In this document: positions 1-64,000 of the stretch, piece by piece
How positions within the stretch are numbered: position 1 is the first letter of the stretch
Layout: each line of letters begins with the position of its first letter
NCBI GenBank assembly: GCA_010672585.1
Contig: JAAHGF010000004.1
Coordinates: 442,873-506,872, forward strand
Length of the DNA stretch: 64,000 nucleotides
Reading direction: 5' to 3'
DNA from: Okeania sp. SIO1I7
GTDB lineage: Bacteria; Cyanobacteriota; Cyanobacteriia; Cyanobacteriales; Microcoleaceae
Translations under genes and position numbers: made by a program
The notes under the pieces: generated by a model
Database searches by the model: none
Told to the model about the DNA's origin: nothing
The model's input: the letters and a program-made list of their open reading frames with translations, nothing else

Positions 1-770
1 AGGCAATAAAATTTCTGAAAAAGATACAAAAATCATCTATATGTGTAATTTCTACCAGATGTCTAATAGACATCTCCAATAATAAAAAATAAAATCAATT
101 ATTACACATAAATTATCAATTATTCCCCTCCTGGGAGGGGCGAGGGGTGGGTTCCCTACTGACTACTGCCTACTGCCTACTCCCTCTTTTGGAGGAGATG
201 TCTAATAATAATGATAGTAGTTTATTTAAACTTTTCCTACAAAATATTACAAAATATATTGTCAGATTAAAAGAATAACATTTTTGCAGAAGTAGGCAAC
301 AGGCAACAGCTCCGAAAGGCAACAGGCAATAAAATTTCTGAAAAAGATACAAAAATCATCTATATGTGTAATTTCTACCAGATGTCTAATAGACATCTCC
401 AATAATAAAAAATAAAATCAATTATTACACATAAATTATCAATTATTCCCCTCCTGGGAGGGGCGAGGGGTGGGTTCCCTACTGACTACTGCCTACTGCC
501 TACTCCCTCTTTTGGAGGAGATGTCTAATAATAATGATAGTAGTTTATTTAAACTTTTCCTACAAAATATTACAAAATATATTGTCAGATTAAAAGAATA
601 ACATTTTTGCAGAAGTAGGCAGCAGGGAATAGGTAACAGGCAAAAGGCAATAAAATTTCTGAAAAAGACACAAAAAATGTTCTATATGTGTGATTTCCAC
701 CAGATGTATAATAATAATTAGAGTGCTTTCTTCAAACTTTTCCTACAAAATATATTGTCAGATTAAATGA
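1..770. repeat. tandem 323-bp repeat plus diverged third copy
   Basis: Positions 1 to about 298 recur almost exactly at 324 to about 621 (period 323). A third, shorter copy runs from about 643 to 770. Related shorter copies lie at about 19296-19462 (minus) and 63500-63630 (plus), so this is a dispersed family. No gene is seen before 902. The copies share a block with 'atctatatgtgtaattt' and end in a tract with 'attgtcagatta'. Confidence 0.85.
57..207. mobile_element. nested ~139-bp insertion inside the repeat
   Basis: The direct repeat 'agatgtctaata' (57-68 and 196-207) brackets about 139 bp that is present in the first two tandem copies (second at about 380-530) but missing from the third copy near 700. 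Its ends are inverted ('agacatctcc' near 69-77 and 'ggagatgtct' near 194-203). The insert carries the G/C block 'cccctcctgggaggggcgag', seen several times in this window. It looks like a MITE-type insertion with an empty-site copy beside it. Confidence 0.65.
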
Positions 771-901
771 TAATATTTAGATAACTATAACGTAACGGAA
801 ACAAGCTTGGACAAACACTAACTTCAAAACAAATTAGTGTTCGAGTTCTAAACTAATCCGATATATAATCCCAATTTATTTAACCAAACTTTTTTAAAAA
901 A

Positions 902-3880
902 ATGGTCGCACAAATACCTAATAGCAACTACGAAACTCAAACCCAAGAAATAGCAAAACAACTCTTGGCAGCAACTCAAGAAAAAAACCGTTCCTGGTTA
1001 GGTCAACTCCAAAATCAAATGCGGTGGGATGATAAACTCCTAGACTGGGCAATGGCGAACCCTGGTTTGCGAGTACAACTATTTCGCTTTATTGACTGTT
1101 TGCCAGCATTACACAGTAAACCAGAAATAGCTGCTCACCTCCAAGAATATCTGACTACCGAAGAAGTCGAACTACCAGAAGCTCTCAAAAAACTCCTCAA
1201 CTTTGCCAACCCAGACTCAGTCCCCGGTCAACTGGCAGCGACTACCGTTGCACCCGCAGTTGAAACCCTCGCCCATAAATACATTGCCGGGGAAAACATT
1301 AAACAAATAATTAAAACTCTAGAAAAACTACGGAAAGAAAAAATGTGCTTCACCGTAGACTTACTAGGAGAGGCAGTAATTACTGAAACTGAAGCACAAT
1401 CGTATTTAGACCGTTATCTAGAACTGATAACCCAACTAACCCAAGCTGCTAAAAGTTGGTCGTCAGTACCTCAGATAGATGAAGCAGAAGGCGAACAACT
1501 ACCACGAGTGCAGGTCTCTGTAAAGCTCACAGCATTTTATTCCCAGTTTGACCCCCTTGATGCTAAGGGTAGTCAGGAACGAGTGAGCGGACGCATCCGT
1601 AACCTACTCCGACGGGCAAAAGAATTAGGTGTAGCAGTTCACTTTGACATGGAACAATATAGCTACAAAGACCTGACTATAGCTATCCTCAAAGAACTGT
1701 TGATGGAGGAAGAATTCCGCAACCGCACTGACATTGGCGTTACTATCCAAGCATATCTGCGGGATAGCGAAAAAGACTTGCAAGGAATCATTGACTGGGC
1801 AAAACTCCGGGGTTATCCTGTTACCGTTCGACTGGTTAAAGGTGCATATTGGGACCAAGAAAGCATCACAGCTTTACAACACGACTGGCCACAACCTGTT
1901 TTCAACGATAAACCAGAAACCGATGCCAATTTTGAAAAGCTGACTCAGATGATGTTAGAAAATCATCAATATATCTATTCAGCTATTGGTAGTCATAACG
2001 TTCGTTCTCAGGCAAGAGCGATCGCCATCGCTGAAGCTCTAAAAGTACCTAGACGTTGCTTCGAGATGCAAGTTCTCTACGGTATGGGCGACCAAATAGC
2101 TCAAGCATTAGTGGACAAAGATTATCGCATCAGAGTTTACTGTCCCTATGGCGATCTACTGCCAGGAATGGCATATTTAATTCGTCGTCTCCTGGAAAAT
2201 ACAGCTAACAGTTCATTCCTTAGACAAAGTTCAGAAAATGTTCCTGTTGAAGAATTGTTAGCGCCTCCCACTATTAACAGCAAAACAACAATTCACGATA
2301 TTGTTAAACCTGTTTTTCCTAATGCTGCCGATAGCGACTATGCTGATGCTGCTCAACGACAACAAGCTTTTAATGCTATTGGTCAAGTACGACTACAGTT
2401 GGGACAAACATATCTCCCGCTGATCGACGGCGAATACATACAGACTGAGCAAATAGTAGATTCCGTTAACCCCTCAAACCCGAAAGAGGTAGTCGGGAAA
2501 ATTGGTTTAATATCTGTAGAACAAGCAGAACAGGCAATTCAAGCAGCTAAAGCAGCATTTCCTAGTTGGCGGAAAACACCTGTTACAGAGCGAGCGGGGA
2601 TATTGCGAAAAGCAGCGGACTTAATGGAAAAACGCCGTCACGAACTTTCAGCGTGGATGGTACTAGAAGTTGGGAAACCTCTTAACCAAGGTAATGCTGA
2701 AGTTTCTGAGGCAATAGATTTTTGTCGCTACTATGCTGACGAAATGGAAAGGTTAGACCAAGGTTATAAATATGATGTAGCTGGAGAAACAGACCGTTAT
2801 TATTATCAACCTCGTGGTATTTCTTTGGTAATTTCGCCTTGGAATTTTCCTCTAGCTATTCCTACAGGAATGACCGTTTCATCTTTGGTGACTGGAAACT
2901 GTACTTTGTTGAAACCAGCAGAAGTTTCATCAGTTATTGCTTCCAAGATTGCTGAAATATTAGTAGAAGCTGGTTTTCCCAAGGGAGTATTCCAGTTTGT
3001 GCCAGGAAAAGGTTCGACAGTGGGCGATTTTATGGTGAAACATCCAGATGTTAATAGTATTACTTTTACAGGGTCTCAGGAAGTCGGTTGTCAAATTTAT
3101 GCAGAGGCAGCAATTTTGCGACCAGGACAAAAACATTTGAAGCGGGTTATTGCTGAGATGGGTGGTAAGAATGCGATTATTGTTGATGAGAGTGCAGACT
3201 TAGACCAAGCAGTTGCTGGTGTGGTGTATTCTGCTTTTGGTTATAGCGGACAAAAATGTTCTGCTTGTTCCCGGGTTGTGGTTTTGGCACCAATTTATGA
3301 AGCTTTTGTGAATCGTTTGGTGGAGGCTACGCGATCGCTCAATATCGGAGATGCGGAGAAACCAAGTACACAAGTGGGTCCGGTGATTGATGCTAAGGCA
3401 CAAAAGCAGATTAAGGAATATATTGAGCAAGGTAAGCAGGAAAATGAAGTTGCTCTGGAGATGGCAGCGCCAGATGATGGTTATTTTGTTGGTCCGGTGG
3501 TATTTAAGGATGTGTCACCCACAGCAACTATTGCCCAAGAGGAAATATTTGGTCCGGTGTTAGCGGTGATGAAAGCGCAGAGTTTTTCAGAAGCATTAGA
3601 AATTGCTAATGGTACAAATTTTGCTTTGACTGGTGGGTTGTATTCTCGTACTCCTTCTCATATCGAACAGGCAAAAACAGAATTTGAAGTGGGGAATTTG
3701 TATATTAATCGTGGAATTACAGGAGCGATCGTTTCCCGGCAACCATTTGGTGGGTTTAAGTTATCTGGTGTTGGATCGAAAGCAGGAGGACCGGATTATC
3801 TACTGCAATTTTTGGAACCGCGCACGATAACTGAGAATGTGCAGCGGCAAGGTTTTGCTCCTATTGAGGGCGTGCAGTAG
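902..3880 (+). CDS. putA: bifunctional proline dehydrogenase / L-glutamate-5-semialdehyde dehydrogenase (PutA type)
   Basis: The 992-residue protein oxidises proline to glutamate in two steps: an FAD-dependent proline dehydrogenase, then an NAD(P)-dependent aldehyde dehydrogenase. The PRODH barrel (about residues 120-480) shows RLVKGAYWDQE and the FAD/substrate segment YCPYGDLLPGMAYLIRRLL. The ALDH half (about 520-985) has the catalytic glutamate in IAEMGGKN (near 752) and nucleophilic cysteine in GQKCSACS (near 786). Length suits a short PutA without the N-terminal ribbon-helix-helix repressor domain, so it should not autoregulate. The ATG at 902 follows an A-rich leader with no clear Shine-Dalgarno. 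It is transcribed alone; a G-rich tract and a small inverted-repeat element follow the stop. Confidence 0.95.
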   Translation: MVAQIPNSNYETQTQEIAKQLLAATQEKNRSWLGQLQNQMRWDDKLLDWAMANPGLRVQLFRFIDCLPALHSKPEIAAHLQEYLTTEEVELPEALKKLLNFANPDSVPGQLAATTVAPAVETLAHKYIAGENIKQIIKTLEKLRKEKMCFTVDLLGEAVITETEAQSYLDRYLELITQLTQAAKSWSSVPQIDEAEGEQLPRVQVSVKLTAFYSQFDPLDAKGSQERVSGRIRNLLRRAKELGVAVHFDMEQYSYKDLTIAILKELLMEEEFRNRTDIGVTIQAYLRDSEKDLQGIIDWAKLRGYPVTVRLVKGAYWDQESITALQHDWPQPVFNDKPETDANFEKLTQMMLENHQYIYSAIGSHNVRSQARAIAIAEALKVPRRCFEMQVLYGMGDQIAQALVDKDYRIRVYCPYGDLLPGMAYLIRRLLENTANSSFLRQSSENVPVEELLAPPTINSKTTIHDIVKPVFPNAADSDYADAAQRQQAFNAIGQVRLQLGQTYLPLIDGEYIQTEQIVDSVNPSNPKEVVGKIGLISVEQAEQAIQAAKAAFPSWRKTPVTERAGILRKAADLMEKRRHELSAWMVLEVGKPLNQGNAEVSEAIDFCRYYADEMERLDQGYKYDVAGETDRYYYQPRGISLVISPWNFPLAIPTGMTVSSLVTGNCTLLKPAEVSSVIASKIAEILVEAGFPKGVFQFVPGKGSTVGDFMVKHPDVNSITFTGSQEVGCQIYAEAAILRPGQKHLKRVIAEMGGKNAIIVDESADLDQAVAGVVYSAFGYSGQKCSACSRVVVLAPIYEAFVNRLVEATRSLNIGDAEKPSTQVGPVIDAKAQKQIKEYIEQGKQENEVALEMAAPDDGYFVGPVVFKDVSPTATIAQEEIFGPVLAVMKAQSFSEALEIANGTNFALTGGLYSRTPSHIEQAKTEFEVGNLYINRGITGAIVSRQPFGGFKLSGVGSKAGGPDYLLQFLEPRTITENVQRQGFAPIEGVQ

Positions 3881-3885
3881 CTTAT

Positions 3886-3930
3886 ATGTGGGGAGTGTGG
3901 GGAGATGGGGAGATGGGGAGATGGGGAGAT
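3886..3930 (+). other. G-rich direct repeat (GGGGAGAT)n, possible G-quadruplex
   Basis: Five or six GGGG tracts spaced by 3-4 bases occur right after the putA stop, mainly as the 8-mer ggggagat. Four or more G4 tracts with short loops meet the usual quadruplex pattern. Function in 3'-end formation is speculative. Confidence 0.5.
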
Positions 3931-4102
3931 GATATCAAATCCGAGGGAATTGGACATAAAAAAATTCTCCAATCCCCATAACTACTAAACCTTTGTGATT
4001 CTTTTTCCTCCTGACTCGGTCCTTCCCCTCCTGGGAGGGGTTAGGGGTGGGTTAACTCAGGAGGAGTAAACCAATCTATAACTGTTTAACCGGATTTGAT
4101 AT
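3931..4102. mobile_element. MITE-like element with atatcaaatccg ends
   Basis: 'gatatcaaatccg' at 3931 and 'cggatttgatat' at 4091-4102 form inverted ends around about 170 bp that has no coding potential and includes the recurring 'cccctcctgggaggggttag' block. The rest of 4103-4331 holds nothing I recognise. Confidence 0.55.
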
Positions 4103-4331
4103 GAGAAGATGGGGAGATCAAGAAAGATTTGCACTCTGGCGCTCAGATGGAACATTTTTTTATACCTAATTAAATAGATTTGATGTCAAATGGCGCACAT
4201 TGCGTTATTCACTTTTATATCTGGTCTCATTAATCTAGACGTAAATATTAATGATCTTCATCAATTATCTTGAAAATATGTTAAATTTCCCCAAACAGAT
4301 AATCCCAGATTTTTATAGATAATACCAGATT

Positions 4332-5159
4332 TTAGTCAACAGTTACAAACCCTGCTAATTCTAGTTTTTGCTTGGCTTCTTTACTTAAGATAAAATCAAT
4401 AAATTTTTGAGTAACAGAAGTAGGTTGAGAAGAAATAACTATCCCTATAGTTTGAGTCATTTTATATTTACCATTTTGTATATTAGCTTGGTTAGGGATG
4501 AAATTATCAATATTGAGGATCTCAATAGTAAATTCCTCTAATTCTTGAGACTGAGCAACAAGACCAATACTATAGGGTGTACTTGCTATAGCTTTGATAA
4601 CTTGATCATCTTCTTGAAAAATGATTGCTTTTGGGGTGATTTGAAGATTTTCTCCTAAATGATGTTTTCGCAAAATTTGCTTTTCTGTTTCATCTTCTGG
4701 TATGTCTAATAATATAATTTCGGCATCAGGACCTCCTAATTCCTTCCAGTTATTAATAGTACCACTGTATATATCTTGAATTTGTTTGGTGCTGAGATTT
4801 TGAACTCCTGTTACCTTTTCATTAATAATCAAAAATTGGAGATTTCTTACTATAGGTATATATTTTATTTTGTCTGATGTTTCTGCTGCTGTTAGTTGTT
4901 TGCTGATAACTCCTATATTAATTAATCCATCTTTAACACCTCTAATACCACCACTGCTTTGACTGCTTGGCATAAAAATAATTTCGATAGAGTCATCATT
5001 TTTAGCTTCTGTTAATATTTCTAAGACGGGATAACCTTCTGAGGAACCACCTACTTTTATTTTTTCTACAGGAGTTTCTTGGCGACTGCTGTCAGCATTG
5101 CAACTGGTAATATTTGCAACAGTTAATAAAGCAATAAATAATATTAGTATTTTCTTCAT
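4332..5159 (-). CDS. PstS-like phosphate/anion-binding lipoprotein
   Basis: Predicted periplasmic substrate-binding lipoprotein of the PstS (PBP-like-2) family. From the ATG at 5159 the protein starts MKKILILFIALLTVANITSC, a signal peptide ending in a lipobox-like cysteine; this start is preferred to the upstream in-frame codon at 5189, which adds ten residues before the signal. Ligand-loop motifs GGSSEGYP near the mature N-terminus and SSQSSGGIRG follow, then the typical QIQDIYSGTINNWKELGG segment. About 275 residues fits the short cyanobacterial PstS-like proteins. No pstCAB genes are adjacent, so it may be an orphan binding or sensing component. Phosphate specificity is family-based. Confidence 0.8.
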   Translation of the reverse strand: MKKILILFIALLTVANITSCNADSSRQETPVEKIKVGGSSEGYPVLEILTEAKNDDSIEIIFMPSSQSSGGIRGVKDGLINIGVISKQLTAAETSDKIKYIPIVRNLQFLIINEKVTGVQNLSTKQIQDIYSGTINNWKELGGPDAEIILLDIPEDETEKQILRKHHLGENLQITPKAIIFQEDDQVIKAIASTPYSIGLVAQSQELEEFTIEILNIDNFIPNQANIQNGKYKMTQTIGIVISSQPTSVTQKFIDFILSKEAKQKLELAGFVTVD

Positions 5160-6093
5160 TTCAAAAAAAAAATTTCTTAGATAGATCAAAATAATAGGTT
5201 TTCATAAGTATATCATATCTATCTATAGCAATATGACTTGAGTTGTGAGATATTGGAAACTTTTAGGGGTAAGTATTCAGCTATCAGCTATTAGCTAGCC
5301 TCCTAGGTCGGAACTGCGAACTTCAGCTATTAATTTTGGGGAAGGTAAAAATAATTGAGAAATTGAGACAGAATAAAAATTACTGTTAAAGTTTTCTTCC
5401 TAAACCTTAGAAGTAATGAATAATTACTAATTGCTGGATGCTTACTTTTAGGGAACAGAGAACAGGGAAAATAGAAGAAGAAAAAACTTATCATATGAAT
5501 ATAATAATTGCTATATTCTATACTTTTAAGGAAAATCTCAATTCTCACAACTGATTATAGTTGATAATTATTTTATCAAACTAAATATTAGATTAAATTA
5601 ATAAAAAGCTAATATATCGAAGAAACAAAATAATCTATAGGGACATTGCATACAAAGTCCCTACTATTCCCTGTTCCCTATTCCCTAAGCACGAAAATCA
5701 TAGCTAAATTAACCAATGCTGTCTAGTGTAGAGTTTGTGAAAAATTTCAGTATATCTATTTTTTTTCCACCTACCACCTACCTACGCAAAAAATTTACGA
5801 GTAAAATAGGATTTCATTAATGGATAATGGATAATGGATAATTGATAATTACCTCTGGTTAAAACCGCTCTTGATTGAAGATCAGGAAATATTATTTCTT
5901 CTCTTGGTCGATTGGATATGGCGAGGAGACCTCGCCATCCCACCCTTCGGGAAGCTCCGAAGATCGACCGCTTTTTTTCCCCTTAAAAGAGGAGGCTTCA
6001 AGGCGCGAATTATTTAATTATTAATTATTAATAATTAATTATTCGGTAATACCAATTTACTATTCACTAACCCGTAGCGCTATAAATAAAAAA
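5160..6093. repeat. gene-free region with a ~190-bp dispersed repeat (copy 1)
   Basis: No credible gene. The segment about 5816-6040 matches 32833-32990 in inverted orientation: both share 'caggaaatattatttcttct', the neighbouring 'cttggtcgattggatatgg' and a 'cgaccgctttttt...cccctt' tail, while the middle differs. The remainder is AT-rich with short direct repeats such as 'tggataa'. Confidence 0.7.
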
Positions 6094-7266
6094 ATGAGTA
6101 ATACTAAAATTCAACTAATTTTTAAATTCAAAAATATTTTCAGGAGCTATTATTCAAATCTCCCTTTAAAACAAAAGATAAGTTTACCGTTTCTCTCGGT
6201 ATTCTTAACAATATGGTTTTTAGGAAACTTCGGTATTATTTATTACTTTTATCATAATATTGAACAAAGGCAACTAAAAGAAGTAGAAGGCATTGCTGGA
6301 TTAGTGATACAAGAATTTCAAAGACAAATGAATAAACTGTACTTAAATGCTAAATTATTAGTTGGTGGCACAACAATGTCCAAAGCATTAGAAACAGGGA
6401 ATAAAACAGAAATTCTCAAAAAAATAATACCTTTAAAAGCAAGTTTATCTCTTGATATAGTTCAAGTAATAGATAAAAATGGTAACAACATAATAGATTT
6501 GCGTAACCCGATACTGAATCAAGTAAAAATATCCGATAGAGTAGTAATTTCACAAATAATTAATGGGGTAGCTTTTTCTAGCATAATTACTGGAAAAGAA
6601 TTCAATAATTCTAGATCGATATTAATAGGAGCTACACCAATTAAATCTAATCAAGGAGTTATTGGCGGTATGATTATCGGCACCACTATAAATAATCAAT
6701 TACTTGATGAAATATCTACAGAAACAAATAAATATATTGTGGCTTTCCAAAACAAAGAAATAATTGCTTCTAGTTTACCTATAAATGAAAAATTTTATTG
6801 GGATAAATTTCACCAAAAACATGATCAAAAGTTAAACAAAATAAAAATTGACGAGCACTTATACATAGTTAAAAATATCAACTTATTTGCATTAGATGGT
6901 ACAAAGTTAGAATTAACTGCCCTATCTCCTCTAGCAGATTTGGAAGAAGCGACACAACAACTTGTGATTATAATTGGTTTATTTTCTTTACTAGGATCAG
7001 TAATAGTTATTCTCGTAGGTTACTCACTATCAAATATAATTGCAAATCGAATTACTACAGTGACTTCTGCTACAGAAGAATTAGCTAAAGGTGACTTAAA
7101 AATGCGAGTTCCTGTGGTTTATAACGATGAAGTAGATAAATTAGCTGAAGGATTCAATTTAATGGCACAAAAATTAGAAGAACGGGAGCTAAAAATCAAA
7201 CTTAAAGTACAGAAGTTAGAAGAAACTTTAGAAAAATTTTTGAGTAGCGAAGAAACTTTAGAATAA
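6094..7266 (+). CDS. membrane receptor with periplasmic sensor and HAMP domain, no output domain
   Basis: 390 residues: an N-terminal membrane helix (about 28-55, containing SVFLTIWFLGNFGIIYYF), a roughly 230-residue periplasmic part resembling a double CACHE/methyl-accepting receptor sensor, a second helix (about 288-310), then a HAMP domain (about 315-365, with EELAKGDLKMRVPV and DEVDKLAEGFNLMAQKL) and a short coiled coil. It stops there, with no kinase, GGDEF or chemoreceptor module. The next gene, 103 bp downstream on the same strand, encodes an AAA-GGDEF protein, so the two may form a split receptor/cyclase; that is inference. Low GC and A-rich leader as in its neighbours. Confidence 0.75.
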   Translation: MSNTKIQLIFKFKNIFRSYYSNLPLKQKISLPFLSVFLTIWFLGNFGIIYYFYHNIEQRQLKEVEGIAGLVIQEFQRQMNKLYLNAKLLVGGTTMSKALETGNKTEILKKIIPLKASLSLDIVQVIDKNGNNIIDLRNPILNQVKISDRVVISQIINGVAFSSIITGKEFNNSRSILIGATPIKSNQGVIGGMIIGTTINNQLLDEISTETNKYIVAFQNKEIIASSLPINEKFYWDKFHQKHDQKLNKIKIDEHLYIVKNINLFALDGTKLELTALSPLADLEEATQQLVIIIGLFSLLGSVIVILVGYSLSNIIANRITTVTSATEELAKGDLKMRVPVVYNDEVDKLAEGFNLMAQKLEERELKIKLKVQKLEETLEKFLSSEETLE

Positions 7267-7369
7267 CTTTCAATTAATCAAGCTCAATTAATTCAAAATT
7301 GCCTTTATTTAAAAGCAATTTATACATATCCATAGGTTAATTAAATACTGAATTTTTTCATTGAAAATA

Positions 7370-9001
7370 ATGGCAGATCTAACTCAATCTCTAATATTTC
7401 CCAGTAGTCCTGTACCTCTTAATTCAAAATTCTATATAGAACGTCCTCCCATAGAAGAACAAGCCTACAATGCTATTTGCAAACCAGGCAATGTTCTCAG
7501 GATTAGAGCACCTAAAAAAATGGGAAAAAGTTCTCTTGTGAGTAGAATTATCGCTTATGCTCAAGGAATGGAATACAAAACTGTCAATATAGATTTTCAA
7601 CAAGCCGATCGCTCAGTTTTTGCTAACTTAAATAAATTTCTACGCTGGTTTTGTGCGAATGTTAGTTTGCAGCTCAAAGTTGAGAATATATTAGATGATT
7701 TTTGGGATGAAGATATTGGTGGTAAAGTAAGTTGTACAATCTATTTTGAAGAATATTTACTATCACAATTTGACAGTCCCATAGTGTTAGTATTTAATGA
7801 AGTAAACATATTATTTGAACATCTTGAGATTGCCCAAGATTTTTTGCCAATGTTACGTTATTGGCACGAACAAGCTCAACAAATTGAAATATTTGAACAA
7901 TTAAGATTCGTAGTAGTTTACTCCACAGAAATTTATATTAAATTAAATATAAATCAATCTCCATTTAACGTAGGTTTACAAATTCAACTGCCAGAATTTA
8001 ATGAAGAACAAATACTACAATTAGCACATAAGTATGGACTGAATTGGAAAGGAAAAAATGAACCAAAACAACTAATGGCAATGGTAGGCGGACATCCGTA
8101 TTTAGTACATCTAGCTATCTATTTTTTGTCTCAACAAGACATAAGTTTAGAGCGGTTATTATTAGAAGCTCCTACTCATGCAGGAATTTATAGCGATCAT
8201 TTGCGAAGTTTATGGGAAATTTTGCAGCAAAATTCAGAACTTTCAAGTGCATTTAAAAAGATTTTAATAGATAAAAATAATGTTGAATTAGAAGCTTTAA
8301 TTGCTTATAAGTTAGATAGTTTAGGCTTAGTGAAATTGAATTTTAATGAATGTATAACTTCTCGTGAATTGTATCGAATTTACTTTCAAAAAGGAATTGA
8401 AAGAACCGAATTAGATTATCAAGAACGTCTTGAAGAGTTAGAAAAAGATAACCAAAAGTTACAGAATTTAGTAAATATTGATAGTCTAACTCAAATTTAT
8501 AATCGTCGCTACTTCGATGAATATTTAAATGCAGAGTGGCAAAGAATGGCTAGAGAAAAAAGTCCTTTATCTTTGATTTTATTAGACGTTGATTGTTTCA
8601 AGCTTTATAATGATACTTATGGGCATCAAGCAGGAGATAATTGTTTACAAAAAGTTGCGCTAACTGTCCGTAATTGTCTGAAGTATCCAACACATATAAT
8701 TGCACGTTATGGAGGTGAAGAATTCGCCGTAATTTTGCCTCAAACCGATCAAAAATATGCATATTCTGTGGCTGAAAAAATTAGCAATCAAATTAAATAT
8801 TTAGCAATTAAGCATATTAATTCTCAGGTTAAATTAGGTATTGTTACTGTTAGTATAGGAGTATCTTGCACTGTTCCTAATTATCAAGAGAATCCTTCCA
8901 TATTAGTTAGAGCTGCAGATGAAGCCATTTATCAATCTAAAGCACAAGGGCGCGATCGCATTACTATTAGCCCATTTTTGAATTTTAACAGTAGTAAGTA
9001 G
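7370..9001 (+). CDS. AAA-like ATPase domain fused to a GGDEF diguanylate cyclase
   Basis: About 543 residues. The first ~330 form an AAA-like (AAA_35-type) domain with Walker A APKKMGKSS, shared with the products at 9157 and 11632; its Walker B equivalent reads VLVFNEVN, with Asn where the aspartate is expected. A short coiled coil (about 345-365) leads to the GGDEF domain, with DSLTQIYNRRYFDEYL and active-site ARYGGEEFAVILP (about 445-458). Active GGEEF predicts c-di-GMP synthesis from GTP; the RxxD inhibitory site is absent. I use ATG 7370 rather than the in-frame TTG at 7361. Likely cotranscribed with the HAMP receptor upstream. Confidence 0.85.
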   Translation: MADLTQSLIFPSSPVPLNSKFYIERPPIEEQAYNAICKPGNVLRIRAPKKMGKSSLVSRIIAYAQGMEYKTVNIDFQQADRSVFANLNKFLRWFCANVSLQLKVENILDDFWDEDIGGKVSCTIYFEEYLLSQFDSPIVLVFNEVNILFEHLEIAQDFLPMLRYWHEQAQQIEIFEQLRFVVVYSTEIYIKLNINQSPFNVGLQIQLPEFNEEQILQLAHKYGLNWKGKNEPKQLMAMVGGHPYLVHLAIYFLSQQDISLERLLLEAPTHAGIYSDHLRSLWEILQQNSELSSAFKKILIDKNNVELEALIAYKLDSLGLVKLNFNECITSRELYRIYFQKGIERTELDYQERLEELEKDNQKLQNLVNIDSLTQIYNRRYFDEYLNAEWQRMAREKSPLSLILLDVDCFKLYNDTYGHQAGDNCLQKVALTVRNCLKYPTHIIARYGGEEFAVILPQTDQKYAYSVAEKISNQIKYLAIKHINSQVKLGIVTVSIGVSCTVPNYQENPSILVRAADEAIYQSKAQGRDRITISPFLNFNSSK

Positions 9002-9156
9002 GGGTAGGGGTAGGGGTAGGAGACAGGAGACAACCCACCCCTGACCCCTCCCAACCCACCCCTAGCCCCTCCCAGGAGGGGAGGGGAAGACAGGAGACAG
9101 GAGAAATGGGAATAATGAGGAGGTAGGAGTAAGAATTTTCCCAAGCATGATATAAG
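9002..9156. repeat. short repeat-rich spacer between convergent genes
   Basis: Starts at the stop codon with a GGGGTA repeat (three GGGG tracts plus GG), followed by 'cccacccctagcccctccca' type blocks. It ends with 'catgatata' (9146-9154), matching the right end of the ATATCATGTCCGG element family, only a few bases from the stop codon of the TPR gene. No gene. Confidence 0.5.
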
Positions 9157-11223
9157 TCAACGCTCTCTAATATCCAAAGCACGTTGTTGAAAAAGTTCAG
9201 CTTCTCTATACTTTCCTTGCTCATAATAGAGTTTTGCTAAATTCTTCAGACTGTGTGCAACATGAGGATGGTCTGCACCAAAAGTTTTCTCATTGATAGT
9301 TAAAGCACGTTCCAACAATAGTTCTGCTTCTGCGTACCTTCCTTGGTCAGAGTAGAGTTGTGCCAAATTGTACAGACTGTGTACAATATGAGGGTGGTCT
9401 GTACCCAAAGCTTTCTCATTGATAGCCAAAACACGCTGCAAAATAGGTTCCGCTTTTGTATATTTTCCTTGGGAATAGTAGAGTGCTGCCAAGTTGTTGA
9501 GACTATCTTCGATACCGGGATGGTCTGTACCCAGAGCTTTCTCATTGATAGCCAAAGCACTATGCAATAATGGTTCTGCATCTTTGTACCCTTCTTGAGA
9601 GTAGAATTCTGCCAATTTTTTGAGATTTTTATCCTCGGTAAGTCTATCATGTGATGAGCGTCGGCGATCGCCTCGTCCACGAAACCTTCGTGAGGAAGGT
9701 TGCTTGTCAGATCGTGAAAGTGGCAATAAGCTCAGAGCATCATCAGATTTATAATGTGGTCGAGGTTTGCGATCGCCTCGTTCATCAAACCTGGGTGGTG
9801 GTGGTTTGCGATTGTCTCGTTCATCAAACCTGGGTGGTCGAGGTCGGCGATCGCCTCGTCCATCAAACCTGGGTGGTCGAGGTTTGCGATCGCCTCGTTC
9901 ATCAAACCTGGGTGGTCGAGGTTTGCGATCGCCTCGTTCATCAAACCTGGGTGGTCGAGGTTGACGATCAGTGAGGGGAAGTTGACTCTGCATCAAGCGA
10001 TCGGACTCATTTAATTCAAGTTTTTGTTGTCGCCATCCCAAAGCAAGTAAACTAATAACTCCTCCCCACACTAAACTAGGAAAAACAAAACGCATCCACT
10101 TTTTTTTAGGAGTCTGTTTATCCCGATCTTTTGCTAAAATTGCCAACTGTTCCTCAATCCAATTTAGATTAAAAATTGTCCGATAAATTTTGTTAAAAAC
10201 AACTAATTTATCTTGTTTTTTTACAACTATTCCTGACAAACGTAGTACCATTTGTATTCGACTTTCATCAGTTTTAATTTCTCCCCGCAGCAGAATTTTT
10301 CTATATAGTCTAAGTAACTCAGGTGTGAGTTGATTTTGATTAAGTAAATGATGACGAATATATGTTAAATGAGTGGGATAATCTTTTTCCTGCCAATATG
10401 TCAAAATATATTCTTCTACTAACTTATCAATATCCGGCTCAGTACTATCTGTATGATCGACAATAATTTGACAAAGTTTCTGAGTTAAAAATGGTTGACC
10501 CCCAGTCCAATCGAAAACTCGCCGTAAAACAATTTCCGGTTCTTCTACTATTCCTACTAATCCCTGAGTTAAATTTTTTCCTTCTTGAAAATTTAATGCT
10601 GTTAATTCAATCGGATGACCAATATTAAAGGGAGTATGTCTTCCATCTCTAATTAAATCCTCTGGAGTTGCTACTCCAAAAAAACAAAAAATCAGCCGAT
10701 GATAATCACATTTTTCATCCTCAGCTCGGCGATTATAACAAGAGCGAATAAAAGCTAAAAATTCATTTTTAAAGGGTAAATTTACCAGTAAATCAATTTC
10801 ATCCAGAAAAATATAGATTTTTTCAGTGGAAAAATTCACAAATAAAATCTCTTCAATAAACCGAGCTAAACGCTGGATATTTGTCAAACTTTGATAACCT
10901 TCAATCCAGTCTTGATAATCAATGCTATAAGCTAAACCAAATCCTCGAAATAGTTCTTCTAAAAAACCGTCATACCAAGATTGTTTTTGAATAGAAAAAT
11001 CACCTAATCTACTCATATCTATGGCCGCACATTTACAACCTTGAGACCGTAATTTTTTCATCACTTTTACCCGCAAACTAGATTTACCCATTTGACGAGC
11101 ATTAAACACATAACAATATTCTCCACTTTGGAGTTTTTCATATAATTCTGCATCTTGTTTTCTAACTACATAAGTAGGGTCATTTGCAGATAAACCCCCA
11201 CCACTTAATTTATAACTAACCAT
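9157..11223 (-). CDS. AAA-like ATPase with transmembrane helix, PRPPRFDERGDRK repeats and TPRs
   Basis: 688 residues in four blocks. Residues 1-370 form an AAA-like domain (NARQMGKSSL Walker A, IYIFLDEIDLL Walker B, TGGQPFLTQKLCQII). A membrane helix follows (about 378-400, FPSLVWGGVISLLALGW). Then comes a very basic, proline-rich region of about six 13-residue repeats, consensus PRPPRFDERGDRK, and finally four 42-residue kinesin-light-chain-type TPRs (NNLAALYYSQGKY, ALGTDHP). The array ends abruptly at ALDIRER, close to a mobile-element end, so the 3' end may be truncated. It is probably a membrane-anchored signalling or scaffold NTPase; no substrate can be named. Confidence 0.8.
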   Translation of the reverse strand: MVSYKLSGGGLSANDPTYVVRKQDAELYEKLQSGEYCYVFNARQMGKSSLRVKVMKKLRSQGCKCAAIDMSRLGDFSIQKQSWYDGFLEELFRGFGLAYSIDYQDWIEGYQSLTNIQRLARFIEEILFVNFSTEKIYIFLDEIDLLVNLPFKNEFLAFIRSCYNRRAEDEKCDYHRLIFCFFGVATPEDLIRDGRHTPFNIGHPIELTALNFQEGKNLTQGLVGIVEEPEIVLRRVFDWTGGQPFLTQKLCQIIVDHTDSTEPDIDKLVEEYILTYWQEKDYPTHLTYIRHHLLNQNQLTPELLRLYRKILLRGEIKTDESRIQMVLRLSGIVVKKQDKLVVFNKIYRTIFNLNWIEEQLAILAKDRDKQTPKKKWMRFVFPSLVWGGVISLLALGWRQQKLELNESDRLMQSQLPLTDRQPRPPRFDERGDRKPRPPRFDERGDRKPRPPRFDGRGDRRPRPPRFDERDNRKPPPPRFDERGDRKPRPHYKSDDALSLLPLSRSDKQPSSRRFRGRGDRRRSSHDRLTEDKNLKKLAEFYSQEGYKDAEPLLHSALAINEKALGTDHPGIEDSLNNLAALYYSQGKYTKAEPILQRVLAINEKALGTDHPHIVHSLYNLAQLYSDQGRYAEAELLLERALTINEKTFGADHPHVAHSLKNLAKLYYEQGKYREAELFQQRALDIRER
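9750..9965 (-). repeat. 39-bp coding minisatellite, most units carrying a HIP1 site
   Basis: Five to six tandem 39-bp units encode the 13-residue PRPPRFDERGDRK repeat of the TPR ATPase. Most units contain gcgatcgcc, so the cyanobacterial HIP1 octamer recurs every 39 bp. One unit has 'gcgattgtc' instead and encodes DERDNRK. Confidence 0.85.
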
Positions 11224-11631
11224 AATTTTTTTAAAATTTTAATTGCTAATTTTTAAGAAGGAATCAGGAGACAGGAGGAAGAGGGAGTAGGAATTAAAGG
11301 AGTTAGTTTAACAAGGAGTTAGAATACAGGAGGAATAAGGAGTAGGAATTAGGAGATTACCTGCGTTGTTCAATAGCGTTTATATATGAATATCAGGACT
11401 TACGCAAATTGACTTTTAAACCACCATCTGTAGGGGTAAAGAGTATTCTTTATTGCTATATGTAGAGTCTCTGCGTAAATCCTGAATATAATAGTTTACC
11501 GAAGAATTAAGGTTTAAAGCCTCTCCTTTAAAAGAGAAACAAGAAAAAATTTTCCCTACCGCGTTAATCCTCTTCTTTTCAAGGATAGGTAATTGTTAAT
11601 TATTAATTATTAATTATTAATTATTAATTGT
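11224..11631. mobile_element. gene-free spacer with an AGGACTTACGCA-type inverted-repeat element
   Basis: 'caggacttacgca' near 11395 and 'tgcgtaaatcctg' near 11474-11486 bound an approximately 90-bp MITE-like element. The following 11500-11600 block resembles, inverted, the sequence at about 31060-31150. A run of 'attaattatt' repeats precedes the next gene's end. No gene seen. Confidence 0.6.
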
Positions 11632-12933
11632 TTAACCTAACCTTTCCTGAAAATATTGTCGATATAACTGACAACGAGGTTCAGCATCGTCACCTTTAAT
11701 TGTAATTAATCCCATAGCTTCTAATTGATGTAATTCTCGATTTTTATTGGGTAAACGTACCGGAGAATTACTTTGTAATATTTTGTGAAAAACTGCTTTA
11801 ATATTTGTCTTTTCTAATATTGTTTCTAAATGTCTACTTAAATGTTCTTGATAAATTCCGCTCTCAGTAGGAGCATATTTTAATAGTTCCGTAATAGTTA
11901 ATTCATCCTGAGACATTTTGTACAATCCTAATCTGATTAAATAAGGATGTCCTCCCACCATTGACATTAAAGGAGCAACTACTCCTGACTCTAGTTGATG
12001 TAAGTACGCTAACTGAGTTACCTGCTCTAATGTAAATTCTTTTAACTCTATAGGTAAACCAACATTAAAAGGAGATTGATAAATATTTAATTTGCCATGA
12101 TATTCTGTGGAATAAGCAATAATCATTCGTAGATTTTCCCAAATTTCTAAGTTATTGCTTTCTTCATACCAACTCCTTAACATGGCAAAAAAATCTTTGG
12201 ATATTTCTGGATAGTTAAAAATTTCATCCACTTCATCTAAGAGTAATACTACTTCTTGCTCTAAATGATATAGTAGTGCTTCAAATTCTTGAGTGCAAGA
12301 TATTTTAGCATTGTGATTATCCCAAATTTTCCAGCTTGGACTATCAGTAAACCGACTTTTGATATTTTTGTTGAATGCTTTCAGAAAATTATTAATATTA
12401 CTGATATTTTCTGGTTCAATTAGGCTATCAAATCTGAGATAAATCGGAATATAGTTGTTATTATTTGCTTTTGCTTGTATCCTTCGCAAGAGAGAAGTTT
12501 TGCCCATTTGTTTTGGTGCTTTTATTCTCACTAGCGAACCAGGGTCTTCTATTTTTTCATGACATTCAGACTCAATAGAACAACGTTTAATTCGATAACG
12601 TTCTATATAAAAAGGAGAGTCTGGTTTTTCTGGTCTACCAGGAAGAATAATTTTGTTAGCCTTAAAACCATAGTCAGCTCTTAACTGAGGATGGACTAAT
12701 TTTGATTGATATTTGCTGAATGTTTCAAATAAAAATTCCCGAAATGAACTATGATTCTTAGGTAGATTAAATTTAGTAGCGATCGCCTTTAATTTTTTCC
12801 CTACATTTGATGTATCCCATTTCATTGACTGAGCAATTTGTTCATATTTATTACCTGCCAAAAATAAACTTAATGTTTTTACTTCATCATCTGCCAACCC
12901 AGAGTAAATATGTTCAAAAATTTGTTTATTCAT
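11632..12933 (-). CDS. AAA-like ATPase with predicted N-terminal HTH domain
   Basis: 433 residues from ATG 12933 (a TTG lies one codon upstream). Residues 1-85 look like a helix-turn-helix module (LFLAGNKYEQIAQSMKWDTS, then KKLKAIATKF) of the sort placed before signalling NTPases in cyanobacteria. Residues about 100-430 are the AAA-like domain: FYIER, Walker A APKQMGKTSLL, Walker B VVLLLDEVDEIF, then QSPFNVGLPIEL and MVGGHPYLIRLGLY. The latter two motifs are nearly the same in the AAA-GGDEF protein at 7370, marking paralogues. Unlike that protein, Walker B is intact. Role likely conflict- or stress-related signalling, but this is inference. Confidence 0.75.
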   Translation of the reverse strand: MNKQIFEHIYSGLADDEVKTLSLFLAGNKYEQIAQSMKWDTSNVGKKLKAIATKFNLPKNHSSFREFLFETFSKYQSKLVHPQLRADYGFKANKIILPGRPEKPDSPFYIERYRIKRCSIESECHEKIEDPGSLVRIKAPKQMGKTSLLRRIQAKANNNNYIPIYLRFDSLIEPENISNINNFLKAFNKNIKSRFTDSPSWKIWDNHNAKISCTQEFEALLYHLEQEVVLLLDEVDEIFNYPEISKDFFAMLRSWYEESNNLEIWENLRMIIAYSTEYHGKLNIYQSPFNVGLPIELKEFTLEQVTQLAYLHQLESGVVAPLMSMVGGHPYLIRLGLYKMSQDELTITELLKYAPTESGIYQEHLSRHLETILEKTNIKAVFHKILQSNSPVRLPNKNRELHQLEAMGLITIKGDDAEPRCQLYRQYFQERLG

Positions 12934-13811
12934 CAATTTTATTTTTAAATTTTACTAAAATACTATAGTTTTTTTTTATTGCTATAAAAAGTTTCAAGAA
13001 ATAGTCGAAAAAGAGTAATATATAGCGTTTCTCAAATTGGTGAGATACAGTTTTATATCCCCCCTAACCCCCCTTAGTAAGGGGGGAACCGCTTAAAAAG
13101 GGGGGAAATTTCAAAGTCCCCTTAAAAAGGGGGATTTAGGGGGATCGTAAATGTACCCCATCTTTATGAGAAATGCTGTACTTCCCTTCCTATTCCTAAG
13201 TAAATTAAGTTGATCTAAAGTTGTTTAAATCAAGATAACTTAATAACTATTAGAAAGTCAAGATTAATATCGATTAAGATTAAAATTACAGCCAATATAT
13301 TTTTCTGTTCTTTCCTTATGCCTTCTGCCTTACTTCCTCCAAAGTGTAAGTATTTAACCGAACATGATATAAAATGTGAATCATATTTTCAGGAAAATTC
13401 CTGGTTATCTAATGAATGTGAAAATATTTTCACATTGATTAGCAATTAATTCATTTCTCTAGTTAGTAAAAATTTCAGGTGAAATTTACTGTCATTTATT
13501 CCCAATTTTGAATTTAGCTGAATTAAGATTATTTGTAAAGGGAAGAAAGATAATTTTAACCCAAGCTGATAGCTTTTAGGGCGTTGCTGATTCTGGGTAT
13601 GATGCAAGCCCCCCTAGCCCCCCAAAATTGGGGGGATAAAACTCTAAAATTCCCCCAATTTTGGGGGATTTAGGGGGCTTTACCAGCACCAAACAATTAC
13701 ACACTCATACTTCAATTCAGCAACGCCTTGACTACTAGAAATTCATCATCAAGCAAAATAATTGCTTCCCTAACTCCCCTCTCACAATAATCAGAAATAC
13801 AAACAAAAAAG
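12934..13811. repeat. gene-free region with C/G-rich palindromes and a GGCGTTGCTGA element
   Basis: Positions about 13060-13150 hold nested inverted repeats of 'ccccctaa...' and 'ttagggggat' type. At 13356-13375 lies an isolated right end 'ccgaacatgatata'. A MITE-like element runs 13580-13727 with perfect ends ggcgttgctga / tcagcaacgcc and an inner palindrome made of 'cccccaattttgggggattt' and its complement. Nothing coding seen. Confidence 0.65.
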
Positions 13812-15848
13812 ATGAACTCATTATTAGAAGAACAGCAAAATTTCGACTCTGAAGATACTAATAATAACATCAATCTCACCCTCGATCCGGAAACTCAACT
13901 CGTAACAGTTGATGACTCTTCACCAAGTATTTCCGTTTTATGGGACCGAGCAGTACAACAAGCAGTTATCAATACTTCCCCTGGTCCAACCATTGCTTCC
14001 CGTGCTTATGCGATCGTACACACAGCTATCTACGATGCTTGGAGTGCTTACGACCCATTAGCAGTAGGAACTCAACTAGAAGATGACCTACAACGTCCCC
14101 TATCAGAAAACACCGATGCCAACAAAACTGAAGCCATGAGTTTTGCTGCTTATCGAGTACTCTCAGAATTATTTCCCACCGAGACAGACCTTTTCAACGA
14201 ATTGATGGCTGAACTTGGTTATGACCCTAACAACACAACCACTGATACAACTACTCCTGCTGGCATTGGTAACGTTGCCGCCGAAGCACTATTAACATTC
14301 CGTCGAAATGATGGCTCCAACCAACTAGGAAATGACCCCAATGGTGACGGTACTCCCTACTCCGACATCAGTGACTATGAACCTAGTAATCCCATTGGAG
14401 ACCCCATTGACATCGAACTTTGGACTCCCGAAACAATTCCCATTGATGCTGAACCCGGTGAAGAAGAGCGAGTGCAAACATTCCTCACTCCTCAGTGGGG
14501 AGATGTGATACCTTTTAGCCTAATTTCAGGTGATATATTTCGACCAACAGCACCAGAACCATTTTTGCTAGTAGATGGTGAAGTAGACTTGGAAGCACGC
14601 ACAATTACTCTAGCAGACGGTTCAGTTGTCGAAATCACTCCAGATATTATTGGCACTATTATTAATCCTGCATTCATTGAGCAAACAGAAGAAGTTATCG
14701 CAATTAGTGCTAACCTCACAGACGAACAAAAGTTAGTTGCAGAATTTTGGGAAGATGGCGGTGGTACATCCTTCCCTCCAGGAACATGGATGACTTTCGG
14801 GCAATTTGTCTCAGCTAGAGATGACAATACATTAGATGAAGATGTCAAACTCTTTTTTAACTTGGGCAACGCAGTATTTGATGCCGGAATTGCCACTTGG
14901 GAATCTAAAACTTTTTATGATTATGCTCGTCCAGTACGAACAGTGCGCGAACTAGGGGAACTAGGGTTAATTGGGGAATTTAATCCAGAGCTTGGTGGTT
15001 TTGCCATCGATGCTTGGGCAGGTCCTGGAGAAGGAACTCAAACTATTTTGGCTACTGATTTCCTCACCTATCAAACTCCTGGTAGTGACCCTTCACCTCC
15101 TTTTGCAGAATATGTATCTGGTCATAGTACCTTCAGTGCTGCCGCTGCTGAAATACTCCAACTGTTTACTGGTAGCGATGATTTTGGTGCTTCCATAACT
15201 TTTCAAGCTGGTGAGTCTCGCTTTGAACCTGGTGTAACACCGGAATCACCTATAACTTTGGAGTGGGAAACTTTTAGTGAAGCTGCTGATGAAGCTGGTA
15301 TTTCTCGTCTTTTCGGTGGTATTCACTTTGAAGATGGCGACCTCAATGGTAGGGAGTTGGGACAACAAGTAGCGGAAAGTGTCTGGCAAGAAACTCAGTT
15401 AGCGATCGCTCCTAATGTCACTATTGGTACAGATGAAGATGATGATTTAATCGGGACAACTGCAAATAATCTCATATACGGAAATAGAGGTGATGATATC
15501 ATCCAAAGTTTAGATGGTAACGACTTACTTCATGGAGGTAAAGGTGACGATCTACTTGATGGTGGTCTAGGAGACGATATTATTGGTGGTCAGCTCGGTG
15601 ATGATATTCTCACTGGTGGACTCGGTGGAGATATGTTTGAGTTCGGGTTTGGTGATGGTGACAACATTATCACTGATTTTGAAGATGGAATAGATGTCAT
15701 TGGTTTAGAGGATGGTTTAAGTTTCGAGCAGTTGACAATTTCTCAGATAGGAAATGACACTCGCATTAGTACTCAAAGACTTTCGATTACATTACAGGGT
15801 GTACAGGACAGCGCGATCGGTATTGATGATTTTCTTGAGATTGTTTGA
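13812..15848 (+). CDS. vanadium-dependent haloperoxidase-like PAP2 protein with RTX calcium-binding repeats
   Basis: 678 residues. The catalytic set of vanadate haloperoxidases is visible: K366 and R373 (KTFYDYARP), S436-G437-H438 (YVSGHSTFSAA), R499 and H505 (SRLFGGIH). The Lys-Arg spacing of 7 and Arg-His spacing of 6 match Curvularia chloroperoxidase (K353/R360, R490/H496). Such enzymes bind vanadate and use hydrogen peroxide to oxidise halide. From about 535 to 620 come RTX-type nonapeptides (GGKGDDLLDGGLGDDIIGG), a C-terminal calcium-binding type I secretion feature, and there is no N-terminal signal peptide, so secretion by a TolC-type exporter is likely. No exporter genes are adjacent. 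Iodide, bromide or chloride preference cannot be read here. Confidence 0.88.
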   Translation: MNSLLEEQQNFDSEDTNNNINLTLDPETQLVTVDDSSPSISVLWDRAVQQAVINTSPGPTIASRAYAIVHTAIYDAWSAYDPLAVGTQLEDDLQRPLSENTDANKTEAMSFAAYRVLSELFPTETDLFNELMAELGYDPNNTTTDTTTPAGIGNVAAEALLTFRRNDGSNQLGNDPNGDGTPYSDISDYEPSNPIGDPIDIELWTPETIPIDAEPGEEERVQTFLTPQWGDVIPFSLISGDIFRPTAPEPFLLVDGEVDLEARTITLADGSVVEITPDIIGTIINPAFIEQTEEVIAISANLTDEQKLVAEFWEDGGGTSFPPGTWMTFGQFVSARDDNTLDEDVKLFFNLGNAVFDAGIATWESKTFYDYARPVRTVRELGELGLIGEFNPELGGFAIDAWAGPGEGTQTILATDFLTYQTPGSDPSPPFAEYVSGHSTFSAAAAEILQLFTGSDDFGASITFQAGESRFEPGVTPESPITLEWETFSEAADEAGISRLFGGIHFEDGDLNGRELGQQVAESVWQETQLAIAPNVTIGTDEDDDLIGTTANNLIYGNRGDDIIQSLDGNDLLHGGKGDDLLDGGLGDDIIGGQLGDDILTGGLGGDMFEFGFGDGDNIITDFEDGIDVIGLEDGLSFEQLTISQIGNDTRISTQRLSITLQGVQDSAIGIDDFLEIV

Positions 15849-16190
15849 GTAATATTATCAGGAGTCATTTCAGTTATCAGTTATCAGTTATCAGTACCTC
15901 TTTCCTTTTTCCTTATGCTATAAAAGCTTTGCAATTTATAGTTCAGGACTTACCCATGAGGTACGAAAGATCTCAAGATGAACGCAGTTTTACTTTGACA
16001 CATAGTATTTTGACAAATTTATTAAAATATGATACCAGGTACTAGAAAAAATAAGGAGATACTATGTTATATTATCAAAACTTACGCATGAGCTACGAAA
16101 AACTAGGATTTGAGATGGCTATCCGTTCCGGACTGCTCCGCAAACCCTGTCGGTCGCTTCAGACGAAAATACCTTGTACTGCATAAGTCC
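15849..16190. repeat. repeat-filled spacer with AGGACTTACGCA-type element
   Basis: Contains 'cagttatcagttatcagt' direct repeats, shared with about 41260-41300. A partial end 'caggacttaccca' lies near 15953. A longer element runs 16078-16192, bounded by 'acttacgcatgagc' and 'tgcataagtcct'. This element is repeated in inverted orientation at 16867-16970. No gene. Confidence 0.65.
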
Positions 16191-16359
16191 TAATTATGTC
16201 TGGATAAGAGCGCGATAGAACTCCGTTCCGCTTACGCGACCAAAAAACTTTCTCCTTCTTCTCCTGTTCTTCCTCTTCCTTCTTCCATTTCCTGTCTCCT
16301 GTCTCCTGCCTCCTATCTCCTGACTCCTCCGTAGTTTATTTATAAAACCAACATGATAT
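16191..16359. mobile_element. MITE-like element of the ATATCATGTCCGG family
   Basis: Left end 'taattatgtctggat' and right end 'caacatgatat' enclose a pyrimidine-rich core that closely matches 39889-40067 and 22141 onward ('gcgaccaaaaaactttctcc'). The right end contains the ATG used by the next gene. Confidence 0.65.
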
Positions 16360-16874
16360 TAGATACAGCACCACTTGCTAACTACTTAGGTTTATTCGGA
16401 TTAATATGCTATATCCTCACTTTACTACCAACAATTTTGAGGATTGTTTTTCCCGCAACCAAAAAAACAGAACTTCCTAAATTTTTATTGAAATATCGTC
16501 GTCAAATAGGTGTAATTGCTTTTTTATTTGCTCTTGGTCATGGAGTTTTGCTACTTAGCAAAAGAAACTTTGATATTTTTGATTCCCAAACATATTCCAT
16601 ATATGCAACAGGAGTAGTAACTTTAATTATTTTCACACTCCTAGCAATCACTTCTAATGATTGGAGCATCAAAAAAATGAAGAAAAATTGGAAAAAATTA
16701 CATCAATTGACATACTTTGCCATGTTTATTTTAGCCTGGCACGTCATATACACAATGTGGGGTCATTGGAGCCATATCACCCCATTAGGAGTAATAGGAA
16801 TTACTGGCATCACAATTTTATTTATTGCTAGAAAACTAATAGAGCGCAACAAAAAATCAGCAAAACAGGACTGA
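16353..16874 (+). CDS. ferric-reductase-like transmembrane protein (MsrQ/YedZ-like)
   Basis: 173 residues with five or six predicted membrane helices and the histidines expected of haem-binding ferric-reductase-like domains: GHGVLLL (near 70), HQLTYFAMFILAWHVIYTMW (about 128-147) and GHW. A role in quinol- or flavin-linked electron transfer across the membrane is the family expectation. The gene is flanked by two different inverted-repeat elements, and its ATG (in 'acatgatat') and stop codon (in 'aggactgacaca') both fall inside their ends, so the native N- and C-termini may have been replaced. No Shine-Dalgarno is visible. No msrP partner is nearby. Confidence 0.75.
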   Translation: MILDTAPLANYLGLFGLICYILTLLPTILRIVFPATKKTELPKFLLKYRRQIGVIAFLFALGHGVLLLSKRNFDIFDSQTYSIYATGVVTLIIFTLLAITSNDWSIKKMKKNWKKLHQLTYFAMFILAWHVIYTMWGHWSHITPLGVIGITGITILFIARKLIERNKKSAKQD

Positions 16875-16970
16875 CACATTACAACGTATTTTCGTCCGAA
16901 GCGACCCATAGGGAAGCAATCTCAAATCCTAGTTTTTCCTACCTTATGCATAATTCCTACAAAAATAAAA
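16867..16970. mobile_element. AGGACTTACGCA-type element, inverted relative to 16078-16192
   Basis: Reverse complement shares with 16078-16192 the string 'aaaaactaggatttgagat', then 'ggtcgcttc' and 'gacgaaaatac'. Ends read 'aggactgacaca' and 'gcataattcct'. Confidence 0.65.
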
Positions 16971-17177
16971 GCTGGTAATTAAACTAAAAGTAAAAATTGG
17001 TGGTGGTGCATTGTAATGGTCATGCAGAACGGGCAAGATGCCCATTCCACGTACCGCAGTGGAGCATCTTGCTCCCGTGCCAAGCATCCTTTGTTCCTTG
17101 TATACCATTACTATGAAAGACTACCTAAAAATTAATCATCAACTTTTCCCAATTAAAAAATATCACAATTAAAATCT
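16971..17177. repeat. palindromic repeat upstream of WD40 gene
   Basis: 'acgggcaagatgcccat' (about 17028) and 'gagcatcttgctcccgt' (about 17070) form an imperfect inverted repeat. Nothing coding. Confidence 0.5.
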
Positions 17178-18566
17178 ATGCTAACCCCCCAACAGTTCCG
17201 TCAATATGCCACAATAATAGCAGCAACTACTGTGACAAATCTTGGTGGGTTATGGTTGTGGCGATCGCTTTCAACACCGAGTACAAACTTAACTCAAGAA
17301 CCAGAAAAAACAACTCTACCCTCCCTTACTCTTTCCGGACACAAAGGATGGGTATATGCAGTTGCTATCAGTCCAGATGGCAAAACCATGGCCAGCAGCG
17401 GTTATGATGGCACAATTAAAATTTGGAACTTCAGCAATGGTCAGTTGCTAAATACCATAGATGCTCACAAAGATGCCATCGAATCTCTTGCCATTAGTTC
17501 AGATGGAGAAGTCCTCGCCAGTGGTAGTTGGGATAACCGCATCAAACTTTGGCATCTTGCCAGTGGTAATCTCATTCAAACTCTCGAAGGTCATACTGAT
17601 GACGTGAAAGCTATAGCTATTAGCGTTGATGGTCAGACTCTTGCTAGCGGAAGTTATGATGGCACGATCAAAATTTGGAATCTTAAAACTGGCTCTGTTG
17701 AGCGGAATTTTAAACATTCCAGTCCCATCACATCTTTAGCATTTAGTCCAGATGGAGAAATGCTTGCTAGTGGCAGTAAAAATGGTCAAATCAAAACTTG
17801 GCAAGTGAATACAGGTAAACCACTCCACTCATTAGCAGCACATAAAAACACAGTTTGGGCGATCGCTTTTAGTCCCGATGGCAAAATCCTTGCTAGTGGG
17901 AGTCAAGACCAAAAAGTTAAGTTATGGCAGGTAGAAACTGGTCAACTTCTATGCACTCTAGACGGACATGACAAAGCAGTTTTATCTGTTGCCTTTAGTC
18001 CCGATAGTCAGACTCTTGCTAGTAGTAGTTACGACAAAAAAATTCATCTATGGGATGTAGATACAGAAGAAATACTAGAAACATTTAAAGGTCATGCTAA
18101 ACCTGTTTGGTCTGTAAATTTTAGCCCTGATGGACAAACTCTTGCCAGTGGAGGTGCCGATAGCACAATTAAACTTTGGTCTATGTCTGCTTTGAGTAAT
18201 AAACAGTTACAGAATACAACTGCCTCATCTGCTGTGGTAGAAGTTGTTGCCTCAGAGATTACTAATAGAGCTAAGTTAGAAGAGTTAAACCAAAAATTGT
18301 ATGACAAAATTGACCAAAGTTGGGAACAAACACCAGTATGGTACGAAAATTTAGTTTTTTGCATAACAGTTAATGCTGATGGAGCGATCGCCAAATTAGA
18401 AATGATGAATGAACCTGCTAATAAGTATGCAGAGCAAACACCTTTACCCAAGTTATTGAATACTGTTAAATCTGAAATTACCGAGCAGAAGTCTGTTGCT
18501 TTGTTCCGAGTAGTGATGACTCCAACAGGTGTACTTGAGGTTAGTCCTTGGTCTGGTTGGTTATAG
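17178..18566 (+). CDS. membrane-anchored seven-bladed WD40 repeat protein
   Basis: 462 residues. A hydrophobic N-terminal segment (about 10-30) is followed by seven WD40 repeats (about 50-335), each with the FSPDG...LASGS.D..IK.W pattern, enough for one closed propeller. The last ~110 residues form a separate domain (VWYENLVFCITVNADGAIAK, then ALFRVVMTPTGVLEVSPW) that weakly recalls TonB/TolA C-terminal folds; I cannot name it. Probably a protein-interaction platform on the inner membrane. No operon partner on this strand. Confidence 0.85.
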   Translation: MLTPQQFRQYATIIAATTVTNLGGLWLWRSLSTPSTNLTQEPEKTTLPSLTLSGHKGWVYAVAISPDGKTMASSGYDGTIKIWNFSNGQLLNTIDAHKDAIESLAISSDGEVLASGSWDNRIKLWHLASGNLIQTLEGHTDDVKAIAISVDGQTLASGSYDGTIKIWNLKTGSVERNFKHSSPITSLAFSPDGEMLASGSKNGQIKTWQVNTGKPLHSLAAHKNTVWAIAFSPDGKILASGSQDQKVKLWQVETGQLLCTLDGHDKAVLSVAFSPDSQTLASSSYDKKIHLWDVDTEEILETFKGHAKPVWSVNFSPDGQTLASGGADSTIKLWSMSALSNKQLQNTTASSAVVEVVASEITNRAKLEELNQKLYDKIDQSWEQTPVWYENLVFCITVNADGAIAKLEMMNEPANKYAEQTPLPKLLNTVKSEITEQKSVALFRVVMTPTGVLEVSPWSGWL

Positions 18567-18870
18567 GTGAGCATTTTTTTGAACTTTATTTGAAACTGAA
18601 AAGAGGGAATAAGGAACAGAGAATAGTGGGACTTACATAAAATAGGCTGAAATGGTGATTTTATTTAACTTTTTTCCTAAAATCCAGATAGCAGGCAAGA
18701 TAGTTACTATGATCACCAGGCATAAATTATTTACTTCACTTTGCTGTAGTTTATGAATCACTATTTCCCAAACGAAAAAATCACCATAACTTTACCTAAA
18801 AGTTACCATTATTGCGAGAAAAAAAGGTGATGATTAAAACATAGAGTTCAAACAAAGGAAACTTAAAACC
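18567..18870. other. intergenic region, nothing recognised
   Basis: AT-rich, with no recognisable gene or repeat. An 'aaaggaaa' Shine-Dalgarno-like tract sits just before the next start. Confidence 0.5.
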
Positions 18871-19194
18871 ATGAAAAATCAAATGAATAATACTACTAAC
18901 TGCAACGAACTCACTGTTCCTTACAATCACAACTTTTTGAACTACGTTGTTTATAATAATCGTTTATGGTTTAAACTTTCAAGCATTTCTAAATTGTTCG
19001 GAATTAAACTTAGCAAATCAAAATTAGCGTCTCTAAATTCTTCAAGTTCTATTACTACTATTAGTCTTGAATCTGGTATTTCAGTTTATGTTTCGTCACT
19101 GTGGGTAATTCAGCACATCTCTAAAAAGTTCAAGGATGATTTTTTGGCAGTAAAAAATTCTATTGGTATTACACAAAATCCAGCCAGAAAATAG
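18871..19194 (+). CDS. small hypothetical protein
   Basis: 107 residues, not recognised. The ATG follows 'caaaggaaacttaaaacc', a plausible ribosome binding site. The segment VVYNNRLWFKLSSISKLFGI loosely recalls the start of BRO-N/KilA-type DNA-binding domains (short strands, an aromatic pair, then a helix), but the similarity is weak. Serine-rich centre (SSSSITTISLESG) and a basic tail. It stands alone, followed by a repeat-family copy. Confidence 0.5.
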   Translation: MKNQMNNTTNCNELTVPYNHNFLNYVVYNNRLWFKLSSISKLFGIKLSKSKLASLNSSSSITTISLESGISVYVSSLWVIQHISKKFKDDFLAVKNSIGITQNPARK

Positions 19195-19467
19195 GCTTAA
19201 ATATAGATGGGCAGAGCTTTTTAGGTCAAAAAGGTATAAATCCTGAATCGCATAGGTTCTAGCCATTTTTAAGCCATGGACGTAATTCCCCTATCTAGAG
19301 TGACTTTGAAGCATTTTTCCTACAAAAAAATGTCTAAGTACCATTAAACATCTGGTGGAAATTACACATATAGATCATTTTTTGTGTCTTGTTTGAGAAA
19401 TTTTCTTCCCTGTTGTCTGTTGCCTGTTGCCTACTTCTGCAAAAAGTCTATTCTTTCTCAGAGATTT
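19195..19467. repeat. minus-strand copy of the window-start repeat family
   Basis: The reverse complement of about 19296-19462 contains 'actttttgcagaagtaggca', then 'aagacacaaaaaatgatcta' and 'atgtgtaatttccaccagat', matching copies near 640-710 and 63520-63630. It lacks the nested insertion of 57-207. Confidence 0.7.
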
Positions 19468-20526
19468 CTATTCCGTCACATTAACTGCAGAATGAGACCG
19501 AACACTTGCTAAAAACGCATCTACATCTTCATCCCTAGTATTAAAAGCAGTTACAACTCTAATTATGGGTAAAGTTGCCTCCTGCCAAACATAAAACTCA
19601 AAACCATCCGCTCTCAAAGCAGTAACCACAGACTCAGGAATTTCTACAAAAATTTCATTTGCCTCCACTGGATGACATAACCTGACCAAAGGACACTTGA
19701 CCAAACCTTGCGCTAATTTTGTAGCCATTTGATTAGCATTGCTGGCATTTTTTAACCATAAATCATCAGTAATATAAGCTTCTAACTGAGCAGACAAAAA
19801 TCGCATTTTTGAGAATAAATGCCCACTGCGTTTACGACGGTAGCCAAATGTTTTTGCTAATTCTTGATTAAAAAAGACTACTGCCTCCGCTGCCATCGCT
19901 CCATTTTTAGTAGCCCCAAAACAAAGTACATCCACCCCCGCTCGCCAAGTTATATCTGCTGGCGCACAACCCAAACTAGCAACAGCATTAGCAAAACGCG
20001 CTCCATCCATATGTAGATAAAGATTGCGAACGTGAGCTAATTTTGCTATTTCAGCTATATCTTCTGGTAAATAAACTGTTCCTGCTTCCGTTGCTTGGGT
20101 AATACTAACTGCTGCTGGTTGAACATGATGCACTATACCAATACCAGCTTTTTCTAATGCTGTTGCTAAGTCAGAAGGATTAATTTGAGCATCTGTACCA
20201 CTGAGCGTCACCAGTTTCGCACCACCCGTATAAAATTCTGGAGCACCACATTCATCTACATTAATATGAGATTCAGCATGACAATAAATAGCTCCATAGG
20301 CAGGAGCTATCGCTGATAAAGCAAGAGCATTAGCAGCAGAACCCGTAGCAACCGGGAAAATTGTCACAGGAGCTTCAAAGAATTTTGAGAATTTAGCTTC
20401 TAAGCGTTGAGTATATTCATCTGCACCATAAGGCATTGCAGACCCTTCATTAGCGACTGTGATAGCGGCCATAATTTCTGGGCATATTTCAGTGACATTA
20501 TCACTACAAAAGTTCATGTTTCCCAT
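19468..20526 (-). CDS. ltaE: low-specificity L-threonine aldolase
   Basis: 352-residue PLP enzyme of fold type I that cleaves L-threonine or allo-threonine to glycine and acetaldehyde. N-terminal FCSDNVTEICPEI, the HMDGARFANA aspartate segment that contacts the PLP ring nitrogen, and the PLP-lysine motif FGATKNGAMAAEA (lysine near 207) are all present. Length is normal. Two ATGs lie close together (20526 and 20517); either could be used, and neither has a clear ribosome binding site. Monocistronic, with mobile repeats on both sides. Confidence 0.92.
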   Translation of the reverse strand: MGNMNFCSDNVTEICPEIMAAITVANEGSAMPYGADEYTQRLEAKFSKFFEAPVTIFPVATGSAANALALSAIAPAYGAIYCHAESHINVDECGAPEFYTGGAKLVTLSGTDAQINPSDLATALEKAGIGIVHHVQPAAVSITQATEAGTVYLPEDIAEIAKLAHVRNLYLHMDGARFANAVASLGCAPADITWRAGVDVLCFGATKNGAMAAEAVVFFNQELAKTFGYRRKRSGHLFSKMRFLSAQLEAYITDDLWLKNASNANQMATKLAQGLVKCPLVRLCHPVEANEIFVEIPESVVTALRADGFEFYVWQEATLPIIRVVTAFNTRDEDVDAFLASVRSHSAVNVTE

Positions 20527-21609
20527 ATTGTTATTTCACTAAAGGACTAAAAAAATTGGCGTTGCTGAATAAATGTATGATTTCACAGGAGTCAGGAGTC
20601 GTAGGGGCGTTAGCATCGTTTGTATATAGAATTAAGTTTCAATAGGAAGAAACCCTTCTGCCTTCTCCCCTCTACCTTCTCCCCTCTGCCTTCCTTCCAC
20701 CAAAGTATAAGTATTCAAGCAGACATGATATCAGTAGGTACAAAGGAGTTTTTCGGTGACTAAGATAGTGGAACTTAAACGCTCGTAGAGTCATATTTAC
20801 CTGAATAACGCAGCATCAAATATTAATTACTGCTGATCAATAGACATCTCCGGAAACTAAGTTTTTGTCCAGGTATGACAAGGGTCTGAGATTAATTATC
20901 GCAGAGGTATAATAGTTATTATTAATTATATATATATAGTAAAAATTACACACAAAAAAAACTTTTCATATAAAATTATAGCTAATTCAATTTGTTATCA
21001 AATCTTGACACAACTAAGAAAAAACATCTTATGAGTATATTGATAATTAAAAAAAAGAATGATACTATACAACATAGTTATATCATGTCCGGTTGAATAG
21101 TTATAAATAATGAGAGAGTCCTCAGGAGTCAGTCCTCAGTCCTCAGGAGGGAAAAAGAGGGAAGAACAGGAGAAAGTTTTTTCATCACTAATTATCCGGA
21201 CATTATATTAAGAAGTAAACATCAACTATTACTAGCTTTCAAAATTTGGAGGTAAGTAAAATAATCTACAATCAAAACAGCACTCAAAAAATCTCAAATC
21301 ACCTAAATATATTTATTAGTTTTATCTCCCTTTAAGTAGAAAAAGGCTAACATAGAGATAAAAACTATTCCAAAAATATATTCAATTAAAATAAAAAAGG
21401 GCAAAAGTAAAAACTATTTATCAAAATAATTGGGTATAAAACCCCGCCTTGATTAGGAAAATATTTTTGGAGGATTGTTCACAAATCCCCGTGACAAAAA
21501 TAACTTCTGACTTCCCCTCCTGGGAGGGGGAGGGGCGAGGGGTGGGTTGACTTCTAACTTCTGACTTCGTTAATGACTCCTATTGAAATTTATAGAGAGC
21601 TGACTCAAC
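20527..21609. mobile_element. gene-free 1.1-kb region with several MITE-type ends
   Basis: Holds a GGCGTTGCTGA end near 20560, an isolated 'cagacatgatat' end near 20721, a complete ATATCATGTCCGG-type element at about 21080-21208 (ends tatatcatgtccgg and atccggacattatat; core in reverse orientation to 16191-16359), and a 'cccctcctgggagggggagg' block near 21513. No gene seen. Confidence 0.6.
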
Positions 21610-22098
21610 ATGAAAAACACTACCAGAGATTATCGTAATATACAATTCTGCGAAGGTAACTCAACAGTAGATATTGTCCAACTTGTGGCTTTATTTGATT
21701 CCGCAGCAATATGGGCAAAAAATAGAAAAATAGAAGACTTAGAAATAGCCATTGCAAATAGTAACCCAGTCGTGAGTGTATGGGATAGTCAAAAAATGAT
21801 AGGTTTTGGTCGTGCTACATCAGACTGTGTATACAGAGGCACAATTTGGGATATAGTCATTCACCCAAACTATCAAGGTGGAGGACTAGGACGCAAATTA
21901 GTGCAAACAATCTTAAGTCATCCAAGAATGTCTCATGTAGAACGAGTCTACCTAATGACAACCTACCAACAGGATTTCTACAAACGCATAGGATTTCAAT
22001 ACAACCAAAGCACAACAATGATATTGCACAATCAACCAATGGCAGCAGAAATAGAATTAACAACTAGAAACAAAGCATTACTACTTACTCAAAAGTAA
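21610..22098 (+). CDS. GNAT N-acetyltransferase (cyanobacterial/chloroplast NSI/SNAT-like)
   Basis: 162 residues with a GNAT fold: acetyl-CoA loop VIHPNYQGGGLGRKLVQTIL and a C-terminal DFYKRIGFQYN motif. It is a paralogue of the 29542-30093 product: both have IGFGRATSD or IGFARATSD, then a T-[IL]-WD-V strand. This subfamily recalls the plant chloroplast NSI and cyanobacterial serotonin N-acetyltransferase-like enzymes; the acceptor (amine or protein lysine) cannot be told from sequence. N-terminal ~50 residues differ from the paralogue. Confidence 0.85.
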   Translation: MKNTTRDYRNIQFCEGNSTVDIVQLVALFDSAAIWAKNRKIEDLEIAIANSNPVVSVWDSQKMIGFGRATSDCVYRGTIWDIVIHPNYQGGGLGRKLVQTILSHPRMSHVERVYLMTTYQQDFYKRIGFQYNQSTTMILHNQPMAAEIELTTRNKALLLTQK

Positions 22099-22271
22099 CA
22101 CAACATTTTAGCACTTTCGGCATTGGTGAAAAGAGGTATGATATCATGTCCGGATCAGAACGCCGTTCCGTTTACGCGACCAAAAAACCTTCTCCTTCTC
22201 TCCTCTTTCTTCCCTCCTGACTCCAGAATTCTGAGGACTGACCCCTAAGTAATTAAGATTAATATCATACA
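22099..22271. mobile_element. ATATCATGTCCGG-family element, right end unclear
   Basis: Left end 'atatcatgtccggatcagaa' at 22141, followed by 'tttacgcgaccaaaaaac' as in 16191-16359. The expected inverted right end is not preserved; 'aatatcatac' at 22261 may be its remnant. Confidence 0.5.
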
Positions 22272-23219
22272 CTAATTCACCAATGCCGAACTCTCATTGT
22301 TTTCTATGCTCATAGGAATAGAACATTGAGTCCGATTAAAATCAGACTCCTCACCATCAGAAGGTGTCGCCAGTACCTCTAAACGTCCATTCATTATTCC
22401 TAACAGAGTTTGATTCATTAACAACCTCATACCAGGAGAAAGCTGAAAGTCACAACTCACAATCTTTTCAGTTTTCTCCTCAAGATTCTGCTTGAGTAAA
22501 TCCCAAGACTCACTCCACGCACTAACTGGACGTTGATCGTCAATCCAAATATGAACATAACCAGATTCTTGTGCAGGATGAACAGAAATATTAATACTGC
22601 CTTCATCCATTTCGGCGATCGCAGTATCAACTAAACTAACCAAAACCTGCTTCAGACGAGACTCATCCGCCAAAACATAAATATTAGAGTCTGGAGGTAA
22701 TATCTTCAAACGAATACTACGATTAGCAGCTTGTAAACACGTTAAATCATCCACCTCTTCTAACAATTTACTCAGCTGAAGTCGTTCTATTTGAAGTTTT
22801 TCAGTACCATGCTCAGTTTTAGCGACATTAATAATTCGATCAAGTAGTTCCAAAGTTTTTAACGCAGAATTATACGCTTGGTTAGCAAACTCACGTTCCT
22901 CTTCTGGGTTGTCAGCTAAATCAAAAATAATTAACTGCAACGTACCAATCATACTATTCATCGGCGATCGCAACTCGTGAGAAGTTCGAGCCAAAAAACC
23001 AGCCTTAAACTTACTCATTTCCGATGCCATCTGGTATGCAAGTTGAGTCTGTTTGAGTTGTTCTAAAACACCTTCTAGTCGATCTAAATTAGATACTTCA
23101 GGTGACGACACCACAGAAGGCGTTGAAAAGTTCTCAGTTTTTGGCCTCAACCATAACCTACCACCTATTACCCCAAACCCTAATCCTAATGCCAAAAATA
23201 AAAAATCGTTCCAGCCCAT
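22272..23219 (-). CDS. membrane histidine kinase with degenerate ATP-binding domain
   Basis: 315 residues. An N-terminal membrane helix (about 5-24) and coiled coil lead to an intact dimerisation/phosphoacceptor box, LARTSHELRSPMNSMIG, with His at 81. The HATPase part is eroded: the N-box reads LVSLVDTAIAEM without the usual Asn, and the D-x-G-x-G loop is replaced by WIDDQRPVSAWSES. It may accept or relay phosphate without binding ATP. It lies 33 bp downstream of tsaC on the same strand, so they are probably cotranscribed. Similar short kinases occur widely in cyanobacteria from memory; partner unknown. Confidence 0.75.
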   Translation of the reverse strand: MGWNDFLFLALGLGFGVIGGRLWLRPKTENFSTPSVVSSPEVSNLDRLEGVLEQLKQTQLAYQMASEMSKFKAGFLARTSHELRSPMNSMIGTLQLIIFDLADNPEEEREFANQAYNSALKTLELLDRIINVAKTEHGTEKLQIERLQLSKLLEEVDDLTCLQAANRSIRLKILPPDSNIYVLADESRLKQVLVSLVDTAIAEMDEGSINISVHPAQESGYVHIWIDDQRPVSAWSESWDLLKQNLEEKTEKIVSCDFQLSPGMRLLMNQTLLGIMNGRLEVLATPSDGEESDFNRTQCSIPMSIENNESSALVN

Positions 23220-23252
23220 GGGACTAAAAATACTAAATAATATAGCCTACCC

Positions 23253-23840
23253 TTAAAATTTTAACTTGACCGCTCCCTGACGTAGGATTTCCCAACAACT
23301 AATTTCCTTCCACTTAGCAACAGTAGAAGGAACTCCAGAAGCTAAAATTATCTCCTGTTCCTGGGACAATACCAAAACATCTGGAAATTGAGCATTAATT
23401 TCAGTCATTCGACCCAAGGGAGGTTGACCTGAGAAATTAGCACTTGTAGTAGCCAAAGGCCCAGTTTGAGCCATAATTTCCCTAGCAATATCGCAATTAG
23501 GTATCCTGATTCCAATAGTAGTTGGGTCAAAAGGATTCATTTCTCTAGGAACCATTTCCGAAGCTGGCAGCACCAAAGTTAAAGGTCCAGGCCAATACTT
23601 CTGAGCAACCTCTTGCCATAACTGCAACTCTTCATCACTCCCTTGAGCATAAGGCCACAAAGATTCCGGAGTTGCCCCCATCAAAATCAAAGGTTTATCT
23701 GGACTACGACGTTTTGCTTGAAAAATTAAATCTGCTTTTTGAGGAAGAGCCGCTAATGCTGGTACAGTATCGGTGGGAAAGCTGACTAGATTACCAGAAA
23801 CTGCCCCCTCAATGAGAGTCTCAATAGATACTAAGCTCAT
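23253..23840 (-). CDS. tsaC: L-threonylcarbamoyladenylate synthase (TsaC/Sua5/YrdC family)
   Basis: 195 residues. It makes threonylcarbamoyl-AMP from threonine, bicarbonate and ATP, the first step of tRNA t6A37 synthesis; the second-step enzyme TsaD is encoded at 34174-35232. Motifs: FPTDTVPALAAL near residue 21, the nucleotide-binding KRRSPDKPLILM, and TTSANFSGQPPLG. It is a short form without the extra Sua5 C-terminal domain. The ATG at 23840 is chosen because the family's N-terminus begins close to it. Three decayed copies of its first ~45 codons and leader lie in tandem immediately upstream. Confidence 0.92.
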   Translation of the reverse strand: MSLVSIETLIEGAVSGNLVSFPTDTVPALAALPQKADLIFQAKRRSPDKPLILMGATPESLWPYAQGSDEELQLWQEVAQKYWPGPLTLVLPASEMVPREMNPFDPTTIGIRIPNCDIAREIMAQTGPLATTSANFSGQPPLGRMTEINAQFPDVLVLSQEQEIILASGVPSTVAKWKEISCWEILRQGAVKLKF

Positions 23841-24760
<920 letters not shown>

Positions 24761-24800
24761 TAGGCAAATTTATAGCATGGAAAGTAGAATTGAAATAGTA

Positions 24801-24864
24801 TTTATCTCAACGTTGGTTGAAGACCCGCGCTCTCCCGAAGGGGAGCGGAGAGATGGGAAAACCA
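24801..24864 (+). repeat. ~60-bp repeat also present inverted at 37506-37567
   Basis: Both copies share 'ttatctcaacgttggttgaa', then 'gacccgcgctctcccgaagg', then 'atgggaaaacca'. It contains a ctccc-gaa-ggggag hairpin. Probably an insertion-element end. Confidence 0.7.
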
Positions 24865-24944
24865 ATCAATCTTGCAGTTTTACAGATAAGCATGTTAAAA
24901 TAAAATTCTCAACCAAAAGCCAAGGTTGAGATTACTATTGTTTT

Positions 24945-25147
24945 TTTCAAGTCCCGTCGCCGAGGGGCACTCGGAGACGTTAAACGGACACAGAGGAAGC
25001 GTTAGACTGGTATTGCCAGCATTTTCCAGTGAGGTGTCAACCCGCCCTGAGCCGTTCAGTCAGCTTAGTCTGTTTGATTGGTGGATGGGAATCCCGCGCT
25101 GTCTCGCAGAGCAGCGTCGGGAGGATGTCAAATCATCCAAATATTGA
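24945..25147 (+). pseudogene. IS200/IS605 tnpB 3'-end remnant with terminal hairpin
   Basis: The reading frame contains GHSETLNGHRGSVR and, near the end, QLSLFDWW, resembling C-termini I recall from cyanobacterial TnpB proteins; the catalytic body is absent. Downstream, 25089-25131 reads 'gggaatcccgcgctg' then 'cagcgtcgggaggatgtcaa', a stem-loop (25093-25101 with 25112-25121) followed by the ggaggatgtcaa motif typical of these elements' right ends. GC is higher than in the neighbours. Confidence 0.65.
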
Positions 25148-25185
25148 TAAATACTATGTTTTACCTTTGAGTTCTCATCAAATCT

Positions 25186-25758
25186 ATGAGTAATTCTGAA
25201 CAAAAGAGTTGGAACAAAAGAATAAATGTTTTTTTAATAGGTATAGCTATTCCTGTAACTGGTATACTTGTAGGCATTTTCGTTCCAGAAATTAGATGCT
25301 CTTTAGGAATAGCACAAAATAGTTGTAAAAATAAATATTGCAAAAATCTATTCCAAGAAGGTAAAAGAATTGAATTCAAATATAGACCTATGAAGAAAGA
25401 CCATATAGAGGTTGGAAAAGTTGAAATTCGTCAAGTCATAGATAGAAGTAAAGCAGATGGAACAACAGAAGTAGAAGGAAATGCAACTCTTCTTGATCAT
25501 TCATTTCCAGTAGACATAAATCTTGAAGTTCCATTATTATCAAAAGATAATAATTTTCCTAATAAGAAAAATCACGATCCTGTAAACTTCGATATTAAAA
25601 TCAACAATGAAACAGGTAAATGGAAATTACGTTGGGCTGCCAAAGCAGGTGTTTTAGTAGGCGAGGATGGGACATGTGAAGATGGAAAAGCCACAATATA
25701 TATGGACCACCCCATAGTAGAAAGAGAATATAAATTAGTATTTCAACTTATTCCATAA
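25186..25758 (+). CDS. hypothetical single-pass membrane protein
   Basis: 190 residues, not recognised. One membrane helix near the N-terminus (about 14-34, VFLIGIAIPVTGILVGIFV) followed by four cysteines (RCSLG, NSCKNKYCK, and GTCEDG later) and a soluble, beta-rich domain that includes INLEVPLL and GKWKLRWAAKAGVLVG. The downstream gene is convergent. It begins just after a tnpB remnant, so it could be cargo or simply a neighbour. Odd feature: no homologue family comes to mind. Confidence 0.6.
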   Translation: MSNSEQKSWNKRINVFLIGIAIPVTGILVGIFVPEIRCSLGIAQNSCKNKYCKNLFQEGKRIEFKYRPMKKDHIEVGKVEIRQVIDRSKADGTTEVEGNATLLDHSFPVDINLEVPLLSKDNNFPNKKNHDPVNFDIKINNETGKWKLRWAAKAGVLVGEDGTCEDGKATIYMDHPIVEREYKLVFQLIP

Positions 25759-25802
25759 CAAGACTCTATAAAAATTTTTGAAGCTCAAGAAAATGATAAC
25801 TG

Positions 25803-26708
25803 CTACTTCAAATAACCCATAGCAAACCGATCAACACCCTCAATATCCGAAAAAATCTCAACCCCACAATAAGCTCCATTATCTTGCAACATTTCAGCCA
25901 CCATCTCCCCTTGCCCACTCATCATCTCCACCAACCAAACACCACCAGAAACCAAATATATTGGAGCCGTTTCAATCAAATATCTAATACAGTCCAGCCC
26001 ATCAGCACCACCATCAAGAGCAAGATGAGGCTCATGCTCCCTGACCTCTACTTGCAAAGTAGAAACCATATCACTAGGAATATAAGGAGGGTTAGCCACC
26101 ATTCCACTCACCTTACCCTGCAAATGCTCCAATGGTTCCCACCAAGAACCTTGACAAAAATTTATTTTGTTCGCTAAACCCAATTTTGTCTCATTCTGTC
26201 TAGCAATATCTAAAGCTTCTGAACTACAATCCACAGCATAGATAGAAGCATCTGTCAATACCTCTGCCAACCCAAAAGCGATCGCTCCACTGCCAGTTCC
26301 CAAGTCCACCCAAATTCCTTGTTGAAGATGGGAAACACTATTAGTAGCTGCTACAACCAGATCGATTAAACACTCAGTTTCTGGCCTTGGTATCAAAACC
26401 CCAGAACCCACATCCAAAGAAAAATTCCGCCAATAAGTAACCCCAGTTAAATATTGAAGCGGAACCTTTTCATTTAAACGTCTATACCAAAGGTTATTCA
26501 ACTCAACTAAAGAAAGCCGCAGTCGAATACGAGGCCAATTTTTAAAAGACTCTAAACGAAGCGTTAATCGATCTAGTCCAGCAAATTCTTGCAACAACCA
26601 ATCAACCTCAGTAACATAGACACCTGCCTTTAAACCATCACTCTGAGCAGTACGATACCATTGCCAAAGGTCTAGACCTGAAACTACACACTCCGAAGAA
26701 AAGTCCAT
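25803..26708 (-). CDS. prmC: peptide chain release factor N5-glutamine methyltransferase
   Basis: 301 residues from ATG 26708 (a TTG lies one codon upstream). It methylates the GGQ glutamine of release factors RF1/RF2. The helical N-terminal domain (1-85) is followed by the SAM fold with motif I VDLGTGSGAIAFGLAEV and the signature NPPYIPSDM that holds the substrate glutamine. Also typical are LIPRPETECLIDLV and the LALDGGADGLD segment. Normal length. Monocistronic. Confidence 0.93.
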   Translation of the reverse strand: MDFSSECVVSGLDLWQWYRTAQSDGLKAGVYVTEVDWLLQEFAGLDRLTLRLESFKNWPRIRLRLSLVELNNLWYRRLNEKVPLQYLTGVTYWRNFSLDVGSGVLIPRPETECLIDLVVAATNSVSHLQQGIWVDLGTGSGAIAFGLAEVLTDASIYAVDCSSEALDIARQNETKLGLANKINFCQGSWWEPLEHLQGKVSGMVANPPYIPSDMVSTLQVEVREHEPHLALDGGADGLDCIRYLIETAPIYLVSGGVWLVEMMSGQGEMVAEMLQDNGAYCGVEIFSDIEGVDRFAMGYLK

Positions 26709-26842
26709 CAATCGCGATCGCCTAAAATTGAGATTTTAATTTATTAAAAAGCAAACAGCAGTCCAGCAGTTCAGTAGTCAGCTTTATGCTCCACAAACAA
26801 ATATCTTATACAGAAATTTTTAGGCTGATAGCTGATAGCTAC

Positions 26843-27592
26843 TTAATTACCAGACTGTTGTAATTCTTGTACAAACTCTAAAGACTCTCTTGGAGGAATA
26901 AAAATAATTTTTTCTAAGAAAGGATCGTCATCATCCTCCAATGCCTTAATCACACCCTCAAGATTCACAACTTCAATTTTCACAGAAGAAAAAACATCAG
27001 GTTGTTGAGTCTTAGCTCGCTCCAACATTCCCTGTAAATCTTCTTTATTAAAAAACATAGGAATAACTTGCTGTTCCCCACGTTGAATAGTTAAATATCC
27101 ATTATCAGGCCCACCTTTAGCTATAAACAAAGGTACTCCATTGAACTGGTTAACATCCTGACCATTTTGCTCAAGTAAAATCTTAGCAGATTCAACCTGC
27201 CTTCTAATTGGAACATAAGCAAACTGTAGCTTTTGCCCATTCTTCTGGCTAGATTGGCTCATTTCATAAACTTCACCCAGAGATACAGGCACTACCTTAA
27301 CCGTAGCCGCCAAATCGGGATTTTCTCCTTTTAATTTTTCTACAAAAGCATCTGCATCACTTTTACTAATAAAAACCCCTGCCACAGAAGAATTTTCATC
27401 ACCTTCTTTTTTGACAGAAGCTACAAGAGGAGAGCCATTTTGATCGGTGATTGTAAATACAGGCACAGGAGTTAACTTCTGTAGGACTTCTTCCGCAGAT
27501 AATGCTAGTGCAGACATCTCTTTTAGGGAAGGTCCAATTAAAGTGCTAGCCACTATTCCTAGCATTGCACTTAAGCGAACTAATGATTTCAT
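26843..27592 (-). CDS. Tic22-like periplasmic protein
   Basis: 249 residues with an N-terminal signal peptide (about 1-30, ending near SALALS). The body matches Tic22-like proteins, with repeated strand-helix units: LTPVPVFTITDQNGSPLVA, GVFISKSDADAFVEKLK, then VPLFIAKGGPDNGYLTIQRG. In cyanobacteria Tic22 is a periplasmic or lumenal chaperone linked to outer-membrane biogenesis and is the counterpart of the chloroplast import factor. Transcribed alone; upstream is a 1.2-kb gene-free region. Confidence 0.88.
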   Translation of the reverse strand: MKSLVRLSAMLGIVASTLIGPSLKEMSALALSAEEVLQKLTPVPVFTITDQNGSPLVASVKKEGDENSSVAGVFISKSDADAFVEKLKGENPDLAATVKVVPVSLGEVYEMSQSSQKNGQKLQFAYVPIRRQVESAKILLEQNGQDVNQFNGVPLFIAKGGPDNGYLTIQRGEQQVIPMFFNKEDLQGMLERAKTQQPDVFSSVKIEVVNLEGVIKALEDDDDPFLEKIIFIPPRESLEFVQELQQSGN

Positions 27593-28769
27593 AGGTTCTC
27601 CAAATTATTTAAAATAATGTAGCAAAAATAAAAGTTATGAACATCAAATAACTTAATAGTAGATAGATGAAAAAATCATGTTAATAGCTTCAAAAAGCCA
27701 CGAATAAACATGATTTAATCTTTTTCCGATTTAAAAAGCGATTCAATAATCAAAATATTTATTCCATAATTCATAAAATATCCTAATTTTTTCACCGTTT
27801 TAAAAACATAATTTAGCTTTCATTAATTAATTCAATTAAATCCTAATTTTTCCAAAAATTAAATTATTAAATCCTTCTGTGACTTCATCTCAAACACCCT
27901 TTTTATTAATCATACAAATAGTTGAATTTTATGGTTGAATTTCACTGACTATAAATTCTACAAAAATTGTTATCTTAAGTCAAAGCTAATCTATAGTTGA
28001 TTTACCATATTAGTCAATTGAGAATCATAGGAGTATGATTTATGGAAACAAAGTTATAGCTATAGCCGAGTATAACACAATTTTTTCATTTGCTTCAGCT
28101 AAAAATAAATAAACACATAGTGGTTTACAGATAGTAAGACATCAAGGAGAGTTAAATTATAAATTATTCAATTCTAGGTTAAGCTATTGACTAAAAATTA
28201 AAAATTTTGTGCATTATCCAACGGAGTGTATAGACTAATTTTTAAAACTATAACTACATTGAGAATAAGTTAAGTATTTAGCTATTAGCGTTCAGCACTC
28301 AGCTTGAGTTTTGGAGTTGATGAGGTACAAAATTTTAGGACTTTAGGGAGTAGGGAGTAGGAAAAAAAAGATTCATCCTTAAAAGCTATAATATTTTGGA
28401 CATAGGGAACACAAGATATGATTGAAAATATAGAGTAGGGAAAAGCGAAAAGTTATAAATATCGCTTGTGCATCAGTAAAGTGTGGGATAAGTAAGTTGG
28501 GAAAAGTGCGAATATAATCTAAAAGCACTGATATATAAAGGTTTAGCGCATTTTGGTCGCGAAAAAAGTGCAAATATTTAAGCTTGAGCGACCAAAAAGT
28601 TAGTAAAAGATACAGGTAGAATCATTCCTCCTACTTTCTCAGCTCTCCCCACCCTCCCCACACTTCCCACACTTTCTTGACGCACAACCTAAATATCTTT
28701 GATCTGCCGGACTTAGTAGAACTTAGAACAGATAGTATAGATAACCTAGCTCACTAGAATATTAGCCTA
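27593..28769. other. 1.2-kb AT-rich gene-free region
   Basis: No convincing gene. An inverted repeat 'ttttggtcgc' (28551-28560) / 'gcgaccaaaa' (28588-28597) and the string 'tgatatataaaggttt', shared with about 32593, are the only structured parts found. A short open frame at 28770-28973 follows (67 codons from GTG, with a hydrophobic C-terminal half); I do not call it a gene. Confidence 0.5.
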
Positions 28770-29047
28770 GTGACTTTTGAAAATTTATCTACTAACTATA
28801 TAGGAGTTGACAAAAATCAGGAAAAAAAGCCCTTAAATTTTAAAAGTATAGATTTTTATCAAAAAAGTATAAATCCAGTAGCGATCATGGTTTTAGACAT
28901 TTTTATGGCTTTGACGTTTTTCCCTTGCCTAGACTTACTTTTACTTGGCCATACTACGCAAACAGCCACTTAATAGCAAAGAAAATATTTAAGTATTAAT
29001 AGCAACTAGAGCTAACCTTTAGAGGATTATCTAAAGGAGGTACAGTT

Positions 29048-29101
29048 GTGGAGGAAATTTTGTCCACACCTGAGAACTTTTATTTAAATTCCCGTGCTTA
29101 A
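29048..29101 (+). CDS. possible 17-residue leader-type ORF
   Basis: A strong 'aaaggagg' tract (29033-29040) sits 7 bases before a GTG that opens a 17-residue frame, MEEILSTPENFYLNSRA, ending at 29101. Such a ribosome binding site is unusual for this genome's intergenic DNA. No downstream gene on this strand would be attenuated; the next feature is a tRNA on the opposite strand. Could be chance. Confidence 0.25.
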   Translation: MEEILSTPENFYLNSRA

Positions 29102-29153
29102 GGCCAAGATTTTAAATATTTGTACCTAATTTAACTATAATTCTCTGCAAATA

Positions 29154-29227
29154 TCGGGATGACAGGATTTGAACCTGCGACATCCTGCTCCCAAAGCAGG
29201 CGCGCTACCAAGCTGCGCTACATCCCG
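29154..29227 (-). tRNA. tRNA-Pro (anticodon TGG)
   Basis: The reverse complement folds as a cloverleaf: a perfect 7-bp acceptor stem cgggatg/catcccg, D-arm, anticodon loop ctTTGGGAg with TGG, and T-loop ggttcaaat. The 74-nt gene has discriminator A and no encoded CCA. It reads proline codons CCN, mainly CCA/CCG. Confidence 0.95.
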
Positions 29228-29541
29228 GTTGAACTATAAAACTATTATAGCTCAATTTTTACAAGTTGTGCAAAAAAATTCAAAAAAAATTTTACACCAA
29301 ACAAATTTGTCCATATATTAAAGAAATTTTTAGGAACAAAAATTCTTTAATCATTATTTATAGATTTTAGATTTTACAGGAGCATAGCACTAGAAATAAA
29401 CCTTCTTGATGAACTACTAATATATTCTGCATACATTTGAATAAGTTAAAAGTGAGAAAAATGCTGCTGCTAAAAAAATCTAAATTCTAGATTTATTATA
29501 TTAATATTTGGTTAATCATATTTTGATCGAACCAAAAACAG

Positions 29542-30093
29542 CTAATCTGGATACCAGAACATTCCTTTAATTCCCTCTGGGTCAGGAATAAAACCTAAAT
29601 TTTGGTAAAAATCAACAACATGAGGGTCAGCAAATAAGGTAATGTTGCTGATGTCCTCACTACGAAGTTTTTTGATAATGTATTTCATCAATGCTTTCCC
29701 CAAGCCCTTACCTTGGACATCGGGATGAACAACCACATCCCAAAGAGTGGCATTAAAAGCATGGTCCGATGTTGCTCTGGCAAAGCCAATCAGTCTTCGG
29801 TGACTGCCTCGCATCTGCCACATAGAGACAACAAGAAAACTATGTTGAATGGCCTTTTTTACTTTGCGTAATGGGCGACGAGACCAACCAACAGCATTAC
29901 AGAGTTCTTCAAGTTCATATATATCTATGTCTCGATCTGTACTAAAAAATATACGTCCATTACTTCTATTAGGTGAATGAACAGCTTGAGAAGAAGCATT
30001 TCCTTCCCCAATAGTCGTGTATCCCTCATAATCTGGATTTTGAGGGTGAGATGTTGGCTCAGAGCCGCTAAACAAATTTTTCCAAAAACCCAT
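29542..30093 (-). CDS. GNAT N-acetyltransferase (NSI/SNAT-like)
   Basis: 183 residues. The acetyl-CoA-binding loop [20 protein letters not shown] and the [14 protein letters not shown] motif are clear, after a conserved lead of [20 protein letters not shown]. This form closely resembles the plastid NSI/GNAT enzymes and cyanobacterial arylalkylamine (serotonin) N-acetyltransferase-like proteins. The N-terminal 45 residues are low complexity. It diverges from the ACT-like gene at 30167 with a 73-bp shared promoter region, and it has a paralogue at 21610. Confidence 0.88.
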
Positions 30094-30166
30094 GCAGGCG
30101 TGGTTAAGTTAGTAGAAGTTGGATGACATTATTAGATAGTATATATCCCGTTCCCTCTCTTCGATT

Positions 30167-30892
30167 ATGGCTCCGGGTTTAAAATCATCAACACTAGAAC
30201 TGCTAAAGCGCTTCAACCGAGCGTTTCCACAGTTTTATGAGCAATTTGTCAGTAGTGATATCCAACTGCAAAATTTGAAGTTAGCATATCAACTGTATAA
30301 AAGTAAACAAGCTGTAATAGAACTCAGGCCAGAAGGCAACAAAAGTGCCCTGCACTTTACCTACCGAAATCAATCATTTTTGCTCAGTGATATTTTTGGG
30401 GTCTTAGCTGCCTATGGACTGACTATTCATAGCCTCAGTCTTTATGGACAAATTTACCCACCGATGTTGGTCTTTATCAAATTAGTAATATCTCGGGGGG
30501 GCAAAGCACTAACAGAGAAAACCTCAGAAAATGTTTGTCGCGCCATTCAAGAATCACTGGCAGGCCGTTTCGAGGTAGAAGAAATGTTAGCTGTAGAATT
30601 TAATCTAGATAGTGGTTTAGAAGAAGTAGCGACAGAATTTTATGTCGATCCTGTATTTCATTTACCAGCACTATTGATTGAAGCAGATAATCAACCAGGT
30701 CTATTCTATAAAGTTATGTATGCCATCTGGCAAGAAGATTTGTTAGTAGTTAATGCCAACCTATTAGTTTGGCGTGGGCGAACTCGTCTGATTCTTTATC
30801 TTTTGGGGCCAAATGAAAGTTTGATTCCAGAATACTTAGGCCAAAAAATTGCTGAAGGTATGCGACAAAGATTGATGGGAGAAAGATACTAA
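30167..30892 (+). CDS. ACT-domain-like conserved cyanobacterial protein
   Basis: 241 residues, no catalytic motif seen. It appears to hold two ACT-like regulatory folds: about 68-125 (FLLSDIFGVLAAYGLTIHSL) and about 168-232 (PALLIEADNQPGLFYKVMYA, then ILYLLGP). The DNQPGLFYKVMYAI segment has the D-x-P-G-L/hydrophobic pattern of ACT domains in GlnD-like uridylyltransferases. A regulatory role through small-molecule binding is inferred. Divergent from a GNAT gene. Confidence 0.65.
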   Translation: MAPGLKSSTLELLKRFNRAFPQFYEQFVSSDIQLQNLKLAYQLYKSKQAVIELRPEGNKSALHFTYRNQSFLLSDIFGVLAAYGLTIHSLSLYGQIYPPMLVFIKLVISRGGKALTEKTSENVCRAIQESLAGRFEVEEMLAVEFNLDSGLEEVATEFYVDPVFHLPALLIEADNQPGLFYKVMYAIWQEDLLVVNANLLVWRGRTRLILYLLGPNESLIPEYLGQKIAEGMRQRLMGERY

Positions 30893-31224
30893 TAATAATT
30901 AATAATTAATAATTAATAATTAATAATTAGGACTTGCTGATTAATTCTCAAAGTATTGATAAATAAGGGATAATTCTTACTCCTACCTCCTGTAAATTCC
31001 CCTAACTCCTGACTCCTACCCTAACTAAAAGACTTTTTCAGCAAACCCTAATTAATAATTACCTCTCCTTGAAAAGAAGAAGATCGAGGCAAAAGGGAAA
31101 ATTTTTCCTTTGATCCAATCCTCTTAATCTATAAGAAGAGGTAATTCTAAATTCTAAATTCTAAATTCTAAATTCTTGAACTGTCTATTGCTATACCTTT
31201 GTCAATTCAGAATAAAATACAAAT
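30893..31224. mobile_element. TTAGGGTTTGCTGA-family MITE-like element
   Basis: Element about 30927-31054 with ends 'ttaggacttgctga' and 'tcagcaaaccctaatt'; the core has 'aattcttactcctacctcct'. It resembles 32567-32834. From 31060 to 31180, 'acctctccttgaaaagaaga' and repeats of 'aattctaa' follow. Confidence 0.65.
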
Positions 31225-32070
31225 ATGGCAACTATAGATATCCAAGGGGTTCCACACGCCTACGAATTGACAAACCCCACTAAATACCCCCATGTACTTA
31301 TTTTTATACATGGCTGGCTCTTAAGCCGTAACTACTGGCAACCTTTAATCCAAAAACTATCACCAGATTACCAATGTTTATCTTACGACTTGCGCGGATT
31401 TGGTGATTCTCAAATTCATTCAACCCAAAAAAAATTAGTTTTCAACTACAGTCCCGCAGCTTATGTAGAAGACCTGACAATATTATTACAGAAACTCAAT
31501 ATATCTAGTGCCTGGCTCATTGGCCACTCTTTAGGAGGCACCATTGCTTTATTAGGAGCGAATAAAATGCTCGATATTATCAAAGCAGTGGTCTGTATCA
31601 ACTCTGGTGGTGGAATTTACATTAAAGAAGAATTTGAACAATTTAGGTTTGCAGGGGCACAAATTATCAAATTTCGTCCTAGTTGGCTATCTTATTTACC
31701 TCTGATAGACTTAATGTTCACAAGAACTCAGGTGGCAATACCAATCTCTCGTAAATGGGGACGACAACGAATAACTGATTTTGTTGGAGCATCTTACGAA
31801 GCAGCTCTAGGGACATTGTTAGACTCCACGACAGAATCAGAAGTTAATCGCCTGCCATTGATAGTATCAAAATTGAATCAACCTGTTTATTTTATTGCTG
31901 GAGCAAAAGACCAAATAATGGCTCCTAAATATGTACAACATTTAGCTAGTTTTCACTGGATGTTTCAAGGCCACGGTGGAAATGTCCTAGAAATTCCTGA
32001 GTGTGGTCATCTCGCAATGTTAGAAAAGCCTAATGCTGTGGCTGACCATATCCGAAGTCTTTTACAATGA
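31225..32070 (+). CDS. alpha/beta hydrolase
   Basis: 281 residues. All elements of the serine hydrolase triad are visible: oxyanion FIHGWLLSRNYW, nucleophile elbow GHSLGG (Ser near 104), acid GAKDQIMAP (near 235) and histidine in PECGHLAMLEKP (near 265). A lid domain spans about 135-210. Substrate unknown; epoxide hydrolase- or esterase-like members share this layout. The stop codon abuts an inverted-repeat element end ('ttggggtttgctgaaaaag'), so the last residues (SLLQ) may have been altered. Confidence 0.85.
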   Translation: MATIDIQGVPHAYELTNPTKYPHVLIFIHGWLLSRNYWQPLIQKLSPDYQCLSYDLRGFGDSQIHSTQKKLVFNYSPAAYVEDLTILLQKLNISSAWLIGHSLGGTIALLGANKMLDIIKAVVCINSGGGIYIKEEFEQFRFAGAQIIKFRPSWLSYLPLIDLMFTRTQVAIPISRKWGRQRITDFVGASYEAALGTLLDSTTESEVNRLPLIVSKLNQPVYFIAGAKDQIMAPKYVQHLASFHWMFQGHGGNVLEIPECGHLAMLEKPNAVADHIRSLLQ

Positions 32071-32990
<920 letters not shown>

Positions 32991-33509
32991 TTAATGAATC
33001 CTATCATTTTTTTTTACTTCCTCAAGATGAAGTCCAAGAATTACAATATCTCGCTTCATACCATCTAAACTAGCCACTTTTGGTAAATAACCCCAACGTT
33101 GAAAGCCAAACTTATCAAATAACTTTAAACTAGGCTGGTTATGAGCAAATATAAAACCCAGTAAAGTATTAATTCCTAAATTAGGACTGTACAAAATTGC
33201 CTCTGAAAGTAATTTTTTCCCTATTCCTTGACCTTTATATTCAGGAGCAATATATATGCTAACTTCTGCTGTGGCTTTGTATGCAGCTGTGCCATAAAAA
33301 GACTGAAAACTCAGCCACCCAACAATTTTTTCATCTAATTCCATAACCCAAATTGGACGACTATCAGGTGGGTGTTTCTGATACCAATGAATACGACTTT
33401 CAACCGATATACATTCTATATCTCCAGTAGCAATACGACTAGGAATTGAAGCGTTATAAATTTCTACAATTACAGCTAAATCTTTTTCTTCAGCGTTTCT
33501 AATTTTCAT
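32991..33509 (-). CDS. phosphinothricin N-acetyltransferase-like GNAT
   Basis: 172 residues from ATG 33509, chosen over an upstream in-frame start at 33560 because MKIRNAEEKDLAVIVEIYN is the family N-terminus. PAT-type motifs follow: YNASIPSRIATGDIE, the acetyl-CoA loop VSIYIAPEYKGQGIGKKLL, NQPSLKLFDKFGF and the G-Y-L-P-V-A segment. Such enzymes acetylate methionine-sulfone-, phosphinothricin- or other amino-acid-like substrates. Alone, with repeats on both sides. Confidence 0.87.
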   Translation of the reverse strand: MKIRNAEEKDLAVIVEIYNASIPSRIATGDIECISVESRIHWYQKHPPDSRPIWVMELDEKIVGWLSFQSFYGTAAYKATAEVSIYIAPEYKGQGIGKKLLSEAILYSPNLGINTLLGFIFAHNQPSLKLFDKFGFQRWGYLPKVASLDGMKRDIVILGLHLEEVKKNDRIH

Positions 33510-34173
33510 TACTGATGTAGTAGTCTTAATTTTAAATTGTGCAGAAAATAGGTTCAACAATTAATAATTAATAATTAATAATTAATAATTAGGGCTTGCG
33601 CTCATAAAGCTAAAATTCAGGATAGCTAAGTTCATTCATGGATAATTGATAATGAAAAGTATCTAATACCGATTTGAAAAAAGAATGCTACAAAAAGGTA
33701 GATATTGATCGGATATGCTTAAAAATAGCTTCTCCAGTTCATTTAAGATAGTTATCTCTATCTTTTTTCCATTTTTTTCAATATTTACCTCTTCTTCCTT
33801 CTTCCCTCTTCTTTCTTTCGTACGGACTATGCAACGTCCCTACCATTTGTAACAAATATTTATCAAATTGGTATAATTATCAATTACCAATTATTCATTG
33901 GTAATGAGAGAACTTTTACCTAGATTCGATTAATTATTAACTATCAATTATTCATTGTAATAGAGCTTTTTATATTCAATTTATCTCCTAGTTATTAGCT
34001 CTTATAGGCCTCAAAATACTGAAATTTTCTTGAATTTCAGTAGAAAATTTCTTCACATAAAAATGGCTGAAACCGTTGCCTGTTTCCCCTCAAATCGACC
34101 CGTCCCCACGTCCCCGCGTCTCCGCATCCCCGTGTCATACTTGTTACAGCTCACTATTCCCTATTCCCTAGCG
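33510..34173. mobile_element. gene-free region with an AATACCGATTTGA element
   Basis: 'taataccgatttga' (about 33664) and 'tcaaattggtata' (about 33861) are imperfect inverted ends around about 210 bp. Short runs of 'attaataatt' and 'gtccccacgtccccgcgtct' type repeats surround it. No gene. Confidence 0.5.
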
Positions 34174-35232
34174 CTACGCGCTATACAACTCCATCACATC
34201 TTTTATCGCCATTCGAGAACTAGCTCCTAAGTTCAAAGATGAAATTTGGCCTCGACTCAGATGGTCAGCCGCCGCACAACCAATCATAGCCGCATTATCT
34301 GTACAAAATTTGAGGGGAGGAAATAATACCTGCAAATTATTCTTACTTGCTGCTCTACTTAAGTGCCATCGCAAACCACTATTTGCAGCGACACCTCCAC
34401 CAATAGCAATTGTATTTAATCCATAATCTAGCGCACAGGCGATCGCTCTTTTTGTTAATCCTTTCGCTACAGTTTCTTGAAAGCTAGCCGCAATGTCCTT
34501 AGTTATTGAAGACTCAGGTAATAATTCATGGCCTTCTGTTTCCAATTTTTGAATTAATCGCAACACAGCAGTTTTTAGTCCACTGAAACTACAATCATAA
34601 GGGTGATAGCCACCCTCCGGTAAAGAAATTTTCCCTTCCGGTAGAGAAAAAGCCGATTTATTGCCCTCTGCTGCTAACTTATCAATTACAGGACCTCCCG
34701 GATAGCCAAGTTTCAATAATCTAGCCACCTTATCAAAAGCTTCTCCTGCAGCATCATCCCTTGTTTGGCCTAATGTTTCATACACACCACAATCTTTGAC
34801 ATAAATTAAACTTGTATGGCCTCCAGAAACCAACAAACAGAGAAAAGGTGGTTTTAATTCTGGTTGACTAAGATAAGTCGCGTAAATATGACCTTCTAAA
34901 TGATGCACTCCCACAAATGGCTTTTCATGGACAATAGCCAAAGTTTTCGCTGCCGTTATTCCCACTAACAAAGCACCAACCAAACCAGGGGTGCAAGTAG
35001 CTCCAATACCATCAATATCTGGCCAATCCAAATCTACCTCTGTAAAAGCCTGAGCGATCGCCTGATTGATTATTTCTAAATGTTGCCGTGAAGCTATTTC
35101 TGGCACCACACCTCCATAAAAACTGTGAATATTAATTTGTGACTTTACGATATTACTTAAAACTTGACGATTCTTAACAATTGCCACAGACGTTTCATCA
35201 CAACTTGTTTCTATAGCTAAAATAGTTGTCAT
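34174..35232 (-). CDS. tsaD: tRNA N6-adenosine threonylcarbamoyltransferase TsaD
   Basis: 352 residues, normal length. It transfers the threonylcarbamoyl group from TC-AMP to A37 of ANN-decoding tRNAs. ASKHA fold: N-terminal ILAIETSCDETSVAIV, SRQHLEIINQAI, the metal-binding pair in HHLEGHIYATYL, LVSGGHTSLIYV and GYPGGPVIDKLA, with the third metal ligand in FCTDNAAMIG. It works with TsaC (23253) and the TsaB/TsaE proteins, which are not in the window. The divergent neighbour is psaF, an arrangement I recall as recurrent in cyanobacteria. Confidence 0.96.
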   Translation of the reverse strand: MTTILAIETSCDETSVAIVKNRQVLSNIVKSQINIHSFYGGVVPEIASRQHLEIINQAIAQAFTEVDLDWPDIDGIGATCTPGLVGALLVGITAAKTLAIVHEKPFVGVHHLEGHIYATYLSQPELKPPFLCLLVSGGHTSLIYVKDCGVYETLGQTRDDAAGEAFDKVARLLKLGYPGGPVIDKLAAEGNKSAFSLPEGKISLPEGGYHPYDCSFSGLKTAVLRLIQKLETEGHELLPESSITKDIAASFQETVAKGLTKRAIACALDYGLNTIAIGGGVAANSGLRWHLSRAASKNNLQVLFPPLKFCTDNAAMIGCAAADHLSRGQISSLNLGASSRMAIKDVMELYSA

Positions 35233-35374
35233 TGACTGATAAATTTATAAAAATAGCTTGATTACTGTCAGCTTCAAATTTATCATTTCCATTAAGAAAA
35301 TCTCTACTTCAGCTTAAATTAGCTACAGAAGTATGGGTAATTGTCAACACTTTGTAATAAAAGGAAACAATTTT

Positions 35375-35863
35375 ATGAGACGATTGTTGGCTTTAGTTTT
35401 AGCCATAAGTCTTTGGGCAACTGGTGCATCAGCAGCATCAGCATACAACTTAGTGCCATGTTCAGAATCACCTGCTTTTCAGGCACGAGCTGAATATGCT
35501 CGCCCTACTACCGCCGATCCAGAATCTGGTAAGAAACGATTTGAACGTTATTCACAAGCACTTTGTGGAGAAGACGGACTACCTCATTTAATAGTAGATG
35601 GTAGTCTGGATCGTGCTGGAGATTTCCTCATTCCTAGCATCTTATTCTTGTATATTACAGGTTGGATTGGTTGGGCTGGCCGTTCCTATCTACAAGCAAT
35701 CAAATCTGGTAAGAATCCAGAGGAAAAAGAGATTGTTATCGACGTTCCTTTAGCAATCCAAAAAATGCTAGGTGCAGCTCTATGGCCAATGTTGGCATTA
35801 GGAGAATTTACCTCTGGTAAAATGTTTGCTGAAGAAAACGAAATTACTGTTTCCCCACGCTAA
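35375..35863 (+). CDS. psaF: photosystem I subunit III (PsaF)
   Basis: 162 residues from ATG 35375, preferred over the upstream in-frame ATG at 35333 because the signal peptide ([20 protein letters not shown]) begins there. The mature protein starts with [12 protein letters not shown], contains the lumenal [22 protein letters not shown] region with two cysteines, then a membrane helix (about 95-120, [19 protein letters not shown]). PsaF sits on the lumenal side of photosystem I and helps dock plastocyanin or cytochrome c6. psaJ follows 146 bp downstream, as expected for the psaFJ operon. Confidence 0.97.
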
Positions 35864-36009
35864 AACATCAACGAAGGGATTAAGAAAAACTAAGTAATTG
35901 TAATTAGTATAAAAACACTAATTACTAACTGCCAAAAGTTCCAAAACAATGTTTTTTAACATTGTCTAAACAATACCTGATTTGACAATCAGTTTTAGGA
36001 GAAATATTC

Positions 36010-36135
36010 ATGCAAGACCTACTTAAGTATCTATCAACAGCCCCAGTTTTGGCTGCAGCCTGGATGATTATCACAGCCGGAATTTTAATTGAGTTTAATC
36101 GTTTTTTCCCAGACTTACTTTTCCACCCAATGTAA
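36010..36135 (+). CDS. psaJ: photosystem I subunit IX (PsaJ)
   Basis: A 41-residue single-helix protein: [18 protein letters not shown], the helix, then [13 protein letters not shown] and a terminal Met. The start, hydrophobic helix (about 12-32) and C-terminal FNRFFPDLL are characteristic of PsaJ. It stabilises PsaF in photosystem I. 'ttaggagaaatattc' before the ATG gives a good ribosome binding site. It directly follows psaF. Confidence 0.96.
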
Positions 36136-36574
36136 AAGCAAAAAAATTAACTCAGATTTTTCTGGATTAATCTAAAAGTCTCAAACAAAATGTAGATTAA
36201 ATTCTGAATCAATAATCAGACAAAAAATAGTGGTTAATTCAGAAATCAAAATACTAGACTAATAGTCCGTCAAGCAAAAAATGATGAGTATGTTGAGTAT
36301 CAAAGCCTTATAAATAAGTGTTATTGAGAAATAGTAACTTATTAAATATAACTTGATAGACTACTACAGTTGAGAATATGATTTCTGAAACCACTTTAAA
36401 ATTTAGCTATTACCAACTCAGTAATCATTTTGAATAAAAAAGGAACTTAAGCTGAAGATTGATAAATAAGGGTGAGAAAAATTGGTAAACAACTACCTTT
36501 ATATCGGCGAATTTGGTATAAATAATAAGGCAAACATTAAAAAGTTCCAACATAATAGCTGAAAAACTGAGTTA
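36136..36574. other. gene-free spacer after psaJ
   Basis: AT-rich, no repeat family, hairpin terminator or small gene recognised. The promoter of the amidase gene presumably lies near its 3' end. Confidence 0.5.
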
Positions 36575-37387
36575 ATGAAATCCTATCTCGCAGCAGCAAT
36601 ATCAATGACAAGTGTGCCTGACTTGTCAAAAAATCTAGTACAGGCAGAAGAATTAATAGACTTAGCAGTCCGTCAAGGTGCAGAGTTAGTTACCTTACCC
36701 GAAAATTTCCCCTTTTTGGGTGAAGAAAAAGAAAAAATGGCCAAAGCAGAAGCGATCGCTACAGAGAGTGAAAAATTTCTCAAAACAACGGCTCAAAAAT
36801 TCCAAATCACAATTCTAGGAGGTGGGTATCCAGTACCTACAAAAGATGGCAAAGTTTATAACGTTGCATCCCTAATCACTCCTAATGGCCAAGAAGTAGC
36901 AAGGTATGAAAAAGCACATTTATTTGACGTTAACTTACCTGACGGTAACACTTACCGAGAATCAAATACCGTCAAAGCAGGAGTCAAATTACCTTCAGTC
37001 TATTCATCAAAAGATTATGGAAATTTAGGCATATCAGTATGCTATGATGTAAGGTTCCCTGAACTATATAGATATCTCTCAAATGCCGGGGCTGAAGTCC
37101 TATTCGTACCAGCGGCCTTCACTGCATATACAGGAAAAGACCACTGGCAAGTATTACTCCAAGCACGGGCAATAGAAAATACCTGTTATATCATTGCTCC
37201 AGCTCAAACAGGGAAGCACTATGGCAGAAGACAAACTCATGGCCATGCAATGATAGTTGACCCTTGGGGTTTGATTTTGGCAGATACTGAGGATAAACCA
37301 GGAGTAGCGATCGCAGAAATTAACCCATCAAGATTAGAACAAGTTCGTAGACAAATGCCATCCCTAAAACATAGGGTATTTAATTAA
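36575..37387 (+). CDS. nitrilase-superfamily carbon-nitrogen hydrolase (Nit1/Nit2-like amidase)
   Basis: 270 residues. The Glu-Lys-Cys triad is complete: LPENFPFLG (Glu near 42), RYEKAHLFDVNLP (Lys near 110) and SVCYDVRFPELYR (Cys near 156). The length and the CYDVRFPELYR form match the Nit1/Nit2 branch, which includes deaminated-glutathione amidase; omega-amidase activity is an alternative. Cytosolic. No operon partner; a spacer with an insertion-end repeat follows. Confidence 0.88.
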   Translation: MKSYLAAAISMTSVPDLSKNLVQAEELIDLAVRQGAELVTLPENFPFLGEEKEKMAKAEAIATESEKFLKTTAQKFQITILGGGYPVPTKDGKVYNVASLITPNGQEVARYEKAHLFDVNLPDGNTYRESNTVKAGVKLPSVYSSKDYGNLGISVCYDVRFPELYRYLSNAGAEVLFVPAAFTAYTGKDHWQVLLQARAIENTCYIIAPAQTGKHYGRRQTHGHAMIVDPWGLILADTEDKPGVAIAEINPSRLEQVRRQMPSLKHRVFN

Positions 37388-37708
37388 CACCATCGCCTGA
37401 TGTTCAATAATTAATAGATATCTCCAGAAAAGAAGGAATAGATAACGGGGAGCAGGGAGAAATAATTGATAATTTATGGATAATAACTGATTTTATTTTT
37501 GATTTTTGGTTTTCCCATGCGACGCTCCCCTTCGGGAGAGCGCGGGTCTTCAACCAACGTTGAGATAAACCTGTTGATCTTCTCTCCTTCTAACTTCAAA
37601 TTAGATATCTTTTATATATACTCACCAAAAAATATTTTTATCACAAAAGATTAGCACTCTGTGCCTAAAGTCCTGTTACATTAAGTCAAGATGATTTAGA
37701 AAAACTTA
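37388..37708. repeat. spacer with inverted copy of the 24801-24864 repeat
   Basis: 37506-37567 is the reverse complement, nearly exact, of 24801-24864. The flanks show no tnpB remains here. No gene. Confidence 0.7.
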
Positions 37709-39127
37709 ATGTTTAGTTCAATGGCAGGGTTTAATTTTTTGAATGAATCTTTCCTATTTACTTTATCCGGCAAATTTCAGCCGATACTAGCTACAGCAAC
37801 AGAAACAGAAGTAGAACCAGCAATGGTAGTTGCAGGAGTGCTGTTGAGTCTAGTGGCAATTTATATAGCAAGTAAAGCAGGGGGCGAATTTTTTAACTGG
37901 CTAGGTTTTCCACCAGTATTAGGAGAACTGGTAGGGGGTGTAGTTATAGGTATTTCTGCCCTCAACCTGGTAATCTTTCCAGAAAGTGGAGCAGATAGTT
38001 CCACATCGGTAATTATCAGTATTTTAGAAGCAACAGCAGGTTTAGCCCCTGAAGCTGCCGAAGCTACATTTCAAGTCCAAAGTGAAGTCCTCGAAGTTCT
38101 ATCCGAACTGGGGGTCATCATTTTGTTATTTGAAATTGGCCTAGAGTCCAATATTAGAGACTTAATGCAAGTGGGTATTCAGTCCCTAATTGTCGCAATT
38201 GTGGGAGTAACATTACCATTTGTCGCTGGTACAGCAGGAATGATGATGATATTCCATGTCTCAGCAGTACCAGCAATTTTTGCAGGAGCAGCTCTTACAG
38301 CAACCAGTATTGGCATTACTTCCAGGGTACTAGCAGAAATTAACCGCCTCAATACCCAAGAAGGTCAAATTATTTTGGGTGCTGCTGTGATAGATGATGT
38401 TTTGGGTATTATTATCCTGGCAGTAGTAGCAAGTTTAGCCAAAACAGGCGAAGTCGATGTAGTCAACGCTGTCTATCTGATAGTTAGTGCCAGCGTATTT
38501 TTGGTGGGTGCAATATTGCTTGGTCGTTTCTTTAATGACACCTTTGTTTTCTTTGGTGAAAAATTTAAAACTCGTGGACGAGCAGTTATTCCAGCTTTAA
38601 CGATCGCCTTATTTATGTCCTACATTGGTACAGCGATCCATTTGGAAGCAATATTGGGAGCTTTCGCGGCCGGATTAGTTTTAGATAACTTAGATCAAAC
38701 AGAAATAGGTAGAGAATTAGAAGAACTAATTCGTCCTATTTCTGATGTCGTCGTTCCCATTTTCTTCGTCACAGTAGGGACAAAAACCAATCTTGGAGTT
38801 CTCAACCCAGCTATTCCTACTAACCGTGAAGGTTTAGTTATTGCAATCTTCTTAATAGTTGTTGCTATTGTGGGTAAAGTTGCCTGCGGTTTTAGTGTCT
38901 TTGGTTTAGATAACATTAATCGTTTAGCTGTTGGTGTTGGTATGGTGCCACGGGGTGAAGTTGGTCTGGTTTTTGCTTCAGTGGGATCTGCTAGTGGCGC
39001 TTTATCTCCTGCTTTGGATGTAGCAATTATTCTCATGGTTATTATTACAACATTCTTAGCACCGCCATTACTGCGAGTAGTTTTCGGAGAAGGAGAAGCA
39101 GAAGAAGTAACTGAAACTTCTGGGTAG
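37709..39127 (+). CDS. cation:proton antiporter, CPA2 family (NhaS3-like)
   Basis: 472 residues, about 12-13 membrane helices. The ion-binding Asp-Asp motif is in AAVIDDVLGIIILAVVASLA (near 235); other signatures are FPPVLGELVGGVVIG, LFEIGLESNIRDL, FAAGLVLDNLDQTEIGRELE and GMVPRGEVGLVFASVG. Two acidic residues imply electrogenic Na+ or K+/H+ exchange. Synechocystis NhaS3, a thylakoid Na+(K+)/H+ antiporter, is the nearest named protein I recall. No KTN nucleotide-binding domain is fused. A second ATG (37721) is possible. Monocistronic. Confidence 0.88.
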   Translation: MFSSMAGFNFLNESFLFTLSGKFQPILATATETEVEPAMVVAGVLLSLVAIYIASKAGGEFFNWLGFPPVLGELVGGVVIGISALNLVIFPESGADSSTSVIISILEATAGLAPEAAEATFQVQSEVLEVLSELGVIILLFEIGLESNIRDLMQVGIQSLIVAIVGVTLPFVAGTAGMMMIFHVSAVPAIFAGAALTATSIGITSRVLAEINRLNTQEGQIILGAAVIDDVLGIIILAVVASLAKTGEVDVVNAVYLIVSASVFLVGAILLGRFFNDTFVFFGEKFKTRGRAVIPALTIALFMSYIGTAIHLEAILGAFAAGLVLDNLDQTEIGRELEELIRPISDVVVPIFFVTVGTKTNLGVLNPAIPTNREGLVIAIFLIVVAIVGKVACGFSVFGLDNINRLAVGVGMVPRGEVGLVFASVGSASGALSPALDVAIILMVIITTFLAPPLLRVVFGEGEAEEVTETSG

Positions 39128-39662
39128 TTATTTGCAAAAGGTTGATTTTTAGATGGTTCTTCTATAGAACCCACGATATATCTATTTAAAGATAGGCAGT
39201 AGGGGAGTGAGGGAGTAGGGGAGTGGGGGAGGGGAGATGGGAGCAAATTTCAACCTTTTTTCCCTATTCTCGTTTTTGAGAGCTATCTATTTATAGAACC
39301 CCCGATCGTAATCTTTGTCGGCGATTGAGTTTTTTTTGCCAGTCCTCAGTCCTCAGAAGTTAGAGGGAAGGGATAAAGGAAAAAGCGGATGCGACCCCGC
39401 GCCCTTCGGATTCGGCAGTTGCGTGACTGTCGGGGGACCTGCAAGGGCGCACTGCACTCACCGTCGCACGGCGCAAGCGGTCAGACCCCCGCGTTAGCGG
39501 AGCGGCTCTGTCAAGAGCTGGTTTCCTCGCCATGGGAATGCTGACCAAGAGAGGGAACACCCACCAAGCAGGTAGAAAAATTCTTCCCAACTCCCCAACT
39601 CCCCCTCCCCCAATCCCCCAATCCCCCCATCTGGCCATCTCCCCCTCTGTTTTTAAATAGAT

Positions 39663-39734
39663 CCGTTTAGGGGTTTTGAAGCTGACAGAGATTTTAATGC
39701 TGCTGTCAACTTGAAAAACTATGTGTATAAGTAG
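39663..39734 (+). pseudogene. IS200/IS605 TnpB C-terminal fragment
   Basis: The frame reads PFRGFEADRDFNAAVNLKNY followed by VYK and a stop. D-R-D-x-N-A-A-x-N-L is the third RuvC-like motif of TnpB. A stop lies just upstream and the body of the gene is missing. The following 39735-39870 likely belongs to the element's 3' part. Confidence 0.75.
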
Positions 39735-39888
39735 CTTGAGAACAAGAGCGAGTTTAAGCCTGTGGAGAGAATAAGTTACAGACTACGGTCAGTGGTTCTC
39801 ACAGAAGCAGGAAGCTAGCTCCAAAACCCTATTAGGTAAGTTTGGGTAAGTTTAGTAGAACGGTTCTATATAGATGTATAGACAAGTA

Positions 39889-40067
39889 ATATCATGTCCG
39901 GAGAAGAGCGTGATCAAAAACTTTCTCCTTCAACTCCAGTTCTTCTTCTTCCTTCCCTTTTTCCTCCTGACTCCTGACTTCCCCTCCACGGTCGGGGCCC
40001 GCGGGTGGGTTGACTCCTGAGGACTCCGTCGTTATTTATTTATAACTGTTCAACCGGACATGATATA
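39889..40067. mobile_element. complete ATATCATGTCCGG-family MITE-like element
   Basis: Perfect terminal inverted repeats atatcatgtccgg (39890-39902) and ccggacatgatat around about 150 bp of pyrimidine-rich core that matches 16191-16359 ('aaaaactttctcctt', 'tcctcctgactcctgac', 'ttatttataa'). No coding capacity. Confidence 0.75.
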
Positions 40068-40197
40068 AGTTAGGACTTATGGGGATGATGATCCGAATCA
40101 GGAGAAATGTTTTTCCCACTGTTCCCTGCTATCATAAAAATGTTATTCTTGATTCTCTTAAAAATCTATCAAATTGCCTCCTACTCTATGCTCCATT

Positions 40198-41019
40198 CTA
40201 TTCTGTTTCGCCAAAGTTAATCAAGTCCAAAACTAATTTCGCTAACTCATCAGTTGCCCCAAGAGGTGGGGTCAGATGGAATTTAATAGCAGGGTATATT
40301 TGAGTAAATTGATTGACTGTATCAGCGATCACATCAGTAATACCTCCATTAAACAGAAAATAAGGTAAAATCCCAATTTTTCGATATCCTTGTCTTATTA
40401 ATATTTCAACCCTTGATTTCAGGTCAGGAGAAACAGACCAATAAGCAGTACAAACCAAAACTTGACAACAGCTTTCAAGAGACTGGGCTATTTTTTCCAC
40501 AGGGTCATTGCCACCAGGACTACGACTACCATGAGAAATAAGTACCCAAGCATCAGCAGTCACAGAAGTTACTTTAGGTGCAAGTAAACCTACCATTTCT
40601 GGATGGGAACCAATATAGGGACATAGAGTGATTTTAGTTTGGCTATAAGTTTCTGAGTTAATTTCAGATTTTGGGTTACTTTTTTCCCTTGCTTTAACTT
40701 TGTGCCTGAATACCTCTATTTCTGCTGGAATATCCTCTGTGACATGAACTCCTGGTAATAGAAATAAAGGTATAATTTTAACTTGATTAATGTAGAGCGA
40801 TCGCCTATATTCCCAAAAATCTTCAATTTGTTCGTGCAGAGATTTAAGCCCCAGTTCTAAAACTCCTGTACCAATCAAAGGATATTTGAGAATACAATTA
40901 CTTGTAAAACTTTCAGTTAAATTTATTTGTCTAGATAACAGTCCAGCTAGTGTCTGTAATTCTAGGAGCGGTCGTGGGTCACGACTACCATGAGATACTA
41001 AAAAATAGGTTGATAGCAA
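40198..41019 (-). CDS. two-half sirohydrochlorin chelatase (CbiX/SirB family)
   Basis: 273 residues, made of two homologous halves, each beginning with the metal-binding motif: LVSHGSRDPRP (residue 7 on) and LISHGSRSPGGNDPVE (about 156 on). It inserts Fe2+ (sirohaem) or Co2+ (cobalamin) into sirohydrochlorin. This is the long type, but without the His-rich tail known from some CbiX-L proteins. Other segments: PLFLLPGVHVTEDIPAEI and GILPYFLFNGGITDVIAD. The only suitable start is TTG at 41019, because the motif begins immediately after it. No sirohaem pathway gene is adjacent. Confidence 0.9.
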   Translation of the reverse strand: MLSTYFLVSHGSRDPRPLLELQTLAGLLSRQINLTESFTSNCILKYPLIGTGVLELGLKSLHEQIEDFWEYRRSLYINQVKIIPLFLLPGVHVTEDIPAEIEVFRHKVKAREKSNPKSEINSETYSQTKITLCPYIGSHPEMVGLLAPKVTSVTADAWVLISHGSRSPGGNDPVEKIAQSLESCCQVLVCTAYWSVSPDLKSRVEILIRQGYRKIGILPYFLFNGGITDVIADTVNQFTQIYPAIKFHLTPPLGATDELAKLVLDLINFGETE

Positions 41020-41606
41020 TTTTAACTTTGACCTAATTATTATAGATATATAAATATTAAGTAATTAAGTCAGGACTTACGCAACGGCACTAATTATACA
41101 GGTTACATTGGCAATAATGACCAAATCATACACTCTATGTAGCGGTACTGCGTAAGTCCTGTAAGTAATACTTTGGGAAAACTTTAATCTTGATTTAGTT
41201 AAAGATTTATGTATCTTCGTATACATTAACTCTATCAACTTTCTCTAGATATGGGGTCATTTCAGTTATCAGTTATTAGTTATTAGTTATCAGTACCTCT
41301 AGCTGTTTGCGCAGCATGACCTAGAAAAGCATTGGGATTGAAATCAGGAATAGTCTCTTTTTTTTATCCCTTGAAAAAGGGAGGCGCATACCCACAATTT
41401 TTCGGTAAAAGTCCAATCAATCCCTCTTAAATGAGTTAATTCTGTGTTGTCCAGTATCTCTGCAAATTGTTTAATAATAACACTTACTTTACGGCCAGTT
41501 AATATTGGTAACTCTATATAAAGATTAAGTCTTTTCGAGAAGAATCTGCTATGATTATATTAAATACCAATATACTTAAGTAGAAAACATACTAAGGAGC
41601 AAAAAA
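41020..41606. mobile_element. spacer with perfect AGGACTTACGCA element
   Basis: 41073-41163: ends 'caggacttacgca' and 'tgcgtaagtcctg' are perfect inverted repeats around about 65 bp. Tracts of 'agttatcagttattagttat' follow near 41260, shared with 15870. The last 100 bp presumably hold the promoter of the small-protein operon; 'tatgattatat' near 41550 is a possible -10 region. Confidence 0.65.
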
Positions 41607-41936
41607 ATGGCCAAACAAGACGTAAAAAGCGTTACCATACTTCAAAGTGATGATGATTTTGGCGGTCGTCCAGAAACTATCTATGGAAAGTCCCCAAAAA
41701 GTAACAAAAAGAAAAAGAAAAAGCAATCAAAAGGTTTGTCTGCTTTAGAAAAAAGTATATTCAAGATGGCGAAAATGAATGACAAGGCAAGCACAGAATA
41801 TCGCGAACGTCACGAAAAATCTAACAGAAAGAAGAAAAACGGTTGGATTAAAGATTTCTCCAAAAATTATAGCAAGGCTATGTCCAAGATGGGTGGAAGT
41901 GGAATGGGCTCAATGGGTATTAAGTTGTTTGAATAA
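41607..41936 (+). CDS. small lysine-rich protein A1
   Basis: 109 residues, function unknown. N-terminal strand-like SVTILQSDDDFGGRPETIYG, a lysine cluster (KSNKKKKKKQSKGLSALEKS), a helical stretch FKMAKMNDKASTEYRERHEK, then SNRKKKNGWIKDFSKNYSKA and a glycine/methionine-rich tail (MGGSGMGSMGIKLFE). No signal peptide or membrane segment. It has a paralogue, A2, directly downstream. 'ctaaggagcaaaaaa' is a strong ribosome binding site. From memory this looks like a Pfam domain of unknown function (DUF6312-like), unverified. Downstream are a second pair of small proteins, a glycosyltransferase and a PKS/NRPS locus, which suggests a linked role but does not show it. Confidence 0.75.
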   Translation: MAKQDVKSVTILQSDDDFGGRPETIYGKSPKSNKKKKKKQSKGLSALEKSIFKMAKMNDKASTEYRERHEKSNRKKKNGWIKDFSKNYSKAMSKMGGSGMGSMGIKLFE

Positions 41937-42042
41937 TTCAAATATGAATGCCAATTGGTAGAAAACCCAAATTACTAAGTTCCAAAGATAAATATCTACT
42001 TACACATATCGTTTAGTAGAAAATATTCAGAGGAGAAATAAA

Positions 42043-42366
42043 GTGGCTAAAGAAGAGATAAAAAGCGTTACTGTACTGCAAAGTGATGAAGATTTTGGCG
42101 GTAATCCATCAACTATCTATGGTAAATCAGCCAAAAAAAGAAAAAATAAAAAGAAAAAGCAGTCAAACGCTTTGAAGCCTTATGAAAAAGCTGTATTCAA
42201 AATGGCTAAAATGTACGATAAGGCAACCAAAGAATATCGTGAGCGTCACGAAAGATCTAACCGGAAGAAGAAAAACGGTTGGATTAAAGATTTCGCGAAA
42301 AACTACAGCAAGGCTATGTCCAAGATGGGTGGTTACGGCTACATGGGTATTAAATTGTTTGAATAA
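42043..42366 (+). CDS. small lysine-rich protein A2 (paralogue of A1)
   Basis: 107 residues from GTG 42043; the site 'cagaggagaaataaa' precedes it. Collinear with A1 over its full length; the segment RSNRKKKNGWIKDFAKNYSK and the LFE end are almost unchanged, while the region around residues 43-48 differs (NALKPY for KGLSAL). Cluster KKRKNKKKKQSN gives a strongly basic charge. The gene pair arose by tandem duplication (106-bp gap). Unknown function; a nucleic-acid- or polysaccharide-binding role is possible from charge alone. Confidence 0.75.
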   Translation: MAKEEIKSVTVLQSDEDFGGNPSTIYGKSAKKRKNKKKKQSNALKPYEKAVFKMAKMYDKATKEYRERHERSNRKKKNGWIKDFAKNYSKAMSKMGGYGYMGIKLFE

Positions 42367-42831
42367 TTAAAATATTAATACTGATGAGCAGAAAGCCCAA
42401 CTAACAGTGAAGAAAGTTTGACCACTTTCATATAAGTCTTAGACAAAGGGTATAAACCTGAATACTAGCTTTGATGTGTACAAGGTTTTAAGTGCAATGT
42501 ACTTTTAACATCACAATCAGTGAGACTTGGGAAAAAAGAGTCGAACTAAAGCAAAATCTTGATTTGCTAGATATTCCATATGTGGAGCAGGAAGCTTAGG
42601 TTATAGTCTAGTCCTGCTATTAGTAAGTTATGAGGAGTATGTTAAAAGTAAAAATTAATTGACATCATACTCCTCATACTTCTATTAATGAAGGGCAGGT
42701 TTGAGAGAGAATTTGTCAAACTAACTCAGGTAACACACAACCAATAACAGATGCAAGCAAAAAATAATTGCAGGCTTTTGGTAAAATTTCCCTTAGCAAT
42801 ATAATTAGTAAACATTAAGGAGGTCAAAAAA
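42367..42831. other. gene-free spacer between protein pairs A and B
   Basis: No gene or repeat family recognised. 'tcatactcctcat' near 42666 is the complement of 'atgaggagtatg' near 42629, giving a weak inverted repeat. Confidence 0.4.
42817..42824 (+). promoter_or_regulatory. perfect ribosome binding site for B1
   Basis: 'aaggaggt', 7 bases before ATG 42832, a full anti-16S match that is rare among the window's other genes. A1, A2 and B2 also have purine-rich sites, suggesting high translation of all four small genes. Confidence 0.7.
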
Positions 42832-43074
42832 ATGGTAATGTCATCCGATACCAGTGAAAAAAGTGGGAAGCAAAAAGCAAACACCGTTATTTTCGAGATT
42901 GGAGGGGCTAAGAGTGACGATATCGATGATTTGCGGAGAGGTGAGGGTAAGGTATTCAAAAAAATAGGCCAAACAATTGAACAACTAAAAGAATCAGGCG
43001 AAGTTTCGGATAACATACAGCCCATAATTGTTATTCTCAAGAAAAAGAAAAGTAAGAAAGGACTTTTAGACTAA
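42832..43074 (+). CDS. small basic-tailed protein B1
   Basis: 80 residues, function unknown. A beta-strand (NTVIFEIGG), an acidic patch with DDIDDLRRGEGKVF, a helix (IGQTIEQLKESGEV), a second strand (PIIVILK) and a lysine-rich end KKKKSKKGLLD. No signal peptide or membrane segment. B2 is a paralogue; 41 of 64 aligned residues agree by hand count. From memory it resembles a DUF6200-type family, unverified. An ATG-GTA-ATG start allows alternative initiation two codons later. Confidence 0.72.
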   Translation: MVMSSDTSEKSGKQKANTVIFEIGGAKSDDIDDLRRGEGKVFKKIGQTIEQLKESGEVSDNIQPIIVILKKKKSKKGLLD

Positions 43075-43178
43075 GAAGATTTTCTTACTATAGTTATAGT
43101 GAGTGTAAGTGTTGTAAGTGTCCTTTGAAAGTTTCATAACTTGAGTTATGATTGACTAATGAAATAATTTCTCGCTTG

Positions 43179-43201
43179 ACTTCGAGCATTATGCTCGAAG
43201 T
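43179..43201. terminator. hairpin after B1 (terminator or processing site)
   Basis: Perfect 10-bp inverted repeat acttcgagca / tgctcgaagt with a 3-base loop, followed only by 'tatgtatg', so without a strong T-run. It may be a weak terminator or an mRNA-stabilising structure between B1 and B2. Confidence 0.5.
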
Positions 43202-43356
43202 TATGTATGTTAGGTTAAATAGTTAGTGATTTTAGCTCCTAAACTTATTCTCCTAGTATCTAAGTAAGATGAGAAAAGGGCATGAGAACCAAAAATGAGA
43301 AAAATTTCTCTAGCAACAGTTAAATTAAGTAGTAAAAATTTAAGGAAAACACAAAA

Positions 43357-43566
43357 ATGACACAACAGGCCAACACCATTATTTTAGAAATGACTGGTGC
43401 AGATAAAGACGATATCAATGACTTACGGAATGGCGAAGGCAAGATATTCAGAAAAATACGCTCGATGATAGAACAGTTAAAACAACAAGGTGAAGTGGAT
43501 GAAAATGCACAGCCTGTAATTGCCATAGTACAGAAAAAGAAGGATAAAAAGGGACTCTTAGACTAG
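43357..43566 (+). CDS. small basic-tailed protein B2 (paralogue of B1)
   Basis: 69 residues. MTQQANTIILEMTG strand, DDINDLRNGEGKIFRKI, helix SMIEQLKQQGEV, strand PVIAIVQ and tail KKKDKKGLLD. The extra N-terminal 10 residues of B1 are missing. 'ttaaggaaaacacaaaa' precedes the ATG. It is followed after about 100 bp by a strong terminator, so the small-gene block probably ends here. Confidence 0.72.
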   Translation: MTQQANTIILEMTGADKDDINDLRNGEGKIFRKIRSMIEQLKQQGEVDENAQPVIAIVQKKKDKKGLLD

Positions 43567-43663
43567 AGAAATTAACACCTACGCAATGTACTAATTTTGC
43601 TTTCAAGTTCATAGCAAAATATCCTAACAGATAGAGTTGCGCTTTAAGTCCAAGAACAATTAA

Positions 43664-43704
43664 ATCAAGCCCCGCCTGTAGAGTGAGGGCTTGATATTTT
43701 TTTT
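43664..43704 (+). terminator. rho-independent terminator
   Basis: Stem atcaagccc (43664-43672) pairs with gggcttgat (43687-43695), loop about 14 bases, followed by eight T (43697-43704). It separates the small-protein genes from the glycosyltransferase, which should have its own promoter. Confidence 0.85.
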
Positions 43705-43787
43705 ACTTAAGGTAAATAATTTTTTTTATGTAAAGATGTATCAAAATCCCTTATACTACTTAAGAAATTATAGTTCAAGTTGATAAC

Positions 43788-44981
43788 GTGAACATACTAT
43801 TAGTCTGCACAGAAAAGTTACCAGTGCCTTATGTCCGAGGTGGAGCTATCCAGACATACATAGACGGTATTCTACCTTACTTGAAACGAGAGCATGAAAT
43901 CACAGTATTCTCCATAGCAGATCCAGAATTGCCAGATCGAGAAATTAGAGACAATATTCGTTATGAGCGTACTGCAGCAAACACTTCAGAAGAATACTAT
44001 CAAACTGTAGCCAAATTTGTAGAAGGGAAAAATTTTGATTGGATCGTAATTTACAATCGTCCAAAATATGTGTCCTTAGTGGCTAAAGCAGCCCCAAATA
44101 GTCGCTTTCTACTTAGTATGCACAACGAAATGTTCCATGCTAAAAAAATCGAACCACAAGAAGCAATTAAATGCCTGGAACGAGTAGAAAAAGTAGTGAC
44201 AGTTAGCAAATTTATTGCTGATGGTATTGCCAAATTATTTCCAGAATATAAACACAAACTTCAACCTGTATATGCTGGAGTAGACCTCAAACGCTTTCAG
44301 CCAAGGTGGGCGGAAGGTGCAAAAGAGAAACGAGAAGCAATGCTAGCGACTTATGGCTTGGAAGGCAAAAAAGTAGTCCTTTGCGTGGGCAGGTTGACAG
44401 ATAAAAAAGGACCTCATCTATTAATATCTGCGATCGCCAAAGTAATAGAAAAACACCCATCTGCGGTATTATTTTTAGTAGGCAGTAAATGGTACGGAAA
44501 TAACAAAGAAAACGATTATGTCCGTGAAATTAAAGCAGAAGCAGAAAAGTTAGGCCAAGCAGTTCAGATGACAGGTTTTATTCCACCATCTGAAGTTGCA
44601 GATTATTTCTTATTAGGTAATATATTTGTATGTGCATCTCAATGGGAAGAACCTCTAGCTAGGGTACATTACGAAGCCATGGCAACTGGCCTATGCACTA
44701 TTACCACTGCTAGGGGGGGGAACCCTGAAGTAATTATTCCAGAGAAAAATGGTATCATAATCACAGATTATGAAAATCCGGATGCGTTTGCAGAGCAGAT
44801 AGATTACTTGTTGTCTAGACCAAAGGAAAGTGAAGAAATGGGAAGAACAGGACGTCAGCTGGCCGAATTATATTATAGTTGGTCAAGGGTTGCTTGGGAT
44901 ATTTTGAGTATTATTAATGATTCAAAATCAATGCCTTTAGAGACACTGGGACTAATAGAGCAAGATAAAGAAGCAGGATAA
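43788..44981 (+). CDS. GT4-family glycosyltransferase, CotSA-like
   Basis: 397 residues from GTG 43788. GT-B fold: N-terminal LLVCTEKLPVPYVRGGAIQ, SMHNEMFHAKKI, VVTVSKFIADGI, nucleotide-sugar part CVGRLTDKKGPHLLISAI and EEPLARVHYEAMATGL, then ARGGNPEVI. The domain order and these motifs closely match, from memory, Bacillus subtilis spore-coat glycosyltransferase CotSA, an unexpected relative in a cyanobacterium. It retains the E-x7-E pair expected of GT4 retaining enzymes. Likely cytosolic. It precedes the PKS genes by about 100 bp on the same strand, so it could modify the polyketide or an extracellular polymer. Confidence 0.88.
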   Translation: MNILLVCTEKLPVPYVRGGAIQTYIDGILPYLKREHEITVFSIADPELPDREIRDNIRYERTAANTSEEYYQTVAKFVEGKNFDWIVIYNRPKYVSLVAKAAPNSRFLLSMHNEMFHAKKIEPQEAIKCLERVEKVVTVSKFIADGIAKLFPEYKHKLQPVYAGVDLKRFQPRWAEGAKEKREAMLATYGLEGKKVVLCVGRLTDKKGPHLLISAIAKVIEKHPSAVLFLVGSKWYGNNKENDYVREIKAEAEKLGQAVQMTGFIPPSEVADYFLLGNIFVCASQWEEPLARVHYEAMATGLCTITTARGGNPEVIIPEKNGIIITDYENPDAFAEQIDYLLSRPKESEEMGRTGRQLAELYYSWSRVAWDILSIINDSKSMPLETLGLIEQDKEAG

Positions 44982-45080
44982 ATTGAAGCTGATTTTTCCA
45001 TACCAAATTCAGGTGGATAAAGATTAGGAATCAGGCCTTAAAAGCTAGAATAATGATGAATATTTGTATTGGTTGATTTT

Positions 45081-48000
45081 ATGAAGGAACAAAAAAAGAG
45101 CGGCCTAACAGCTATTATTGGCATTTCTTGTAGATTTCCTGGAGCAGATGACTATAATCAGTTCTGGAAAAATATGGAGGTAGGAGTAAATAGCATCAGT
45201 GAAATTCCTTCCCAAAGGTGGGAAGTAGAAAAGCATTATTCTCCTGTTCCTAATAAACCAAATAAGACTATTAGTAAGTGGGGAGGATTAGTAGAAGGTA
45301 TAGATGAGTTCGATGCATATCTTTTTAATATTTCTCCCAGAGAAGCAGAAAAAGTAGACCCACAACATAGAATTATGTTGGAATTGAGCTGGTCTTGTAT
45401 AGAAGATGCAGGTTACTCACCATCTCAACTTTCGGGAAAAAATGTAGGTGTTTTTATGGGGGCGTGCAACTATGACTCTATTCTATTGATGAACCGAAAT
45501 CAAGACAATGTAGAAGGTCATAGTGGAACAGGAACTTGGACTTGTATGATTCCCAACCGCATCTCTTCATTTTTTAATCTGCACGGCCCAAGCATTCCAA
45601 TTGATACAGCTTGTTCAAGCTCACTGGTAGCTATTCATTACGCGCTTAAATCCCTCAAAGAATCAGAATGTGAAATGGCATTGGTAGGTGGGATAAGCGT
45701 GTTATTCACGTCAACAACATACATCCAGATGAGTCAACTGGGGATGTTGTCTCCCACAGGACAATGTAGAACATTTAGTAGTGACGCTGATGGTTATGTG
45801 AGGGGAGAAGGAGCAGGAGTAGTTTTATTAAAGCCTCTGGCCAAAGCAATAGAAGATGGCGATCGGATTTATGGTGTAATTCAAGGGAGTGCAGTTAATC
45901 ACGGAGGTAAAGCGAGAACTATAACATCTCCCAATGTCTACGCCCAAGCTCAAGTAATTCGTGCAGCCTATACTAAGGCAAATATTTCTCCGGATACAGT
46001 ATCTTATATAGAATCTCATGGAACAGGCACACCATTGGGAGACCCGATAGAAATTAATGCTTTGAAAAGAGCCTACAGACAACTGTATCAGCAGTATGGA
46101 GTAGAAAAAACAGAGAAACCCTATTGTGGTATAGGAGCAGTAAAAAGTAATATAGGGCATTTAGAAGGAGCAGCAGGAATTGCTGGATTAATCAAAGTCT
46201 TATTAGCGATGAAGTACAAAAAGCTGCCCAAAATTGTCAACTTTAAGGAATTAAATCCACGCATTAGTTTTAAAGATACTCCTTTTTACCTCATAGAGGA
46301 AACTCAAGAGTGGAAACGATTAAAAAATGAATCAGGAGAAGAGATTCCAAGACGTGCAGGTTTAAGTTCCTTTGGTATCGGGGGTGTCAATGCTCATATT
46401 GTATTAGAAGAACCCCTAGAAGAAGAAATCAAAATTCAAAAGCGAGTGCTAATTGGCGAGGCGTCCTCAGAATTTAAGACGCACTCAAGAAAGTCAAAAG
46501 TTAAAAGTGATAGTCTAGATCGTCCACAAGAGATTTTAACCCTCTCAGCACAGACAGAGAAAGCAGTGAGGGAACTAGCAAAAAAATATCAAACTTATTT
46601 ACAATCAAAAACTGAAGCATCGCTACAAGATATATGCTTCAGTGCTAGTAGAGGGCGGACGCATTTTGCAGAAAGACTGGCAATAGTAGCAGAGTCAAAT
46701 AGTGATTTAGAGCAAAAATTAGCAGATTTTCTTGAGGATAATGAGACAAACGGAGTTGTAATAAGAGGAAAAGCACAAAATCAGGAAAAGGATATTGCTT
46801 TTCTATTCACAGGTCAGGGGTCTCAGTATATAGATATGGGACGACAGTTATATGAAACTCAACCCACATTTCATAAAATTATAGACCAGTGCAATGAAAT
46901 TCTGAAAAAATATCTAGAAATTCCTCTGTTAGAAGTTATATATCCTAAAGAGGCACAAAAGTCAAGTACCTCTTTAATAGACCAAACAGCTTATACTCAG
47001 CCTGCTCTATTTGCCATAGAATATGCTCTAGGAAAGTTATGGGAATCATGGGGAATCAAACCAAGTGTGGTAATGGGTCACAGTGTAGGAGAATATGTGG
47101 CTGCTTGCATCGCAGGAGTATTCAGTTTAGAGGATGGTCTGAAATTAATCGCCATACGGGGACGGTTAATGCAACAGTTACCCTCCGGTGGAGAGATGGT
47201 ATCTGTAATGGCATCAGAATCTCTGGTAACAGAGGCTATAAAAGAATATAATTCCCAAGTAACAATAGCAGCAGTTAATGGACCCGAAAGTATAGTAATT
47301 TCAGGTGAGAGTAAAGCCATAGGAAATATTTGTAACAAATTAGAATCAGACGGAATTAAGACTAAGCAGCTACAGGTATCCCATGCTTTCCATTCCCCAT
47401 TAATGGAACCAATATTAACAGAATTTGAAGAAGTGGCCAAACATGTCTCCTATAATGAACCAAAAATACCACTAATATCAAATGTTACAGGTAAAGAAGT
47501 AGGTGCAGAAATAACCACTGCTGAATATTGGGTGGGTCATGTGCGTCAACCAGTCAGATTTGCCCAGAGTATGAAAACTCTAGAAGAGCAAGGAGATGAA
47601 ACATTCCTGGAAATCGGACCTAAGCCAATATTGTTAGGAATGGGAAGGCAATGTGTAACAGAAGACATAGGAGAATGGTTGCCCTCATTACGTCCGGGAG
47701 TGGATGAGTGGCAACAAATGCTATCAAGCTTAGGAAAATTGTATGTAAAAGGAGTAAAAATAGATTGGTCAGGGTTTGACTCCGACTATAGTCGTCAGAA
47801 AGTAGCATTGCCTACATATCCATTCCAACGGGAACGTTATTGGGTAGAAACTAACAACAACTTCTGTCCTCAACAGCAATTTTCCCAAGGGGAAAACCTC
47901 CATCCCCTATTAGGTCAAAAGCTAAATTGTGCAAGCGAACAACAAATATTTGCATCACAAATAGCAGAAAACTCACCCAACTATCTGAAGGACCACCGAG

Positions 48001-51000
48001 TATTTAATCAAGCACTATTTCCCACAACAGGCTACCTAGAAATAGCAATAGCAGCAGGAAATCACCAATTAAAAACATCCGAGATAGTAATAGAAGACCT
48101 AACCATAACTAGAGGATGGATACTACCAACAGGAGAATTGACAAATGCCCAAACCATACTCACCCCAACAGACAACCAAAGCTATAAGTTTCAAATATTT
48201 TCTCAACAACCAGAACAACAAGAGTGGAGACTCCACACCACAGGAAAAATTAGAAAAGAGTCAACCCCCCCTACTCAAACAAAAATTGACCTAGAAAAAT
48301 ACAAGAACGAATGTAATCAAGCAATAGAAGTCAAACAACATTATCAAAAATCTCAAGAAGTAGGGATAGACTACGGGAATACCTTCCAAGGCATTCAAGA
48401 ATTGTGGTCAGGTTCAAACCAAGCATTAGGTTATATCAAACTCCCCGAAGAATTGATAACAGAAACAGGGGAGTATAATTTTCATCCAGCACTATTAGAT
48501 GCAGCCTTGCAAGTAATGTCTCATGCACTGCCAGAAACGGATAATGACAAAACTTATCTGCCAGTAGGAATAGAAGAATTCAGAGTATATAAGAATCCAG
48601 GGCTGAGTATATGGGCTTACGCATCAGTAATCAGTCACGAAGTGGAAACTCCAGAAAGTTTGACTACTATTATCACCATAGTAACCCCTTCAGGAGAAAT
48701 AATTGCCAACCTCAAAGGTTTACAACTCAAACTAGCAAAACAACAGACCCTACTGGGAGCAGAGACAGAATCAATAGAAAATTGGTTGTATGAAGTAGAG
48801 TGGAGAAACAAGGGTATTTTCGGTAAACTACTACCACCAGATTTCCTCATACCTCCTATAGAAATTAACCAAAAATTAACTCCAACTCTGACAGAATTAG
48901 TAACTCAGGTAGATAATGAAAAAAGTGCGTCTGCTCAAACAAGTTTAGAAGAATTAAGCAGAGATTATATAGTCCAAGCATTGCAGGAGATGGGTTGGTC
49001 ATATAAACCAACAGAAAGCTTTGCATTTGATGCAACTGCCCAAAAATTAGGTATAGTTCCTACCCATCGACCACTATTTAAGCGTTTGCTGCAAATATTA
49101 ACAGAGTCAGGGATACTCAAGTATAATCAGCAGCAGTGGGAAGTAGCACAAACCTTAGCTGAAGTCAAGCCCCGTGAAAAAATCAGCAGTTTACAGAATC
49201 AATATCCAGAAGAAACAGCAGCATTCACACTACTCGAACGTTGTGGTTCTAAACTAAGTGGGGTATTACGAGGAGCAATAGACCCAGTAGAGTTAGTCTT
49301 CCCCCAAGGAGATTTAACGACAGCAACTCAACTTTATGAAGAGTCAAAAGTAGCGAAAGTGATGAACACAATAGTAGAAAAATCCATCACCAAAGCTCTA
49401 GAAAAATTACCCAAAAGCCGAGGGGTCAGGTTGTTGGAAATAGGAGCGGGAACAGGAGGTACCACAAGCTATATTCTACCTCATCTAAATCCTCAGCAAA
49501 CCGAATATATATTCACGGATATAGGGGCATTATTTACAGCCAAAGCTCAAGAGAAATTCCGGGATTATAAGTTCATAAAGTATCAAACTTTAGACATAGA
49601 AGTAGACCCGAAAAGTCAAGGATTTGAGTCTAATCAATATGATGTAATTATTGCAGCTAATGTACTTCATGCAACTACAGATATGAAGCAGACATTATCT
49701 CATGTGCGAGAACTGTTAGCAGATGGGGGGATGTTGGTGTTATATGAAGCAACAGCTAAAAGCAAATGGCTAGATTTAATATTTGGGTTGTTAGAAGGAT
49801 GGTGGAAATTCAGTGATTATGAATTACGACTAGATTATCCTTTGTTGAGTAGAGAAAAATGGCATCATGTGTTGAGAGAAACGGGTTTTAGAGAAGTAGT
49901 TACGATGCCAGAAGTGGAGGGAATGGCAGAAACATTGTCAGAGCAAACGGTAATTGTAGCCAAAGCAAGTTCAACAACCTTAGAACAAACTCAGGAGAAA
50001 ACTAAAGGTTGGTTAATACTAGCAGACCAAAAGGGAATAGGTCAACAGTTAGCGAAAAAACTCAAGTCATTAGGAGAAGTTTGTACCTTAGTATATACAG
50101 GAGAAAAGTATCAACAGATAGCTACTGAAGAATTTACGATTAATCCCAACAACCTAGAAGAATTTGAGGAAGTAATCAAGACAGTAGCAGGGAAATCACC
50201 ATCATTATATGGAGTAGTACAATGTTGGACGACAGAAGCAGGAGTAGGTCAAGGGATTAATTCTCAGGAATTAGAAAAATTATCGCAGTTAGGTTGTGGC
50301 ACGACCTTATCATTAGTACAAGCATTGGTGAAAGCAGGGTTATCAACGGTACCGAGATTATGGTTGGTGACAGTAGGTGCTCAAGCTGTACCTTCAAAGA
50401 ATCCGGTAATACCAGGAGTAGCTCAATCTTCGGTGTGGGGAATGGGAAAGGCAATTAGTTTAGAACACCCAGAATTAAACTGTACTCGTATAGATTTAGA
50501 CCCACAGGAAAGTAGAGAGGATCAAGGAGATGCACTATTTAATGAAATTTGGTCAGAGGATGGCGAAGACCAGGTAGCAAGGCGTGGAGATGGTCGTTAT
50601 GTAGCTCGATTGGTGGCCAGTCGTCATCAGCAACCAGTGGCACAACATACGACTCAAAAGCCTTTAAGTTTCCGTTCGGAGGCTAGCTATTTGATTACAG
50701 GAGGTATGGCAGGTTTGGGTTTACTGGTAGCTAGTTGGATGGTGTCTAAGGGTGCTCAACATTTAGTCTTGTTAGGACGCCGTTCACCGGATGATGCTAC
50801 GAGAAAAAAAATAACAGAGTTGGAGATGGCAGGAGCAGAAGTGATAGTGGAAAAGGCCGATGTGTCTGATTGGGAATCGATGAGAGGTGTGTGGCAGAGG
50901 ATTGAGGAATCAAACCGACCATTAGCAGGAGTGATTCATTCAGCAGGAATGTTATCAGATGGAGTGCTACAAAACCAGAGTTGGTCTAGTTTTGAGCAGG

Positions 51001-51872
51001 TGATGGCACCGAAAGTACAAGGTGGTTGGCACTTGCATCAATTGACTCAAAATCAATCATTGGACTTTTTTGTGCTGTTTTCTTCGGCAGCATCTCTGTT
51101 TGGTTCACCAGGTCAGGGAAATCATTCAGCAGCGAATGCTTTCCTTGATGGTTTGGCCAATTATCGTCGTGTTCAGGGTTTGCCGGGATTGAGCATTCAT
51201 TGGGGTGCTGTTTCTCAAGTGGGAGAAGCAGCAGAGCGAGGTGCAGATATGAGGGCAAGTAAGCAGGGGATGGGTGTAATATCTCCGAGTCAGGTATTGG
51301 AGTCTTTAGAACTATTGATCAGTGGTTCGGATGTGGAAGTAGGGGTGGTCCCTATTGAGTGGTCAGGGTGGCAGGAGAAATTGGCACAATGGCCGTTTTT
51401 GGCGGATTGGCAGGAAACTATACTGGAGGTTGCAGAACCATCGAAGTCAGATTTTCTGTTAAAGTTAGAGGCCGCAGTACTCAGTGAGCGTCGCTCGTTA
51501 TTAGTGGCTCATGTGCGTCGTCAGGTAGCTCAAGTATTGGGAATTAATCATCCTGAATCAATTGCCTTGGAAACAGGGTTTTTTGACTTGGGTATGGATT
51601 CTTTGACTTCTGTGGATTTGAGGAATAAGTTGCAAAGTAGCTTGAAGTGTTCACTTTCATCTTCTCTAGCTTTTAATTATTCTACAATTAATAAGCTGGT
51701 AGATTACTTAGCTGAACAATTAAACTTAATAGATGCTAAAGAAGATACTGAGTTGCGATCGCCTGACTTATCTGAAGAAAATTCATCCGAGTTATCAGAG
51801 GCAAGTCCACTCACAGAAGAATTAGAAGCATCAGTTCTTCAAGCAATTGAGAAATTAGAAAAATTAATCTAA
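45081..51872 (+). CDS. type I polyketide synthase module KS-AT-DH-cMT-KR-ACP
   Basis: About 2263 residues from ATG 45081, chosen over an upstream TTG at 45069. KS (about 10-430; [12 protein letters not shown] Cys near 178, ESHGTGTPLGDP, SNIGHLEGAAG); AT (about 570-910; [19 protein letters not shown], which predicts malonyl-CoA); DH (about 940-1220; KDHRVFNQALFPTTGYLE, catalytic Asp in FHPALLDAALQVM); cMT (LLEIGAGTGGTTSYILPHL near 1451); KR (TGGMAGLG near 1870); ACP (FFDLGMDSLTSVDLRNKL near 2170). No ER, so one alpha-methyl-alpha,beta-unsaturated extension is predicted. No loading domain precedes the KS. The acidic C-terminal tail (ELEASVLQAIEKLEKLI) looks like a docking helix. First of four collinear assembly genes. 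Confidence 0.93.
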   Translation: MKEQKKSGLTAIIGISCRFPGADDYNQFWKNMEVGVNSISEIPSQRWEVEKHYSPVPNKPNKTISKWGGLVEGIDEFDAYLFNISPREAEKVDPQHRIMLELSWSCIEDAGYSPSQLSGKNVGVFMGACNYDSILLMNRNQDNVEGHSGTGTWTCMIPNRISSFFNLHGPSIPIDTACSSSLVAIHYALKSLKESECEMALVGGISVLFTSTTYIQMSQLGMLSPTGQCRTFSSDADGYVRGEGAGVVLLKPLAKAIEDGDRIYGVIQGSAVNHGGKARTITSPNVYAQAQVIRAAYTKANISPDTVSYIESHGTGTPLGDPIEINALKRAYRQLYQQYGVEKTEKPYCGIGAVKSNIGHLEGAAGIAGLIKVLLAMKYKKLPKIVNFKELNPRISFKDTPFYLIEETQEWKRLKNESGEEIPRRAGLSSFGIGGVNAHIVLEEPLEEEIKIQKRVLIGEASSEFKTHSRKSKVKSDSLDRPQEILTLSAQTEKAVRELAKKYQTYLQSKTEASLQDICFSASRGRTHFAERLAIVAESNSDLEQKLADFLEDNETNGVVIRGKAQNQEKDIAFLFTGQGSQYIDMGRQLYETQPTFHKIIDQCNEILKKYLEIPLLEVIYPKEAQKSSTSLIDQTAYTQPALFAIEYALGKLWESWGIKPSVVMGHSVGEYVAACIAGVFSLEDGLKLIAIRGRLMQQLPSGGEMVSVMASESLVTEAIKEYNSQVTIAAVNGPESIVISGESKAIGNICNKLESDGIKTKQLQVSHAFHSPLMEPILTEFEEVAKHVSYNEPKIPLISNVTGKEVGAEITTAEYWVGHVRQPVRFAQSMKTLEEQGDETFLEIGPKPILLGMGRQCVTEDIGEWLPSLRPGVDEWQQMLSSLGKLYVKGVKIDWSGFDSDYSRQKVALPTYPFQRERYWVETNNNFCPQQQFSQGENLHPLLGQKLNCASEQQIFASQIAENSPNYLKDHRVFNQALFPTTGYLEIAIAAGNHQLKTSEIVIEDLTITRGWILPTGELTNAQTILTPTDNQSYKFQIFSQQPEQQEWRLHTTGKIRKESTPPTQTKIDLEKYKNECNQAIEVKQHYQKSQEVGIDYGNTFQGIQELWSGSNQALGYIKLPEELITETGEYNFHPALLDAALQVMSHALPETDNDKTYLPVGIEEFRVYKNPGLSIWAYASVISHEVETPESLTTIITIVTPSGEIIANLKGLQLKLAKQQTLLGAETESIENWLYEVEWRNKGIFGKLLPPDFLIPPIEINQKLTPTLTELVTQVDNEKSASAQTSLEELSRDYIVQALQEMGWSYKPTESFAFDATAQKLGIVPTHRPLFKRLLQILTESGILKYNQQQWEVAQTLAEVKPREKISSLQNQYPEETAAFTLLERCGSKLSGVLRGAIDPVELVFPQGDLTTATQLYEESKVAKVMNTIVEKSITKALEKLPKSRGVRLLEIGAGTGGTTSYILPHLNPQQTEYIFTDIGALFTAKAQEKFRDYKFIKYQTLDIEVDPKSQGFESNQYDVIIAANVLHATTDMKQTLSHVRELLADGGMLVLYEATAKSKWLDLIFGLLEGWWKFSDYELRLDYPLLSREKWHHVLRETGFREVVTMPEVEGMAETLSEQTVIVAKASSTTLEQTQEKTKGWLILADQKGIGQQLAKKLKSLGEVCTLVYTGEKYQQIATEEFTINPNNLEEFEEVIKTVAGKSPSLYGVVQCWTTEAGVGQGINSQELEKLSQLGCGTTLSLVQALVKAGLSTVPRLWLVTVGAQAVPSKNPVIPGVAQSSVWGMGKAISLEHPELNCTRIDLDPQESREDQGDALFNEIWSEDGEDQVARRGDGRYVARLVASRHQQPVAQHTTQKPLSFRSEASYLITGGMAGLGLLVASWMVSKGAQHLVLLGRRSPDDATRKKITELEMAGAEVIVEKADVSDWESMRGVWQRIEESNRPLAGVIHSAGMLSDGVLQNQSWSSFEQVMAPKVQGGWHLHQLTQNQSLDFFVLFSSAASLFGSPGQGNHSAANAFLDGLANYRRVQGLPGLSIHWGAVSQVGEAAERGADMRASKQGMGVISPSQVLESLELLISGSDVEVGVVPIEWSGWQEKLAQWPFLADWQETILEVAEPSKSDFLLKLEAAVLSERRSLLVAHVRRQVAQVLGINHPESIALETGFFDLGMDSLTSVDLRNKLQSSLKCSLSSSLAFNYSTINKLVDYLAEQLNLIDAKEDTELRSPDLSEENSSELSEASPLTEELEASVLQAIEKLEKLI

Positions 51873-51956
51873 AGCATTTTTAAACACGAAAACTAAACGC
51901 TCTAACACAACTAATTACTAATTCAAGAACGACAACTCTATCCTAATCAAGACAAA

Positions 51957-54900
51957 ATGAATCGAAAAGAAACACAAGAAAAACAACAATTACATTCTAC
52001 TGTAGATTTAGAAAGGGCGCTTAAAGCTCTCAACAAAGCATACTCCAAACTAGAAAAATACGAAAATCAAAGCAAGGAACCAATCGCTATCATTGGTATG
52101 GGTTGTCGTTTGCCTGGAGGTGCATCTACTCCTGAAGCCTTCTGGGAACTTTTACAAAATGGAGTAGATACTATTACTGAAGTGCCACCAGACCGATGGC
52201 CTATTAGTAAATATTATGACTCTGACCCTACAACTCCCGGTAAAATCTATACTCGTTATGGAGCCTTTGTTGAGCAAATACAGGAGTTTGATGCTAGTTT
52301 TTTTGGTATTTCTCCTAAAGAAGCAATTCATCTAGACCCTCAACAGCGATTACTTCTAGAAGTTACTTGGGAAGCCTTAGAGCATTCTGCTACAAATCCA
52401 CAAAAACTGATGGAAACTCAAACAGGCGTATTTATTGGTATTAGTAGCAACGACTATTTTCAAAATATATTAAGTCAAGGTATTGAAAAAATTGATGCTT
52501 ACTCAGGTTTAGGTAATGGCAACAGTATAGCATCAGGGCGAATATCTTATATTCTCGGGCTTAAAGGTCCTAGTTTAGCAGTAGATACAGCTTGCTCTTC
52601 TTCTTTAATAAGTACTCATTTAGCTTGTTCAAGTCTGAGGAATCGAGAGTGCAACTTGGCTTTAGCAGGAGGGGTACATCTATTAATGTCTCCAGAGATC
52701 ACAATCAACTATTGTAAAGCAAAAATGTTGTCAGCGGATGGTCGTTGTAAGACTTTTGATGCTACGGCAGATGGATTTGGCCGTGGTGAAGGTTGTGGTA
52801 TGATTGTCCTCAAACGTTTGTCGGATGCGCTCTCAGACAAAGATAATATCCTAGCAGTGATTCGGGGTAGTGCAACCAACCAAGATGGAAATAGTAGTGG
52901 ATTAACAGTTCCTAATGGTTCATCTCAACAAGCATTGATTCGTCAAGCTTTGGAAAATGGAAGAGTAGAACCAGCTAGTGTGAGTTATCTAGAGGCTCAT
53001 GGTACAGGCACATCTTTGGGAGATCCCATTGAAGTGGAAGCAATGGGAGAAGTATTTGAAGCAACTCATTCTCAACAAAAACCTTTAATTATTGGTTCAG
53101 TCAAAACTAATATTGGTCACTTGGAGTCAGCAGCAGGAATTGCTGGTTTAATCAAAGTGGTATTACAACTGCAAAATCGACAAATTGCACCATCCCTACA
53201 TTTTAATCAGCCGAATCCTTATATAAATTGGGATCAGTTACCAGTACAAGTATCAGCCAAGATACAGCCTTGGCAGGTAAATAATCAAAGTCGTATCGCA
53301 GGTATCAGTTCTTTTAGTATAGGTGGCACCAATGCTCATATTGTTTTAGAAGAAGCACTCTCTCAAGTCAAAAGTGAGAATGTTGTTGAACGTCCAATTC
53401 ATATATTAACTCTGTCAGCCAAAACAGAAAAGGCTCTTGCTGATTTGGTCAATGCTTATCAGAGTTATTTAGAAAATGATAATGACTTAGGGGATATTTG
53501 CTACACAGCCAACATTGGGAGAGCAGAATTTGCTCATAGATTAGCTCTGATTACTTCTGAGAAAAAAGATTTAGTAGAGAAACTAAAACAATACAAACAG
53601 GGAGAGAATTTTACTGGCATCTGTTCAGGACGACTAACGAACAAAACTACGACTAAAATAGCCTTTATGTTCACTGGGCAGGGGTCTCAGTATGTAGATA
53701 TGGGACGACAATTATACGAGACTCAACCCACATTTCAGAAAATTCTAGACCAATGCAATGAAATACTGAAAGAATATTTAGAAGTACCTCTATTAGAAGT
53801 TATATACCCTAAAGATGCACAAAAGTCAAGTTCTGATTTATTAGACCAAACAGCTTATACTCAACCAGCTTTGTTTGCCATAGAATACGCCCTAACTAAA
53901 TTATGGTATTCATGGGGAATTAAGCCTAGTGTGGTCATGGGTCACAGTGTAGGAGAATATGTCGCAGCTTGTGTGGCAGGAGTATTCAGTCTGGAGGATG
54001 GTCTCAAACTAATAGCCATGCGGGGCAAGTTGATGCAACAGTTACCCTCCGGTGGTGAAATGGTATCTGTAATGGCATCAGAATCTCAGGTAACAGAGGC
54101 CATAGGCGAGTATAGTTCAAAGGTGACAATAGCAGCGATAAATGGACCTGAAAGTACCGTGATTTCAGGTGAAACAGAAGCAGTGGCAACCATTTGTAGT
54201 AAGTTAGAAGCAATGGGAGTTAAGACCAAGCAGCTACAAGTTTCCCATGCCTTCCATTCCCCATTAATGGAACCAATGTTAGCAGAATTTGAAACAGTAG
54301 CCAAAGAAATCACCTATAATAAACCGACAATACCACTAATATCAAATGTGACAGGAGAAAAAGTAGGTGGGGAAATAACCAATGCGGAATATTGGGTAAC
54401 TCATGTACGTCAACCAGTAAAATTTGCTCAGAGTATGAAAACTCTAGAGTCGGAAGGATATGAAACCTACCTAGAAATAGGACCGAAACCAATATTGTTG
54501 GGAATGGGAAGGCAATGTGTAAAAGAAGGAGTGGGAGAATGGTTGCCATCATTGCGTCCAGGAGTAGATGAATGGCAGCAAATGTTGGACAGCTTAGGAA
54601 AATTGTATGTAAAAGGAGCCAAAGTAGACTGGTTAGGGTTTGATTCAGATTATGCTCGTCAGAAAGTAGTGTTGCCGACTTATCCATTCCAGAGGGAAAG
54701 ATATTGGATAGAAACTTCTGAAAAAATGGGGGTTATTGGGTCGGAAAATGGTAGCTCCCAGATTTTGAGTTTACTTGAAGGATCAGAAATAGAGACATTA
54801 GCTCAAGAACTTGAAAGAGTAGGAAATCTTTCCCCTAGTGAAGTTAAGTTACTGCCTAAACTACTGGAACTGCTAGTTAAACAGCATCAGCAGCAACTGA

Positions 54901-57900
54901 CAGGAGCGAGTATTAAAGATTGGCTTTACTCAGTTGAATGGAAAGTTAAGGCACGCTTTGGTAGACGACTGCCAAAGGAGAATTTGTTAACAGCTACGGA
55001 AGTAGAGCAGCGGTTAGACCAAATGATCGCAGAACTTGTGAATACGGCTTCTATAGAAAATAATAGCTTTAGGGAAATTTCTAACATTTTCCAAGAACTA
55101 AGTAGGGAGTATATAGTACAAGCATTGATTGATTTAGGATGGGAATATAAGGTAGACGAGTGCTTCTCTACTGATACTGCTTGCCAACAGCTAGGCATAG
55201 TTCCCAGCTATAAAAAACTCTTCAACCAAATGCTACGAATAATAGCTGAAACTGGAGTTTTACAGTCAAGTGCGCAGCAGTGGCAAGTGCTACAAGGGTT
55301 AGGGGAAGTCAAACCTGCTCAAAGAAATCAAGCTCTAATGACTCAATATCCTGATTTCTTAACGGAATTAACTCTACTGAATCTTTGTGGAACTAAACTA
55401 AGTGAGGTATTGCTCGGTAGGCAAGACCCATTAGAATTGATTTTCCCAGAAGGAGATTTAACCAATGCCACGAAATTGTATCAAGAATCGACTGTAGCTA
55501 AGGTGATGAACGCTATAGTGCAACAGGTGATAATTGAGGCCAATGAGAGGTTGCCTAAACATCAAGGCATACGCTTACTAGAAATTGGAGGTGGTACGGG
55601 TGGAACAACAAGTTCTGTTCTACCACATTTGAATCCAGATAGTACAGAATATGTGTTTACGGATATTGGGACACTATTTATCAGCAAGGCACAAGAAAAA
55701 TTTCGCGATCGCCCGTTTGTGCGCTATCAACAACTGGATATAGAAGTAGACCCATTAAATCAAGGATTTGAGTACGAACAGCAGGATATAATTATTGCAG
55801 CCAACGTACTCCATGCGACTAAGGATTTACGTCAAACCTTACAAAATGTGCGAAAATTGTTAGCTCCTGGAGGAATTTTGGTGTTATGGGAAGTAACTGC
55901 TCCTCAAGAATTGCTAGATTTAACATTCGGATTATTAGAAGGATGGTGGAGATTCCAGGATTATGAATTACGCCCAGACTATCCTCTTTTAAGTCGAGAA
56001 AAATGGAAACAATTGCTCGGTGAAGTTGGTTTTACTGATGTAGTTAGTTTGCCAGATATTGAGGGTCTTCCCGAAGTTTTATCTCAACAAACAGTGTTTG
56101 TTGCTGAAGCAGATAGGAAAAGTTTAAAACTAACATCATCAGAAAGCCAGAATTGGTTGGTACTAGCAGACAAAGAAGGAATTGCTAAACAAGTAGCTAC
56201 CAAACTCCACTCAGAGGGAGATATTTGTACTTTAGTGTTTGCTGGAGAAAAATATCAACAGATAGCTCCGACAGAATTTATCATTAATCCTGAAAATCAA
56301 GATGATTTCTATCAACTGATAACAACGATAACAACCAAAACTCCATTGTTTCATGGAGTTGTGCAATGTTGGACAACAGATGCAGGATTGAAGGAGTCTA
56401 TAAGCTCCCAAGAATTAGAAAATTTATCTATATTTGGGTGTGGTACTACCCTGTATTTAGTGCAGGCTTTAGTTAAAGCAGAGTTATCTAAATTACCTCG
56501 GTTATGGTTGGTGACTTCTGGTGCTCAACCAGTACCGTCAAATCATCCGACAATATCAGAAATAACTCAGTCTACACTTTGGGGAATGGGAAAAGTAATT
56601 AGCTTAGAACACCCAGAATTAAACTGTACTCGTATAGATTTAGACCCAGACACCGCTATAGAAGACAGAGCTAATGCACTATTTAGTGAAATATGGTCGG
56701 AGGATAAGGAAGACCAGGTAGCATGGCGTGGAGATGATCGTTATGTGTCGCGATTGGTATCTAGTAATCACCAGCAATTAGTTGCTACAACTCAGAAACC
56801 TTTAAGTTTCCGCTCGGATGCTAGCTACGTGATTACAGGAGGTTTGGGAGGTTTGGGTTTATTGGTAGCTCGTTGGATGGTGGATAAAGGAGCCAAGCAT
56901 TTAGTCTTAGTTACAAGACGCGAACCGGATGATACTGCCAGTCAAAAACTCACAGAACTAGAAATGGCAGGAGCAGAAGTAGTTGTAGAAAAAGCAGATG
57001 TGTCATCATTGGCAGCAATGACAGAGGTGTTAAACAGGATTGAGAACTCAAACCAACCATTAGCAGGAGTGATTCATTCTGCGGGTATGTTATCAGATGG
57101 AGTGCTACAAAACCAGAGTTGGTCTAGTTTTGAGCAGGTGATGGCACCGAAAGTGAAAGGTGGTTGGAATTTGCATCAATTGACTCAAAATCAACCATTG
57201 GACTTCTTTGTACTATTTTCTTCGGCAGCATCTCTATTAGGTTCCCCTGGTCAGGGAAATCATTCAGCAGCGAATGCTTTCCTTGATGGTTTAGCACATT
57301 ATCGTAGTGTTCAGGGTTTGCCGGGATTGAGTATTCATTGGGGTGCTGTTTCTCAAGTGGGAGAGGCAGCAGAACGAGGTGCAGATGTGAGGGCAAGTAA
57401 GCAGGGAATGGGTACAATCTCGCCCGAGAAGGTGTTAGAGTGCCTGGAATTACTGATGAGTGGCTCTGATGTAGAAGTAGGGGTCGTACCTATTGAGTGG
57501 TCACAGTGGCAGGAAAGAGTAGCACAGTGGCCTTTCTTGGCAAATTGGCAGGAAAGGACGACTTCAATAACTACAGATCAAACTCAAGATGACACCTTAT
57601 TGGAAAAACTAAAATATTCTCCTCAGAGCGATCGCAAAAATATCTTAATTGCTCATATTCAAAATCAAGCTGCTCGGGTTCTGGGAATAACTGATAATCA
57701 GATAGATTTACAAATACCTTTAAATGAAATAGGACTAGATTCTCTAATGGCATTAGAACTAAGGAATCGAATTTTAAATGATTTACAGGTCGATATTCCT
57801 ATTACCAGTTTTATGGAAGGAATAACCATTACTGCTCTCTCAAATCAACTCAATCAACAACTGACTCAAAGCTATCAAGAACCAGCTATTGAGTTAGACG

Positions 57901-57962
57901 AGCAGGAACAAGTAGAACCTAATAATATTGAAAATAGTAACTGGATAGAGGTGGAACTATGA
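51957..57962 (+). CDS. type I polyketide synthase module KS-AT-cMT-KR-ACP
   Basis: 2001 residues. An N-terminal docking coiled coil ([19 protein letters not shown]) precedes KS (about 42-470; [12 protein letters not shown] Cys near 214), AT (about 570-905; [19 protein letters not shown]), a linker with [20 protein letters not shown], cMT ([19 protein letters not shown] near 1207), KR (TGGLGGLG near 1625) and ACP ([18 protein letters not shown], serine near 1928). No DH, so an alpha-methyl-beta-hydroxy extension is predicted. AT, cMT and KR are close relatives of the first PKS. The acidic C-terminus ends in [13 protein letters not shown], a likely docking peptide for the next protein. Its stop overlaps the next ATG by 4 bp. 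Confidence 0.93.
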
Positions 57963-60900
57963 ACTTAGTTGAATTCTTACAAGACCTTTCCCAAAAAGGT
58001 GTTAGATTATGGTCTGAGGGAGGAAAGTTGCGGAGTGGAGGTTCCCAAGAGGTATTGACTCCAGAAGTTATTGCCCTACTTAAGGAACACAAAACTGAAA
58101 TCTTGCATTTATTGAGTAAACTGCCAGATATATCACAAATCTATCCTCTCTCCTATGGTCAAAAAGGTCTCTGGTTTTTGTGGAAATTATCACCTGATAA
58201 TCATAATTACAATGTGTCAACTGCTATGCGGATGTACTGCCAGGTAGATATAATTGCTTGGCAGCAGACATTTCAAGAATTAAAAAAGCGCCATCCCCTA
58301 CTACGGACTACATTCCCCGAATGGGGCGATCGACCAGTTCAACAGGTGCATGAGAACCAAGAATTAGACTTTCTGCAGATAGATGCTTCCACCTGGAGTG
58401 AAGAGGAGTTACACAAAAAAGTAGTAGAAGCTCATCGGTATCCTTTCGATCTAGAAACAGATTCCGTTATACGAGTTAGGTGGTTCACTGTCTCCAACCA
58501 AAACCATGTGATGTTACTAACCTTCCATCATATTGTATTCGATGGTTGGTCTGGGAATTTGATTGCTAAAGAGATTCCCCAGCTTTACCAAGCAATCTGT
58601 AAAGGAGAGGAATACTGTTTGTCTCCACTGAATTATTCGTATCAAGATTATGTTCGTTGGCAAAAAGAATTAGTAGAGGGAGAAAAAGGAGAAAAACTTT
58701 GGGAATACTGGCAACAAAAACTGGCAGGGGACTTGCCAGTATTGAATTTGCCCACAGACCGACCGCGACCGCCTATACAAACTGATAACGGTGCTGCTTA
58801 CCCTTTCAAGTTATCTGAAAAACTGACTCAACAACTAAAGGAACTGGCTAAACAAGAAGGGGTAACTCCTAACATGGTTTTGTTGGCTGCTTTTCAAATT
58901 CTGCTTTATCGTTACACTGGTCAAGAGGATATATTGGTGGGTTCTCCCACTGCTGGCAGAACTAGACCTGAGTTTGCCTCAATTGTTGGTCACTTTGTTG
59001 ACTCAGTAGTAATGAGGGCAGATTTGTCAGGGAATCCCTGTTTTAGAGATTTTCTTTCCCAAGTGCGCCAGACAGTGCTGGGATCGCTAGCTCATCAAGA
59101 TTATCCCTTTGCCTTGATAGTAGAGCGGCTGCAGCAAGAACGAGATCCAAGTCGTTCCCCTCTGTTTCAAGCTAGCTTTGTACTACAGAAGTTACTAGCA
59201 GAATCTCAAGATACGCAAAAGCTTGCCTATAGCGGCACAAAAGAAAAAGCCTTGATAAATTTGGGAGGACTTGAGGTAGAAACTTTTGTATTCGATCAAT
59301 TTGAAAGTCAGTTCGATGTATTTATGCAAATGTTAGAAGAGAACTCATATTTGTTTGGGTTCTTAAAATACAATACTGACCTGTTTGATGAACAGACTAT
59401 CGCTGGAATGGTTGCTCATTTCCAAACTTTGGTAGAAGGAATTGTGAGTAACCCGGAGCAGAGGGTAGGAGAACTACCTATATTCAGTGAAACAGAAAAA
59501 CAGCAATTGTTGGTAACATGGAATGACACAAAAACAGATTACCCAACTGACAAATGTATCTATCAGTTATTTGAAGAGCAGGTAGAAAAAACACCAAATG
59601 CAGTAGCAGTAGTATATGAACAGCAAAGCTTAACTTACTCCCAATTAAATCGCAAAGCTAATCAACTGGCCCATTACTTGCAAAAATTGGGAGTCGTTCC
59701 AGACACCCTAGTGGGAATCTGTATCGAGCGTTCAATAGAGATGGTAGTAGGTTTATTAGCCATACTCAAAGCTGGAGGGGCTTATGTCCCATTAGATCCC
59801 AGTTATCCATCAGAACGTTTGGCTTATATGGTTTCTGATGCCCAAGTGTCCCTATTGCTGACCCAGGAATCATTAGTAACATTATTACCAGAGCTTGATG
59901 CTCAGATAGTGTGTTTGGATAGTAATGAAAACCTATGGTCTGACCATTCTCAAGATAATTTGAGCAGTGAAGTTATACCATCAAACTTGGGCTATGTCAT
60001 TTATACCTCTGGCTCCACAGGTAAGCCAAAAGGAGTGGCCATGAGTCAAGGTTCTCTGGTGAACCTGCTCCAGTGGCAACAGCAGGAAACAATAGTTGGT
60101 CAAGGGGCAAAAACTCTACAATTTGCTCCCATTAGCTTCGACGTATCATTCCAAGAAATCTTCTCCACCTGGTGTTCTGGGGGGACTCTGGTGTTAGTGT
60201 CTTCAGAACTGAGACTTGACCCGTTAGCATTGATGGAATTCTTAACTCACAACCAGGTAGAGCGACTATTTTTACCCTTTGTAGCTTTGCAACAGTTGGC
60301 CTCAATGGCTTATCAATGCCAAAATCTGCCACCATTGCGGGAAATAGTAACAGCAGGGGAACAATTGCAGGTGACTCTAGACCTAGTGGAGATGATGAAG
60401 CGACTACCTCAATGTAGACTGCAAAATCAATACGGACCATCAGAAAGCCATGTAGTTTCTGCTTACACATTAGAAGGAGATGCCGAGAAGTGGCCGAAAC
60501 TCCCTCCCATAGGTCGTCCAATTGCCAATGCTAAACTTTATGTTCTCAGCCGTGAGCAACAACCAGTGCCAGTAGGGGTTCCAGGAGAACTTTACATTGG
60601 TGGAGCAGGTCTGGCAAATGGTTATCTGAACCGCCTAGAATTAACATCTCAGAAATTCATCTCTAATCCTTTTGAGAACTCAAAAGCCTCAAAATTATAT
60701 AAAACAGGAGACTTAGCACGTTATCTAGCTGATGGCAACATAGAATTTTTAGGGCGGATAGACCACCAAGTCAAAATCAGAGGATACCGGATAGAAACGG
60801 GAGAAATAGAAGCTACCATAACTCAATATGCCATAGTCAAAGAAACAGTAGTATTAGCCACTGAAAACAACCAGGGTAATAAACATCTAGTGGCCTACCT

Positions 60901-61405
60901 AGTGCTAGAAACCGAAACTCCAGCTAGCTCAAACCCAGAGGTGTCAGAGACAGAACAAATCAGGAAATTGAAACAGTATTTGAAAGAGCGGTTGCCGGAG
61001 TATATGATACCGAGCGGGTTTGTAGTGTTGTCACAACTGCCACTGACTCCTAGTGGTAAGGTAAACCGTAAGGCACTACCTGTACCGGATAATCTCAGTA
61101 GTGTGTCAACAGAATTTGTGGCTCCTGAGACTGAGACAGAAAAGGTCTTAGCAGAGATTTGGGCAGAAGTGTTGGGAATAGAAAAGGTGGGAATACATGA
61201 TAACTTCTTTGATTTGGGTGGGCATTCTTTGATAGCAACTCAGGTTGTGTCTCGGGTGCGAAAAGCCTTTGCAATGGAAATATCTGTAAGTACCTTATTT
61301 GAAAACTCTACCATAGCTAAACTAGCCGAAAATTTAGTTGAGCAACAGTTGGAGCAAGTAGACAGTAATATACTCGAACAAATTTTAGCTGAGGTTGATG
61401 GATAA
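57959..61405 (+). CDS. NRPS module: docking-C-A-PCP (proline-like A domain)
   Basis: 1148 residues. N-terminal beta-hairpin docking domain (TubC type, about 1-58), C domain (about 60-480; HHIVFDGWS near 191), A domain (about 540-1010; YTSGSTGKPKGV near 682, YKTGDLARY, RIDHQVKIRGYRIETGEIEA) and PCP (DNFFDLGGHSLIATQ near 1081). Hand-aligned specificity residues read D-V-Q-F-V-A-Q-V-V-K, nearest to proline or methylproline pockets (DVQ[LF]IAHVVK type) and differing at two positions. It attaches an amino acid to the polyketide. No epimerase, oxidase or thioesterase. C-terminus SNILEQILAEVDG may dock the next NRPS; the 1-bp overlap TAATG links them. Confidence 0.92.
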   Translation: MNLVEFLQDLSQKGVRLWSEGGKLRSGGSQEVLTPEVIALLKEHKTEILHLLSKLPDISQIYPLSYGQKGLWFLWKLSPDNHNYNVSTAMRMYCQVDIIAWQQTFQELKKRHPLLRTTFPEWGDRPVQQVHENQELDFLQIDASTWSEEELHKKVVEAHRYPFDLETDSVIRVRWFTVSNQNHVMLLTFHHIVFDGWSGNLIAKEIPQLYQAICKGEEYCLSPLNYSYQDYVRWQKELVEGEKGEKLWEYWQQKLAGDLPVLNLPTDRPRPPIQTDNGAAYPFKLSEKLTQQLKELAKQEGVTPNMVLLAAFQILLYRYTGQEDILVGSPTAGRTRPEFASIVGHFVDSVVMRADLSGNPCFRDFLSQVRQTVLGSLAHQDYPFALIVERLQQERDPSRSPLFQASFVLQKLLAESQDTQKLAYSGTKEKALINLGGLEVETFVFDQFESQFDVFMQMLEENSYLFGFLKYNTDLFDEQTIAGMVAHFQTLVEGIVSNPEQRVGELPIFSETEKQQLLVTWNDTKTDYPTDKCIYQLFEEQVEKTPNAVAVVYEQQSLTYSQLNRKANQLAHYLQKLGVVPDTLVGICIERSIEMVVGLLAILKAGGAYVPLDPSYPSERLAYMVSDAQVSLLLTQESLVTLLPELDAQIVCLDSNENLWSDHSQDNLSSEVIPSNLGYVIYTSGSTGKPKGVAMSQGSLVNLLQWQQQETIVGQGAKTLQFAPISFDVSFQEIFSTWCSGGTLVLVSSELRLDPLALMEFLTHNQVERLFLPFVALQQLASMAYQCQNLPPLREIVTAGEQLQVTLDLVEMMKRLPQCRLQNQYGPSESHVVSAYTLEGDAEKWPKLPPIGRPIANAKLYVLSREQQPVPVGVPGELYIGGAGLANGYLNRLELTSQKFISNPFENSKASKLYKTGDLARYLADGNIEFLGRIDHQVKIRGYRIETGEIEATITQYAIVKETVVLATENNQGNKHLVAYLVLETETPASSNPEVSETEQIRKLKQYLKERLPEYMIPSGFVVLSQLPLTPSGKVNRKALPVPDNLSSVSTEFVAPETETEKVLAEIWAEVLGIEKVGIHDNFFDLGGHSLIATQVVSRVRKAFAMEISVSTLFENSTIAKLAENLVEQQLEQVDSNILEQILAEVDG

Positions 61406-63033
61406 TGAATGATATCAAAAAACGTCTGGCCAATCTTTCGCCAAAACAACGGGAACAGGTATTGGAAAAGCTGCGACAGCAGCAGTTGCTGCCAACGGCA
61501 AAAGAAAGTCAAGCTATTCCAGTTATTTCTAGAGAACAGGAAATTCCCCTTTCCTACAGTCAAGAAATGATGTGGTTTTGGCATCAGTTCTTGCCAGAAA
61601 GTTCATTATACAATATGCTGGTGAGTCTACAACTAGAGGGTCTGCTGAATGTAAAAGTCTTAGAGCAAAGTCTCAACGAAATCATCCGACGACATGAAAA
61701 CCTACGTACCTGTTTCCCCTCCGTAGACGGAAAAGCCATACAAGTAATTTCGACCGTCGGCAACATCAATCTCTCAACAGTAGAATTACCATCATCACCA
61801 GAACAAACAACCAAACTCCAACAACTAGCCAGCGCTGAAGCAAAAAAACCCTTTGACCTAGCCCAAGGCCCTCTGCTGCGTGCCTCCCTAGTAAAACTCA
61901 GCCCAGAAACTCATATATTAATGTTAACCATGCACCACATAATATATGACGGTTGGTCTATAGGAATACTAGGCTCAGAACTATCTACATTGTATAAATC
62001 CTACAGCCAAGGAAACCCCTCCCCATTATCAGAATTACCCATTCAATATGCCGATTATGCCCACTGGCAACGACAGAAACTCACAGGAGAAGTATTAGAA
62101 AAACATCTGAGCTACTGGAGACAAAAACTAGCAGGAGTTTCCCCAATATCACCCCTACTAACAGACCGCCCACGTCCAGAATTGCAAAGTTTCCAGGGAG
62201 GATCAGAAAAATTTCAACTCAATCAAAACTTGACACAGAAACTCACGCAACTAGGTCAGGAGTCAGGTGCAACATTGTTTATGACTCTGCTAAGTGCATT
62301 TTTTGTCTTACTGTCTCGTTATAGTGGAGAATCTGACTTAATAGTAGGTTCAGGAATTGCTAACCGCAACCGAGTTGAAATTGAGCCGTTAATTGGTGTG
62401 TTTGCCAACATTCTTGCACTTCGTTGTCAGTGTTCAGATGACTCTAGCTTTACCGAATTGTTAACTCAAGTCAAACAAACAACTCAAGAGGCGTATAAAC
62501 ATCAAGATTTACCATTTGAAAAGCTAGTAGATGAACTTTTACCTGAAAGGAACTTAAGCCACAACCCTCTAGTGCAGGTGATATTTAACCTCGTAAATGT
62601 ATCATCAATCAACTCTTGGGATTTAGTAGGATTAAGGATGACTCTGAGGGATGAAGGTATCAGCACCGCTAGAATGGATTTAGAAGTCCATCTGTGGGAA
62701 GCCGAATCAGTTCTAGAAGGCTATTTTATTTACAACACAGACCTATTTGACAGAGCAACCATCACTAGGATGATGGAACATTTCCTAAACCTATTAGAAG
62801 CAATAGTAGTTAATCCCCAAGAAAAAATCTCAAAACTCCCCCTAATAACAGCAACAGAAAAACAGAAAATACTGCAAGAATGGACCAATAGTAAAACAGA
62901 TTATCCAAAAGACAAATGTATCCATCAGTTATTTGAGAAAGTTGTCGAAAAGAACCCAGAAGCAGTAGCCTTAAGATTTGAAGACCAACAACTAACCTAC
63001 ACCACAACAGGTTGGTTGTCTGAAATACATTGA
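61405..63033 (+). pseudogene. truncated NRPS: C domain with broken A-domain start
   Basis: 542 residues. Short N-terminal docking helix (MNDIKKRLANLSPKQREQVL), full C domain (about 35-480; HHIIYDGWSIGILGSELS near 177), then the beginning of an A domain: KCIHQLFEKVVEKNPEAVAL, then FEDQQLTYT. The family would continue with ELNxRANQLA, but the frame passes into TTGWLSEIH and stops, so the A and PCP domains and any release domain are lost. The break lies near 63003-63013. Whether this is a genomic deletion or an assembly joint cannot be seen here. Without it the pathway cannot release or extend its product as encoded. Confidence 0.85.
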
Positions 63034-63178
63034 GCGCGATAAACTAGAGATTTTTTACCTTGATGAATACATTCAATTGTCTGATAATTTTGAAAGTTTA
63101 AAGTCTGATTATCGTTCATGGTTACGCTCCCTGTCTATTTTGAATTCATATTTTCATATAGTGAGTGATATTTTGTGA
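63014..63178 (+). pseudogene. foreign 3' tail of an unidentified gene joined to the NRPS
   Basis: In another frame, 63014-63178 encodes GCLKYIERDKLEIFYLDEYI, then QLSDNFESLKSDYRSWLRSL and SILNSYFHIVSDIL, ending in TGA. It looks like the C-terminal end of a real protein fused out of frame to the NRPS by deletion or insertion. I do not recognise the family. Confidence 0.4.
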
Positions 63179-63756
63179 GCCATCAATAGATGGCAATTGA
63201 GCAATAACACAATAGATGGGCTATCTCCTAGTTAAATTTTTTATTTACATAAATCTAGTTTAAATCGAAAACTATTGGAAAAACTCAGTGTTACTACTGA
63301 TGTTATAGCGCTACGCATTAAGGTTAGGACATTTATAACTCCTGAAATCCTTTGATAGTCTGCTGTTCCCTGTTCCCTATTCCCTATTCCCTATTCAAGT
63401 AGCGCTATATAAATATTTATAGTGATTTTCATCTCGATCATTTCTGTTTTGACACTCTGGGAAAAACGAATTATTCAAGCTAAAGATAAATAGATATCTC
63501 CAAAAAAGAATAGACTTTTTGCAAAAGTAGGCAACAGGCAACAGCTCCGAAAGGCAACAGGGAAGAAAATTTCTGAAAAAAGACACAACAAATGATCTAT
63601 ATGTGTAATTTCCGGAGATTTCTAATTATCTTTGACCAATAAATAAGATGTCATATCATGTCCGGTTGAATACTTATACTTTGAAAGAAGGAAGGGACTT
63701 ATGCTGAGAGCAGCTATGCTGTTTGCGGAGCATTCCGTAAGAAAGGGAAAGAAAGG
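63179..63756. repeat. gene-free region with copies of the window's repeat families
   Basis: 63500-63630 matches the window-start repeat ('actttttgcaaaagtaggca', 'atctatatgtgtaatttcc'). At 63652 begins an ATATCATGTCCGG left end ('atatcatgtccggttgaata'). Runs of 'ccctattccctattccctatt' lie near 63375. No gene. Confidence 0.7.
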
Positions 63757-63780
63757 TTCAAAGGGAGAAGGCTTTTTATC

Positions 63781-64000
63781 ACTAACGGTAGTACCATTAA
63801 ACTTGTTGCTGAAGTAGTTAGCACAAATTGGCAAGATGATTATGCTAGAAAAGTAGAAGAATATGCTTTTTTAAATATTCCAGAATATTGGATTATCGAT
63901 TTTAGAGCATTAGGTGGTTTACAATTTATAGGCAATCCTAAAAACCTACTTTCACAATTTGCCAGTTAGTTAATGGTGTCTATGAACAACAACAATATCG
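63781..64000 (+). pseudogene. Uma2/DUF820-type nuclease fragment, frameshifted, cut by window end
   Basis: Frame from 63781 reads IKLVAEVVSTNWQDDYARKV then EEYAFLNIPEYWIIDFRALG, matching the Uma2 endonuclease-like core (E-V-x-S...D...K...Y...G-V/I-P-E-Y-W-I-I-D). It hits a stop at 63967, but the next frame continues PTFTICQLVNGVYEQQQY from about 63948, so a 1-base shift lies in the AAAAACC run near 63945. The N-terminal half is missing or beyond repair. These proteins are multicopy in cyanobacteria. Confidence 0.75.

Follow-up and report, generated by a model that had tools for sequence, protein, structure and literature searches.

The locus of Okeania sp. SIO1I7 that we describe here raises one question: what are two tandem pairs of genes for tiny proteins, A1/A2 and B1/B2, doing next to a glycosyltransferase gene and a PKS-NRPS line? 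The window, i.e. the whole stretch of 64,000 nucleotides that was analysed, contains only part of the answer, since the gene that proved to be the most constant partner of A and B lies elsewhere in the genome.

Two tandem gene pairs upstream of a PKS-NRPS line

All of the genes concerned are located on the + strand, and their ORFs bear out the arrangement described in an earlier note on this DNA: the four small genes are real and form two tandem pairs, and a GT4 gene and a PKS-NRPS line follow them. The first pair consists of A1 (41607..41936, 109 aa, ATG start, net charge +16) and A2 (42043..42366, 107 aa, GTG start, net charge +17), which are 77% identical, and the second pair of B1 (42832..43074, 80 aa) and B2 (43357..43566, 69 aa), which are 62% identical; the purine-rich stretches that had been reported 5' of all four genes are seen by eye. 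A1 and A2 are members of the family DUF6312 [PF19831; 129.6 and 134.9 bits against a cut-off of 27 bits (E 5.6e-38 and 1.2e-39)], and B1 and B2 are members of DUF6200 [PF19702; 92.7 and 75.8 bits against a cut-off of 26.9 (E 1.1e-26 and 2.1e-21)]. The earlier note is corrected here, in that both families are already in Pfam, where their entries give no function; neither name was met in our literature search. Chance ORFs were ruled out by Pfam E-values of 1e-21 to 1e-39 and by purifying selection: dN/dS is about 0.10-0.31 in all six computed pairs (A1, A2, B2 and the glycosyltransferase against Okeania SIO2C9, A1 against A2, and B1 against B2), with values of about 0.26 for A1 and about 0.3 for B2 against Okeania SIO2C9.

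The terminator after B2 is genuine: a hairpin followed by 8 T (43664..43708), with a fold of -17.2 kcal/mol that was equalled in 0 of 200 shuffles (z -5.27), lies between B2 and the GT4 gene, so that transcription of the four small genes is probably separate from that of the GT-PKS genes. A consensus terminator scan missed this element on the + strand, the probable cause being a bulge in the stem. The GT4-family glycosyltransferase (43788..44981, 397 aa, Pfam Glycos_transf_1, 4.7e-39) is followed by genes whose Pfam domains are those of PKS 1 (45069..51872, KS-AT-DH-MT-KR-ACP), PKS 2 (51957..57962, KS-AT-MT-KR-ACP), an NRPS (57959..61405, TubC docking-C-A-PCP) and the start of a further NRPS (61405..63033), which has a condensation domain only and stops where the adenylation domain would begin.

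The B proteins had been described as strand-helix-strand, a topology that the AlphaFold2 model of B1 (mean pLDDT 80.4) replaces with a predicted strand-helix-helix-strand; the model of A2 has a low mean pLDDT of 62.8, with helices predicted at 46-75 and 79-96. No credible relative emerged from the PDB, either in a fold search with B1 (best match E 2.3) or in sequence searches with A and B, where the top matches are designed helical proteins (E down to 9e-5 over 20-25 residues) and the rest have E >0.09. A phage, plasmid or defence origin was rejected for the copies searched: A2 and B2 have no match in 50,697 phage and 72,556 plasmid records, PHROGs returned nothing for A2, B1 and B2, and PADLOC returned nothing for A2 and B2.

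Partners of A and B across genomes

DUF6312 scores over its cut-off in 5 of 386 cyanobacterial genomes, all five of which also carry DUF6200, and 10 of 10 further genomes that were found by A alone carry B. At the 22 mapped loci with a free DUF6312 gene, 13 of them in cyanobacteria and 9 in myxobacteria and one alphaproteobacterium, DUF6200 is always located within 1 kb (A-B gap 26-984 bp); six of these loci, all myxobacterial, were found through B, and at one (G320:C237) DUF6312 is present only as a fragment in two pieces. B also occurs without a detected A, at G000:C1, G360:C90, Okeania SIO2C9:C271, Symploca C1b, G613, G033, G045 and G398, and at Okeania SIO2F4 C1351 as a lipase tail only. 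The DUF6200 match of G398 is just over the cut-off (28.7 bits), with an ABC1K-type gene about 3 kb away; no A was found there, which places this locus outside the 22. Matches below the Pfam cut-off in G146 and G628 (DUF6200) and G337 (DUF6312) were left out of the counts, as was an ORF of G033 (L046:8258-8563) that looks DUF6312-like by eye and has no Pfam match. The P values for co-occurrence treat genomes as independent, and are weakened by kinship.

The same 5 of 386 cyanobacterial genomes that have A over the cut-off, all with B, are those that have the GT4 clade at E<=1e-60; A, B and the glycosyltransferase thus form one inherited unit in cyanobacteria. The earlier note had named as evidence against a system the occurrence of A and B independently of each other, of the glycosyltransferase and of PKS/NRPS genes in most genomes; this is not what we find, though some B loci lack A, and the association of A and B in a system is solid.

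Beyond A and B themselves, the most constant partner is a UbiB/ABC1 kinase. Its gene in this genome (G000:C36:68195-69973; ABC1 domain 206.7 bits against a cut-off of 22.9, E 4e-61) is on a contig other than that of the window, which is why it was missing from the earlier view of the locus. At E<=1e-60, this UbiB subtype is present in all 14 tested cyanobacterial genomes that carry A and/or B, and in 0 of 20 that carry neither; at E<=1e-80, it is found in 3 of 199 genomes, all three DUF6200 carriers. The UbiB gene is located no more than 1.3 kb from A/B at 13 of the 22 loci, and on a separate contig in four Okeania-type genomes, Trichodesmium MAG_R02 and Symploca; some of these splits could be due to the shortness of the contigs. 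G569, which has both A and B, has no UbiB gene within the 20 kb read. A, B and the UbiB subtype are therefore co-inherited in cyanobacteria and are mostly adjacent genes in three phyla.

In an alignment of nine partner UbiB sequences, this genome's copy being left out, we find K.GQ (8/9), an alanine-rich loop (8/9), H[AG]D.HPGN (9/9) and D.G (8/9), which we take to be the signatures of the UbiB family. The protein scores 261.2 bits against the UbiB equivalog (TIGR01982, cut-off 487.55) and 111.9 bits against MABP-1 (NF050082, cut-off 800, E 3e-32), falling below both cut-offs; its PADLOC matches are weak and to kinase domains only. The best PDB match of the alignment (8.7e-43) is 5yjz, listed as a probable ATP-binding protein and presumably MABP-1. 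The partner proteins usually start around IPTPL, and hydrophobic C-terminal segments are seen by eye.

Co-inheritance on a mobile island, with no functional link, would agree with the patchy spread of the families (over cut-off, DUF6312 in the 5 of 386 cyanobacterial genomes and DUF6200 in 8 of 235 genomes of the Polyangium phylum). We regard it as highly improbable, since the UbiB gene is kept even on another contig, as is the GT4 gene in Symploca, three phyla share the A-B pairing, with A 30-45% and B (myxobacteria) 18-33% identical to the copies in the window, A and B are also fused to other proteins, and A2 and B2 lack plasmid and phage matches.

A dedicated GT4 joins A, B and UbiB in cyanobacteria: it is located within 9.4 kb of A/B at 12 of the 13 cyanobacterial loci, and at the thirteenth (Symploca) a GT4 with the same N-terminal sequence adjoins the UbiB gene. 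Since it is seen in cyanobacteria only, and at 0 of the 9 loci read in myxobacteria and the alphaproteobacterium, it seems to be an accessory. The kinship with Bacillus CotSA that had been proposed finds no support beyond a shared GT4-type glycosyltransferase: the top NCBIfam models are LPS GlcNAc transferase and glycogen synthase, neither of which comes near its cut-off, and in the PDB the closest match is a phosphatidylinositol-mannoside mannosyltransferase; the judgement was made through these other models.

Polyketide neighbours and C-terminal tails

PKS genes are over-represented near A/B, in keeping with the earlier note: 9 of 12 genomes have a KS no more than 15 kb away, the upper bound by chance being 2-17% per genome. 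The corresponding P of 2e-9 assumes independent genomes and is overstated, as by descent there are about five PKS contexts (Okeania/Trichodesmium, Roseofilum, Tolypothrix, Polyangium and Thalassobaculum), with a sixth (G033) that has B only. The KS of PKS 1 shares 75-94% identity with the KS that comes first beside A/B in Tolypothrix, Trichodesmium and two Okeania. In the window genome, about 4 kb separate the UbiB gene from that of a 1591-aa AMP-binding/KR/carrier/thioesterase protein; in Okeania SIO3I5, the distance from the UbiB gene to a PKS end that carries a terminal reductase domain is 2.8 kb. No KS was found in the flanks of G360 (36 and 16 kb), G607 C42 (10 and 29 kb), G452 (10 and 18 kb) and Okeania SIO2C9 (10 and 8 kb), although for two of the three KS-negative genomes (Okeania SIO2C9 and Symploca) the mapped flank spans only 8-10 kb; the substrate, thus, need not be a polyketide. 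The accessible parts of the Trichodesmium/Okeania natural-product literature hold nothing on this locus.

The PKS neighbours could also point to self-protection or storage, where a UbiB ATPase resembling MABP-1 would bind the end product, a polyketide or lipid, which it would sequester or detoxify together with A and B, without a part in synthesis. According to the portions of the reports available, MABP-1 binds erythromycin (PMC6208485) and gives macrolide resistance (PMC6208485, PMC8696161), and both the match to its model, far below cut-off as it is, and the match to 5yjz agree with this reading. We consider it unlikely: the system also occurs at loci with no detected KS, the protein is nearer to the UbiB model than to that of MABP-1, and GT4 and the A/B tails of lipases and laminin-G proteins are left unexplained.

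These tails are located at the ends of much longer proteins: in 7 long ORFs, the B module stops 0-3 residues short of the C-terminus, and in 6, A is at the very C-terminus. Pfam confirms lipases with B in G213, Trichodesmium and Okeania SIO2F4, and laminin-G proteins with A in G213, Roseofilum and UBA2566. Lipases, Lipocalin_5 proteins, a patatin and laminin-G modules also occur near the genes of the system. Such neighbours, and the highly basic nature of A, would suit a structural coat, close to the surface-layer idea of the earlier note, in which A and B cover a lipid droplet, granule or envelope surface of lipid or polysaccharide and GT4 glycosylates it; an ABC1 kinase of Nostoc punctiforme has been suggested to be associated with lipid droplets, in the part of that account seen (PMC7660261). 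A coat role is nevertheless quite unlikely and finds no support for the window copies, in which no signal peptide is seen by eye; GT4 was not found at the 9 loci outside cyanobacteria, and a position at the tail of enzymes suits recruitment more than a bulk coat. Three B copies (two of Symploca and one of G360 C90) seemingly have an N-terminal signal peptide by eye, and fit poorly with a purely cytoplasmic scaffold.

The same fusions to lipases and laminin-G proteins speak against the view that lysine-rich A binds RNA or DNA and controls the adjacent cluster, as does the fact that A/B accompany the UbiB gene even with no KS nearby. Lysine clusters, short helical proteins and a weak similarity between A1 and ribosomal protein L20 (E 0.13) speak for nucleic-acid binding, which we nonetheless hold to be very unlikely.

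A candidate platform around a UbiB ATPase

The reading that we prefer, and to which we would give an even chance, is that A and B serve both as adaptor modules and as C-terminal tags, bringing enzymes together at a UbiB ATPase that acts on a lipophilic metabolite, often a polyketide. The mechanism that we infer would have the UbiB/ABC1-type ATPase as its enzymatic centre and A and B as paired small adaptors: free A, basic and probably part disordered and part helical, and free B, modelled as a compact beta-alpha-alpha-beta fold, may associate with one another, with the UbiB protein or with both, on an acidic surface of membrane or lipid, giving an assembly platform to which A- or B-tailed lipases and lectin-like proteins would be recruited through the same modules. 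By analogy with COQ8, for which extraction of hydrophobic coenzyme Q intermediates has been proposed in the part of the source consulted (PMC10376127), the UbiB ATPase would extract or present the lipophilic intermediate, and in cyanobacteria GT4 would glycosylate the resulting product.

The closest model is the coenzyme Q synthome, where a UbiB ATPase organises a complex on a lipophilic substrate; our system, known from genes alone, shares the ABC1 domain and UbiB-type motifs, but its kinase is a distinct subfamily (261 bits against 487.55) that travels with A and B, and no COQ partners were seen at the loci read. We know of no A/B proteins that accompany MABP-1, the UbiB-like ATPase of mycobacteria. 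As far as the available text goes, MABP-1 binds a polyketide, having been crystallised with erythromycin (PMC6208485), and is said to lack transmembrane regions, whereas the partner UbiB has hydrophobic C-terminal segments by eye. ABC1 kinases of plant plastoglobules and Nostoc lipid droplets are likewise linked to lipid particles, and the parts of their accounts available make no mention of A/B (PMC7263595, PMC7660261); nor did the accessible literature on UbiB/AarF and natural-product clusters describe an A/B system. For the tails, a parallel is offered by the C-terminal tags of encapsulin cargo and type 9 secretion, where one small module ends unrelated enzymes; A and B differ in that they also exist as free tandem proteins, and have no functionally known relative by sequence or, for B, by fold.

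More tentatively, A and B could be a self-assembling platform around the UbiB ATPase, a bacterial synthome for lipophilic natural products, in which the same modules serve as a C-terminal address tag for lipases and lectin-like proteins; this would be a new kind of protein targeting in cyanobacteria, myxobacteria and an alphaproteobacterium, a possibility that we rate well below the adaptor reading itself. UbiB proteins are widespread, and one subtype linked to two families of tiny partner proteins, which also serve as tails of enzymes, makes a simple, testable case of what, for Coq8 and its organisation of a biosynthetic complex, is still termed mysterious in the part of the review seen (PMC7263595). 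Two DUFs gain a context, unusual natural-product loci become easier to find, and A/B may be a new short enzyme-recruiting tag; the association of A, B and UbiB suggests an undescribed organisation of the handling of greasy natural products.

Two rare families and their loci

The window (G000:C44:442873-506872, on contig C44 of the 9.48 Mb cyanobacterial genome G000) contains four small genes, A1, A2, B1 and B2 (41607-43566), followed by the glycosyltransferase gene GT4 (43788-44981) and by a PKS-NRPS line that starts at 45069, an observation of the earlier note that is sound; the flank of the nearest named relative that we have met, Okeania sp. SIO2C9, has the same gene order. A1 and A2 match the Pfam family DUF6312 (PF19831) with 130-135 bits, while B1 and B2 match DUF6200 (PF19702) with 93 and 76 bits, all far above the cut-offs; neither family name has been found in the openly licensed literature searched. 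The six pairs that were computed point to purifying selection on the genes. An alignment of 18 A sequences shows RHE.SN.KKK.GW..D..KN as the region of the conserved core; the model of A2 is of low confidence (mean pLDDT 62.8), with a little-structured N-terminal half that carries the lysine tract, followed by two helices. B1 is predicted with good confidence (mean pLDDT 80.4) as strand-helix-helix-strand, and its model has no significant fold match among solved structures.

The comparison of genome sets has revealed few matches, and the two families are therefore rare and patchy. Among 386 cyanobacterial genomes, DUF6200 is matched in eight (seven over the cut-off) and DUF6312 in six (five over the cut-off, all five with DUF6200). 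A DUF6312 scan of 84,980 species has given at least 12 loci (at least nine cyanobacterial, at least two from Polyangium and at least one from Thalassobaculum); DUF6200 is present in 10/10 of their genomes that were searched, and the remaining two also have it. Within the phylum of Polyangium, nine of 235 genomes have a DUF6200 match (eight over the cut-off); within that of Thalassobaculum, the one match in 349 genomes is in Thalassobaculum itself.

For the locus map, ORFs were called and nine home-made profiles were placed on long fetched stretches; 22 loci have a free DUF6312 ORF (only a fragment at G320:C237), six of them, myxobacterial, having been found through DUF6200. That A and B belong to a system, as had been proposed, is borne out by DUF6200 being located within 26-984 bp of the free DUF6312 at all 22 loci. 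DUF6200 occurs with no DUF6312 neighbour detected at G000:C1:5220-5429 and in G360:C90, Okeania SIO2C9:C271, Symploca C1b and the genomes G613, G033, G045 and G398. In the myxobacterial G613 (fetched stretch L101, 13604-17746), two tandem ABC1-type kinases are seen by eye to adjoin DUF6200 and a DUF6312-like ORF, with no KS within the 20 kb read.

A CbiX-like gene (window 40198-41019; NCBIfam matches below cut-off) and, by eye, a CbiG-like gene (G000:C1:2999-5092) are located near the DUF6200 genes of the window and of contig C1, respectively; the occurrence of such cobalamin/sirohydrochlorin-like genes near these DUF6200 genes is probably a coincidence. Upstream of A1, an inverted repeat (window 41071-41161) has exact 13-base arms that are 65 bases apart and is MITE-like by eye, and window 13812-15848 seems, by eye, to encode a PAP2 protein that resembles vanadium haloperoxidases and has calcium-binding repeats at its C-terminus.

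The UbiB/ABC1 kinase partner

A UbiB/ABC1 kinase is located within 1.3 kb at 13 of the 22 loci, and 32 kb away at one more (Trichodesmium G320:C241). With the UbiB protein of the Tolypothrix locus as the query (E<=1e-60, 34 cyanobacterial genomes), matches occur in 14/14 genomes that carry DUF6312 and/or DUF6200 and in 0/20 non-carriers; in two of the carriers, G033 and G045, only DUF6200 is over the cut-off and the kinase is 37% identical, and in another, Okeania SIO2F4, the match is cut by the contig end. In a draw of 199 genomes, which we take to be a subset of the 386, the query at E<=1e-80 matches three, G000, G033 and G045, all of them DUF6200 carriers.

The UbiB gene of G000 (G000:C36:68195-69973) is 63% identical to the query, and its product carries an ABC1 domain; UbiB-type motifs are retained in most of nine relatives. 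Judged by the NCBIfam cut-offs, this kinase is neither the UbiB equivalog nor MABP-1, the mycobacterial UbiB-like ATPase. The gene is located on a different contig from A and B; three Okeania MAGs, Trichodesmium MAG_R02 and Symploca show the same separation, to which short contigs may contribute there. A methyltransferase (LCM) lies between the UbiB gene of G000 and the gene, about 4 kb away, of a 1591-aa AMP-binding/KR/carrier/thioesterase protein that is cut off by the contig end; both (stretch L125, G000:C36:72830-78678) might be part of the window's pathway. In Okeania SIO3I5, the UbiB gene is situated 2.8 kb from the end of a PKS that carries a terminal reductase, with a Lipocalin_5 gene between them, and in Symploca, where A and B are elsewhere, the UbiB gene adjoins a GT4 that has the same N-terminal sequence.

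Glycosyltransferase and polyketide neighbours

The earlier note was right in part about the neighbours, GT4 being located within 9.4 kb at 12 of the 13 cyanobacterial loci and a KS within 15 kb of the system in nine of 12 carrier genomes, but the most constant enzyme, the UbiB kinase, was out of its sight. GT4 was found at none of the nine non-cyanobacterial loci, and at E<=1e-60 it is matched in exactly five of the 386 genomes, the same five that have DUF6312 over the cut-off. The genes of A, B, UbiB and GT4 are associated, and the cyanobacterial version has GT4 as a dedicated component; the description of GT4 as CotSA-like was an over-reading, as the evidence at hand supports no specific likeness to that Bacillus spore-coat enzyme.

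Per locus, a KS is found within 15 kb in 10/22, several contigs being short. According to KS counts in the 12 carrier genomes, a randomly chosen position would fall within 15 kb of a KS with a probability of at most 2-17%, depending on the genome; because of kinship, the nine genomes weigh only about as much as five independent contexts. In window PKS 1, the first KS shares 75-94% identity with the first KS next to A/B in Tolypothrix, Trichodesmium and two Okeania, as opposed to <=48% with the remaining KS in the set, and because of this closeness PKS 1 seems to have been inherited together with the system. No KS has been detected at the loci G360, G607 C42 and G452, so that polyketide is, as we infer, a frequent but non-obligatory substrate. 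The second NRPS gene (window 61405-63033) encodes a condensation domain alone and stops at the point where an adenylation domain would follow; by eye, the ORFs listed up to G000:C44:546000 include none that continues the PKS/NRPS line, and the assembly line of the window may be incomplete.

C-terminal tails and the proposed working

Seven long ORFs have DUF6200 as their last domain, 0-3 residues short of the C-terminus: lipases of G213, Roseofilum, Trichodesmium and Okeania SIO2F4, a 1084-residue ORF of Tolypothrix, and laminin-G proteins of G033 and G045. DUF6312 similarly terminates six laminin-G proteins (G213, Roseofilum, UBA2566), in shortened form in one from G213 and one from Roseofilum. 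This count leaves out two ORFs with uncertain starts (G539, G569). Of the 13 tails, eight were scanned with Pfam and seven are confirmed (DUF6200 in the G213, Trichodesmium and Okeania SIO2F4 lipases and at the Tolypothrix end; DUF6312 in the short laminin-G protein of G213 and in two further laminin-G proteins, one from Roseofilum and one from UBA2566); in the eighth, the G033 ORF, the laminin-G part is clear, with DUF6200 just below the cut-off (25.9 vs 26.9).

The neighbourhood also includes other genes related to lipids, which encode Lipocalin_5 proteins, untagged lipases and a patatin. Lipocalin_5 is located near UbiB or A/B genes in the fetched stretches L126 (201-653), L129 (3986-4468) and L037 (691-1179), confirmed by Pfam, and by eye at G213:C148:33840-34868; these recurrent proteins, with the untagged lipases that accompany them in L126, are probable further members of the system. 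A signal peptide is apparent by eye in three DUF6200 copies, and those of Symploca and G360 (L108 9504-10253, L045 17884-18150) are possibly an exported version.

In published work, COQ8 activity is proposed to pull hydrophobic intermediates out of membranes (PMC10376127), ABC1 kinases of plants and Nostoc are linked to lipid particles (PMC7263595, PMC7660261), and MABP-1 binds erythromycin (PMC6208485). Against this background, A and B, for which the idea of structural proteins was an over-reading, are most simply read as small adaptors. In the working that we infer for the system, in its binding, location and product alike, they would set up, or direct proteins to, an assembly centred on UbiB on the surface of a membrane or lipid; as C-terminal tails, their modules would recruit lipases and lectin-like proteins, and in cyanobacteria GT4 would glycosylate the product. 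The combination of A/B with UbiB has not been found in print in the literature searched; the phyletic lock of A and B with one UbiB subtype, together with the tail architecture, makes them more interesting than an ordinary pair of DUF families.
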